From Austropuccinia psidii (lineage: Eukaryota > Basidiomycota > Pucciniomycetes > Pucciniales > Sphaerophragmiaceae): DNA of 64,000 nt. The notes below the pieces were generated by a model. It was given only the letters and a program-made list of their open reading frames with translations. It did no database searches and was not told the origin of the DNA. This document shows positions 1 to 64,000 of the stretch, one piece after another. The position numbers and the translations under genes are program-made. The DNA lies in the NCBI GenBank assembly GCA_023105745.1, contig JALGQZ010000001.1, positions 60,861,937-60,925,936 of the forward strand, given 5' to 3'. Numbering within the stretch: the stretch's first letter is position 1; the number at the start of each line of letters is the position of its first letter.

Positions 1-3000
1 ATTGTGGCCTACTTTTCTTATTACACCAAGGTCTAGAAGTTCTTTGATATGAATTTCTAGAGCTTCTCTTGATTTTGGACTTGCTGGATAAGCAGGTCTT
101 CTTAAGAGTGGTGGATAAGGTCTCTCAATGTTAAGAATGATGTCAACTTCATGACCAATAATTGCTCCCAGGGGTTCTTTGTCTGTAGCAAATGCTCCTC
201 TGTGGTCATACAAAAGGGAAGAAAGTTCATTTTCTTGCTTATCAGTCAGATGAAGGCTTATTTCAGCCTCATTTAACTGTTCAGACTTGAATTTCTCTAA
301 CTCTAAGTTGACTGGTGATACTTTGTTTACTGTAATTTGTCTTTTAAAGGGTAAAAAGGCAAATTTCTGGCGCTTATTGTCTCCAATTGTAAAGTATCTG
401 TCTTTGTTATTATGTAAATCTATCCCATACATGATTAAATAGTCATTTCCCAATATAAAATGGGTACTAGAGCAATTTTCCATAACAACAAATTCAACTG
501 TGATCCTTAAATTCCCATTTATGTGTGGGAATATGACATTGGTCTCAAAGATTCCTAATGCTTTCATTGGGTTACTTGCACTGTTGAATTTTATACCATC
601 AATTGGTAACAATTGGTCTTCAAAATTTGGTACACAAGTCTTAAGAAAAGATTTTCCAACACAAGAGCAGAAGGCTCCTGGGTCAAGCAAAAGTTTGGTG
701 GGTTTGTTGTCAATCACCACTTCTGTTATACAGGAGTTACCAGCTGTATAACCTTTTCCTCTGTTTGGTTTTGTCTTCATAAGTTGTGCATCTTGAACTT
801 TTGATAAATCAACTTGACCATTGCTCAATTGTGGTAAGTGGGAATAAGATTCCATGATGTCAAAAGTGGCATTGATATTTTCTATATCTTTTGAAGATTC
901 AGAGAATATGGATGACTTATCATCTGAATTGTCTTCAATTATGTCTTCTTTTTCAACATCTGGTTCTTTTTCAATGTCAATTTCATTGATTTTCCCCCTT
1001 TTTGGACATGTATTGGCTAAATGGGTGGTGCTTTGGCAAATATGGCATTTTCTGACTGTATCTGCAGATTTATATTTAATATTACTAGAATTTTCTTTGG
1101 GGTTTTTGTCCACAGAATCTTTCCAAGGTGTATTAAACCTTGTTTTAAGATTCACCCTACTAGAACCAATTTTGGTTCTGGTGGTTACTTCTTCTAGTAT
1201 ATTGATAATATCCTCTGCTGAAGATTGTTCAGTAGTCCTGCTTTTGACAGCATGCTCTAAGTCACCTCCACATTGTCTCAGAATTTTTCTATGGATCATA
1301 AATTCTGACATGTCAGGATATAATGCTGTTAATCTGTCCTTTTGTTGGCAAAACCATGGTAAAGCTCTGTCTTTATCAGCATTAAATTTGGCAGATTCAA
1401 AGGCTGTTTCAACTTTAAACCTCCAAGCATCATTTGCCCATTTGTTGATGATTTGGGTTTTCCACCAAGTCCAACTCTGGTGTCCATGTGCTTGTCTTAT
1501 TTTGATGTACCATCTGTGAGCTGATCTGGTAAACAAGGTGTTAAACCTGGCTGTTACCAATCTGTCTGGTAATTCAAAATCCTCTTTGATCATGTCAATA
1601 CCTCTAATGAATTCCATATGGTCATACTCTCCTTCACCACTGAAGTGAGGCCATTCTTTAAGTTTTGGAACTTCTTTCAAGAGTGCTTGGCCCATTGATG
1701 GTTCCAAGTTATGAAAAGAAGTGGATAATTCATTTTTTAATTGTGAATTATCAGGATCCAATACTTGTGGATTTGAAATTCTTGTGCCCTCATTTTGATT
1801 TAGAGGTGTAGACATTCTTGGTAAGGTGTTCAGTAATTGTTCAATGTCATTCATTTTACTGTTGCTACACCTTTGGGAATTTCTGTATTCATGTTGGAAG
1901 CTTTGTATTAAATTTATTACTTCAATTTTATACATGTCTTCTTTATGTGTAAGTTCTTGCCATAACTCTGTCTGTCTTGTATTATCAGCAGTGACTTGAT
2001 TCAATTTCATTGATAATTTTGATACTTCTTCTTGTGAAGCATCAAAACACTTTTTCAAGGCAATGGTATATGTCTTTACTTCAGTAAATGAATTTGAAAT
2101 GTCATCAAGGACTTTCTTGTTATCTGTCTTGATAATATTTATGGCTTGTTTAATTCTTGTTTCAATTATGTCATCAATATTGAATTTAGAATATTTATCT
2201 GTTAATTCTTTAATAATGGCAGATTGTTCATTTATTTTATTGTTAGAAGAATTATCATTATTGGAATTTTTAATTGTTCTCAAAACTTTTTCAAAACACA
2301 TAAGTGTTTCATTAATTTGGCACAGACTCAGGTTGTTTGTTTTAATGTTGTTACAAATGGTGTCATTTTTATCAGAAAGATGTTTTTTCACGTCATTTAT
2401 AGCATTATACAACTCTGGGATGGAATCAAATATGTCAGAAATCATTTCTGGAACCTTAATCTGGCTTCCTCCTTCTTCTGTAATTCCATCATGGTTCTGG
2501 CCATCTGAAATACATTTTCCATGGCATCCTGCTGAATATTTGGGATTCTGTAGCCCTGGCTGTAAGGTTTTGGGGCTGGTGCCTTCCCTTTGCCCTTGTT
2601 TGGGGTTTGTGGCTGCTTTTTCACGTTGGAATTGCTGCTGCTGGCCACTGGGGCTGTTTTTGGCACTGGTTTGGCTGGTGGAGGGTTGTTTTTCCTCCAT
2701 TCTAGTGTCAAAAGCATCATGTTTTTCTTCTCCATCAATGGATGCCATCCATTGAGCAATTTGCAAGTGTTGGGATGACCCAAGAATTTTCTTACTGTCA
2801 GGTAAGAATTCATGCAATTCTTCCACAGGTCTGCAAGGATCTGGTACTCCTTGAATTGGAGTGCATTGTTGTATGCACTGTGGCTGGCTTTGTATATGTC
2901 CACAGAGGCTTGTTGTGGCGGTGTCAGCTCTTTTTGAAGGTAAAATGGTATTATCAGCTTCAGAATGACCCATTTTAGTTGTTTGGAAGTCATCAACTGA

Positions 3001-3105
3001 CCCTTTTCCTTCTGTACCTGGTTGGCCTCTGCCATAATCACGTCTATTACCTTTTTGGGAGCTGCTTGAGGGGTTGTAGCTGGCTCCTGACCTGGTTGAA
3101 GGCAT
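1..3105 (-). CDS. Gag-Pol polyprotein of element A (partial, runs off the window)
   Basis: I read this frame codon by codon from 3105 to base 1 and found no stop, so over 1030 codons are open. The ATG at 3105-3103 starts a protein beginning MPSTRSGASYNPSSSQ. The first ~220 residues are polar, Gln/Ser-rich and overlap ORF1 in another frame. Next comes a helical, charged Gag segment, then the capsid-like region around WPHFSGEGEYDHMEF, then an intact CCHC knuckle (CHICQSTTHLANTC, about 1066-1025). The protease follows with D-P-G at 684-676 where D-T/S-G is usual, and an ILGNDYL strand. The frame leaves the window in the N-terminal RT region (LLDLGVIRKVGH). An alternative initiator is the ATG at 2445-2443, which overlaps the ORF1 stop as ATGA. 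Family assignment is firm; the initiator is not. Confidence 0.85.
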   Translation of the reverse strand, partial: MPSTRSGASYNPSSSSQKGNRRDYGRGQPGTEGKGSVDDFQTTKMGHSEADNTILPSKRADTATTSLCGHIQSQPQCIQQCTPIQGVPDPCRPVEELHEFLPDSKKILGSSQHLQIAQWMASIDGEEKHDAFDTRMEEKQPSTSQTSAKNSPSGQQQQFQREKAATNPKQGQREGTSPKTLQPGLQNPKYSAGCHGKCISDGQNHDGITEEGGSQIKVPEMISDIFDSIPELYNAINDVKKHLSDKNDTICNNIKTNNLSLCQINETLMCFEKVLRTIKNSNNDNSSNNKINEQSAIIKELTDKYSKFNIDDIIETRIKQAINIIKTDNKKVLDDISNSFTEVKTYTIALKKCFDASQEEVSKLSMKLNQVTADNTRQTELWQELTHKEDMYKIEVINLIQSFQHEYRNSQRCSNSKMNDIEQLLNTLPRMSTPLNQNEGTRISNPQVLDPDNSQLKNELSTSFHNLEPSMGQALLKEVPKLKEWPHFSGEGEYDHMEFIRGIDMIKEDFELPDRLVTARFNTLFTRSAHRWYIKIRQAHGHQSWTWWKTQIINKWANDAWRFKVETAFESAKFNADKDRALPWFCQQKDRLTALYPDMSEFMIHRKILRQCGGDLEHAVKSRTTEQSSAEDIINILEEVTTRTKIGSSRVNLKTRFNTPWKDSVDKNPKENSSNIKYKSADTVRKCHICQSTTHLANTCPKRGKINEIDIEKEPDVEKEDIIEDNSDDKSSIFSESSKDIENINATFDIMESYSHLPQLSNGQVDLSKVQDAQLMKTKPNRGKGYTAGNSCITEVVIDNKPTKLLLDPGAFCSCVGKSFLKTCVPNFEDQLLPIDGIKFNSASNPMKALGIFETNVIFPHINGNLRITVEFVVMENCSSTHFILGNDYLIMYGIDLHNNKDRYFTIGDNKRQKFAFLPFKRQITVNKVSPVNLELEKFKSEQLNEAEISLHLTDKQENELSSLLYDHRGAFATDKEPLGAIIGHEVDIILNIERPYPPLLRRPAYPASPKSREALEIHIKELLDLGVIRKVGHN

Positions 3106-3342
3106 AATTATGGTTAAAAAAGGCTTAAAATAGTATTTTTACGTCAAAAACTTACTATTGGCCAAATTCTTAGCCTTCTGAAGAGTATTACTTATGTCCA
3201 AGTTAATTAATTCAGAAGATATTGGTTCAGGCTGGTTATTTTGAGTCACAATAACAGTGCTATTATGATCAGAATTAACAGTACTGGCAGGGATAATGCT
3301 GGTTACTGTTGAGGCTGTTTCAATGTTTTCTTGTCTTACCAC
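2442..3342 (-). CDS. Spliced ORF1 overlapping the 5' end of Gag-Pol (element A)
   Basis: Candidate two-exon ORF in a different frame from Gag-Pol: exon 3342-3156, intron 3155-3092 (GTAAGT...CAG, 64 nt, phase 1), exon 3091-2442, about 278 aa. The first exon region also follows an acceptor-like TTTTAG at 3356-3354, which suggests a further leader intron. The second exon has a helical-looking core (DIYKASHSAYNNAL, NGWHPLMEKK), a Lys/Pro/Ser-rich linker and a conserved C-terminus (YRIPNIQQDAMENVFQMAR). The same frame and intron position recur in elements B, C and E. In C and E the first codon is ATG; here it is GTG at 3342-3340, so this copy needs a non-AUG or upstream start or has lost expression. 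The role is unknown. Being next to and overlapping Gag, it could be an accessory or N-terminal Gag product. Confidence 0.55.
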
Positions 3343-3565
3343 GTTGTCAGACACTAAAATCAATGAAAAAAGCCAATTAATTAAGTAAAAAAAGGATATT
3401 TCAAAAAAAGAAATAAAAATTTAAGCCTCACTTATAATATGAAAAAAATTATTTTTTTATGGGTTTTTTTGAATTATAAGTATTTTTTATATGTTTTTAA
3501 ATTTTTCAATATAAGAAAAAAGATTTAAAAAGAGTAAAAAAAATATGTCACAGGTAAAATATCAC

Positions 3566-3580
3566 GGCTGGGCCCCCAAA
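3566..3580 (-). promoter_or_regulatory. Primer-binding site of element A
   Basis: On the minus strand, TTTGGGGGCCCAGCC follows the 5' LTR end directly. The same motif follows the 5' LTRs of B, C, D and E. Position and conservation indicate the minus-strand cDNA priming site. I cannot name the tRNA. Confidence 0.7.
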
Positions 3581-5408
3581 TGTAAGGTGTGGATATGAAA
3601 CTTTGATTAAAAATCAAGTACTTTTCCTGTCCTCAAAATTTGTATAAGGTAAAAATCAATTAAAAATAGTATGAAATATTATTTTTAAGAGAAAACACGC
3701 CAATTTTATTGTTTATAACTTTATTATTATAAAACAATAATATTATAAAAATTTATTGTTTTACCAACAATAAAAATTTATCCAAAAAATACTCTACAAG
3801 AGATATTTTAAGGCTACAAAAGAAATTTCTTCAAGAGCAATTTCAATTGGAATTAATTGAGCAAAGAACTGCAAGCAATTAATCAAAGAACAAAGTCTTT
3901 AAAAAGAATATTAAAGAGAAAACACGCCCAAAAGTGACCAGAGTGAATTTGGAAACAAAGTGACAAAGTTTACAGTGATGAAAGATGCTTTAATTCACTT
4001 TTGGGGTGGTTCAGGGGTAAAAATGATTATAAGAGTTACAAACAATGATTATAATGATTTTTTCACGTGGTTAAAAGGATTAAAATGATTTAAAAGTGGT
4101 GGTTGGAATCTTTGATTGATTGGTTTAACAGTTTTAAACTAATTAATAAAAGGAAAAGATTCTAACATGAAGAGAAAAGTGGGGCAAAGAAGACATTCTT
4201 TTATAGCCATCAATTCTCTTACTCCAAAAGTAAAATTTACTCTTGTCAGTCGTGAAAAACAGTCTGACAACAGAAAAGCCAATTATGGCATCATTGAACC
4301 CTGGTTTAGACCAAAAAGGGCTGGTTTAAGCCATTTTTAGCCATTTTAGACCCTTAAATCAGCCATTACTATAGCAATACCAGGCCTAGAGCCTTCAAAA
4401 CACGTCAGAATGTGTGTCAGAGGCGTAGAAACCAGTTAAAACTGTTTTTATTATGATTGTTTTATCTTAAGGGTAGTTTTACCTTCTTGGCAACAGCTAA
4501 AACTACCCCAGTTGGTATCAAAACCTCATCATCAATTGAGTCCACAGACCCTGTAACTCAATTCCAGGCCAAAAGTGATGAACTTTTGCGTGAATTTTGA
4601 CATCCCACGCCTGTCAGCAAGGATTTTGGGGGTCTAGCTCCCCCTTAGAGCTGGAGTTCCTTTTCCCCCCCAAATTTAATCTTTCCAATTTATTTTTCCT
4701 TTAATTCCTCATCATGTATTATACTTATAATTTACACATGTAATTCAATTCAATTGTACAGTACAATACAGTAATAATTGACACCTCATATGTAAATCAA
4801 AGTTCACTTATGTAATACACGCGCACATTTTGACATTTCAATTGAATTCAATTGAAAATACTTTAATTCCTCATAACTTCTAAACTAAACACAACACCTC
4901 AATTTTAACACAAAAATTGATGGTTAACACCACATGTGGTGTGAATTAAATTAAGGTTTTGAGGATTTTCAACTTTTGTATTGAAAATACTAAAAACTTA
5001 ATTTAAGCTTATTTAGAGTTGAGTTACAAAAATTTCACTCAGAGGTGACCCCACCTGATTTTTTATGAGGAATCCAATGGTGAAATAAAATTTATATGTT
5101 TATTTATTGGAAAAAAAGTTATAATAAATTTTATTTAACTTTTTTCCAAATTTATTTATTTTTTCACAATTTTGTTAAAATTTCATTTTTACTTAAATTT
5201 TTCAAGTATAAATGTAATTTTATATTTACAAAATTTAAAGTAATTTTATTTTTAAATTATAATTAATTTTTTATTTTTAATATAATTTTATATTTATATT
5301 TTTTATTTTTATTTTAATAATATAAATAAATTTATTTTATTTATATTAATATGTTATTTTTTATATTTGTGGTCTTTTGGGTATATGAAATTACCTCTAA
5401 GGCTCACA
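3581..5408 (-). repeat. 5' LTR of element A (LTR-1 family)
   Basis: A 1828-bp LTR whose minus strand runs from TGTGAGCC to CCACACCTTACA. It is closely similar to the solo LTR at 18184-20013 and belongs with those at 15763-17543, 26628-28419, 37023-40795 and 47200-49005. Its inner end abuts the primer-binding site, which identifies it as the 5' LTR. Confidence 0.92.
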
Positions 5409-7838
5409 CAAAGAGCCATACAAGAGTATATGTGTGAGCCTTGAGGTATATTTTACATACCCAAATAGGACACAATTATCTTAAAAATAAATTTTGAATT
5501 ATGTATAACTCATAAGTCATGCATATATCCATAATTCATCATTTTTAATTTCAGAAAAGATGAATAACTTTTTATTGAGTAAGGAAATCCATAAATTTAA
5601 GGCCAGATTTGGATTCTACATAAAAATTCACCTAGGGTAGCTCCATAGAGTGAATAAGCTCAAATTAACTCTTTGAGGTGGTAAAATGGAAAATACTTCA
5701 ATACCACATCATCAATACCACATAAAAGATCCGTGAAAACTTTTGTTTTTCTTAATTTCATGCCAAAATAATGGGAATGTGAGAAATCCCATGTTAAATA
5801 TACACTAAGAATAGTGTTATACATGTTTTGAGCACTTAATATCATGGTATTCTTACATGGACTTTTGGTACACCCATAGTGGATATCTCACTTGAAGCTT
5901 AAGTTTCTATTTTGATGTGAAAAATAGGCAAGGGGGACAAAAGACATCAAAGAGAGCCAGGGTACCCAACTTCTGAGGCCTCAGAGGTGTGGACAGCTCC
6001 AAAGCTTGGATCCATGGCTGATCTTGACCCAATTGGTAAATTAAGCCTCTTTGGGAACTTGGTTACCAAGTTACAACTACTGTAAAACACCAGAAAATAG
6101 CAAATAACCTACTATTTTGACGTGCCAAGGAGGTAAAGAGCTACTTACACTCCTGTAACCATGTCAATTCTTAATTATTTTCCATGGATAAACCCCAAAA
6201 GAGTGATTAAAACCCTTTTTGGACTTGTATCCATTGATTTACCTCATAGCAACCAGTGAAACACTGATATTTGCAATTCTACGTAGAAATGAGGTAAAAA
6301 CTTCAAAAATTCATTAAAAATACAATTCTTAATTAATCTTTCTAAAACTTTCAGGACTAATAGAGAACTGTATTATCTATGATAAAACCAAAAAGAACTA
6401 TGGTTTTACTAGTAAAATCAAAAGTTTTACTTACAGTCCATTTTTGACTATTCTACGTGAAACACTGAATCTTCAGAAATTCACAGTAATTACAACCTGT
6501 GATGAAATTGCCAATAACATTTATAACTTTGAGAAATCAATGATTATTTTTGAATAAAAGAAGATTTACAGATTTTACTCCTTTTATTCTTAACCATATT
6601 GGGGTTGGTAGTCACGTAAACGCATCAATTAAGTAAGTATGATAATCTTACGTGACAACAGATGATGCAATCAATAACCCAAAAAGGTTTATTATTTTCT
6701 CACTAACTGGTTTTTCAGTTTGCTCCATGGCACGCCTCTGTGATCTGTTGTTGACTTAAAAGAGGCCTCCTCTTGCTGTTTTTTCCACATCATCATCTTA
6801 TTATCATTTAAATCATTATTACCAACAAGTAAGTATTAGTTATAGCTATTCTTAAGTGTTTTAAATCTTTCATAATCAATCAGAAAGACGTTAAATCATA
6901 GAATCCAACTATATATTGTTGTAATACTGTTATAAATTCATTTTGATCCTTAAAATCCACAATTCTACGTCAAATCTCTCTATCTTATCTTTCAATAAGT
7001 TCTTTGGAATATTAGTAAGTGATTTATTTTTAATTCTCAAAGTTTTTCTCTAAAATTAGTTTTATTCAAGAATTATCATTATAATTATTCTTGCAAAAGA
7101 TAATTATATATTAAAATAATTTTATTTTTTTAATAAAAGAAGTTTTATTATTAAAATCTGCTTTTAATTGATTCTTGTAGACAATTACTGCTCACTGTTA
7201 AAATCACTAGTAGTGTTTAACATGTGAAAGAAATAATTCTTTAATTATTTGATTGTGGTTATAATAATATTTATTATTATATTTCATAAGAACAGACATA
7301 GTACTGTTAATTAATAGTGATATTATCATCAGTTTCATAGTCACATCTTACAATATGTGTAACATGACCATTGTACAAAAATATGGGAATATTCAAAAAG
7401 ATGCAGATGGACTAAGAAGATGGCCATTACAAAATGACATTTAAACTCCTTCTTATGTGCCAAAAGAATCTTCCCCACGAATCCCAATATAAGTAATCAG
7501 TGTTAAAGAACTGAACACTACCTTCTTTGAGGAAGTAAGGAACAGTTATATTCAGGATAGGAATTTAAACATCCTATTAAAATTAATTACTAAAGACTCT
7601 AAAGATAACTTATTGATACATTCCTTGGATGAAATATGAAAGCAATCATATGATGAAGTAAGATTTCATTTACATGATGGTATAATTTACCATAGAACTA
7701 AATACACATGTGTAATGACAGTTGTGGACATATTCTTAATCAATTGTGTACTGAAATAATGCCATGAAAGCCTCTTCTCAGGCCAGCCTTATGCGGGCAG
7801 AACAAGGGAGAAAATCAAAATCTGCTTATTTGTGACAG
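5409..7838 (+). pseudogene. Remnant pol (RNase H/integrase N-terminus), split by a solo LTR
   Basis: Bases 5409-5432 and 7353 to about 7838 are the two sides of one old plus-strand pol gene. The left piece matches element C pol near 45455-45480 (AGCCATACAAGAGTATA). The right piece continues with residues like [26 protein letters not shown] and DGIIYHRTKYTCV, matching element C near 45500-45900. It is broken by in-frame stops and ends in the integrase zinc-finger region, where it joins an unrelated gag fragment. It keeps a segment (about 13 nt after GCAGATGGA) that element C lacks. Confidence 0.75.
5433..7352 (+). repeat. Solo LTR (LTR-H family), target duplication ATATG
   Basis: A 1920-bp unit starting TGTGAGCC and ending CATCTTACA. 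It is flanked by ATATG on both sides (5428-5432 and 7353-7357), the 5-bp duplication expected of Ty3/gypsy integration. The flanks join into one continuous pol sequence, so this is a solo LTR left after LTR-LTR recombination. A minus-strand relative of its inner part occurs at about 54211-54660. Confidence 0.9.
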
Positions 7839-8229
7839 CCTGCCCAAAATTCACCCCCTGCAAGAAGGACGAAAGCTCCGGCTGCTCTTAATCCAACACT
7901 AATAGCACCTCTTGATGGAACCCCAGCAGTTCTTCTTCTGAGGACCCACTTAGAAAGAATACCAATTATGGAAGAAGAAGCACCATCCATCCAGGAAGGA
8001 AGAGGGACAAGAAGATAATGATCCTTTCCAGGAGCTGTTGGTGCTTTTACTAAAATTTCAAAGACCTCTTCAAAGAGTGTTTGTGAAGATTTTGAAGAGG
8101 AGGAGGAGGATTCTGTGGAAGAGAGAGGGTCAAATTGTACTGAAGTTTTCCCTGCTCCTTCTGGGGAATCTAAAGGTACTGGAGGGCCAACTCTAGGCCA
8201 GACTAGTAGCACATCCTCTCATAAGTCTG
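7839..8229 (+). pseudogene. Gag fragment of another gypsy family (G), 5' part
   Basis: Similar to 57045-57400 but frame-disrupted. Shared stretches include CACCCCCTGCAAGA, the GAAGAGGAGGAGGAGGATTC acidic run, and GGGCCAACTCTAGGCCAGAC. In the better copy this encodes a low-complexity gag N-terminus with an EEEE-rich acidic tract. Element B begins immediately after it, so B inserted into this fragment. Its left edge is a junction with pol sequence of another family, which suggests a deletion or rearrangement. Confidence 0.65.
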
Positions 8230-10169
8230 TGTGAGCCTTTTAGATATGACCACATATCAAAAAAGGTCACAAGAAAACCTTACATTAATGATTCTTTTAC
8301 AATAATTATCCTAAAATAAGTGAAAATGCCAAAGTAGGCATAAATGCTTCATTACCTTAGACTCTAATGAGTAAAAATGTAAAATAAATTACACCATTAG
8401 ATTCCTCATGAGAAAATACACATATATCATTCATATGGTATATCTGTAAGGTCATTAATTAATGAATAATAAGTAAAAATGCCATAAAAAGGACATAAAT
8501 TCTTATTTATCTCAGAAGCCAATGCAGAAACATGTGAAAGAAATTGCACCATTGAATTCTCCATGAAGCACTACACATATAACAGCTTTTTGTCATATCT
8601 TTCAAGTCAATATTTAAGGAAATAAGCTGAATATTTGCACTTTTATGGTCAGTGCATATATTCATGGTTTGTAGCTCATATCTCTTAAGATACATATGAT
8701 ATATAGTTAAACCTAATATGAATTTACCACTGACTTGATGTATAAATAAAAATATAAGCTTTATTTGACAAGCTATAAGTAAGGTTATAACTTGTAAGGG
8801 TTTATTGAATAAAATTGCTATAGCTGTTGACCACTCTGTTGTGAAAGTAGTCCACACTTAAAGTAAAATGGATATTCAGGCTTCACTAGCTTATATCCAA
8901 AACAACTATGTGTTGTTTGTCATTATATTCAACGTAAAACCCCTTGAAATCATGGCTTGAAGTTCAAAATAGTGAATTTTGACAGAAAAGATGAGTTACA
9001 AGAAAAATCATCAAAAATAGATGTTTTATGATGCAATTAAATGCTCTTGGAATTTTAATAATGACATGTTAAGCTATCAGAATCCACTCTTAAATTGGCT
9101 GTAGCATGTATGAACTAAAAGATATGAATGATCAAATTTTAAGCTTAAAGTTGATCATTTATCATTACTCACTGTGATCTTATTTTTAGTTTCACAGTTG
9201 TATAATGATACAGCCAGTGTATACTACTAGATTATGATTAATACTAATAAAATACACAAAGTTTAGGCTTCTTCCAAGCCTATGATCTCATCAAACTTAG
9301 AGCTATACTGATCACTCTAAATAATGGCATAATAATCAGATAAGATGGTTTAATTATGAAGTAATCATCACTAAACCTTAGAATAGTAATCAATTCCACT
9401 GGACACCATAAGAAAACGTCTACTAGAAGACTTTCAGAATCTAGGAGGGAATAATTGACTATAAATAGAGCTCTTTTCACTCTATTTCCTCCTACAGTGC
9501 ATCAAAAACATCAAAACATTAAATTGAAAGGTAATTTCTCTATTCTTTATATATAAATTGATTATTTTATTAAAGTCCAAAGATCATATTAATTATAATC
9601 ACCAATCTTGATGTTATTACATCAATTTTTAATTTTTTTTGTTAGAATTATCTCTAAAACTCTAAATCCAGGTAAAATCAAGAATATTTGTAATTTCTTT
9701 TATTTTCAATTGTAAATACAATTTAAATAAGTTTTATTTACTTTATTTGGCATAAAGGTATTCAATATTAATATATTGAGCATCAAAATTATGTTATTTT
9801 CACTCATTATAATATTTTCTCTCTATTATTATCTTTAATAGTTCTCTCTTAATATAAATAGTATCTATATTAATATATAACATTAATATTAGTAATATTA
9901 TTGCTATAAATTGTTTTTTGTTATTAAATAACAATTTCTTACGCATTTATTATTTGTTGGTAGCAATGATAGATTGGCATAAATATATTAATCATCAAAT
10001 ATTAATATGTTTATTTGTTTATATTATTACATTTATCTGATAATAAAATTATTATATTCCATTATTATAAATATGATTATTTCATTCTTTAAATTTTATA
10101 AGGACATTCATTATACAATAAGTAAAATATTTGTAATACTTTCTTATTGTTTCATAGTCAAACCTTACA
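8230..10169 (+). repeat. 5' LTR of element B (LTR-B family)
   Basis: A 1940-bp LTR from TGTGAGCCTTTTAGATATGACC to CATAGTCAAACCTTACA, followed by the GGGGGCC primer-binding site. Relatives are the 3' LTR at 20341-23311 and the minus-strand solo LTR at 38658-40628. Confidence 0.92.
9460..9467 (+). promoter_or_regulatory. TATA box of the B-family LTR
   Basis: TATAAATA followed by a pyrimidine-rich CTCTTTTCACTCTATTTCC stretch. The same box is kept at 21505-21512 in the 3' LTR and, on the minus strand, at 39400-39393 in the solo LTR. It is likely the core promoter marking the U3/R boundary. Confidence 0.7.
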
Positions 10170-10184
10170 TTTTGGGGGCCTGGC
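10170..10184 (+). promoter_or_regulatory. Primer-binding site of element B
   Basis: TTTTGGGGGCCTGGC directly follows the LTR terminus ACA. It matches the primer site of element D nearly base for base. Confidence 0.7.
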
Positions 10185-10613
10185 CATGATATTTACTTAA
10201 AAAGACCTTTAAAAAGATTCAAATTGGGCTTACCCAATGATTAATTGTAGAATAATTTTATATCTATTGATTTAAAGAGCTATTGAGGCATTTGAAAAGC
10301 AATTTTACTGTCTTACAGGTGGTTTTTCACATCCTGAGACTTGCAAGAACTTTCTTTGAGTGACTCTTTTAATTAAAAAAGATATTTATAAATTAAAAAT
10401 AAATTTATATTGTAAATGAATTTTAAAAAAAGAATAATCTTAAGCTTTATTTTATTCTTTAAAAATCAAAATATAAAAAACAATAAAGAAGTTATTTTTA
10501 TTCCTTTTTATTCATTTAAACATATAAAAGCAACCTTTTACATGGAAATTGCCATATCTTATCAAAAATAACACTTATTATAAAAAACACTTATATTTAT
10601 TTGTCTTTTTTCA

Positions 10614-11525
10614 GTGTTTTCAGACAACCCAACAGAGGACATTAAGACCACTGTTGAGATATTGGTGGAAGAAACTTTTCCAAGCTCTCCCACACCTGTT
10701 GTCAATAAGAAAAAGAAAGCTAAGGAATTAGTCTTTCTACAACCCATTATTGAGGACTCTGGAGGTGAGTACCTCTTTTTAAATTGCTATAAAAAGAATC
10801 TTTATTTTCCTGAAATCTTTTTATCTTCTCATTTATGACTACCACAAGAAGATCCCAATACTCCATCCAGTAATATGGAGCTGGACTCAGAATTAGAGTA
10901 GATCCTTCAAAAGGAAAAAGAAAGGGAAAAATCCCCAGTGGAGCAGAATCCACAAAGGGAAGTGCCATATCCCAAAGGCAAGTTGCAGAAATGCTCATGA
11001 TATCTGAGCCAGAGTTAGAACTAAGTATGAGTAACTTCAACAGATATAAATCATATTCAGAGGGCTCAAATAGACATTTATATGAGCCAATACCAGCAGT
11101 ACTACCCAGTGTACAAGGACAAGGATTGGGAAATGTTGCCACAGATAAACCAAGGAGTGATGAACTTCTGGCACATCCTGAAAAAAATTCTAAAAGAGGA
11201 TTAAATAGTGAGATACTCCAATGGATGAAATCCACTATCATCCAAGCCTCAAATCAAAAATACAAAGGAGTACCATGTCAAAAAGAGGGAGGCAAGCAAG
11301 GAAGAAGCCCCAGTAGCTTCTACCAGAAAACCTCAAGCCAACCAACCTCCCCAAGAAGGGAAGAAGAACCACAAAAAGAACTGGAGGAAACCATATTCCT
11401 CCAGCTACAGAATTCCAAAAATCAAAAAAGATGCCATGGACAATGTCTTCAACATGGCCAGAACCTTGATAGAATTCAAGGACAAAGAACAAAGAATGAG
11501 ACAACCGCATTTCCCAAAGAAATAA
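10614..11525 (+). pseudogene. Degenerate ORF1 of element B (spliced, frame distinct from Gag-Pol)
   Basis: An acceptor-like TTTTTTCAG ends at 10613. Exon 10614-10764 then meets a donor GTGAGT at 10765 (phase 1, as in element A), with acceptor candidates at 10848 or 10870. In the frame this splice creates, residues such as QRAQIDIY, KDKDWEML, VMNFWHILKKIL, NG-stop-NPL, and YRIPKIKKDAMDNVFNMAR align without gaps, over stretches of 20-30 residues, to ORF1 of element A. Stops at 10899, about 11200 and 11226 break it, and it ends TAA at 11523-11525. The conserved frame overlaps the differently framed gag reading at 10991-11620. Confidence 0.55.
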
Positions 11526-12930
11526 CTTTGTCTCCTGATTTTTTAAATACTTCAACAGAAATTAAAAATAGTATTTTACCTCTTAAAGACATTAAAAGTA
11601 GCTTATTATATTTACAATAAATAAGTAACAATTTATCAACCTTAACAAAAAATTGTTGTACAAAATAAAAAAGAAATTGATAACATTCAGTTTATGGTTG
11701 AGAATAATAAACCAAAATTTATAATTGACAATACTCAAAAATTAATAAAAGGACAACAGGAATTCTATAATTACATAAAAGCTATGAAAGAAAAACTTTG
11801 ACAATTAATTATTACCAGATTATTGACAACTTGACAAAAAGTTAAACAAATTATGAATTTCTGTTAAAACATTTTAAAAAAATAATTCATTACACCAAAA
11901 GCTAATTCTAGATCATGTAGAAATAAGTGATTAAGAAAGAAAAAATAATAAAGATGATATTCAAAGTGAAATCAGACTGATTACTGGGAAAATGGATAAA
12001 ACAAATGAGCCCAATTTGAATATGCCAAAGTTATCAATGCCATTTTGCCATAAAATAATCCCTGTTAAGCCAAAAGAGGAAGTACCAAATCCCTTAATAA
12101 GGGACATAAACCATCAAGAAAATAACAAAGTCTTAATGAAAGAAGACCCTCAATTAAAACAATGGCCAACATTCACAGGTGAAGGTGAATATGACCATAT
12201 GTCATTTATTAAAAGAATTGACATGTTACAAGAAGATTATGCCATACCAGATGAATTAATCACTTCAATATTACATTCATTTTTTTAAAAAATCTGCATA
12301 AAGGTGGTATTATGGCATTAGACAAACAAATGGCAAAAATACCTGGTCTTGGTGTAAAAATAAAATAATCACCAAGTGGGAAAATGATTCCTGGAGGTAG
12401 AAGGGAGAAAATGAATTTGAAAATGCCTTCTTTCACCCAGATAAGGATAAACCTTTGACTTGGTTCTTAAAGAAAGTTGAAATATTCAATGCACTGTATC
12501 CAGAAATGTCACAGAAAATGGTGCATATGAAAGTACTCAAAACATTTGGAGGAGAGCTGGAAAATGCCCTAAGAAGCAGGTGTATACAACCATGCTCCAC
12601 AGAATAGTATAGCAATGCATTAGAAGTTATAGTGACAAGAAAAAAAATTGGCAGAACATGAAAAAAATCGAACATTAAAAGTCCAAACAATAATTCATCA
12701 AGAACAATAAATCAAAAGAACCTTTCAAACCCAATACACCCAACACTCTTGAGAAAAAAATGCCATAAATGGGGAGGTATTGGACACTTAGCCAATAATT
12801 ACCTCAAAAAGGAAAAAATCAATGAAGTTGTTGAAACAGAAGACCACAATGACAAAGAAGATGAATATGATTCTGAAAAGGACACTGGAGAGTCAGAAAC
12901 CTCTGAAAGTGATTAAATTAATATAACTAA
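10991..12930 (+). pseudogene. Degenerate gag (Gag-Pol frame) of element B
   Basis: Gag is readable in pieces. 10991-11620 is a Ser/Glu/Gln-rich N-terminal part. 11700-11990 is a stop-ridden helical part. 11992-12288 carries the capsid-like WPTFTGEGEYDHMSFIKRI, continuing frameshifted to about 12700. A damaged zinc knuckle lies at about 12755-12800, where two of the CCHC cysteines read Trp and Tyr. An acidic spacer leads into protease. The capsid segment aligns with those of A, C and D. Confidence 0.7.
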
Positions 12931-15762
12931 TGCGCAATTGAAGATTATTGATTTGATGTATGAAGTACTAGATGCAAATTCAAAATTACAACAAGCTGGA
13001 ACATCTGATACAAGCCTCAAAAATATACAAGATGTAAATCTGTATAGAACCAAACCAGCAAAAGGAATGGGATATAAAGCTGTAAAATCAAGTATAAGTA
13101 TTTTCATGGTTGAAAACCAAGAGGAAAAAGCAAACTTAGATACAGGGTCATACTGTAACTGTGTTGCTGAGGATTACTTAAAAACAATTATACCGGATTG
13201 GGAAGGAAAACTTATACCAATACAAGGAGTTACATTTAGTAGTGCAAGTGAAATCATGAAGCTCCTTGGAATAATGGAATTAACATTAATTTTTCCTCAC
13301 CCTTCCCAATTTATAAGAGTGAGAGTAGAGTTTGTATTAATGGAAAATTTCACTAGTAGCAATTTCATGCTTGTGAATGATTACTTGTCAATTTATGTCA
13401 TAAATATCTCTAATCAAAAAGAGAGATATTTTACCATAAGAGACAATAAGAGGCAGAAATTTGGTTTTTTAAAGAACAAAAAACAAATTACAATTATAAA
13501 AAATGAAGATAAAAGTCCAGAGAAACATTCCTTCATAAACAAACAGCTCAATGAGGCAGAATTCAATCAAGAATTAACAGAAATAATGAGAGAAAAACTG
13601 ATTTATCTCTTGTTTAAACACAAGAAGGCCTTTGCAACTGACAAAGAGCCACTAGGTGCAATCATTGGGCATAAAGTAGACATTATTCTTAATGTGTAAA
13701 AACCTTATCCACCCTTATTAAGAAGACCAGCTTACCCAGCTAGCCCAAGAGCTAGAGGAACCTTAGAGGTACATATTGAAGAATCAATGGACCTTGGAGT
13801 ATTAAGGAAAGTAGTAAATAATGAACAAGTTGAAGTCACTACACCTGTCATTATAACTTGGCATAATGGAAAATCAAGGATGGTAGGAGGCTTTAGAGCT
13901 CTAAATACCTAGACTATCCCTGACAGATATCCAATACCCAGAATCCATGAGACATTAACACAATTTTCACAGGCTAAGCTCATTACAGCCATGGATTCTC
14001 TAAAGGGTTTTCACCAAAATTTCTTAACAGACAATGCCAAAATACTACTGGGGATAATAGTTGACTGTGGAGTTTATGAATACTTAAGAATTCCATTTGT
14101 TATGAAAAATTCACCTTCCCATTATCAAATAATTATGAATACCATATCTCCTGAAGAATTATCAGAAGGATGATTAATTATCTATATTGATGATATCATA
14201 GTTTTCTCAAAAACTTGGGACAGTCACTTAACAAGACTAGAAAGAGTCTTGTAAAAATGGTACAAGTAAATATAAAAATTTCCTTGAAAAAATTTCATTT
14301 TGCATACAGTGAACTCAAAGCGCTAGGACATGTTGTATTTGGACTAAGTCTGGGCATAGATAAAAACAAAGTAGCAGCAGTACTACCGAAGCCAATTCCC
14401 CAAGCCAAAAAATAAATGCAATCATTTCTAGGATTTGCTGGTTATTACAGACAGCATAGAAAAGACTTTTCAAGAATTTCCAAATCCTTGTAAAAGCTCT
14501 GTGACCAATAGAAAGTCTATGAAATGAATGAAGAATAGGATAAAGAAGATGAGGAATTGAAAGATTCCCTTAAAAAGGCCCCATTTCTTCTAATTCCAGA
14601 TTGAAAACTACCCTTACAGCTGTAAATTGATGCTTGGGTAGAAGGACTAGGTGATTCACTACACCAGACACAAATCATCAATGATAAAGCTGCTGAAGGA
14701 CCGATTTGCTTCATTTAAAGGAAAATTAATAAGACAAAAGCAAGGTATTGAGAGAGCCAAATGGGATCTCTTTTCCTAGTGTGGGCTTTATAAAAACTGC
14801 ACTATTATTTGGATGGAACAGTTTCTGATGTGATAACAGACTTTAATGCTGTAAAATCTTGATTAAACATGAAGACACCAAATAGACACATTCTGAGAGG
14901 GCAAATTTCTATCAAAAAGTATAGATTAAATATGACTATAGCCCATAAGTCTGGAAATATTCATCAAAATGCAGATGGGCTTTAGCAAATACACCTGAAA
15001 ACACAGCATGGGTACCACAGGAAGAACATCATATAGAAGGCATATGTGTCACAGATATTGGCACAGAATTCTTTAACCAAGTTAAAGAAAGCTATGAGAT
15101 GGATAAGAGCTGTCATATCTTATTCAAACTTCTAATGAAATACTGTAAAGACCCATCACTTTCATCCAAACTAGATGAAGCATGGAAAAAAGCATATGAT
15201 GAAGGAAGATTCCACCTCCTTGATGGAATCCCCTATCATAGGACTATACATACATGTGTTGTGGCTTTAACACATAGAAATCTGATAAGCACTATACTAA
15301 ATTAATGTCATGATAGTTTTGCATCTGGACAGCTCTCAGAAGACAGGACACTAGAAAGGGTGAAAACCTGCTCTTGGTGGCCAAATTGGAGAAAAGATGT
15401 TGCAGAATACTGCCAAACCTGTGATAGATGTCAAAAAGCATACAGAGCCGCAGGAAAGAAATTTGGAATGATGATCCAAATTCAAGAACCAAAATCCCCT
15501 TGGGGAATAGTTCACATGGACTGGGTAACAGCCTTACCTCCAGGAGGAGACAGAAGTTATAATGCATTACTAGTATTAGTTGACAGGTACAGCAAAACTC
15601 CAATGTTCTTACCATTTCACAAAGATGACACAGCCATAATGATATGGAATAAAGTTATCAGCCATACAGGACTATTCCAAAATTTCATGAGTGACAGAGA
15701 CCCAAAACTTACCTCAGCATTATGGACAATCCTCCATAAGTTGTTTGGAACAAAGTTATCAT

Positions 15763-17543
15763 TTTGAGGTGTGGATATGAAGCTTTGATTAAAAATCAAA
15801 TACTTTTCCTGTCCCCAAAATTTGTATAAGGTAGAATTTATTATTAATAGTATGAAATAGTATTTTTATAAGAAAACACGCCAATTTTATTGTTTTCAAC
15901 TTTATAATTATAAAACAATAATATTATAAAGATTTATTGTTTTACCAACAATAAAAATTTATCCAAAAATACTCTACAAGAGATATTTAAGGCTACAAAA
16001 GAAATTTCTTCAAGAGCAATTTCAATTGAAATTAATTTAGAAAAGGACTGAAAGCAATTAATTAAAGAAAAAGGTCTTTAAAAAGGTACTTAAAGAGAAA
16101 ACACGCCCAAAAGTGACCAGAGTTAATTTGGAAACAAAGTGACAAAGCTAACAGTGATGAAAGATGCTTTAATTCACTTATGGGGTGGCTCAAGGTGTAA
16201 AAATGATTATAATAATTTTTTCACATGGTTGAAATGTTAAAAATTATATAAAAGGGGTGGTTGGAATCTTTTATTGATTGGTTTAACAGTGTTTAAACTA
16301 ATTATAAAAAAAAGATCCTAACATGAAGAGAAAAGTGGGGCAAAGAAGACATTCTTTTATAGCAATCAATTTTCTTACTCCAAAGGTGAAATTTATTCTT
16401 GTCAGTCGTGGAAAACACTCTTACAACAGAAAATCCAATTATGGCATCATTGAACCCTGGTTTAGACCAAAAAAGGGCTAGTTTTAGCCATTTTACACCC
16501 TTAAATCAGCCATTACTATAGTAATACCTGGTCTAGAGCTTTCAAAACACGTCATAATGAGTTTAAGAGACATAGAAGCCAGTTCAAACTGTTTTAACTA
16601 AGATTTTTCTATCTTAAGGGTAGTTTTACCCTCTTAGAAACAGTTAAAACTGCCCTGGTTGGTATCAAAACCTCATCATCAATTGAGTCACAGACCCTGT
16701 GACTCAATTCCAGGCCAAAAGTGAAGAGCTTTTGTGTAGATTTTGACATCCTATGCCTGTCAGAAAGGATTTTGGGGTTCTGGCTCCCCCTTGGAGCTAG
16801 AGTAGCTTTTCCCGCCCAAAATTAATCTTTCCAATTTATTTTTTCTTTAATTCCTCATCATGTAATATACTTGAAATTTACACATACAATTCAATTGAGT
16901 TTTACAGTACACAAACATAATAATTTATACCTCATATGCAAATTACAGTTCACTTATGTAATACATGGGCACATTTTGACATTTCAATTGAAAATACTTC
17001 AATTCCTCATAACTTCTATACTACACACAACACCTCAATTTTGACACAAAAATTGATGGTTAATACCACATGTGGTGTGAATTAAATGAAGGTTTTGAGG
17101 ATTTTCAACTTTTGTACAGAAAATACTAAAAACTCAATTTAAGCTTATTTAGAGTTGAGTTACAGAAATTTTACCCAGAGGTGACCCCACCTTATTTTTT
17201 ATGAGGAATCCAATGGTGAATTGACTTTCTTAAGTTCATTTATTGGATAAAAAGGTATAATATATTTTATGTAACTTTTTACCAAAAATATTTCAATTTC
17301 ATGAATTTTATTAAAAATTCATTTTTACTTAATTTTTTCAAGTAAAATGGCAATTTCACAATTTCAAAAATTAATGTAATTTTTATTTTAGATTATAATT
17401 AAATTTTCATTTTTGTATATAAGTTTGTATTTATGTTTTAGTTTTTATTTTGATAATATAAATAAATTTATTTTATTTATATTTATATCTTATTTTGCTA
17501 TTTGTGGTCTTTTGGGTATATGAGAATATCTCTCAGGCTCACA
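15763..17543 (-). repeat. Solo LTR-1 in integrase of B, target duplication ATCAT
   Basis: A 1781-bp minus-strand LTR of the A/C/E family, flanked by ATCAT (15758-15762 and 17544-17548). Removing it and one duplication restores the integrase reading across the junction. Its terminus is slightly mutated (TTTGAGGT for TGTAAGGT). Confidence 0.92.
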
Positions 17544-18183
17544 ATCATTCTCCACAGCCTACCACCCTCAAACTGATGGTCTGGAAGAAGGAATGATACA
17601 AACCTTAGAACATATGATCTGGAGATTCTTTTCTTATGGCTTAGAATTCAAGGACTCTGATGGCTTTACCCATTATTGGTTTACCTTGACACCAGTACTT
17701 GAGCTGGCATATAAAACATCAATCCATTCTTCAATCAGTAAAACACCAGCAATGTTGGAAAAAGGATGGAATCCAAGACTTTCATATGATACTCTTAAAA
17801 AGGACTTAGTGGATATACATCCAAAAGCAAGTAGTTTCAAAATGATTCTTGACCAGGGGAGACATCATGCAAACAGATTTATGCAAGATTCTTTCAGATA
17901 TGCAAAAGAAAGATGGGATAAATTCATAAACCACTGAGCTTGAAAGTAGGAGACTTGGTATTAGTATCAACTCTGAATCTTAATAATATCAAAGGCTTAA
18001 AGAAATTCAATGATTCCTTTGCAGGACCATTCATTATAAAAGCAATACATGTCTCTAATGCTGTGCAACTAGAACCCAAAGGTGAATTGATGAATAAACA
18101 CCCAGGTTTCCCTGTAAGCCTGATAGAACCTTACAGCTCAAGTGACAAAGAGTTATTTCCCCTAAGAGAGGAACCAACACTTT

Positions 18184-20013
18184 TGTAAGGTTTGGATATG
18201 AAACTTTGATAAAAAATCAAGTACTTTTCCTGTCCTCAAAATTTGTATAAGGTAAAATTCAATTAAAAATAGTAAGAACTATTATTTTTAAGAGAAAACA
18301 CGCCAATTTTATTGTTTATAACTTTATTAGTATAAAACAATAATATTATAAAAATTTGTTGTTTTACCAACAATAAAAATTTATCCAAAAAATACTCTAC
18401 AAGAGATATTTTAAGGCTACAAAAGAAATTTCTTCAAGAGCAATTTCAATTGGAATTAATTGAGCAAAGAACTGCAAGCAATTAATTAAAGAACAAAGTC
18501 TTTAAAAAGAATATTAAAGAGAAAACACGCCCAAAAGTGACCAGAGTGAATTTGGAAACAAAGTGACAAAGTTAACAGTGATGAAAGATGCTTTAATTCA
18601 CTTATGGGGTGGTTCAGGGGTAAAAATGATTATAAGAGTTACAAACAATGATTATAATGATTTTTTCACGTGGTTAAAAGGTTCAAAATGATTTAAAAAG
18701 GGTGGTTGGAATCTTTTATTGATTGGTTTAACAGTTTTAAACTAATTAATAAAAGGAAAAGATTCTAACATGAAGAGAAAAGTGGGGCAAAGAAGACATT
18801 CTTTTATAGCCATCAATTCTCTTACTCCAAAAGTAAAATTTACTCTTGTCAGTCGTAAAAAACAGTCTGACAACAGAAAAGCCAATTATGGCATCATTGA
18901 ACCCTGGTTTAGACCAAAAAAGGGCTGGTTTAAGCCATTTTTAGCCATTTTAGACCCTTAAATCAGCCATTACTATAGCAATACCAGGCCTAGAGCCTTC
19001 AAAACACGTCAGAATGTGTGTCAGAGGCGTAGAAACCAGTTAAAACTGTTTTTACTATGATTGTTTTTATCTTAAGGGTAGTTTTACCCTCTTGGCAACA
19101 GCTAAAACTACCCCAGTTGGTATCAAAACCTCATCATCAATTGAGTTAACAGACCCTGTAACTCAATTCCAGGCCAAAAGTGATGAACTTTTGCGTGAAT
19201 TTTGACATCCCACGCCTGTCAGCAAGGAATTTGGGGGTCTAGCTCCCCCTTAGAGCTGGAGTTCCTTTTCCCCCCCAAATTTAATCTTTCCAATTTATTT
19301 TTCCTTTAATTCCTCATCATGTATTATACTTATAATTTATATATGTGATTCAATTCAATTGTACAGTACAATACAGTAATAATTGATACCTCATATGTAA
19401 ATCAAAGTTCACTTATGTAATACACGCGCACATTTTGACATTTCAATTGAATTCAATTGAAAATACTTCAATTCCTCATAACTTCTAAACTAAACACAAC
19501 ACCTCAATTTTAACACAAAAATTGATGGTTAACACCACATGTGGTGTGAATTAAATTAAGGTTTTGAGGATTTTCAACTTTTGTATTGAAAATACTAAAA
19601 ACTTAATTTAAGCTTATTTAGAGTTGAGTTACAAGAATTTCACTCAGAGGTGACCCCACCTGATTTTTTATGAGGAATCCAATGGTGAAATAAATTTTAT
19701 GTGTTTATTTATTGGATAAAAAGTTATGATAATTTTTATATAACTTTTTTCCAAATTTTTTTATTTTTTCACAATTTTGTTAAAATTTTATTTTTACTTA
19801 ATTTTTTCAAGTATAAAAGTAATTTTATACTTACAAAATTTAATGTATTTTTTATTTTTAAATTGTAATTAATTTTTTATTTTTAATATAATTTTATATT
19901 TATATTTTGATTTTTATTTTAATAATATAAATAAATTTATTTTATTTATATTAATATGTTATTTTTTATATTTGTGGTCTTTTGGGTATATGAAATTACC
20001 TCTAAGGCTCACA
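18184..20013 (-). repeat. Solo LTR-1 near the end of B pol, target duplication ACTTT
   Basis: A 1830-bp minus-strand LTR with perfect TGTAAGG...GGCTCACA ends and ACTTT on both sides (18179-18183, 20014-20018). It is very close in sequence to the 5' LTR of element A, more so than the other solo copy in B, so it is probably a more recent insertion. Confidence 0.93.
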
Positions 20014-21902
20014 ACTTTAAATTCCCCCTCTAGAAGAAGGAGAAGAAAGGAAAATTGTAAAATTCCTTAAAGAAAGGAGGACTAGAAACAAAAAAGAAAG
20101 AGAATACCTTGTGGGGTATAAAAGCCCAGCTCAAGAAGATGAATGGCTACTTGAGAAAGATATAACTAATTCTTATAAACTACTAAGAAGGTTCAGAAAT
20201 GAAAGAGGGCCTAGAGAATAGAAAATCTAAGGATTATTGAGCTTCAGGACTAAGAAAGTCTAATGAAGAGGTAGGACAGTGGATTATACCCCAATTAAAT
20301 ATCTCAGATTGTGGTACAATCTTTTTTTGGTGGTAGGGAATGTGAGCCTTTGGGATATGACCACATATCCAAAAAGATCACAAGAAAACTTTACAATAGT
20401 TATTCTTTTGAAATAATTATCTAAAAATAAGTGAAATTGCCATAAATAGTCATTAATTCTTGATAAGCCTAGACTCTAATGAATAAAAGTGTGAAATAAA
20501 TTACACAATTAGATTCCTCATGATAAAATACACATATATCATTTTATGCCATATCTTTAAAGTCAATAATTAATGAGTAATAAGTAAAAATACCATAAAA
20601 AAGACATAAATTCTTATTTATCTCAGAAACCAATGGAACAACATGTGAACAAAAATTGCAAAATTTAATTCCTCATGAAGAACTAAATATATAACATTTT
20701 TATGTAATATTTGTAAAGTCAATATTTAAGTAAATAACCTGAATATATGCACTTTTATGGACAGTGCATATATTCATGGTTTTAGCTCATATCTCTTAAA
20801 ATACAACTGATATAGAGTTAAACAACAAATAAGGTTACCATGTAATTACTGTAGGAATACAGATATAAGATTCATTTGACAACCTATAAACAATGTTATA
20901 AATTGTAAGGGTTTATTGAATAAAATTGCTATAGCTGTTGACCACTTTGTTGTTAAAGTGGTACAAACTTAAAATGAAGGATATATTCAGATTCCACTAG
21001 CTCATATGTGAATAATGACATGATTTCTGTCAGTATATTCAAGGTACAACCCCTTGAAATATATATCTTTGATGATTTAATTAAATTCCCTTTGTAGTTT
21101 GATTATAGCATTATAAGCTTTCAGAATCCATTCTCTAATTGGCTGTAGCGTGTATAACTTGAAATTTATTAATGATCAAAGTTTAATCTTAAAATTGATC
21201 ATTTATGATCGCTCACTCTAATCTTCTTTTAAGCTTAACAGCTATATAAGTGATAGAACTGGTGAATACCATTATATTATGATTAATACTAATAAAAATT
21301 TCAAATTTTGGGCCTCTGCCAAGCCTATGATGTCATCAAACTTAGAGTTATACAGATAACTCCAAATAATGGCATAATGATGAGATAAGATGGTTCAATT
21401 ATGATGTAGCAATCACTAAAACTTAGAATACTTATTGATTCAAGTGGATACCATCAGTAAACGTCTACTAGAAGCCTTTTAGACCCTAGGAGATAAGATT
21501 TTACTATAAATAGGGCTCTTTTTACTCTATTTCCCCCTCAGATGCATCAAAAACATTAAATTCAAAGGTAATTTATTTATTATTTATATATGGATTCATT
21601 ATATTATTAAAGACCAAATATAATCTTCATTACAATCACCAATCTTGACGTGATTAAGTAAATTTTTTAATTGTTTTTGTTATAATTCTCTCTAAAACTC
21701 TAAATCCACATAAAATCAAGAATATTTGTAATTTCTTTTTATTTTTACTTGTAAATACAATTTAAATAAGTTGTGTTTACCTTATTTGGCATAAATTTAT
21801 CCAAAATTATTATATTAAGCGTCAAAAGTAGGTTATTCTCACTTATTATAATTTTTTTTTCTCTCTATTATCATCTTTACTAATTTTTTATTAATATAGA
21901 TA

Positions 21903-22984
21903 GGGGTGTTGGTAAAAGCATGTAAGCTTTTAGTAAAAACATGTAAGTGACCTAATTTTTTTATAAAAATTCCTCAGGCTCAGTTTTGAGAATCTTTAAC
22001 ATTTTTTTTCTGCCAGATTTTTTTCCGACATGGGATGTGAATGTCCCCAAATTTTTTCAATTTTTTTTTTTGCCCAATTTTTCTATTTTGGGAAATTTGG
22101 TAAAATGGCCCATTTTTTTGAAAAAATTCATTAAAAATGTTCCCACTTATGAATTTCAATATTTTTTTTTTAAGATGAAGGTGAGAATGTTGAGAATAAT
22201 AAACCCAAAACCCAACATTTTGGTATTTTTTTTGCAAGAACATTTGTAGGCCCAAAAAGTCCATGTTTTTTTATGTTTTTTTGTTCATGTTTGTAATTAA
22301 ATTGAAAATGCCATTTATGACATAAATTGAATTCAAAATGTAATTTATGATGAGTGGAAGTTAAAATTTGATTTTTGGCATTAACAGTGCCATAAATGGC
22401 ATCACTAATGACATAATAATGCCATTTATGGTGTTACATAAATGGCATTATGCCATTTATTGCATTGATAATGCCATTCATGGTATTAGTAATGCCATTC
22501 ATGGTATTAGTAATGCCATTAATGGCATTAATGGCATCATAAATGTTGCATTTTTAATGCCACAAATGGAATTGTTGATGCCATATATGGCATCAATGGC
22601 ATCAATAATGCCATTAATGGCACTGTTAATGCCATAAATGGAATTGTTAATGCCATTTATGGCACTGCTAATGTTACTTATGGCACTGTTAATGCCATTT
22701 ATGGCATTGTTGATTCCATAAATGGCATCAGAAATATTGCATTGATAATGCCATTAATGGCACTGTTAATGCCATAAATGAAATTTTTAATGCCACAAAT
22801 GGCATTGATGGCATCATAAATGCCATAAATAGCCATATTTTATCTAAAAACCATCCCTTACGTGTTTTTACCAAAAAATTATGTGTTTTTACCAATTGAT
22901 GGTAAAAACACGTAAGTTTTTAGTAAAAACATGTAAGCTCTTACGTGTTTTTACCAATTTGCTTACGTTTTTTTACCAATAACC
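21903..22984. mobile_element. Inverted-repeat (MITE-like) element inside the B 3' LTR
   Basis: Inserted relative to the other B-family LTRs. Ends are imperfect inverted repeats: GGGGTGTTGGTAAAA on the left, TTTTTTTACCAATAACC on the right. Flanks are TATAGATA (21895-21902) and TATAAATA (22985-22992), an 8-bp duplication with one mismatch; uninterrupted LTR-B has one TATAAATA there. Sub-terminal GTAAAAACATGTAAG motifs repeat in both orientations. No transposase is present. An 8-bp duplication suggests the hAT superfamily, which is an inference. Confidence 0.8.
22368..22850. repeat. Array of palindromic TGCCAT/ATGGCA motifs
   Basis: Degenerate repeats of AATGCCATTTATGGCATT and variants, each a short palindrome, spaced roughly every 18-25 bases with spacers such as GTTAATG or GATAATG. 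They form the core of the surrounding MITE-like element and could fold into many alternative hairpins. An open frame here (Asn-Ala-Ile-His-Gly-Ile repeats) is just the repeat translated. Confidence 0.85.
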
Positions 22985-23311
22985 TATAAATAGTATTTAT
23001 ATCAATATATAACATTAATATTTGTAATATCATTGTTATAAATTGTTTTTTATTATTAAATAACAATTTCTTACACATTCATTATTTTTTGGTAGCAATA
23101 ATAAATTGGCATAAATATATTAATATTCAAAAGTTAATATATTTATTTTTATGATATAAATTATATTATTATATTTATCTAATAATATAATTATTTTACA
23201 CCATTATTATAATGATTGTTGTTTCATTCATAAACTTTTATAAGGACATTCATAGTACAATAAGTAAAATATTTGCAATATTTCCTTAGTGTTTCATAGT
23301 CAAACCTTACA

Positions 23312-24261
23312 AAGGGCTTCTCTTGATTTTGGGCTTGCTGGGTATGCAGGCCTTCTCAAGAGTGGTATATAAGGTCCTTCAATGTCCAAAATAATGTCAA
23401 CTTCATGACCAACAATTTCCCCCAGTGGTTCTTTATTTTATTCAAAGGCTTCTTTGTGGTCATTTGAAAGGGTAGAGAGCTCATTTCCCTGCTTATCAGT
23501 AAGATGAATACTTACTTCAGCTTCATTCAACTGTTCAGACTTGAATTTCTCTAGCTCTATGGTGACTGGTGATACTTTGTTTATAGTAATCTGTCTTTCA
23601 AAGGTAAAGAGGCAGACTTTTGATGATTACTGTCCCCAATAGTAAAGTATCTGTCTTTATTATTATGTAAATCAATGCCATACATGATTAAGTAATCATT
23701 TCCCAAAAGAAAATGGGTACTAGAGCAGTTTTTCATAAATGAAAATTCAACAGTAATTCTTAAATCTCCATTGCTATGTGGAAATATGACAGTATTTTCA
23801 AATATGCCCAATGTATTAATTTGATTCCTGGCACTGTTGAGTTTTAGGCCATCAATTGGTAATAATCTATCTTCAAGATTTGGTACACAGTTCTTAAGAA
23901 ATAATTTTCCAACACAAGAGCAAAAGGCTCCTGGGTCAAGTAAACACTTAGTGGGTTTGCTATCAATTGCCACTTCTGTTATACAGGAATTACCAGCTGT
24001 ATAGCCTTTTCCCCTGTTTGGTTTGGTTTTCATGAGCCATGCATCTTGGATTTTTGACAAATCAAGTTGACTATTTCTCAATTGTGGCAAGTGGGAATAA
24101 GGCTTCATGATGTCAAATGTGACATTGATATTTTCTATATCCTTTGAAGATTTGGAAAATATTGATGATTTATCATGTGAGTTTTCTTCATTTACATCAT
24201 CTTTTTCAACATAAGGCTCTTTCTCAATGTTAATTTCATTTATTTTTCTTCTTTTGGGCAT
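23312..24261 (-). pseudogene. Protease and start of RT of element E
   Basis: The minus-strand frame 24261-23581 encodes an acidic spacer, then the protease with D-P-G (23937-23929) and the LLGNDYLIMYGIDLHNNKDR strand. It then frameshifts; homology to element A continues to 23312 (RT N-terminus). The D-P-G matches elements A and C but not B or D. Confidence 0.8.
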
Positions 24262-26582
24262 GTATTAGCTAAATGTGTGATTTTTTGTCAAATTAGCACT
24301 TTCTGATTACATCTGCAGATTTATACTTCATATTATTAGAGTGTTTTTGGTATTTATGTCTACAGAGTCTTTCCAAAGTGTATTAAGCCTTGTTTTGGGA
24401 TTTACCCTACTAGAGCCAATTCTGGTTCTGGTGGTTCCTTCTTCTAATAAATTTGTAATATCTTCTGCTGAAGATTTTTCAGTAGTCCTACTTTTGAAAG
24501 CATGCTCTAAGTCACCCCCACACTGTCTTAGAATTTTTCTGTGAATCATAAATTCTGACATGTCAGGATATAATTCTGTTAATCTGTCTTTCTGTTGGCA
24601 AATCCATGGTAAAGATTTGTCTTTTGCAGCATCAAATTTAGCAGATCAAAAGGATTTTTCCACCTTAAATCTCCAAGCATCATTTCCCCATTTATTAATG
24701 ATTTGTGTTTTCCACCAAGTAAAACTTTGGTGTACGTGTTCCTGTCTTACTTTGATATACCATCTATGAGCTGATTTGGTAAACAAGGTGTTAAATATTT
24801 CTATTACCAATCTGGATGGTAATTCAAAATCTTCTTTAATCATTTCAATACCTCTGATGAATTTCATATGGTCATATTCTCATTCACCACTGAAGTGAGG
24901 CCATTCTTTGAAGAGTGCTTGGTGCATTGATGGTTCCAAATCATGGAAAGAGGTGGAAACTTAATTATTTAATTGTGAATTTTCTATATTCAATACTTGT
25001 GGGTTGGAATCTCATATACCTGCATTTTGATTCAGAGGTGTAGACATTTTTGGTAAGGTGTGCAGTAATTGTTCACTATCATTCATATTACTGGTGCTAC
25101 ACCTTTTGTACTTTCTGAATTCATGTTGAAAACCCTGTATTTAACTTCTTAATTCAATCCAATAAATGTCTTTTTCAATTGTCATCTCTTTCCATAATTC
25201 AGTTCTTCTAGTTTCATCAGAAATGACTTGATCCAATTTCATTGTTAATTTTGGTAATTGCTCTTTTGAGGTGTCAAAATACTTTTTCAAGGCAATTGTG
25301 TATGCCTTTACTTCAGTAAATGAATGTGAGATATCATGAAGGACTTTCTTATCATCTTCTTTGATAATATTTATGGCTTGTTTTATTCTTGTTTCAATTA
25401 TGTCATCAAGATTGAATTTGGAATATTTATCTGTAAATTCTTTTATAATTTTACATTGTTAATTTATCTTATTACCAAATGAACTGTCATTATTTGAAGC
25501 TTCAATTGTTCTTAAAACTATCTCAAAGCACATAAGTGTTTCATTGATTTGTCTCAAAATTAGATTATCTGTCTTAATATTATTGAAAATTGATTAATTC
25601 TTTATCAGAAATATGACTTTTCACATCATTTATAGCTATATACAAGTTTGGAATGCCATCCAGAAATTCAGAAATTATTTCTGATATTTTAATCTGGATT
25701 ACTTGTTTTCTCTGTAATTCCATCATTGTTCTGACCATCTGAAACACATTTTCTATGGCATCCTTCTGAATATTTGGGATTCTGTAGCCCTGGCTGTATG
25801 GTTTTCTGGCTGGTTCCTTGCCTTTGCCCTTGTTCTGAGTCTGTGACTGCTTTTTCACATTGGAATTGCAGCTTCTGGCTATTGGGGCTGCACTTGTTTG
25901 GGTGGTGGAGAGTTGTTTTTCCTCCATTATGATGTTAGAAGGATCATTTTTTTCTTTTCAATAAATGGATGCCATCCATTGAGTAACTTGCAAGTGTTGG
26001 GATGGCCCAGAAATTTTCTCCCAGTCAGGTAAGAATTAATGCAGTTTTTCCACAGATATGCAAGTATCTGGTAATCTTTGTGCTGAAAGCCATTGCTGTA
26101 AGCCATCTGTCTGGCTTGCTAAATTTCCACAAAAGCTTCTTGTGGAGGCTTCAGCTCTGTTTGAAGGTAAAACAGTGTTATAAGCTTCAGAATGGCATAA
26201 TTTGGCAATGTGGGATTCATTCACTTCCCCTTGTCCTTCTGTAGCTGATTGGTTTCTGCCATAATCATGTCTATAGCCTTTTTGGGAGGTGCTTGATGGG
26301 TTATAGCTTTCTCCTGATCTGGTTGGAGGCTTAATTATGATTGAAAAAGGCTTAAAATAGCATTTTTACATCAAAAAATACTACTATTGGCCAAATTCTT
26401 TGCTTTTTGGAGGGTATTACCTATGTCCAAGTTGATTCATTCAAAAAAAATTGGCTCTGCTTTTTTCTTCTTGGATATAATAGCTGTGCTATTATGATCA
26501 GAATTGACAGTACTTGCAGGGATAATACCAGTAACTATGTATGCAGTTTCAATGTTTTCTTGTCCTACCATGTTGTCAGACA
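24262..26582 (-). pseudogene. Degenerate ORF1 and gag of element E
   Basis: Contains ORF1 pieces: exon start after ATTTTTAG at 26582, ATG at 26571-26569, and the conserved YRIPNIQKDAIENVFQMVR at about 25770. Gag pieces include the capsid segment near 24646-24900 and SEFMIHRKILRQCGGDLEHA at 24561-24480; the zinc knuckle region is damaged near 24262-24310. In this copy one extra base between the ORF1 C-terminus and the next Gag segment puts them in a single frame, unlike A and C. Confidence 0.7.
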
Positions 26583-26627
26583 CTAAAAATTAGGTCACAG
26601 GTAAAATATCATGGCTGGGCCCCCAAA

Positions 26628-28419
26628 TGTAATGTGTTGATATCAAACTTTGATTAAAAATAAATTACCTTTCCTGTCCTCAAAATTTGTATAAGTGACG
26701 ATTCAATTAAAAAGTGGAAAATTTAAGAATTTAAAGAGAAAAAACACCAAAAAAAATTTTAACTTTATAAGTATAGAAAAATAATATTATAAAGATTTAT
26801 TGTTTTACCAAAAATATAAATTTATCCAAAAATACTCTACAAGAGATATTTAAAGCTACAAAAGAAATTTCTTCAAGGGAAATTTCAATTGGAATTAATG
26901 GATCAAAGAACTTCAGGGAATTGATATAAGAGCAAATTCTCTAAAAGAATTCTTGAAGAGAAAACATGCCCAAAAGTTACCAGAGTGAATTTGGAAACAA
27001 AGTGACAAAGCTAACAGTGATGAAAGATGCTTTAATTCACTTATGAGGTGGTTCAAGGGTAAAAATGATTATAATACTTTTATCACATGGTTCAAAGCTT
27101 TAAAATCATATAGAAACTTTAGCTGTAATCTTTTATTGATTTTTCAACATTTTTTAAACTAATTATGAAAGGAAAAGATTCTAATATGAAGCAAAAAGTG
27201 GGTCAAAGAAGACATTCTTTTATAGCCACCAATTTTCTTACTAAAAAAGTAAAATTCACACTTACCAGTGATAAAGAGTACTCTTTAAACAGAAAATCCA
27301 ATTATGAAAGCACTGAACCCTGTTTTGGACCAAAAAAGGGCTGGTTTTAGCCATTTTTTGCTATTTTCAGCCATTTTAGACCCTTAAATAAGCCATTTCT
27401 ATAGTAATACCTGGCTTCAAGCCTTCAAACCACGTAAGAATGTGTTTAAGAGACTTCAAAACCAGTTAAACTGTTTTTACTAAGATTGTTTTAACTTAAG
27501 GGTAGTTTTACCCTCTTGGCAACAGTTGAAACTGCCCTGGTTGGTATCAAAGCCTCATCATCAATTGAGTCACATACCCTGTGAGTCAATTACAGGCCAA
27601 AAGTGATGAAAGTTTGCATTAATTTTGATAACCCATTCCTTTCAGAAAGGAATTTGGGGGAGTCTTGCACCCTTGGAGCCAAGATTCCTTTTCCCCCCCA
27701 GAATTAATCTTTCCAATTTATCTTTTCTTTAATTACTAATCATGTTCTATAGTTGTAATTAACATATGTAATTAAATTGAGTTTTACAGTACACACCATT
27801 AATAATTGATACCTCATATGTAAATCAAGGTTCACTTATGTAATATATGTGCACATTTTGACATTTCAATGTAAAATACTTCAATTCCTCATAACTTCTA
27901 AATTACACACCACACCTTGATTTTAACACAAAAATTGAGGGTTAACACCCCATGTGGTGTGAATTAAATTATAGTTTTGAGTATTTTCAATTTTCATATA
28001 GAAAATACTAAAAACTTAATTTAAGCATATTAAGAGTTGAGTTACAGAAATTTCACCCAAAGGTAACCCCACCTTATGTTTTATGAGGAACCCAATGGTG
28101 AAATAATTTTCATAAGCTTATTTATTGGAAAAAAAGCTATAATATGTTTTGTTTAACTTTTTTCTAAAAAAAATTAATTTTCATATTTTTGTTGGCAATT
28201 TATTTTTACTTAATTTTTTGAAGTAAAAACGTGTTTTCAATTTTAAATTTCAATGTAATTTTAATTTTAAATTATAATTATAACTTTAATTTTATTTATG
28301 AATTTCATGTTTATATTTTACTTTTTTTTATAATATAAATACATTTATTTATTTATAATTATAATATGATTTTTTATTTGTGGTCTTTCAGGTATATAAA
28401 AATACCTCCAAGGCTCACA
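26628..28419 (-). repeat. 5' LTR of element E (LTR-1 family, diverged)
   Basis: A 1792-bp minus-strand LTR (TGTAATGTG...GGCTCACA on the plus strand). The primer-binding site (CATGGCTGGGCCCCCAAA on the plus strand) adjoins it at 26610-26627. It is clearly more diverged from the A copy than the solo LTR at 18184 is. Confidence 0.88.
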
Positions 28420-28734
28420 AGGTATTTTTCTGTTATTCTTTATCCTTTATTATATAATGTTAGTTATTCATAAATAACATATTTAAATTTAAAGTTACTT
28501 CTAGTAAAATAATTTTACTATCATTATTATTATATCAGTAATAAACAATAATTATTCATAATAATAAATATTGGTAATACTATTATGTTTGAATTAATAT
28601 ATATTTATATGAGTATATATTATTTGTTATTATTTTTGATATTATTAGAGTGGTTTTCATTCAAAATAATAACAGAAATAGCACAATAATCAAACTAATA
28701 TTAATCTAAGTATTAGTTCCATAGTTTCACAGGG
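28420..28734. other. AT-rich spacer, no feature recognised
   Basis: Very AT-rich sequence between element E and an LTR-like remnant. I see no coding potential or repeat structure. Confidence 0.5.
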
Positions 28735-29480
28735 GCTCTTCTAAGTGAAGAGAGCCTGGAATTCACTTTCAGAGGGCTCATAATTGATGAGAGAACACAC
28801 TTAAATAGTGTAAATGATATAAGATTGCTATTCATAAATGAATAAGAAAAGCAGTAAAAATAATAAAGATTATGAAATACAGGAGCCAACCACAAATAAG
28901 CCCAAGTCCACTGTTTCAACCTGTAAGAATGAAAGAGAGGGGTTAATAAGCATATGGGCACCACAGCTCTACTTCACAGGTGAGAAAAGATGAAAACCTT
29001 GACTTAATACTTATAAATAGAATATTAAAATAAAATAATAATAAGTTATTTATTAAATGATAAATCCAATACATTAATTAACTGGGGAAAAGTCGATAGA
29101 GGGAGGAAGAGGGGCTGGTATATGTGAGAATCCACCAGCCCTGATCCAAAGAGTGAATTTTCTTGAGAAGAATCTTTGATTGAATTGATTTGGATAATAC
29201 AGCGCCTGTATGGGTATACAAGGTCTGTAAAAGTGGTGTGGTGAATTTTTGTGATCATACAGCTTCAGGCTTGTGATTTAAAAACTTTATTTGGTGAATC
29301 CAGCCTGTACAAGCAGTGACAGGATGTATTGGTTAATCTAACTGTATGAGTGTTTCAAATGAAGATTTCTGAAACTGGATACCCATACACAGCAAGGATT
29401 TTCTAGTTTGGTTGGTTTGAGTGGCTATAAGGTTGCAACACCCTTTACCCCAAATGATGGCTGTGACACATAGTCAAATC
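28735..29480 (+). repeat. LTR-F-like remnant (right edge approximate)
   Basis: Starts TTTCACAGGGGCTCTTCTAAGTG and resembles 53436 onward. It shares GAGCCAACCACAAA, CCAAGTCCACTGTTTCAACCTG, AACTGGGGAAAAGTC and GGGGCTGGTATATGTGAGAA in the same order, and also resembles the minus strand of 56220-55800. No reading frame is shared. It is probably an LTR of a third family, but I could not define its 3' end or a target duplication. Confidence 0.5.
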
Positions 29481-30834
29481 TTTCAGTGAGCAAGTATAAT
29501 ATACCTTAATTGAAAAACTAACCCTAAATTATTGATTACTATTTTTCTAAATAAAACCAAATGTTTAGTGGATAACAGAACCAAAAAAAAATGGTTTCAA
29601 CCAAAATTGCTGGTGGTGGTGTCTACTGGAATAAGAAATAAAAATAGAGATGTATGTCAGTGAGTATCATATATTCAAAAAAACACTCACCATTTGATTT
29701 TTGAGAAGGTAATTTTTGCATGGATAACTGACCAAAAACAACTGAAAAGAGAAAAAAATTGATGAATAAAGAATGAACAGGTTTGTTGACAGAGCTGATG
29801 AGAGGAAAAAATATTAAAAAATGCACAGGTGTGTTGACAGAGGTGGGAAGATGCAAAAAAAGGTAGAAGAAAATTGTAACATGGACCCTTGGATGATTGT
29901 GGGGAGATCTTGTCTGATTTTTCTGTTTCCCACAGGGGTATTTGGATGCATATCAGAATTATGATTTTCCACAGATCAGTCAAAGACTGACTCCCCCCAT
30001 TTTAACCACTAAAATATGGTAATATAGATTCATCTCTCTTTGACATTCTGGGGCACTCCTCAGGTTTTCCCAGATTTATGCAAGATTGTATTTACTTGGG
30101 TTTACTGCACAGTATTTCTTTTGAAGTTGAACATCTACTTTTATTAAAATGAAAGGAGTTTTTTCCCTGGTTTTATCATAAAGTGTTGTATTAATTCAAA
30201 AAGGGGGTTGGTAAAAGAAAATAAGGGAACTGGTAAAAACATGTAAGCTCTTATGCATTTTTACCAAAATACTACATGTTTGTTAGTGAAAGTATAAAAT
30301 ACTTTTCATTTCTTCAATAAGGTTATTTTTATTGTTTTAACAAAACTCCAACTATTGTTTCAATACAATAACCCTTTTTCATAACATTATTTCCATTCTT
30401 TTAGTCCCACAGGGTGTACCCCCTCACTGGGAGTTTCCAAACATTTATTTTTTGCTTCCCCCACAAATCTTTTGCCTTAAGGAGGAAATTTGTGAAAGTT
30501 TCATGAATAAGAAAAATACATTTCTCATGTGTTTTTTTGGGTTTTGTCATGAACAACCCCTATTTAACCAGGGAATTTTTTATTCAAAATATGGCAAATC
30601 TTTTTCTTCAATAAAAAAATAAAGGAAATCCCCTTTTCAATTTTCTAAATGTGTCATGTAAGAAAAAGATAAAATACACTTTTGAAAAGATTCAGTGTGG
30701 TTGTTAACCCAACAAACCACAAAAAAACCCAAAAAAAAGCTTAAAAGCTTATGAAAAAATCTTGTTTGAGGTTTTTTCATAAAGAAAACAGCCCTTCTAC
30801 ATGTTTTGGCCATAATTTGGTAAAAACTTCAACA
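29481..30834. other. Non-coding DNA with a partial MITE-like unit
   Basis: No gene seen. From about 30205 (GGGGTTGGTAAAAGAAAATAAG) to about 30815 (TTTTGGCCATAATTTGGTAAAA) the sequence shares terminal and internal motifs with the inverted-repeat elements at 21903-22984 and 50355-51181. No matching end or duplication was found, so it may be a truncated member. Confidence 0.4.
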
Positions 30835-31043
30835 AGGCGTTTGCCCAGCCTGCAAAAAAGGCGTGCCGTGCCATTGATGGCCCCAAACGGCCGCCAAGGG
30901 CGCGCCCCATCTTCGAAACCCGTGGACCCTTGTTGACCGTGCGCGCGTGATGCCTTCCTCCCCTCTGCTTGGATCGATATCAATTTTTCCGTTGGGAACT
31001 TTTCATCAGCGATTCACATCTCCTTCATCCAAATCTATCTCAA
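30835..31043 (+). promoter_or_regulatory. CpG-rich upstream region of the GST-like gene
   Basis: An abrupt switch from AT-rich DNA to a GC- and CpG-rich stretch (GGCGTGCCGTGCC, GGCGCGCCCC, GTGCGCGCGTGATGCC) lies directly 5' of the gene island. CpG is nearly absent from the retrotransposons around it. It probably holds the promoter and 5' UTR. No TATA box was recognised. Confidence 0.5.
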
Positions 31044-32342
31044 ATGATCACCCATCATCAAAATCCTTCTGAATTCCATCCCAATCATAATCTCAGCAGC
31101 ATTTCAAGCTCCCTAAATTCCTCCCAACTTGTCTTGGTTGCTGATAAATGTAATTATCTCTTCCTTCGATCCCTGCTTCCATCCGAGAAAGAAAAATTAA
31201 ATTGATTCATTTCTATTTTTTTGATTCTCTTGTAGCTTCTCCTTTCTCCCAACGGGTCGTGATTGCTCTGAAAAATAGAAAGATTGATTATGATTATCAA
31301 GTTAATCTTTTTTATTTTATTTTTCCAATCCAGATCTTATTTCTTTCCTCGTTTTGATTCTTGATCAATATTTTTTCATCGTTAATAAGGAAGCAACTCA
31401 TACTCAAAAAGCAATCGATAAAACAGCATCAAATCCAACTCAATACTTGCCTTTTCTAATCTATCATAACCAAATCGTCTTAGGTGGGAGTGTCAACTTA
31501 ATTCAATTCTTAGAAGAAGGTAATCAAATTGTCTTTCATAACTTGTTCTTGATTGAATTTCACTCATTTCGTCTTTTTTTAATTCAAATCATTCATTAGC
31601 TTATCCAGATCATCTTCCCCATTTGCTTTCTTCCGATCCAATCCAACGATCTCATCAAAGACTTTGGTCTGATTATATTAGGCAATATGCAGTCCCTTTA
31701 TTTTTAAAGTGAGTTTTTTGTCTCTGAAATACAAATAAAACTAAATTCTATGAAGTTGAATCTTGATTTTATTATGATCCTAGGACTATGAGAGCTCGAT
31801 TGAATTCTTACAAATCTGATAGTACAATCCTTGCTGGCCTTGGAAAAGTTCTCAGCACTTATGGTCAAGCCGTAAATCGTCAAGCTTTTAACTTGTCTAC
31901 TTTTCAAATTCTTATCACATTCCTCCCTACAAAAAATATCAACTTACAGGTTCCTAATAAAACTTTCAAATCTTTATTAAACAATCAAAAATCTTAAATA
32001 ATAATTTCCAAAATCCCTTTTTTTATGAACCATTTCGACGCTTCTGGCTAGTGCTTAGGACCTTTTTTTGCTGGTGATCAACTCACTCTACCCGATATAC
32101 TCATCGCTCCATTTGTATTTCAGGCTAGATTCACTACTTTTCCAAAATTAGCTACTAAGGCTTCAAATCCAATCGATTCTAAAGCTGGTAAACGTTATCA
32201 AGAGTATGCTCAAAGCATATTAAATTGTCCAATTCTTAAAGAAATTCTGGTCAAAAATGACATCTCTCTTGAGGTTTGCATTCTTTTATCAAAAAGTGAT
32301 CCAATTTTCTCTCATGCTTTTAGGCTTAAAGAATCTTATTAA
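31044..32342 (+). CDS. Glutathione S-transferase-like protein (six exons)
   Basis: Spliced model: 31044-31149, 31236-31300, 31390-31519, 31600-31708, 31784-31878, 32059-32342. All five introns are GT-AG, phases agree, and the total is 789 nt (262 aa). After a ~27-residue Ser/Asn/His-rich leader comes a thioredoxin-fold N-terminal domain: SPFSQRVVIALKNRKIDYDY (equivalent of the omega-class CPF motif, with Ser for the catalytic Cys), then LPFLIYHNQIVLGGSVNLIQ and FLEEAYPDHLPHLLSSDP. The helical C-terminal domain contains PFFAGDQLTLPDILIAPFV, the conserved N-capping/Asp motif of GSTs. It likely acts in glutathione-dependent conjugation or reduction in the cytosol, though the Cys-to-Ser change favours a transferase or structural role. 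The fifth intron (180 nt, donor GTCAAG) is the weakest call. Instead of ending at 32342 it may splice into the next ORF. Confidence 0.75.
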
Positions 32343-32409
32343 AAAAAGTCTTTCAATTTACTTCCCTTAACGACTAATTTCACTGTGAGCTTATCTTCAA
32401 ATAATCTAG

Positions 32410-33339
32410 CATTTTCAACTTCAAACTCAGCCAATCCTTCCACCTTCACCAACCCTCGCAAGTCTTCCTTCAGAAATTATCACCCAAATAATCAATGAAA
32501 TCGGGGATTATGAACTTGCTGAAACTTTGGGTCTACCTCATCATGTCCCCATTACTTCTGCTTGGGACGAATTAGCAACGCCGCTTGATCGTGCAATCCT
32601 TTCTTCCCGCCTGTCTCAAGTCGTTCACATTTATTCCGTCGAACGTCAAGTAAGATTTTCAACTTGGGGTGCCCGTGTTATGGTCCGATTCGGCTACATT
32701 GAAATATTGGATTATCTTTTTTCTGTCGAACCAAATCAATTGCGCCAACTTTGCAATTATCTCCTACCTGATGTCGCCTCAGCGTGGGGTCGTGTCAAGG
32801 TTTTAGAATGGGCTCTTCAAGGCGGTTTTGGAATCCCCGACAATGCCAGCGAAACTGCCATTAATGAGGCAACAGCAAATGGTCATCTTGCAACCCTAGA
32901 ATGGTGGAAAAACTCTGGCTTACCCTTAACAATAGGTAATGTAATGGATTATGCAAGTCAAGAGGGTACAACAGTCTCCTTGGAGTGGTGGGCTCAAAGC
33001 GGATTAGAGGGAAAATATAGTCGTCTGGCATTACTTTATGCTTCTAATCAGGGTAACATCAAAGTATTAGATTGGTGGCTCAATTCTGGCTTACAATTAG
33101 TATATGACAAAGAGGTCTTAATTGGAGCTACAAAGCACGGAAAAGCAGAAAGTTTAGAATGGTGGTTACAAAGCGGATTATCGGTTCCTTATACGATCTT
33201 TGATATTGAAGAAGCAATTGAGGATTGCACTCATGCTCAGGACAAAGTTAACAATTGGTGGATGAAACAAGGTATTCGTCAAAAAGGTAGCGCTATCGAT
33301 TGGACTCATGTCCGAATACTGGGTAAAAATCAAAAGTAA
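32410..33339 (+). CDS. Ankyrin-like WW-SGL repeat protein (5' end unresolved)
   Basis: The frame opens at 32410 right after an acceptor-like AATAATCTAG and stays open for 309 codons. No ATG is present before residue ~95, so this is not a complete single-exon gene. An F-box-like start (LPSEIITQIINEIGDYEL) is followed by six or seven ~33-residue units such as GHLATLEWWKNSGLPLTIG, VSLEWWAQSGLEGKYS and IKVLDWWLNSGLQLVYDKE. The pattern is ankyrin-type helix pairs with an [LV][ED]WW..SGL signature, a type I know from predicted fungal proteins of unknown function. It probably mediates protein binding. CpG content and codon use match the GST-like exons and differ from the transposons. It may be the 3' part of one gene with the GST-like exons (phase-0 donor at 32274, phase-0 acceptor at 32409). 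Confidence 0.7.
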   Translation, partial: HFQLQTQPILPPSPTLASLPSEIITQIINEIGDYELAETLGLPHHVPITSAWDELATPLDRAILSSRLSQVVHIYSVERQVRFSTWGARVMVRFGYIEILDYLFSVEPNQLRQLCNYLLPDVASAWGRVKVLEWALQGGFGIPDNASETAINEATANGHLATLEWWKNSGLPLTIGNVMDYASQEGTTVSLEWWAQSGLEGKYSRLALLYASNQGNIKVLDWWLNSGLQLVYDKEVLIGATKHGKAESLEWWLQSGLSVPYTIFDIEEAIEDCTHAQDKVNNWWMKQGIRQKGSAIDWTHVRILGKNQK

Positions 33340-33436
33340 AAAACAAACTGGGAAATTCCACGATCGTACTGAGTCTTCAAGAAAAGTTGTAAAAAAAGGT
33401 GGGCAATCAAGACGTCCAGTATTTTGCGTAATAATC

Positions 33437-33442
33437 AATAAA
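33437..33442 (+). terminator. Polyadenylation signal AATAAA
   Basis: AATAAA about 100 bases after the stop of the repeat ORF, in an A-rich 3' region. It plausibly ends the transcript of the gene island. Confidence 0.4.
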
Positions 33443-36400
33443 AGTTTCCGTCACTATCATGTAGTAAAAATACGCACTCCAAAAGTGAATCATTTGAAAA
33501 GAAAATCACGGCGTATTTTGTTTAAGGGGAGAAGAATTTGAATTGTGTGGCAAGCAGAAAGAGGCCTTCACTTTGTTTAACTACTTGATATGTGTCGACT
33601 TACCACATCACATCCACTCAATGGGAATTTTAACAATTGACTCATCAAAGGAACTTTTACTACACTGAACTAGAATCTATTATAACCCTAATCACCAAGA
33701 ACAAAGACCTGCCAAATGATTCTGGAGCTGCAAGAATAATCCACTTGTGCTTAATAAATTGGGTACTGATGTCTTCACAAGCTCGCAAATTGGAGAAGTT
33801 CTTCAGGTTTGCTTTCATTGCAGTTGGCTTCAAAACAAATTTATCTAATGAGTTCATTTATTCACAATTGTGGCTTTTTATGGGGGTTGTTTGAATCATT
33901 GCTCCAGTTTATCTTTTTCATTCAAATTGAGGTCAAGACCAAAGGCTTTGTTTTGCATTTGTCTGAATATTATTTTTGGATTGTGCATCCAAATTAGATG
34001 GGAAGTTAATCTGAATTATGTACCTCAAAGTCACACCTACTCTGCTGCAAATAGGTGGAGCAATAGAAAGCAGAATTGATATGTACTGCATGCAACCTCT
34101 TTTATATTTTTTAGTGGATCTCTTCCCCAACATATCTGTCTGTATATAATGCAGTGGTATTTTGTATCCACCCTTGATGCCCATTGTTTTGGAAAAATGG
34201 TAGATCACTTGAGAAATCTATCATTTAGTTTCAGCATTATTTAAACTCCTGTGAATATCTGAGTTTGTATGTAACTACTACCTTGGCAATTCACACTCCA
34301 ATTGCTGTTGTACAGTCAGCTGACAGAGGTAACTGTCCCTATACTCAATTTAATTAAGCCATTTTACCATTGGGATTTGATGAGAATTTTGTTCCACAAT
34401 ATGTTCCATGTGTTCCCAAATTGAGATATCAGGTATATAACCATTTTCAGTAATAAATCAAGTATATATTATCCCAAAAAACAAATATGGCTTACCAGAG
34501 CTTTTAGATAATATATACACTTTGAAAATAAGCACTTTACCCTCCTAGACAGTTTCGAGAGGATTACTTTAGACATTTGAGGTATTCTCCTCTTTGGGGT
34601 GCTAATTTCACATTAATTTTATTTTTCACTATCATTCCATATTTTTTCTTTTCATAAAGTCAATTTTGAGTCTTGTCTAAAACTAAATATCAGGGATAAA
34701 ATCTTTGCAAATGCCATTTCAGGCTTGACACATTATCAAGAAATTTGAACACAAGGCATACAGAAACTTGATTAAAAATTATCCAAAATAGATTTTCAAG
34801 TGGGGAAGACAGACAACTATATGGGTCACTGTAAAAGTGTATTTTCTCAAAGCTTGTTGAAGAAATTTGCACTGATCTTTATAAATGTTCTCTTTTGGTT
34901 GGAAATGTTGACCTAAAGGTCCCAACAAGGATATTTAAATCTACAGCTTTGGACATCTTGCTTCAAGAAAAGAGGCAAATACAAGTGAATGATTTACCTG
35001 AAGGCTTTCCCTAAATAACACTTACAAGGTGAAGAGTCCCATTCTGAAAAATGTTTGGAAATTAATTGAAAAACCCATTTTTGATCCATTGCCCCTCCTC
35101 AACAATTAAAACCTTTTCTTGTTCTTTTGGTTTCTTTAAAAAAAAATTATTCAAAAATACTAAACATCTCCTTTTTTTTCTTTAAGTCATAAATCATGAA
35201 TTGATTTTCTTTTATAGATTTTTTTTTGAAAAAGAAAAATAATCAACTAAAAGGATTAAATTGGTGGTTTTTAACTCTTCATTTTTTTCAATAACAATGA
35301 TTTTTTTCTCTTTTATTTGTTAGAATGTGTATAGGGTTTTGATCAAAACACATAAGGTTTTTGGTCAAAAAATGGAAGCACTTGATGTAGGGAAAGTTGC
35401 AAATTTCTTATGTGCTTTTCCTATTAACAAACTCACACAAGCAAAAAATTAGCTACCCCAAAGAAATATGGAAAGGAAAAATTAATGAAAAACAATTTTA
35501 TTATAAAATTATAAATTTTTCATTATAGTAATCATAAAATTAGGGAATCAAAAGTGTAAGATATTGAACATTAACACAGTTTAAGATTTTGAACAAAGAT
35601 CAAAATAAAACAAAACATTTTAAGAATTGTGAAATTGGGGTTTTTAAAATAAGTCAGCTAGAATTTTATTGAAATTTGACATCTGTTTTGTAGATTGAAT
35701 AGTTTAGTTTGCTTCTAAAATTTAAAAAAAACAGAAGTCCCTAGTTTATCAATAAAATGTTTTCAACCTTCCTCAAGATTGATTTTCAATATCAATTAAC
35801 ATGTCTTCTATTCCTCATTTTTTTTAAGAATACATAAGAACAACATGATATTTCTTTTTAAATTTGAAGTTCACCAAATATAGATAAATTGCTTCATATT
35901 ATGATACTAAATCTTTCTTTCTCTACTTATTCATATCTCAAGTTTCTGAAGATTATAGTCATTCAATTTTAATAAAGTGTTTTTTTACTGTCTAATCAGA
36001 ATGGATCTTTTTCAATTCCCATTAGAATATTTTGCCTTTATTGAAAAGCTAATACAAAACCAAATTTATAATAATTGTAAGTTGATGTTATAGATAATGA
36101 GATTATAATGACTGGTTTAGTTTTTCATGAGAATTTGATTTTAAAAAATTAAGAAACATTATCATATAATTTGAAGAAAACCTTTTTTTGTATTATTCTC
36201 AGAGAATTGGTGAAGTTATTTGATTAAAAAATTAAATTTTGCTTCAAGATTATCATCCAACTGGTTATTATTTGAACCTTTTTAAGTTATTATTAATATC
36301 AGCTAAATCAAGCCTTACAAGATATATACATTTTAAGGTTTCTCACTTAAAATCTTAGTAATAATACTTATTATAAAGAGTAATATAAGTTTACTCAAAT

Positions 36401-37022
36401 AAAAATATAATATAATCAAATATCATAGCAAAATATAAAATATAATTATTATTCATATTGATAAACTCAATATTTATAAAACTATATATGAAAGTTCTCA
36501 TTATTAAAGCTTTAAATAATAAAAATTATTATAATACTAATAGGAAAGCTTTATTGGAGACAATCAAATTGTGTTTAAATAAACTAAAATCAAGTGATGA
36601 ATAATATAAGTATAAGTTATGAATCAATTTATTATTGAGAAATGAGTAATAATAATTTATAACAATAATTCCAGAAAAAGAAACAAGAATGTATTGAAAG
36701 AATGGAATAGTGATGAAAAATAACTTATAACTTATTATTTAAAAGGAATTCAAAAATAATTTGGAAATGATTATTGAATAAAACAAGTCAGAACATGCCA
36801 AATTTAAAAATTAGGGAATTCTTAGATGATTTGTGGATTTTACCAAAGAAACTAGTTATCAATGATTATGTAGGTACAATTGAATTCTAAGATATAAATT
36901 CTTCATCTATGAATATTAGCAAGGAAGGAGAATTGAAGAACTCCCTATAATAACATAAAGCTTCATTTAATAAAATATTTATGATGAAAAAGATCCATTG
37001 TTCTGATTTATAGGCAAAAAAC
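33443..37022. other. Non-coding AT-rich DNA, no gene recognised
   Basis: Only short open frames with no recognisable motifs. Around 35331-35440 the sequence TAGGGTTTTGATCAAAACACATAAGG with TTTTTGGTCAAAAAATGG recalls the sub-terminal motifs of the inverted-repeat elements elsewhere in the window, without definable ends. Confidence 0.45.
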
Positions 37023-40000
37023 TGTGAGCCTTAGAGGTATTTTCATATACCCAAAAGACCACAAACAAAAAAATTAATATACAAACATAAATAAAATAAA
37101 TTGATTTAAATTATTAAAATAAAAGTTGAAATATAAATATGAATTTATATACAAAGTAAAAATTTAATTATGATTTGAAAATAAAAATACATTAAATTTG
37201 AAAATTGTAAAAACAAATTTTTACTGGAAAAAATTTGGTAAAAATGAATTTTCAACAAAATTACCCAAAATAAAATTATTTTGGAAAAGTCAAATAAAAT
37301 TTATCATAACTTTTTATCTAACAAATAAACATATGAAATTTATTTTACCATTGTATTCCTTATAAAAAATTAGGTGGGGTCACCTCTGAGTGAAATTTTT
37401 GTAACTCAACTCTAAATAAGCTTAAATTAAGTTTTTTGGATTTTCTGTATAAAAGTTGAAAATCATCAAAACCTTAATTTAATTCACTTCACATGTAGTG
37501 TTAATCATGAATTTTTGTGTTAAAATTGAGGTGTTGTGTATATTTTAGAAGTTATGAGGAATTGAAGTATTTTCAATTGAATTGTCAAAATGTGTGTGTG
37601 TATTACATAAGTGAACTTTGATTTAAATATGAGGTGTCAATTATTACAGTGGTGTACTGTAAAACTAAATTAAATTACATATGTAAATTGTAAGTATAAT
37701 ACATGATGAGGAATTAAAAGAAAAAATAAATTGGAAAGATTAAATTTGGGGGAAAAAGGAACTCTAGCTCTAAGGGGGAGCCAGACCCCCGAAATCCTTG
37801 CTGACAGGTGTGAGATGTCAAAATCCACGCAAATGCTCATTACTTTTAGCCTGGAATTGAGTCACAGGGTCTGTGACTCAATTGATGAGGTTTTGATACC
37901 AACCAGGGTAGTTTTAACTGTTGCCAAGAGGGTAAAACTACCCTTAACATAAAACAATCTTGGTCAAAATAGTTTTAACTGGTTTCTACGTCTCTTGAGC
38001 TCATTCTGAGGTGCTTTGAAGGCTCTAGGCCAGGTATTAGTATAGTAATGGCTGATTCAAGGGTCTAAAATGGCTAAGCTGCCCCTTTTTTTGTCTAAAC
38101 CAGGGTTCAATGATGCCATAATTGGCTTTTCTGTTGTCAGAGTGTTTTCCACGACTGACAAGAGTAAATTTTACTTTTGGAGTAAGAAAATTGATGGTTA
38201 TAAAAGCATGTCTTCTTTGCCCCACTTTTCTCTTCATGTTAGAATCTTTTGCTTTTATAATTAGTTTAAACACTGTTAAACCAATAAATAAAATATTCCA
38301 ACCACCTTTTTTTAAAATCATTTTGAACCTTTTAACCACGTGGAAAAAATAATTATAATCATTGTTTGTAACTCTTATAATCATTTTTACCCCTGAACCA
38401 CCCCAAAAAGTGAATTAAAGCATCTTTCATCACTGTTAACTTTGTCACCTTGTTTACAAATTAATTCTGGTCACTTTTGGGCATGTTTTCTCTTTAAATA
38501 TCTTTTTAAATACTTTGTTATTTAAATAATTGCTTGCAGTTCTTTTCCCAATTAATTCCAATTCAAATTGCTCTTGAAGAAATTTCTTTTGTAGCCTTAA
38601 ATATCTCTTGTAGAGTATTTTTGGATAAATCTTTATTGTTGGTAAAACCATTATATCTGTAAGGTTTGACTATGAAACAATAAGTAAAAATTACTAATAT
38701 TTTACTTTTTGTACTATGAATGTCCTTATAAATGAAATAAATAAGATAAAAATAATTATAATAATAAAGAATTATTATAATTATGGCGTAAAAATAATTA
38801 TATTATTAATAAAATATGATAATATAATTTATATTATAAAATATAATATAATAAAATAAATATATTAATATATTCAAAGGCACTTTATTATTGTTACAAA
38901 CAAATAATAAAGGCGTAAAAAATTGTTTTTTATCAATAAAAAACAATTAATAACAATAATATTACCAATATTAAAGTTATAAATTAATATAAATACTATT
39001 TATATTAATTAAAGAATTATTAAAAGAATAATAGAGAAAAAATTATTATAATAAGAGAAAATAACCTACTTTTAATACTTAATATAATAATTTTGAGATA
39101 TTTTACGCCAAATAATGTAAATACAACTTATCCAAATTGTATTTACAATAAAAAATAGAGAAAATTACAAATATTCTTGATTTTTACGTGGAAATGAGAT
39201 TTTAGAGAGATTTTTAACAAAAACAATTAAATAAATGATTTAATCACGTCAAAATTGATGATTATGATAAGATGATCTTTGGTCTTTGATAATATAAAAG
39301 TTTTATATATAAAGAATAAAGAAATTACCTTTTTATTGTATTGATTTAATGTTTTTGATGCATCTGAGGGGAAAACAGAGTAAAAAGAGCTCTATTTATA
39401 GTAAATACTTCCCTCCTAGAGTCCAACAGGATTCTAGTAGACGTGTACTGATCATATCCACTGGGAGTAATCAATATTTTAAGGTTTGGTGATGATTACA
39501 TCATGATCAAACCATATTACATCATTATTACACCATTATTTAGAGTTATCACTATAACTCTAAGTTTGATGACTTCAAAGGCTTGGCAGAACCCCAAAAT
39601 TCGTGGATTTTATTAGTTTTAATCATAAGCTAATAGTATTAACCAATTTTATCAATCATATGACTGTTAAACTTAATTTAAGGTTACAGTGAGTGATCAT
39701 GAATAATCAAATTAAGCTCAAACTTTGATCCTTAATAACTTTTAAGATTTAAACGCTACAGCCATTCAGAGAGTGAATTCTAATATCTTGGCATAACCTT
39801 ATTATTCTGCCACAAGAATTCCATTACATCATCAAAACTCTATTTTTGATGATTTTTCTTGTAACTCATCTTTTCTGTCGAAATTTAATATTTTAAACTT
39901 AAAACTATGATTTCAAGGGGTTATACCTTGAATATTATAATAAAGAATACATCATTATTCACGGATGAACTAGTAGAATCCAACTGTCCACTTTTTTTAA

Positions 40001-40795
40001 GTTTGGACCACTTTTATAACAAAGTGGTCAACAGCTCTGTTGATTTTAATCAATAATTCCTTACAGGTTTTAACCTTGTTTATAAATTGTGAAATAAACT
40101 TCATTTCTGTATTTCTACAGTAATTACGTGATGACTTTCTTTTTGGTTCATCACTCTATCATGCATAATTCAAGAGATATTAGCTAAACTCCTTGAATAT
40201 ATGTGTTGACCAAAAAAGTGCATATATTCAGGTTAATTCCTTAAGTATTGATTTTGAAGCTTAGATTCTTAATTGTTTTATATGTGAATTTTTATGGAGA
40301 ATCCACTGGTACCATTAATTTTACATGTTGTTCCATTGGGATTTGAAATAAATAAGGATTTGTGTATTTTATAAGGTATTATTACTTATAACTTATTAAA
40401 TATTGACTTTACAGATATGCCAGAAAAATGGTATATGTGTATTTTACCATGGGGAATCCAATTGTATAATTTATTTCACATGTTTATTAATTGGTTTCTA
40501 ATTTAAACCAAGTTTTATGCAAATTTATGGTATTTTTGTAGTTTCAAGGTAATTATTTTTAATGTATAATTATATTAAATATTTTTTGTGACCTTTTTGG
40601 GTATGTGGTAATATCTCAAAGGTTCACAATATCATATTATTGTTTTATACTTATAAGGTTAAAAAAAATGAAATTGGTGTGTTTTCTCTTTAAAAATACT
40701 ATTTCTTACTATTTTTAAATAATTTTACCTTATACAAATTTGAGGACAGGAAAAGTACTGGGTATTTTATTAAAGTTTCATATCCACACCTTGCA
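37023..40795 (+). repeat. 5' LTR of element C, split by a solo LTR
   Basis: LTR-1 family: 37023-38657 and 40634-40795 (TGTGAGCC ... CACACCTTGCA) surround a B-family solo LTR. Spliced length is about 1797 bp, close to the 1806-bp 3' LTR. Confidence 0.9.
38658..40628 (-). repeat. Solo LTR-B within the C 5' LTR, target duplication ATATC
   Basis: A 1971-bp minus-strand B-family LTR, TGTAAGGTTTGACTATGAAAC ... AAAGGTTCACA, flanked by ATATC (38653-38657 and 40629-40633). It keeps the TATA box on the minus strand at 39400-39393. Confidence 0.93.
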
Positions 40796-40812
40796 TTTGG
40801 GGGCCCAGCCGT
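40796..40812 (+). promoter_or_regulatory. Primer-binding site of element C
   Basis: TTTGGGGGCCCAGCCGT follows the LTR terminus. It is identical to that of element A over these bases. Confidence 0.7.
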
Positions 40813-41013
40813 GAGATTTTACCTGTGAAATATTTTTTACTCTTTTAATCCCTTTCTTATATTGAAAAATTCAAAAAACATATAAAAAACACTTATAATT
40901 CAAAAAATCCATAAAAGAATATTTTTTTCATATTATAAGTGAGGCTTATATTTTTATTTCTTTTTTTAAATACCTTCTTTTACTTAATTAATTGGATTTT
41001 TCATTAGTTTTAG

Positions 41014-43513
41014 TGTCTGAAAACATGGTAAGACAAGAAAACATTGAAACAGCCTCAACAGTTACCAGCATTATTCCTGCCAGTACTGTTAATTCTGACC
41101 ATAATAGTACTGTTATTGTGACTCAGAATAATCAACCTGAACCAATTTCTTCTGAATTGAATAGCTTGGATATAAGTAATACTATTCAGAAAGCTAAGAA
41201 TTTGGCCAAGAGTAAGTTTTTTGACGTAAAATTACTATTTCAAAGGTTTTTAATCATAAAATATGCCTTAAACCAGATCAGAAACCAGCTATAACCCCTC
41301 ATTCAGCTCCAAGAAAGGTCATAGACATGATTATGTCAGAAGCTAATCAGTTACAGAAGGACAAGGGTAAGTCGATTACCTCCAAATTAATAAATTGTGT
41401 CATTCTGAAGCTGATAAGACTTTTTTACCTTCAAAAAGAGCTGACACTGCCACAAGAAGCCTCAGTGGACATTTACAAAGCCAGCCAGAAGGCTTACAAC
41501 AATGCATTGCAGCACAAAGAGTACAAGATCCTTGCAGATATGTGGAAAAAGTGCATGAATTTCTTACCTGACTGTGAGAAAATTTGTAGGCCATCCCAAC
41601 ACTTGCAAGGTACTCAATGGATGGCATTTATTGATTGAAAAGAAGAACATGATGCTCGTAACAGCAGAATGGAGGAAAAAAAACCCTCCGCCACCCAAGT
41701 AAGTGCCAAAAACAGCTTCAGTGGCCAGCAGCAGCAATTCCAATGTGAAAAAGCAGCCACAAGCTCAGAACAAGGGCAAAGAAAAGGCACCAGCCACAAA
41801 ACCTTACAGCCAGGGCTACAGGATTCCAAAGATTCAACAGGATGACATGGAAAATGTATTTTAGATGGCCAGAACAATGATGGAATTACAAAAGAAGGAG
41901 GAAGCCAAATTAAAATATCAGAAATTATTTCTGACATTTTTGATGCTATCCCAGAGTTGTATGAAGCTATAACGGACATAAAAAGTCATATTTCTGATAA
42001 AAATGCATCAATTTGTAACAATATTAAAACAAATACCTTGAGTCCGAGCCAAATAAATGAAGCACTTATATGTTTTGAAAAAGTTTTAAGAACAATTAAA
42101 ACTTCCAATAATGATAATTCTTTTGGCAATAAGATAAATGAACAATATGCCATTATTGAAGAATTAACAGACAAATATTCTAAATTCAATATTGATGACA
42201 TAATTGAAACAAGAATAAAACAAGACATAAGTACTATCAAAGAGGATAATAAGAAATCTCTTGATGATATTTCAAAATCATTTAATGAAGTAAAGACACA
42301 TATAATTGCCTTGAAAAAGTGTTTTGATACCTCAAAGGAGGAAATGTCAAAATTAACGATAAAGTTAAATGAGGTTATCCCTGATAAAACTAAACAAATA
42401 GAATTATGGAATGAGCTGACATATAAAGAGGATGATCATAAAAAGAACTCAATGAACTCTATACAAATGTGGCAAAATGAATTAAGAAATTCACAAAGGT
42501 GTAACAATAGTAAAATGAATGATATTGAATAATTACTTCACACCTTACCAAGAATGTCTACACCTCTGAATCAAAATGAGGGTGCATGAATTCCCAATAA
42601 AAAGATATTGGATTTTGAAAATTCACAGTTAAAAAATGAATTTTCTACTTCTTTTCATAACTTGGAACCATCAATGTGCCAAACACTCTTGAAAGAAATT
42701 CCAAAACTTAAGGAATGGCCTCACTTCAGTGGTGAAGGAGAATATGAAAATATGGAATCCATCAGAGGTATTGACATGATTGAAGAAGACTTTGAATTAC
42801 CAGACAGATTAGTAACAGCTAGATTTAACACCTTGTTTACCAAATAAGCTCACAGATGGTATATCAAATTGAGACAAGCACATAGACACCAAAGTTGGAC
42901 TTGGTGGAAAACCCAAATTATAAACAAATTGGCCAATGATGCTTGGAGGTTCAAAGTTGAAACAGCCTTTGAATCTTAAAAATTCAATTCTGATAAAGAC
43001 AACATTTTACCACGGTTTTGCCAACAAAAAGACAGACTAACAGCATTATACCCTGACATGTCAGAATTTATGATTCATAGGAAAATTTTAAGACAATGTG
43101 GAGGTGACCTAGAGAATGCTGTCAAAAGCAGGACTACTGAACAATCTTCAGGAGAAGATATTATCAATATATTAGAAGAAGTAACCACCAGAACCAAAAT
43201 TGGTTCTAGTAGGGTGAATATCAAAAAAAAGTCCAATACACCTTGGAAAGATTCTGTGGACAAAAACCCCAAATAAAATTCTAATTATTTGAAATATAAA
43301 TCTGCAGATATAATCAGGAAATTCCATATTTTCCAAAGCACCACACATTTATCCAATACATGTCCAAAAAGGGGGGAAAGCAATGAAATTAACATTGAAA
43401 AATAACCTGATGTTGAAAAAGATGATGTAATTGAAGAAAATTCAGATGATAAATGATAAATATTTTCTGAATCTTCAAAGGATATAGAAAATATCAATGC
43501 CACCTTTGACATA
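41014..43513 (+). pseudogene. Degenerate ORF1 and gag of element C
   Basis: ORF1: acceptor-like GTTTTAG ends at 41013, the ATG is at 41025, and a donor-like GTAAGT lies near 41213. The second exon at about 41280-41900 encodes SVDIYKASQKAYNNAL and YRIPKIQQDDMENVF, with stops near 41700 and 41863. Gag: a charged helical part at 41957-42532, the capsid segment at 42608-42847, more at 43058-43276, and a knuckle region near 43320-43375 whose cysteines are largely lost. The would-be Gag-Pol start after the intron is followed directly by a stop. Confidence 0.7.
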
Positions 43514-46500
43514 ATGGAATCTTATTTACACTTGCCACAGTTGAGCAATAGCCAACTTGATTTATCAAAAATTCAATATGCACAGTTGATGAAAACCAAA
43601 CCAAGCATAGGGAAAGGTTATACAGCTGGTAACTCCTGTATAAAAGAAGTGGTAATTGGCAACAAACCCACTAAACTACTACTTGATCCAGGAGAATTCT
43701 GCTCTTGTGTAGGTAAATCCTTTCTTAAGACTTGTGTACCAAATTTTGAATATCAATTGTTTCCAATTGATGGCATAAAGTTCAATAGTGCAAGTAACCC
43801 AATGAAAGCATTTGGAATATTTGAAGCTAGTGTCATATTTCAACATATAAATGGAAATTTAAGAATTACTGTTGAATTTGTTGTTATGGAAAATTGCTCT
43901 AGTACCCATTTCATATTGGGAAATGATTATTTGATCATGTATGTCATAGATTTACATAACAACAAGGACAGATACTTTACTATTGGAGACAATAAGCGCC
44001 AAAAATTTGCCTTTTTACAATTTAAAAGACAAATTACAGTGAACAAAGTATCACCAGTCAGCTTAGAGCTAGAGAAATTCAAGTCTGAACAGTTAAATGA
44101 AGCTGAAATAAGCCTTCATTTGAGTAATAAACAAGAAAATGAACTTTTTGCTCTTTTATATGACCACAAAGAAGAATTTTTTTCAGATAAAGAACCCCTG
44201 GGGGAAATTATTGGTCATGAAGTTGACATTACTCTTAATATTGAGAGACCTTATCCATAACTCTTAAAAAGACCTGCATATCCAGCAAGTCCAAAGTCAA
44301 GAGAAGCCCTGGAAATGAATATCACAGAACTTCTAAACCTTGATTTAATAAGAAAGGTGGGCCACAATGAAGAAGTAGAAAGAACTACACCAGTCATAGT
44401 GGCATGGCATAATGGAAAATCTAGAATGGTTGGGGACTTTAGAGCTCTGAACACTTACACTGTTCCAGACAGGTACCCAATACCAAAAATCCTAATTGCC
44501 CTCACCCAAATATCTCAAACAGTGTATATAAGAACTATGGATGCCCTTAAAGGATTTAATAAAAATGTAGTGACACCAAGAGCAAGGAAATACTTAAGAA
44601 TTATTGTTCATTGTGGAGTTTATGAATATTTGAGGATGCCTTTTGGAATCAAAAATGCACCTTCATACTTCCAAAGAATGATGAATGAAATTTTCCCTGA
44701 AGAGCTTTCAGAAGGATGGTTGATCATTAAAATTGATGATATTATTGTCTGCTCCAAGACTTGGGAAGAACATATGTGCAGATTATCCATAATTTTGACC
44801 AAAATACAATCTGTGAACATGGAAATCTCTTTGAAGAAATGTCATTTTGGATTTAAGGAACTCAAAGCACTGGGACATGTGTTATCTGGTCTATCCCTTG
44901 GGATTGACCAAAATAAAGTTGCAGAAGTCTTACTGAAACCTATGCCTCAAAACAAACAGGAAATCCAATAATTTTTGGGTTTTGCAGGATATTACAGGCA
45001 ACAAATTAAAGATTTTGCATCAATAGAAAAAACTCTTTATAAGTTATGTGACAAAGACACAGTATTTGAAATGACTGTTGACAGAGTAAAAGCCTTTGAA
45101 GCTTTAAGACAAGCCTTGACCACTGCTCCACTTTTACTGATGCCAGAATTTAAAATTCCCTTCAATCTTTACATTGATGCATCAGTGGATGAGCTTGGTG
45201 CTTCACTTCATCAAGTCCAGATTATCAATGACAAACCTGTTGAAGGGCCCATATTTTTCATATCCAGGCAAATAAAACCAACTGAAGCAAGATATGGAGC
45301 GAGTCAGATGGTGTGTTTATGCCTTGTTTGGGCTTTAGAAAAACTCAATTACTTTCTGGAAGGATGTGGTTTTGAAGTAATAACAGATTGTACCACTGTT
45401 AAATAACTTTTAAGCATGAAAACACCCAACAGACATATGCGCAGATGGAAAATAGCCATACAAGAGTATAGGGGAAATATGAATATTGTTCATAGAGATG
45501 GGAATATTCATAAAAATGCAGATGGACATTACCAAATAATATTGATAATCCTTCTTATGTGCCAGAAGAAGCTTCCCCACATATTCCAAAAGAAGGAATA
45601 AGTGTTACAGACTTGAACACCACCTTCTTTGAAGAAGTAAGAAAAAGCTACACTCAAGATAGGAATTGTAGCATCTTATGCCAATTAATTAACAAAGACT
45701 GTAAAGACAACTCTCTAATACATGCCTTGGATGAAGTATGGAAGAAATCGTATGATGAAGGAAGATTTGACCTACTGGATGGTATAATTTACCACAGGAC
45801 CAAGCACACATGTGTCATGACAGTTGTGCACAGGTCATTAATCAATCTTGTACTGGAAGAATGCAATGATAGCCCCTTTTCAGGACATCTGTCTGAAGAC
45901 AGAACAAGGGAAAAACTAGAGACTTGCACATGGTGGCCAATGTGGCAGAAAGATGTTGCAGAGTATTGCAAAACCTGTGACAGATGTCAAAAGGCAAATG
46001 AATCCATAGGAAAAAGACTTGGAAATATGATCAAAATCCAAGAACCCAGAAGACCTTGGGAAACTTTCCATATGGATTGGGTAACTGGCCTACCACCAGG
46101 AGGTGACAGAAGTTATAATTCTTTCCTAGTAATTGTAGACAGATTCAGTAAAGCTCCAATCCTTTTACCATGTCACAAAGATGATACAGCCATGGATACA
46201 GCTCTTCTAATATGGAATAGAGTAGTGTCATGGACTGGCATATTAACAAATATCATTGGTAACAGGGATCCCAAATTCACTTCAGCACTGTGGACAAATC
46301 TTCACCAATTATTTGGCACTAAATTTTCTTTCTCTACAGCCTACCACCCACAAACCAATGGTCTAGCTGAAAGGATGATACAAACCTTAGAAGACATGGT
46401 GAGAAGACTTTGTGCATATGGCCTTGAATTCAAAGATTGGGATGGATTAACTCATGATTGGTGTACTCTTCTACCAGCATTAGAATTGGCATATAAGACA

Positions 46501-47175
46501 TCAATTCATGCCAGTACCAATCAAACTCCTGCTATTCTACAAAAAGGATGGAATCCCAAGTTACCCCAAGATTCTTGAAGAAAAGATTTGGCTGAAGTAC
46601 ATCCTACAGCTGCCACCTCCAAATGAATTCTAGACAGAGCTAGAAAGCATGCAGTAAGATTTATGGAAGACTCATTTGCATATGCTGAAGATAAATGGGA
46701 CAAATCACATGCCACTCCAGATTTCAAAGTGGGGGATTTAGTACTAGTGTCCACTACCCACTTCAATAACATCAAAGGATGTAAAACGCTCAAAGACCTC
46801 TTTGCAGGACCTCTTGTTATTAAAACCCTCCATGGAGAAAATGCTTTTGAAGTAAAATTATCTGAAGAACTTAGTAATAAGCATCCTACATTTCCAGTGA
46901 GCTTGATAAAGCCATATGAATCTAGTGATTCTGAAGTGTTTCCCTTGAGGAATAAAGTTCCCCAAGTTATAGCTCCTATTGAGACATCTGGTATTAAGAA
47001 GATTACCAAAGTTTATAAAGAAAAAAAATTAAGAATCAAAAAAGTAAGGGAATACCTTGTTAGGTACAGTGACCCAGCTTGTGAAGATGATTGGTTAGAA
47101 GAAAAGGACATACCTGAAGCTACCAAACTTCTCAGAAAATTCAGAAATACTAGAAATAACAATATCATAAAGTAA
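43514..47175 (+). pseudogene. Degenerate pol of element C (PR-RT-RH-IN-chromodomain)
   Basis: Protease 43514-44260 has D-P-G (43685-43693) and ILGNDYL. RT 44315-44971 carries the catalytic box as KIDD (44729-44740) in place of YIDD. RNase H is at 44975-45406. The connection to integrase has lost ~13 nt near 45527 and shifts frame. Integrase 45559-46578 has the zinc finger (CKTCDRCQ) and a D,D-35-E-type core: Asp at 46075, Asp at 46267, Glu at 46369. The C-terminal part 46663-47175 has FKVGDLVLVSTTHFNNIKG and a chromodomain-like end (REYLVRYSDPACEDDWLEEK). In-frame stops at about 44258, 44969, 45404, 46576 and 46624 break it. The chromodomain places it among chromoviruses. Confidence 0.88.
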
Positions 47176-47180
47176 TATTC

Positions 47181-47199
47181 TTTTTTTAGGGGGAGGGAA
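47181..47199 (+). promoter_or_regulatory. Polypurine tract of element C
   Basis: TTTTTTTAGGGGGAGGGAA directly before the 3' LTR, the plus-strand primer site. Elements B (20322-20340) and D (63450-63467) have the same layout. Confidence 0.75.
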
Positions 47200-49005
47200 T
47201 GTGAGCCTTGGAGGTATTTTCATATACCCAAAAGACCACAAACCAAAAAAAATTAATATACAAACATAAATAAAATAAATTAATTTATATTATTAAAATA
47301 AAAATTGAAATATAAATATGAATTTGGATACAAAATCAAAAATTTCATTATAATTTAAAAATAAAAATACCTTAAATTTGAAAATTGTAAAAACACATTT
47401 CTACTTGAAAAAATTAAGTAAAAATGAATTTTCAAAAAAATTGCCCAAAATAAAATAATTTTGGAAAAATGTTAAATCAAATTTATCATAACTTTTTATC
47501 TAACAAATAAACATATAAAATTTATTTCACCATTGGATTCCTTATAAAAATTTAGGTGGCGTCACCTCTGAGTGAAATTTTTGTAACTCAACTCTAAATA
47601 AGCTTAAATTAAGTTTTTTGTATTTTATGTTTAAAAGTTGAAAATTCTCAAAACCTTAATGTAATTCACATCAAATGTACTGTTAATCATCAATTTTTGT
47701 GTCAAAGTTAGGTGTTGTGTATATTTTAGAAGTTGTGAGAAATTGAAGTATTTTCAATTGAACTCAATTGAATTGTCAAAATGTGCGCATGTATTACATA
47801 AGTGAACTTTGATTTAAATATGAGGTGTCAATTATCACAGTAGTGTACTGTGAAAGTAAATTGAATTACATATGTAAGTTGTAAGTATAATACATGATGA
47901 GGAATTAAAGGAAAAAATAAATTTGGGGGGAAAAGGAACTCTAGCTCTAAGGGGGAGCCAGACCCCCGAAATCCTTTCTGACAGGTGTGAGATGTCAAAA
48001 TACATGCAAACATTCATCACTTTTGGCCGCGAATTGAGTCACAGCTGTGACTCAATTGATGATGAGGTTTTGATACCAACCAGGGTAGTTTTAACTGTTG
48101 CCAAGAGAGTAAAACTACCCTTAAGATAAAACAATCTTAGTAAGTACACTTTGAACTGGTTTCTACGTCTCTTGCACTCATTCTGACGTGTTTTTAAGGC
48201 TCTCGGCCAGGTATTACTATAGTAATGGGTGATTTAAGGGTCTAAAATGGCTAAAACCAGCCCTTTTTTGGTCTAAACCAGGGTTCAATAATGCCACAAT
48301 TGGCTTTTCTGTTGTCAGAGTGTTTTCCATGACTGAAAAGATTAAATTTCACTTTTGGAGTAAGAAAATTGATGGCTATAAGAGAATGTCTTCTTTGCCC
48401 CACTTTTCTCTTCATGTTAGAATCTTTTCCTTTTATTAATTAGTTTAAACACTGTTAAACCAATCAATAAAAGTTTCCAACCACCTTTTTTTTAAAATTT
48501 TTTTGAACCTTTTAACCACGTGATAAAAATAATTATAATCATTTTTTGTAACTCCTATAATCATTTTTACCCCTGAACCACCCCAAAAAGTGAACTAAAG
48601 CATCTTTCATCACTATTAACTTTGTCACTTTGTTACCAAATTCATTCTGGTCCCTTTTAGGCGTGTTTTCTCTTTAAATATCTTTTTAAAGACTTTGTTC
48701 TTTAATTGCTTGCTTGCAGTTCTTTGCTCAATTAATTCCAATTGAAATTTCTCTTGAAGAAATTTCTTTTGTAGCCTTAAATATCTCTTGTAGAGTATTT
48801 TTGGATAAATCTGTATTGTTGGTAAAACAATAAATTTTTATTATATTATTCTTTTGGACTTACAAAGTTGAAAACAATAAAATTTGTGTGTTTTCTCTTT
48901 AAAAATACTATTTCTTACTATTTTTAAATAATTTTACCTTATACAAATTTTGAGGACAGGAAAAGTACTTGATATTTTATCAAAGTTTCATATCCACACC
49001 TTACA
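47200..49005 (+). repeat. 3' LTR of element C
   Basis: A 1806-bp LTR from TGTGAGCCTTGGAGG to CATATCCACACCTTACA, uninterrupted. In the first ~180 bp I count about a dozen differences from the 5' LTR. Confidence 0.92.
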
Positions 49006-52000
49006 AAAACAGTAATGGGATGGCTCCTTTTATGCCTTAAAAACATCCTATGTGATCAAAAATTCTTGAAGAGGGTTTTGACTCATTAAAGATCAAGATT
49101 AAACTTAATAAGTATAAATTCTCAGCTATAAGTATTATTTTTAATTTCAAGTAACTTGAAGCTTCATTTGGGTATATTATTTTTATATTTACTCCAAAAA
49201 TGATATATCTCTGCTATATCTATTTTTGTTGATATATTGGAAAGAATCTTTCAAGAGGTAAAGCTTTAATTTTAATTTTAATTATTTTTTAAAGTAATTT
49301 TCATCTCCTTTTAAAAATAATCAGTTAACATATTCTCAAGGGTAAATAACACATAATTTTATTGATAAGTCAAGTGTGATATTTAGTTTCTACACAAAGA
49401 AGATAAAGTTTCAAGCTGTGTGAAGAAACTTAATTCAATTCATTTCTAAATAAATTCTTTATGCATTTTTGCATTTAGTGCTTTTTTACAAATAAAAATA
49501 GCAATATACACTAAAATTTGACTTTTTATCATATTTTTCTGATTCTGCGTTCAATTTTCGGCTTCTTTACCCACCTTCAACCATTTCATAGCTCTTAAGA
49601 ACTTGATTACAAACCTGAAAATTGGAAATTACCCTTTGAAATATTTTAATTCCTGTCCAAATGGAGGATGAACCAGTTTAAACTTTAATATTCAATCAAA
49701 TCTAATGTTAAAGTTCAAATAAGGTTGAAAATAATTTAATAAAGGAAGAAATTCTGAATACTCTCTTTTGGATCCCAAATTTGGGCTAACCTGTCATCTT
49801 TTTCCATTCCCCCCCTTTTACACCCTCTTGCATGGATTTTGGCAATTTATTTTTTCAAAGCCATGCCATGGATTTAAATCAACTTTAATTTAGTCAAAAG
49901 AAATCTTACATTCTGTATGTAGAATTCTTAGAAAATCTAGTTAATATACACAAAACCTCTATTCCAACACTCTTTCTTTGCAAGTCTACATATACATGAT
50001 GAAAATTTAAATTAGTGTTGAAATTAAAATTTTTAAAAAATTGTTTAAGTTTTTTGAATACTTCTTAATTATTCTGATAAAAGTTAAAATAATCATATTT
50101 GGGTATATACCTCTATGAGGCTACCTTAGGTTCTTTTTGGGACAAAATACAATTATGACAATAATCATAAGTTTTTTTATCCAAAAAAATTAATGATAGA
50201 ATTTAATTATTCTTTTTGACTTACTTTGAAAAGTCAGTTGATGACTAAGTAAAATGTGTAAAATAGTCTTTTTAGCCTTATTGGTATGCTATAGATACCT
50301 TTTAGGCTCACATACATATTTGAAAATTGAGCTTATTAATTATTGATACTTGAAGGGTGCTGGTAGAACAAAGTAAGCTTTTAGTACAAACACATAAGCT
50401 GTAACTTTTATTTACCAAAGACTTATGTGTTTCACAAATTTATGGTCAAAAACACACAATTTTATGGTAAACCCAATTATTTAGGCCATTTTCAAAAAAG
50501 GTCTTATGCAGAATTTTTGGACCTTATTTGAATTATTTCTGCTTGGTTTTGTGGTGGCTTTTACATTACTCTCTTTGTTTCAGTATTTTTTTAATTGAAA
50601 AATTTAAAAAAATGCAAAAATAATTCAAATATTAAGAAAAAAAGATTCCACTTATGGCTTTGGTCACTTTCTTTTAGAGAAAGGTGACCTTGTTGAGAGC
50701 TGTTGAGAATTTTTCCTCAATATTTGAAAAAAAAAATGAAAGATAAAGGATTAAACCTCAAAAGAGTGTGTCCATTTTGAGGGTTTCAGATTAATCTTTT
50801 ACCATATATTCTTTTCAAAAAATTATGGAAGAATTCTCATCAGGTCACAATAGTCTCATGTTTATTTCAGAAAATAAGGTTTCCAAATACATGTGTGGAG
50901 TTTTTTCTTTGTTTTGGAATTATTCTTTCCATTTTTGTAAATGGGTTAATTTAAGAAATGATTTTAAAAAAAATACTGAAAATATGAGAGTAAAATAAAA
51001 TCCACCTTAGAGCAAGAAAAAATATTTATATAAGAGTGAATTTTTTATGGAGAATTTTGTTTAAAAATTGGCCTTTTCAAATATTTCTACCACACAATTA
51101 AATGTTTTGGCCATAAGTTGGTAAAATCACATAAGGGCCTATGTGTTTTTACTATGAGCCTATTTTATTTTACCAGCACCCTACTTGAAATACAAAGAGA
51201 AGAGAGAAATAGTTGTCTTTGGGTATTCCAAATGTATAGACCTTAATTCCTTTTCCTTTTGAGGCCAATGAAAAGGAATAAGAAATAAAACAGTAATTGT
51301 TCAGTTTCTTAGCTTTTTATTAAGGCAATATATATTTTCGTCAAAAAATTTAAATAGTTTTCAATTAGAATTGAGTAAAGGAACTTTTTGAAAAAAAGAT
51401 TGATTAAAATCTTCAGGCAATAAATATTTAATACTCTTCACAGGGATTGTGTTCAGGGTGAGAATTATTATTGGCGAGGAACTCAAAAATAAGAGTTACG
51501 TCTCCCTGAAATATTTTTTAAAATGTGGTGAACAATTAATGAAATACTATTAATTGAATTTGTGATTTAAGAAGCCAAGATTTTAATTATGAGATTTGGA
51601 AGGTCCAAAATGTCTCACTGTTATTATATTTTTCTCTAAAACATATGTTCTGGCTCAAATGGCAAAATTTGATAAAATACTAAAATGAAAAAAAAAAATT
51701 GAATTCTCTTACTAGTAAAAACCTTGTAAAGTTTCTGGGTGTTTTTTTTGAGAAAAGGGCTGTCAACCTATTCAAATACATTTTCCTAGAAAACAAACTT
51801 CATAGTTGATATTTTTGGGATAATCACCCAAATTTCTAACAAAAGTTATCTTGAGATTTTTAAATAAAATAAAGAATCACTTTTTAAAAATAATTACCAA
51901 AAAGAGAACTATTTTAACATAAATTTCAAATATCAATTTAGCTGATTCTTTTGCTTCGAAAAAAAGAAGGATTATTTACAAAATAACTTAAATTCAAGAA

Positions 52001-53435
52001 ATCCATAAATATTTTATGGCAAAATTTTTTCCTAAGCTGGTTTGAGCCTTTTTTAAGTCAATTTTTTCAACAGTTCAGGTAAAAAAACATAAGGAACACC
52101 CCGATCCCAAATTATTTAAAACATTTGTTGTGTTTTTTTTCAATTTTTTCAAACCAAAATGGTAAAAGACAAATTATAATAAAGATCATACCATCAAATA
52201 AAAGAAAAAAAATACTTCGATTCCTCCATAAGCTGAAATTAACAAAAATTCACATATGAAAAAGAAAATTACCCCTTTTAGCATTTTTGGAGATTATAGC
52301 TCTCAATTTTCCCCCTGGATTTCATAATTATCGAAAAATATCCTATTCTAACCATTGATACCCTTTGAGAGGTTTATTGTGCACAACTAGACCTGGTGTT
52401 TCTAAAAAATAATTTTTTAGATCTTTGGTAATTCTGAACTTCCTTTGAATAGAAAATAGTCTCAGAAATGTTTTTGAGATTAAATCTCACCTTCCTCATA
52501 TATATTGTTTTCAAGGATGATATCCCACTAAGGTAATTTATGGTTGGGAAAAACCCACCCAGTGAGAGTTTTGTAATTTCTTTATTATGTGAAAACATTT
52601 TATTGAATAAAATTTGAAAATTATGAAGGCATAAAGGCCTGGTTTGTTTTTGCAAAAGTTGGAAATTTCTAAATGATCCATCACATTTAAATCAAAATTA
52701 AAAGGAGATATCCCAAAATTTTACCAACTGTAATCTTTTTTTTAAATATCCATCCATGAAGGTAAGAGAAAAGAAGGGGTGGCTTAAATTTGCTCCAAAA
52801 TAAGAGAGGAGAAAAAATTTACAAATTGAATCTGTAGGATGTGTCTATGAAGCTCTTGATAATATTAATATTAATCAGGAGTAATATGAATGTTCTTATG
52901 AAATATACTAAATAAATTTACGATAAGCACAAATAAATAATTAATTCCTTGATTATTTCTTTTACTTGTTGTACACTACTAATGATTCTAACAGGACTCA
53001 GTAATTGTTTACTAGAATCAATTACAAGAAGTATTAATAATAAAACTTTGTATTGAAAAAATATAAAATTATTTTAATTTATAATTATCTTTTGCAATAA
53101 TAATTATAATAATAGGTCTTGAAAAAAACTACACACCAGAGAAAAACTTTAAGAATTAAGACAAAAAACTCACTAACAATCCAAAAGTATTTTGAAAACA
53201 ATTGGAAGAGTGATTTGGCAGATTTTTTGTGAATTAAAAGAATCAAAATTGACTCAAAATAGTAATACAACAATATAAAAGTTGAAGAATATCTGAAATA
53301 GCTAATTTGTATTATTTAACGTCTTTCTGATTTATTTGTAAATATTTAACTTCCTTGTTGATACTAATGATATAATTAAATAATATTATGAGCTTGAAAA
53401 AGAAGCAATAGAAGGCCTCTTTTAAGTCAGAAGAG
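49006..53435. other. Non-coding AT-rich DNA around a MITE-like element
   Basis: No gene recognised. LTR-end-like scraps occur near 50098-50125 (TTTGGGTATATACCTCTATGAGG) and 50296-50312 (ATACCTTTTAGGCTCACA), probably fragments of old minus-strand LTRs. The one defined element lies at 50355-51181. Confidence 0.5.
50355..51181. mobile_element. MITE-like element, 8-bp duplication TACTTGAA
   Basis: 827 bp with inverted ends GGGTGCTGGTA / TACCAGCACCC and TACTTGAA on both sides (50347-50354, 51182-51189). Sub-terminal GTAAGCTTTTAGTACAAAC and GGCCATAAGTTGGTAAAA motifs link it to 21903-22984 and to 30205-30815. It encodes no transposase. hAT-like by duplication length. Confidence 0.85.
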
Positions 53436-54210
53436 TGTCACAGGGGCTCTTCGAAGTGAAGAGGGCCTGGCACTCAGTAAACTAGGACTCACTTATGGAG
53501 GGCTCAAAGATATGATAAGAAGGAATACACTTGAGAGTGCAAGAGATGAATTACCAAAATAAAGAATATAAGAAAGCAGAAACAAAAGAAATAAGAGTAA
53601 AGAATAGAAGAGCCAACCACAAACAAGTCCAAGTCCACTGTTTCAACCTGTCAGAATGAAAAGAGAAGGGTTAATAAGGATATGGCCACCCAACTCATAC
53701 TGTACAGGCAAAGAGAGAAATGCAAAGACTAACTTAATATTCAATAAATATAATACCCAAAATAAGGATGAGAATATTCATAAAATAATAAATAACTAAA
53801 TGAATTAACTGGGGAAAAGTCCCCAGGGGGGAGAAAGAGGGGCTGGTATATGTGAGAATCCCCAGCCCTGATCCAGATGAAGAATTTTCATGAGAGGATT
53901 GAATGATTGAATTGAGTCTGGCCAATACAGGTCCTGTACAGCTTTACAGCACCTGTACAAGAGGTGTGGTGTATTTGAGTGATCATACAGTTTCATGCTG
54001 GTGTATTGAAACTGTATTGGGTGAATCCAACCTGTACAGATGTTGACAGGCTGTATTGAAGTACCAAGCTGTATGCATGTTTCAGCAAGGAAGATTGCTG
54101 AAACTGAATGCTGATGCAGATAGTGGATCTGCTGATTTGAAGTTTTTGAGTGGGTGTATTGATGAATGCCCTTACCCCTGGTGAGTGGTTGTTACAAAGG
54201 GGCTCACAGA
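53436..54210 (+). repeat. LTR-F-like remnant (right edge approximate)
   Basis: Starts TGTCACAGGGGCTCTTCGAAGTG and matches 28735-29480 in order and orientation. CTGTA/TACAG words are frequent. Ends where sequence resembling the inner part of LTR-H in reverse begins. Confidence 0.5.
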
Positions 54211-54660
54211 AGAATTCCATGGAGCCAAGTAATAAACCAAGTATCCTCTTTGGAGTATTGATTGCATCACTTTTTGTCACATAGGATTATCATAATCACT
54301 CAATTAAATCATTTTACATGACTACCACCCCATTTATGTTTGAGAAATAAAGTGTTAAAAAACAGAAAATCCTCTTTTGTTTAAAAAAAAAAGGAATTTC
54401 TCATTGGTATCAATTTTATTTGAAATTTCATGACATATTGTATTTTCTGTGAATTTTTGAAGATTCAGTGTTTCACATGTAATCACCAAAAATGAACTGT
54501 AAGTAAAACTTACAATTTGAATTATGATGTAATTATTATGTTTGGTTTTTTATGGATGATCCCTTTCTCCATTGGTCCTAGAGGTTTCAGAAAGATTTAT
54601 TAAGAATTGTATTTTTGATGAATTTTTGAATTTTTTACCTGATTTCCATGTAGAACACAA
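54211..54660 (-). repeat. Reverse-oriented fragment related to LTR-H
   Basis: Its reverse complement matches the middle of the solo LTR at 5433-7352, including ATTCAAAAATTCATCAAAAA, TACAATTCTTAATAAATCTT, GAAACACTGAATCTTC and GATGCAATCAATACTCC. It is a partial, diverged copy with uncertain edges. Confidence 0.55.
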
Positions 54661-56220
54661 AATAGCACAGTGATATCTAGTTGTGTCTCAACCATGGAAA
54701 TCCACCCCCTTGGACCTCATTATTGCATATCCATGCCATATCCAATATATGGAAATTTGGCCATTGTCATGTTTTATGGCCTTAATGGTCATTTTATCAT
54801 CTGGGGCAAACCTGGCCCCTTCACCATCATCAAGCCATTCTAGGCTGTCCCTTTGCTTTTGGACATCTTGGGTATTTTCCATACAACAGGGAAAATACAG
54901 CCCAAAAGCCTGTATTTGGCTTTTTAAGCTTTAAATACAATTTGCGCACTTTGATGCATTTTGCGCATTTGGCTGTATTAATCAATTAATGAGATATTGC
55001 TCATGTATTATGTGAATTATGCCCAAAGAGCCATATTTCTCATGTATTATGTCAAATATGCCCAAAAGGCCATATCAGGCCTTTTGGGGCATAACTGCCA
55101 GATTTGTGCATTTTGAGCACTTTGCACAAATACAGTTTTAAAGCTGTATTAGCTGTATGTAGCCAAAAAACCAAAAATGGCCAAATAACTCAAAAGACAC
55201 ATTCTCACCTCTGAAGCCTTCCAAAACCTAAATTTCATTCATATCCTCCTGACATCAGCTCAAAAGACCGTTGGCCCATTTCAACCTTTAATAACCAAAA
55301 GTGCCATATATGGTGTTATACACCATTATGAATCTTTTTTCAGCAGAAATCCAATGGCGGCAATTTCAAATGGATATTTCAACTTTTCAATAGGTCATCA
55401 AGGTACACCTTCCAGAGGATTCATCAATGCTCAAGGGAAAGTGTCATAGTCTCAAATACCAATAACACCATCAAGCAATCAATGGTTATTCTCACTCACA
55501 GTATTCCTCCAAGGAAATACTGGATGTTCATTCTCAAGGGATATTTAAGAGGCAGTTCCAAAACAATGTGTCAAGGGTCAATGCTCCACCAATCCACCTT
55601 GATAACCACATTGATTTCAATACAGTCTGTATTCATCAAGACCTGTATTTCAATCATACATCATGGGAAAATCATTCAATACAGTTCATTTCCCAATCTG
55701 GCAAGGTATACACTCCATCAGACAATCAATACAGCTTCCAGTATTCAATACAGACCAACTGCCAGCCTGAAGGAGTCAAGGTCTCAACCTTTCACATATA
55801 CCAGCCTCCTTTGAGCCTGGGGCTTTTTCCCCCAGTTACTTCATATATTTTGATTTTATTTTATCTTAATTTATCTTACCATTTTTGTTAAGTGAATACT
55901 GATATTATCAAGTCAGTCATTTAGCAACTTTTCTGTTTTCTTTCTTTGCCTGTCAATTGATATTTGGTGGTCATATCCTTACTAATTCCATTTTTCATTT
56001 TAGCAGCTTGAAACAGTGATTATGGACTTACTTGGTTGGCTCTTTGGCCATTTGGCTTGTCATTTCTCTTGTTGTATCTCATCTTTGTAATTGCATCCTT
56101 CTTAGAGAAATTCAACTCTTTATTTTTATTTTCTTTATTCTTTTGGAGTATTCCAAGTGAGTTCCCTGATTGCTGAGTGCCAGGCCACTCTTGTTTGTCT
56201 GTCCAAGAGGCCCTGTGGCA
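54661..56220 (-). repeat. Reverse LTR-F-like sequence (left edge uncertain)
   Basis: The minus strand from 56220 begins TGCCACAGGG and shares with 53436-54210 the words GGCCTGGCACTCAG, AGAGCCAACCA, CACTGTTTCAA and GGCTGGTATATGTGA in the same order, so the two LTR-like units form an inverted pair. The part from 54661 to about 55480 (with repeated AAAGGCCATAT / ATGTATTATG words) is included only tentatively. No gene seen. Confidence 0.45.
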
Positions 56221-57036
56221 TTATATTAATTAACTAATAATTTCTTTTCATTCTGTTCATTCCTTCTTTATGATTTAATTCACTCATTTCATTGAAATTA
56301 TGACTCTCTAATGCTTATGAACTTTATAAGTCATCATCACCTCTCAATTTTCTCTCATTCATTCTTCATTCTAAAAATTGAAAGCTGACCCAATTTTATT
56401 TTTGTTTCTCCTTTGTAAATCTTATCTCAAATCATCATTTTTAATTCATTCATAATTCAGCATAATCTTAATTTTCATTTTATTTTCAAATTTTTCATCA
56501 AGTTATTCAGACACATTCTTCACATCACAATTCATATTTGATTCATTCTTCAAGAATTTTGATTTTTAAAGAAGAACTCAGTTGATTTTGATTTGATTGA
56601 TTGATTTGAAATGAATTGATATTGACCTCAAGAAAATTGATTGACCTGAAGATTTCATTGACTTTGCTGATTTTTCACATCAAGAATTTTGACATAAATT
56701 GATTTTGTCTCAAGAATTCATTTTGATTGATTGATTTCCTGCAAGATTTTGATTTTGATTGATTGGAAATATTGATTCATTGACTTCAAGATTTCATTTG
56801 ACATTGATTGATTGATTTTCTTTGAGTTTTCGTTTGACTTATTTGATTCATTGACTTCAAGTTTTCATTTGATACTCAATTGATTGATTTACCTGAAGAT
56901 CTCATTTTGATTTATTAATTTTTCTTCAAGATATTTATTTTGACTTTTGACTTCAAGCTTTATTTCCAATTGCCTCAAGTTTTCAACTTCAAATCTTGAT
57001 TATTGTTCATTTTATTTCATATTTATCTTTGAATAA
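56221..57036 (+). repeat. Low-complexity TTGATT-rich leader upstream of the G-family gag
   Basis: AT-rich DNA, then from about 56570 to 56980 a degenerate repeat built from TTGATTGATTT, TTCAAG and TTCATTTGA words. It sits where the leader of the G-family retrotransposon would be. No coding signal. Confidence 0.5.
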
Positions 57037-57620
57037 TGCCCATCCAACACTCACCTCCTGCAAGACAGACAAGATTTCAGGCCAGATATCATGCTGTTCT
57101 CACTACAACTCAAGGGATCCTCTTGAAGGCACCCCAGCAGCTTCTCAACTGAGGGCCAAATTGGACAGAGGACCCATTTTGGAAGGAAGGAAGAGGGCCA
57201 AGAAGATCAAGTTGATTTTCAGGAACTTCAAGGACCATCTTCAGAGGTCCTGGGGAAGATGGTGAAGAGGAGGAGGAGAATTCTGTGGAAGAGGAAGAGT
57301 CTGATGGTACTGAAGGTGTTCCTGCTCCTGTGGGGGCCTCCCAAGGTACTCAAGGACCAACTCTAGCCCAGTCTAATAAGCCTGTCTCTCATCAGCCTGA
57401 ACCATCTTTATTGGCCATTATGCAGCAAATGACTCAGATTATGGCCAATCTTCAAGAAGCTTCATCCTCTGAAGAATCAAGACCACCAGCCTTCAAGACT
57501 CCATCTATGAAAGCACCAGAATGATTTGACAGGACCCAACCCTTCAAAGTTAGAAGCTTTATTCAGTCTTGTCAACTGATTTTTCATAATGATCCGGCAA
57601 GCTTCTCTCAAGACAGAAAG
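57037..57620 (+). pseudogene. Gag N-terminal fragment of family G, truncated by element D
   Basis: ATG at 57037 begins MPIQHSPPARQTRFQARY, but a stop after ~42 codons and frame changes split it. The later part reads EEESDGTEGVPAPVGASQGT, LLAIMQQMTQIMANLQEASS and KAPE, then a stop, then FIQSCQLIFHNDPASFSQDR. This is the Gln/Ser-rich start and the beginning of the retrotransposon gag domain. The 5' LTR of element D begins at 57621 and removes the rest. The related fragment at 7839-8229 is shorter. Confidence 0.8.
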
Positions 57621-59117
57621 TGTCAGCCTGTGACTCAAAACAGAGCACCCGCATGACATCCAACATACCATAAGTAATGGTATGAGGAGTATTGGACAAA
57701 TATAGCCAATACAAGTAGATTATAAAGAGGAAACCTCCTCAAATATAATAAGAAAGGACAAAGATATGCCCTATCAAAGATAAGACCAAATAAGCAAAAA
57801 CTCTTATTCTAGCCTCTAATCTAACTTATACATATTTCATGAAACCCCAACCAGAATGGTTTTTTTCTTGAAGCTCTAAGGGAGAGCTATCCAATGGTAT
57901 CATCTATTCATCTGTAGCACTCCTAAATCAGGAGTTACCATTATACCACCTTTTTTCACCAACAACCCCTCAAAGGTGTAGGAGGGCTTGTACAAAACTG
58001 TACAAAAGTATAACCAAATTAAAGATATAAACAAGAGCTTTAATTTGAGATACATTAGACCTCTGTATCTCTTAAATTGACTGAGGGATCTTGGTTCAAA
58101 GGTTTAACAACCAAAAATACAGATATTCTGAAAACAAGAAAGTAAACAAACCCCTGTATCTTTGGCATACACTCATACAACTGTACAGTGTAACATACCA
58201 ATCTGTAGAGCTAATCAAGCCCTACAAAACTGTATCATCAGAATCCAGATATCTTCCAAATTGGAGAAGATATCTGGCATGGAAGTTTTTGAAGCCTCAT
58301 ACTGATGTACAAAATTACATCCAAAAACTGAAAACCCTTATAACTTTTGCTATTTGAAAGAAGGGTAAACATGAAGCATACCAAATTGAAGAGCTCATTA
58401 AGCCCTTCAATTCTGTGCTCTTGGATTCTTGATATCTCAAAAACTGACTAAGATATCTTGGGTGGAAGTATTTTGACCAATACTGGTCTGTACCAAACCT
58501 GTACCAACCAGTACTGGCTTGATACTTAGAATAATGGTTGTTTAAAGCTTAAACCCGCCCAGAATGACTAATATTAGTCATCCAGACACTCTGGACACGT
58601 CACAATGGTGCTGACGTGGCCTGTGAAGAGTTTTTTCACCCTGTATTGATCCAGAATGATCATTTGTGGTCCAAAAACCACAATTCTGACTATGCTGACG
58701 TCAGAATTGATGGTACAGAACCACAACCCAGCCTCCAGAGTGAAAATTTTCACTCTGTAGACGTGTGAAGAGCCTACCAGTCTTTCACAGTCCTCAGAGG
58801 AGATAAAAGCAGGTCTTTCCTCACTGGAAAAGACTCATCTTATCATGAATTAACATCCTTACGTAGTAAAACTGTCTTATACCAGTAGTACTCTTAGGAT
58901 TATATTGATATAATTAAAATAATTAATTATTGTAGTGTTTCTTTACAGTCAAAGATATTAGAGCATTGCAACCCAGGTCCTCAATAGACTCATCACCACT
59001 GTTACCACATAGCAGTAGGACCTGAAGACTTAATTTTCATTTATTTTGTGTGTGTCACAGTCATAGTGCTAGCTTGTATTTACTATTTTTAAGCTACTAC
59101 ATAGACTCACCCTGACA
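57621..59117 (+). repeat. 5' LTR of element D
   Basis: 1497 bp from TGTCAGCCTGTGACTC to CTCACCCTGACA. Unrelated in sequence to LTR-1 or LTR-B except for the terminal TG...CA. It contains several ACGT-core words (GACACGTCAC, GCTGACGTGG, AGACGTGTG) at 58590-58770 and a TATA-like GATAAAAGCAGG at about 58801, possible promoter elements. Confidence 0.93.
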
Positions 59118-59134
59118 TTTTGGGGGCCTGGCCG
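59118..59134 (+). promoter_or_regulatory. Primer-binding site of element D
   Basis: TTTTGGGGGCCTGGCCG follows the LTR. It is shared with element B although the LTRs are unrelated, consistent with the same primer and machinery. Confidence 0.7.
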
Positions 59135-59382
59135 TTGTTTTAACCTATTCTGGACCTATTTTGGCGATTTTTGGATCATCTTCACTATTTTTGAAGGTTT
59201 TTTACTATAAAAGTAAGTACAATTTCGAGTTTTTTTCATTTTTTAACTAATTTTCATCTCTTATATTATAAAAATATAATATATATTTTTTATATATTGT
59301 ATTTTATCAAAATATATTAAATAATATATTTTATTTTATTTTTGAGTATTTATACTCTTCAAAGCTTTATATTGCAATTTTC

Positions 59383-60190
59383 ACGAAAATTAATAATAAT
59401 AAATAATTATTATTAATTTTTCAAATTTATTTTTATATACAAACAGTATATTTAAATAAAAAATTATTTTTTACCAAATTGTGTAAAAATTAATTTAAAT
59501 CATAATATTTATTGTAAATCAACAATAAATATTGAAATAATAATTTTATTATTTCAATTCTTTAATATTCAAATTGAATATTATTGAAGAAGATCTTTTT
59601 TTACTCAAGTTGAGGAAAAATTGATTAAAATTTTCTTTTTTTGATAAATAATCAAAAAAAAAATCTTAATAATAATAAGTCATTGTTATCAATTTACCAC
59701 GAAAATTGATAATAATAAGTAACTATTATTAACTTCTAAAACTTATTTTTATATACAAATAGTATATTTAAATAGAAAGTATAATTAATTTAAATCATAA
59801 TATTTATTGTAAACCAACAATAAATATTTAGATAATAATTTTATTATTATTTCAATTCTTTAATATTCAAATTGAATATTATTGAAGAAGAATCTTTCTA
59901 CTCAAGTTGAGGAAAAATTCATCAATTTTAATAATAATAAGTAATTATTATTAACTTCCCAAACTTATTTTTATATACAAATAGTATATTTAAATAGAAA
60001 GCATAATTAATTTTTACCAAATTGTGTAAAATTAATTTAAATCATAATATTTATTGTAAACCAACAATAAATATTTAAATAATAATTTTATTATTATTTC
60101 AATTCTTTAATATTCAAATTGAATATTATTGAAGAAGAATCCTTTCTACTCAAGTTAAGGAAAAATTCATCAATTTTTTTAAAAAAATAA
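59383..60190 (+). repeat. Three tandem leader repeats with conserved hairpins (element D)
   Basis: Units begin at about 59383, 59700 and 59931. Each contains an 11-bp perfect stem AATATTTATTG / CAATAAATATT with an 8-base loop (59504-59533, 59799-59828, 60046-60075) and a near-palindrome AATATTCAAATTGAATATT (59564-59582, 59862-59880, 60109-60127), and ends with TACTCAAGTTGAGGAAAAATT (TTAAGG in the third). The repeats lie between the primer site and the ORF, where packaging or translation signals are expected. Confidence 0.85.
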
Positions 60191-60650
60191 AAAAATAAAA
60201 AAATAAATAAATAAAAATAAGTAAATAACTTATCAATAATATTCAAGTTTAATAATATAAACTTTTAATATTAACTACTTTACTTATAAAAATAAGTGAA
60301 ACAAAACTGTTATTTCTTCAAAAAATAAAAAATAAAATAATAATAATAATAAATAATTAAAACTCAAATATCAAACCAAACTCAGAAGAAATAACAGTAA
60401 GGAATTGGAAATTTTGTTTATTCAAATTGAATTACAAACCTTCTCCATTTTCTTTCAAAGTGGAAAAAATACATTCCATTTGAGACAAAATCACAGTGAA
60501 ATTCATCTGTACCAGCCTCAAAGACAAGGAGGCAGTACTAACTCCCAAGCAAATTGCCAAGGAGTATAAAGAAAAAATCAGTCCAAGGGCCTTTTAAAGG
60601 TAAAGAAACCTTGGAAAATACAGAATTTTTGTCTTTTGTCATTTTTTAAC

Positions 60651-63443
60651 ATGACAACTCCATTTCTCAGAGATCTTGGATACCCAAGAAATCACCCAGA
60701 AATCTGGCAAAGAAGAAACAGAGGGAGAAGGCCACCCCCTTCTGGATCAAATAACCAACAAAGGACTTATTATCAGGAAACTCCTGCTCAAAGTCCCACC
60801 CCAAACCAAATCCAGCCCAGTCCAACAAAAAAATTGGACAGATGCAGGGAAAATAACTCATATTCATGTACTCCTAAAAGGATTTTCCACATGGAGTATG
60901 GACAACAAAACCATAACCATGGGAGTATCATGGAAGGAAATTGGAATAATGAGGCAAAAAATATGAGTCAATCTTATTACTTGCCAAAAGATTCTGGAAG
61001 AAATGAAAAGTTGGAATCTCAACAGCCATTTCATACTCTCAGAAGAGACTTTAATCAGAGGGAATCAAACAGAAATCCAAGCCATAGAGAGTTCTTGGCA
61101 TATGGAAGAGCCCAATCTGATTCAGGAACACCAAGGCATGGAAGAAGAAATTCCATCTTTCCCACATCAGTCCAACAGCTACAGGACTTAAAATCCAAAG
61201 GACAATATTTCCAGGACTCTCCAGTCATCCCTGGTGGTTTCCAGCAGAGGACATGGAGCCCTAGTAGAAAACAAGAGTTCTTTCAGGAAGGAGAAGATAG
61301 AATCAGATCCTTTGATGAAACAATGAATAAAATTAGTCTAAGAGGAACACAAATCCTAAAAGACACTGTACCTACCAATAGTTTTAGCTCAGAATCAATT
61401 GATCCCCAGCTTAAGCCTATTGATGACAAAATACCCCCTCAAAAATTTGAAACCACAGATTCCAGAGGTAGTAGTTTCATATGGTCCAACATGGGTAAAT
61501 TCATGGATTGGACATATGATCATGTTCAAGAAGTGACTTCAGAAATGAAAACACTCAAGGAAGAAAATTCCTTCCAAGAAACAGTCATAGAAGACTTGAA
61601 CACAAATCTATCCAGAATCTGGGCAGAATTTGAAACTAAAAACAGACAGTTGAACTCAATACTAGAGGAACAACAAGCTGTGAGAAGAGATTTAAGAAAT
61701 ATCCAATATCAACAGGAAATCCTGGAAAAAGAAGTGGATTTTCTCTATAAAAAGGAGGAAAAAGAAGATAATTTCTTCCCTCAAACAACTCAAGAGGATA
61801 AACCAATCACCAAAGTAAAAGAGGAAGAATCAGAAAACCAAGCTCCTGAATCCCAGGATCCAAAGTTAAGGTCTGAGTCTATTTACCAAGATGGTGAGAA
61901 CCTCAGTTACTCTGAGAAACAAGCATTGAAGCAATTACCTGATGTGGTAAATTGGCCTAAATTCTCAGGAATTGGAGAATATGATCATATGGAGCTTATT
62001 GATTATATTAATGGACTTTTTGTTGATGTACCAAAGATACCAGACTACTGGATCACCACAAGACTCAACACTGCATTCAGAGGCCAGGCAAATATATGGT
62101 ACACTGAAATGAAAGAGATACATGGTAGGAAAAGCTGGCCATGGTGGAGAAACCAAATAATACAAAAGTACAGCAATGGTACTTGGATTTGGCAAAAAAC
62201 CATCTCTTTTGAGAGTGACAGATACTCTACAGAAAAAGACCCTTATGAATGGTGTCTTAAACAAACCAAAAGACTCAAATCTATTGATCCAAACATGACA
62301 ATAGAGATGAGAAATCATAAGATTCTGACAAAACTTCCAGGAGACTTAGAACATGCAGTAAAGTGCAGATGCAGCAAAATAAGCAGCATTGATGACATAG
62401 CAAATGTCATACAAGATGTCAGAAAAAAGACATCAATTGGCAGTAGTTCACCCTATAGGTCACATGATAGCAGAGAAAAACCAAAGATACTCATGGAAAA
62501 AGACCTCAAACCTACTAATGGTGAAGAAGCACCAAGAAGAAGGAACACATGCCATAACTGTGGATCACCTGACCACTATGCAAATAATTGTCCCAAGGGA
62601 AAAAAGAAAATATTTGCAATAGAGGAAGAGTCAGTAGAAGAACACATGGAGTACAAATCTGACTCTGACAGCATGGGAAATGGGCTAAGACAGGATTCAG
62701 ACAGTGGATCAGAGCCTATTGAACAATATTTACTAGAGTATGAGGATGAGAAAACAGAATCAGTCCTAGGAAACTCTTTGAAACCAGAACTCATTCAACC
62801 CAAAAATGGTGAAGACAGAAGTGGCAGAACCATTGATGCTAAAGAGTATTTGGAAGTACCCAAAACTGGTATGGCCTTTATTCATGGAGCAAAATCAAAG
62901 CTTGATGTATACATTGAAAATAAAAAGCATCCTTTGATTTTTGACACAGGAGCAAATTGCTCAGTGGTAGCCAAAGAATACTTGGACAGACACTTTCCAA
63001 TGTGGAATGCAGAGATGCTTTTAACAAAAGCAAGAAGCTTTAAAAGTGCTGCAGGCAAAGTGAAGTCACTTGGAATAATCCAAAAAATAATTATAATACC
63101 ACACAAAATGGGAAACCTCAGACTACACATTGAATTTGTGGTACTTGAAAATGCTACGTTTGATGGATTTTTAATGGGTACAGAGTACCATAAAATCTAT
63201 GGCATAAGCATACATAATTCCCTAGAGAGTTACTTGATAATTGGGCAAGACAAACAAAGAAAGTTCTACTTTGAAACTGACAACCCCAATCAAATAAAAA
63301 GATATTCCAATAGGGATTATTTAACAGAGAGAAGGAATAAACCACCAGAAAAAGACCAATGGGTAAAGCTGGATGATTCAGATAAAGATTCCTTTTTGAA
63401 AGGATCAAGAGCCTCCATGAGGACAAAAGAGTCTCATCAATGA
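60651..63443 (+). CDS. Gag-protease protein of element D (930 aa, intact)
   Basis: A single uninterrupted frame; ATG at 60651 is the first in frame. Residues 1-290 are polar and disordered-looking (Gln/Asn/Ser/Arg rich). 294-372 is a likely coiled coil (many Glu/Gln/Leu). 432-595 is a capsid-like domain with WPKFSGIGEYDHMELID and SWPWWRNQIIQKYSNGTW, aligning with gag of A, B and C. 634-647 is a perfect CCHC knuckle (CHNCGSPDHYANNC) followed by a basic run. An acidic spacer leads to a retropepsin-type protease with D-T-G-A at 765-768 and FLMGTEYHKIYG. The C-terminal ~60 residues are hydrophilic and end just before the polypurine tract. It would form virus-like particles and process itself. Reverse transcription and integration must come from another element. 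A spliced 5' extension is possible (GTAAGTAC at 59212). Confidence 0.92.
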   Translation: MTTPFLRDLGYPRNHPEIWQRRNRGRRPPPSGSNNQQRTYYQETPAQSPTPNQIQPSPTKKLDRCRENNSYSCTPKRIFHMEYGQQNHNHGSIMEGNWNNEAKNMSQSYYLPKDSGRNEKLESQQPFHTLRRDFNQRESNRNPSHREFLAYGRAQSDSGTPRHGRRNSIFPTSVQQLQDLKSKGQYFQDSPVIPGGFQQRTWSPSRKQEFFQEGEDRIRSFDETMNKISLRGTQILKDTVPTNSFSSESIDPQLKPIDDKIPPQKFETTDSRGSSFIWSNMGKFMDWTYDHVQEVTSEMKTLKEENSFQETVIEDLNTNLSRIWAEFETKNRQLNSILEEQQAVRRDLRNIQYQQEILEKEVDFLYKKEEKEDNFFPQTTQEDKPITKVKEEESENQAPESQDPKLRSESIYQDGENLSYSEKQALKQLPDVVNWPKFSGIGEYDHMELIDYINGLFVDVPKIPDYWITTRLNTAFRGQANIWYTEMKEIHGRKSWPWWRNQIIQKYSNGTWIWQKTISFESDRYSTEKDPYEWCLKQTKRLKSIDPNMTIEMRNHKILTKLPGDLEHAVKCRCSKISSIDDIANVIQDVRKKTSIGSSSPYRSHDSREKPKILMEKDLKPTNGEEAPRRRNTCHNCGSPDHYANNCPKGKKKIFAIEEESVEEHMEYKSDSDSMGNGLRQDSDSGSEPIEQYLLEYEDEKTESVLGNSLKPELIQPKNGEDRSGRTIDAKEYLEVPKTGMAFIHGAKSKLDVYIENKKHPLIFDTGANCSVVAKEYLDRHFPMWNAEMLLTKARSFKSAAGKVKSLGIIQKIIIIPHKMGNLRLHIEFVVLENATFDGFLMGTEYHKIYGISIHNSLESYLIIGQDKQRKFYFETDNPNQIKRYSNRDYLTERRNKPPEKDQWVKLDDSDKDSFLKGSRASMRTKESHQ

Positions 63444-63449
63444 TGAGCC

Positions 63450-63467
63450 TTTTTTGGAGGGAGGGTA
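63450..63467 (+). promoter_or_regulatory. Polypurine tract of element D
   Basis: TTTTTTGGAGGGAGGGTA directly before the 3' LTR, 6 bases after the Gag-protease stop codon. Confidence 0.75.
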
Positions 63468-64000
63468 TGTCAGCCTGTGACTCAAAACAGAGCACCCGCA
63501 TGACATCCAACATACCATAAGTAATGGTATGAGGAGTATTGGACAAATATAGCCAATACAAGTAGATTATAAAGAGGAAACCTCCTCAAATATAATAAGA
63601 AAGGACAAAGATATGCCCTATCAAAGATAAGACCAAATAAGCAAAAACTCTTATTCTAGCCTCTAATCTAACTTATACATATTTCATGAAACCCCAACCA
63701 GAATGGTTTTTTTCTTGAAGCTCTAAGGGAGAGCTATCCAATGGTATCATCTATTCATCTGTAGCACTCCTAAATCAGGAGTTACCATTATACCACCTTT
63801 TTTCACCAACAACCCCTCAAAGGTGTAGGAGGGCTTGTACAAAACTGTACAAAAGTATAACCAAATTAAAGATATAAACAAGAGCTTTAATTTGAGATAC
63901 ATTAGACCTCTGTATCTCTTAAATTGACTGAGGGATCTTGGTTCAAAGGTTTAACAACCAAAAATACAGATATTCTGAAAACAAGAAAGTAAACAAACCC
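63468..64000 (+). repeat. 3' LTR of element D (partial)
   Basis: The first 533 bp of the LTR, read side by side with 57621-58153: no differences seen. It continues beyond the window. Confidence 0.93.

What the first reader, a model, noticed from the sequence alone, without database searches (positions are those of the whole stretch)
57621..64000. A very young Gag-protease-only LTR retrotransposon (TR-GAG type) in a fungal genome
The element has LTRs, primer site, polypurine tract and an intact 930-aa Gag-protease ORF that ends 24 bases before the 3' LTR, so RT, RNase H and integrase are absent by design, not by decay. The 533 comparable LTR bases are identical, implying very recent transposition. 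Plant TR-GAG elements are described; a young, coding-intact relative with its own protease in a rust-like fungus is, to my knowledge, little described. It shares primer-site sequence and gag homology with the autonomous families here, which suggests trans-mobilisation.
Basis: partly seen in the sequence, partly recalled or inferred. Interest (0 to 1): 0.88.

Follow-up and report, generated by a model that had tools for sequence, protein, structure and literature searches.

The report
Young fungal Gag-protease-only jumping element family
In the genome of a rust fungus, this is a recently copied jumping element that makes only its own shell protein and protease, has lost its copying enzymes, and probably borrows them from a related complete element.

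Summary
The window lies in a 1.02-Gb genome, Austropuccinia psidii by protein matches. D is a full LTR retrotransposon: two 1497-bp LTRs, identical throughout, with a GAAAG duplication.

The 40 best-scoring D-LTR sites (of 2637 candidates) form 30 loci: 18 carry the Gag-protease ORF end directly before the 3' LTR (ten seen in full), none RT or integrase there; 12 are solo LTRs with exact 5-bp duplications. So D is a replicating family, not a one-off.

Two corrections. The last ~43 residues are a remnant of a pol C-terminus, so the family arose by in-frame loss of RT-RNase H-integrase. The better helper candidate is family E elsewhere in the genome (frames up to 1957 codons), which nearly shares LTR ends, primer site and polypurine tract with D.

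Signs of function: 1 stop where 14-16 are expected, synonymous excess significant in 12 of 36 copy pairs, and leaders almost free of ATG. Use of a helper is inferred.

Gag+protease elements are already classed as TR-GAG in plants; I found no fungal one in my searches.

The parts
57616..57620 (.). target-site duplication GAAAG (second copy lies beyond the window, seen in L010)
57621..59117 (+). 5' LTR, 1497 bp, TGTCAG...CTGACA
58802..58809 (+). GATAAAAG, TATA-like box, at LTR position 1182 in 10 of 10 copies fetched in full; TGACGT at 58612 (10 of 10) and 58696 (8 of 10). Promoter role inferred
58848..60650 (+). 1803-nt stretch without any ATG: end of LTR plus leader. Start of transcript near 58830-58850 is inferred from the box and the ATG boundary
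   Evidence: 0 observed, 20.8 expected, none of 2000 dinucleotide shuffles at 0
59118..59135 (+). primer binding site TTTTGGGGGCCTGGCCGT; tRNA not identified
59390..60167 (+). AT-rich leader repeats, spacing about 220-316 bp; leader length varies between copies (984-2074 nt)
60651..63443 (+). Gag-protease ORF, 930 aa (931 codons in the other 9 copies fetched in full, one of them with a stop)
61953..62420 (+). capsid-like helical domain, residues 435-590, 78% identical to family E
62544..62597 (+). CCHC zinc knuckle, residues 632-649
62856..63275 (+). aspartic protease, residues about 736-875, motif FDTGANCS
63312..63440 (+). remnant of a pol C-terminus, last 43 residues
63444..63467 (+). 24-nt spacer with polypurine tract GGAGGGAGGGTA
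63468..64000 (+). 3' LTR, first 533 of 1497 bp

Best explanation
D is a non-autonomous Ty3-type LTR retrotransposon family of A. psidii. SHOWN: it encodes Gag and protease, then passes in frame into the last ~43 codons of a pol; the 18 interiors examined share this 3' layout (ten in full); integration leaves 5-bp duplications; stops are far rarer than neutral change would give. INFERRED: the ORF has been kept by selection since pol was lost; the transcript starts near 58830-58850, is scanned over an ATG-poor leader and translated to Gag-protease; this Gag packages its own RNA; reverse transcriptase, RNase H and integrase come from Gag-Pol of an autonomous relative, most likely family E, whose capsid domain is similar enough to co-assemble and whose LTR ends, primer site and polypurine tract nearly match those of D.
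For: Layout in 10 of 10 LTR pairs fetched; exact duplications in 9 of 10 (the tenth, L015, abuts another D ORF end); frame open in 9 of 10. Eight more loci with the ORF end and tail before the 3' LTR, and 12 solo LTRs with duplications. Selection: 1 stop on a tree of about 263 substitutions against 14-16 expected, P about 1e-5; synonymous share above neutral in 30 of 36 pairs, P<0.05 in 12 of 36 (ORF spectrum) or 20 of 36 (LTR spectrum), pairs not independent. Leaders: 1 ATG in 14,882 bases over ten copies, 16.4 expected in the window copy's leader alone. Tail against the E frame: 16 of 43 identical, blastp E 4e-8 with the tail of L013 and 8e-4 with the window's D protein (one-sequence search space); 60 bp across last codons, stop and tract 88% identical. 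Family E: 38 scored copies, 34 without a stop in the matched parts. Alignment scores D-E against D-A: LTR start 35 vs 22 (maximum 40), LTR end 22 vs 18 (30), primer site 17 vs 14 (18), tract 23 vs 17 (24). Capsid 78% and protease 54% for D-E, whereas E-A is 44/42, E-P0011 87/86, E-P0016 83/84.
Against: No transcript, particle or new insertion was seen. E is only 41% identical over Gag-protease and most of the LTR does not align, so D and E split long ago; a closer autonomous partner may exist among the LTR candidates not scored (2637, 40 scored). Pairs such as L013-L018 (22 synonymous to 63 nonsynonymous, P 0.31) and L011-L013 (4 to 25) show no synonymous excess, and changes private to single copies run 30 to 77 overall, with 0 synonymous in L009, L011, L013 and L014; the signal sits on older branches and in L010 and L018. 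Loss of new ATGs on recent branches is weak (1 seen, 5.4 expected, P 0.028). The window copy's own tail is not convincing against the A-family profile (214 of 5000 shuffles). The capsid contrast rests on few comparisons.
Confidence: 0.78

Rival explanations
1. D is the non-autonomous half of a pair whose autonomous partner carries the same LTR and a full pol, and E is just a cousin.
For: Sharing LTRs with a living partner is common for non-autonomous families (recalled); only 40 of 2637 first-look LTR candidates were scored.
Against: In 18 of 18 loci with an interior the Gag-protease ORF end adjoins the 3' LTR. The best-scoring named relatives are MF-1 proteins, 57% over 87% of residues 400-930 at best; higher identities, up to 73%, cover only shorter parts (120 of 138 listed).
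Confidence: 0.25
2. D Gag-protease serves another end, for instance interfering with other elements, and recent copies arise by RT from any Ty3 element with no Gag match needed.
For: Stops are rare in the ORF; the primer site resembles that of more than one family.
Against: LTR-complete copies with duplications point to ordinary replication; LTR start, primer site and tract are nearer to E than to A.
Confidence: 0.1
3. D is a chance collection of decayed or misassembled copies.
For: L012 has one stop; L015 abuts another element.
Against: Same layout and same spacer in 10 of 10 full copies; exact duplications in 21 of 22 insertions with both ends seen (9 of 10 pairs, 12 of 12 solo).
Confidence: 0.02

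Closest known systems
TR-GAG elements of plants (original paper, Chaparro et al. 2015, not held; seen in passages of PMC6022998 and PMC8704663)
   Same: Two LTRs, one ORF for Gag or Gag plus protease, no RT or integrase; an Arabidopsis one was seen to transpose (PMC8704663)
   Different: Fungal host; Ty3-type Gag-protease with a retained pol C-terminus; AT-rich, ATG-poor leader of variable length
Copia families with a single gag-like ORF in the brown alga Ectocarpus (PMC12477816, passages)
   Different: Copia; D is Ty3-type with protease
Family E of the same genome (one copy read, L057)
   Same: Gag order, capsid, primer site, tract, LTR ends, pol C-terminus
   Different: E has RT, RNase H and integrase in one frame; most of the LTR does not align
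Family A in the window (copy at 1-5408 and others)
   Same: Related Gag-protease (31% over 628 residues), similar primer site
   Different: Has pol; no LTR similarity found at E 1e-10; 476-nt leader

Membership tests
LTR retrotransposon | Two LTRs with TG..CA ends, primer site, polypurine tract, target duplication | tested here: met
TR-GAG (definition in PMC6022998: Gag only, or Gag and protease) | Gag or Gag plus protease as only domains between the LTRs | tested here: met
   the 43-residue pol remnant gave no Pfam domain
TR-GAG | A multi-copy family of that layout (my criterion) | tested here: met
   10 of 10 full copies and 8 of 8 part-read loci
TR-GAG | Transposes with enzymes from another element | not testable with these tools
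   candidate helper E only
Ty3/Gypsy superfamily | Pol order protease-RT-RNase H-integrase | tested here: inconclusive
   D lacks RT; RT, RNase H and integrase follow in that order in P0106, to which E matches in the same order
LARD / TRIM | No coding capacity | tested here: not met
   930-codon ORF with few stops across copies
BARE-2 type (defined from recall) | Gag-defective, pol-bearing | tested here: not met
   D is the reverse: gag present, pol enzymes absent

The most novel reading that the evidence does not exclude
D is a long-lived 'shell-making satellite' of the E retrotransposon: after losing pol it diverged for a long time in promoter, matrix and nucleocapsid regions, but selection kept its capsid domain, LTR ends, primer site and tract compatible, so that it co-assembles with E and is copied by E. 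Proteins P0072/P0075/P0079 of strain MF-1 (capsid 74-78% like E, zinc knuckle degraded, no protease in the gene models) would be a second such lineage.
Probability: 0.33. Interest if true: 0.72.

Novelty: new member of a known kind. Interest (0 to 1): 0.5.

Why it matters
It carries the plant TR-GAG category into a rust fungus with a young, multi-copy family, and the rarity of stops and of upstream ATGs suggests that its Gag-protease is used rather than carried along. D and E together offer a natural pair in which the rules of sharing enzymes between retrotransposons can be read from sequence, in a genome reported to be over 90% transposable elements (PMC8063080, abstract passage).

Tried and rejected
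Plasmid collection with the D protein: no match. One IMG/VR pattern scan: no match. Leader as an intron: a GTAAGT site lies at 59213; lack of ATG argues for a scanned leader, but splicing is not excluded. Tail as PR-RT linker: at chance by profile, although the full-length alignment of D with E runs on weakly into it. The first tail profile was made from 2 sequences by a bad filter and discarded. Against the 102-sequence A-family profile the window copy's own tail is weak (244 and 214 of 5000 shuffles); it lacks one residue found in the other nine. tRNA genes in the window: none, so the primer tRNA is not named. An exact-pattern copy count and a genome survey of the P0079 lineage did not complete. 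Residues 1-400 of D had one relative in the protein search, P0001, over 29%, although alignment shows N-terminal homologs. The structure model is poor overall (mean pLDDT 54); only its capsid and protease parts were used.

Full report
What was checked. The window holds LTR-ORF-LTR as described: 533 of 533 comparable LTR bases identical, a 930-aa ORF at 60651-63443, a zinc knuckle, protease matches below Pfam's cut-offs and no RT, RNase H or integrase. The modelled protease part matches Ddi1 and retroviral proteases. The organism is Austropuccinia psidii by protein matches: the A-family pol end in the window is 87% identical over 92% to a protein of strain MF-1 (120 of 2113 listed), and 119 of the 120 listed relatives of D residues 400-930 are MF-1 proteins (120 of 138 listed). 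The other, P0001, has no name; it is 98% identical over the whole region and ends with the same residues.

Genome survey. The window maps to G000:C1:60861937-60925936 of a 1,015,390,075-base assembly. A 534-base probe of the D LTR gave 2637 first-look candidates, of which 40 were scored (41 rows). Twenty rows are ten LTR pairs; the ten were fetched in full. The other twenty LTR rows were resolved from flanks and short fetches. Eight have the D ORF end, through the tail, directly before the 3' LTR (L005, L019, L023-L027, and L021/L049 from its 5' LTR); in these only about 950-1480 bp of the ORF were seen. Twelve are solo LTRs with exact 5-bp duplications (L006, L037-L045, L020/L046, L022/L048). 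One row, an 86% LTR piece beside L009, was left out of the count. So 18 of 30 loci have an interior, 18 of 18 of D type at the 3' end, and 12 of 30 are solo. Nothing is known of the candidates not scored.

The ten complete copies. LTR 1494-1498 bp, 0-10 mismatches between the two LTRs of a copy; leader 984-2074 nt; ORF 2793 nt in the window copy and 2796 in the other nine; the same 24-nt spacer in ten of ten; the first 20 bases after the LTR the same in nine of ten. Frame open in nine of ten (L012 has one stop). Duplications exact in nine of ten; upstream of the 5' LTR of L015 lies another D ORF end. With the rate of 1.05e-9 per site per year used for rust LTRs in PMC12210899 (methods section read), 0 of 1497 gives an upper 95% bound near 1 million years for the window copy and 10 of 1495 about 3 million years (my arithmetic).

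Is the ORF used? Random substitutions on this ORF would give 3.3 (ORF spectrum) or 4.1 (spectrum of 46 LTR differences) nonsynonymous per synonymous change and 5-6% stops. On a tree of the ten copies with about 263 substitutions that means 14-16 stops; one was seen. Synonymous share: over the 36 pairs of the nine open copies it lies above neutral in 30, with P<0.05 in 12 (ORF spectrum) or 20 (LTR spectrum); the pairs are not independent. Examples (synonymous to nonsynonymous): L010-L018 34 to 53, L010-L016 24 to 27, L009-L018 31 to 56; against the reading, L013-L018 22 to 63 (P 0.31) and L011-L013 4 to 25. Changes private to one copy sum to 30 synonymous and 77 nonsynonymous, with none synonymous in four copies, so the excess sits on older branches and in L010 and L018. 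That is what selection on the replicating lineage plus neutral change after insertion would give, but it is moderate evidence. Pooled pN/pS is 0.51. The copies share the protease-to-tail junction, so their divergence came after pol loss unless the deletion arose more than once.

Leader. 0 ATG in 1803 nt of the window copy against 20.8 expected, none of 2000 shuffles at zero; 1 ATG in 14,882 leader bases over ten copies, although leader repeats vary in number. New ATGs on recent branches: 1 seen, 5.4 expected, P 0.028. The A copy at 1-5408 has 0 ATG in its 476-nt leader (6.4 expected), but two other A copies in the window carry ATGs after the LTR, and the E leader has 1 ATG in 944 nt (no expectation computed). 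So an ATG-poor leader is at least partly a habit of the lineage that D has kept. The last ATG of the LTR is at position 1225 and a GATAAAAG box at 1182 in ten of ten.

Where D came from. Gag-protease homology with A ends at residue 874, before RT. The last 43 residues match the pol C-terminus of family E: 16 of 43 identical, blastp E 4e-8 with the tail of L013 and 8e-4 with the window's D protein, both in a one-sequence search space; 60 bp over the last codons, stop and tract are 88% identical. Against a 102-sequence A-family C-terminus profile the family tails score above all but 13-24 of 5000 shuffles, the window copy's tail above all but 214; against a 32-sequence PR-RT linker profile all are at chance. 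An in-frame loss of RT, RNase H and integrase from an E-like ancestor explains this. Alignment from the first residue shows that D Gag is not cut at its N-terminus.

The likely helper. Searching the genome with P0106 gave 122,228 first-look candidates, 38 scored, all of one family (E) with frames up to 1957 codons; 34 of 38 list no stop in any matched part. One copy (L057) has a 1411-bp 5' LTR, 99% identical to its 3' LTR over 1373 aligned bp, and duplication ACACT. Alignment scores (match 1, mismatch 0, gap -0.5) of D with E are higher than of D with A at LTR start, LTR end, primer site and tract (35/22/17/23 against 22/18/14/17, maxima 40/30/18/24), while most of the rest of the LTR does not align. 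Identity by domain for D-E: N-terminus 31%, coil 16-18%, capsid 78%, nucleocapsid linker 41%, protease 54%; E-A has 21, 27, 44, 30, 42; E-P0011 has capsid 87 and protease 86, E-P0016 83 and 84. The uneven D-E pattern fits a Gag kept able to co-assemble with E; it is suggestive, from few pairs. That E supplies enzymes to D is inference.

Compared with print. Inpactor defines TR-GAG as Gag only or Gag with protease (PMC6022998, passages), so Gag-protease is not new in itself. An Arabidopsis TR-GAG transposed in ddm1 (PMC8704663, passages). Incomplete pol is common in fungal LTR elements (PMC3248453, passages). Searches for a fungal case: 'TR-GAG' with 'retrotransposon', with 'fungal' (one plant review), 'gag-only' with 'fungi' (none), rust and non-autonomous terms, further combinations. 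I saw no fungal TR-GAG in these listings, of which titles and abstract starts were seen; the library lacks most subscription papers. The passages shown of three rust genome papers, PMC8063080, PMC12210899 and PMC12774611, did not mention one.

Noticed in passing
proteins P0072, P0075, P0079 (A. psidii MF-1): A second Gag lineage with capsid 74-78% like E, degraded zinc knuckle and no protease in the gene models; may be another Gag-only family. The genome search did not complete.
   Followed up: partly
window 60651-63443: The ORF holds 1 CpG in 2793 bases (0-3 in the ten copies); the other CpGs of the element lie mostly in the LTR promoter part and the primer-site end of the leader.
   Followed up: partly
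L015: A D ORF end lies directly before its 5' LTR, so two D elements appear to stand in a row sharing an LTR.
   Followed up: partly
L009 63-399 and L003 1-1470: A D-type ORF end (97%) followed by a D-like LTR piece of only 88% identity, cut by the younger D insertion: an older or divergent D subfamily.
   Followed up: no
L057 8362: This E copy has TT instead of TG at the start of its 3' LTR while the 5' LTR has TG.
   Followed up: no
window 1-5408, 15767-28420, 37023-49008: Several A-family copies and LTR pieces (LTR about 1.8 kb), some decayed or nested.
   Followed up: partly
window 32527-33339: 270-aa ankyrin-repeat ORF (Ank_4 E 8e-10) amid repeats.
   Followed up: no
window 57000-57620: D seems to sit inside the decayed gag of yet another retrotransposon family; my reading of the sequence, not tested.
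   Followed up: no
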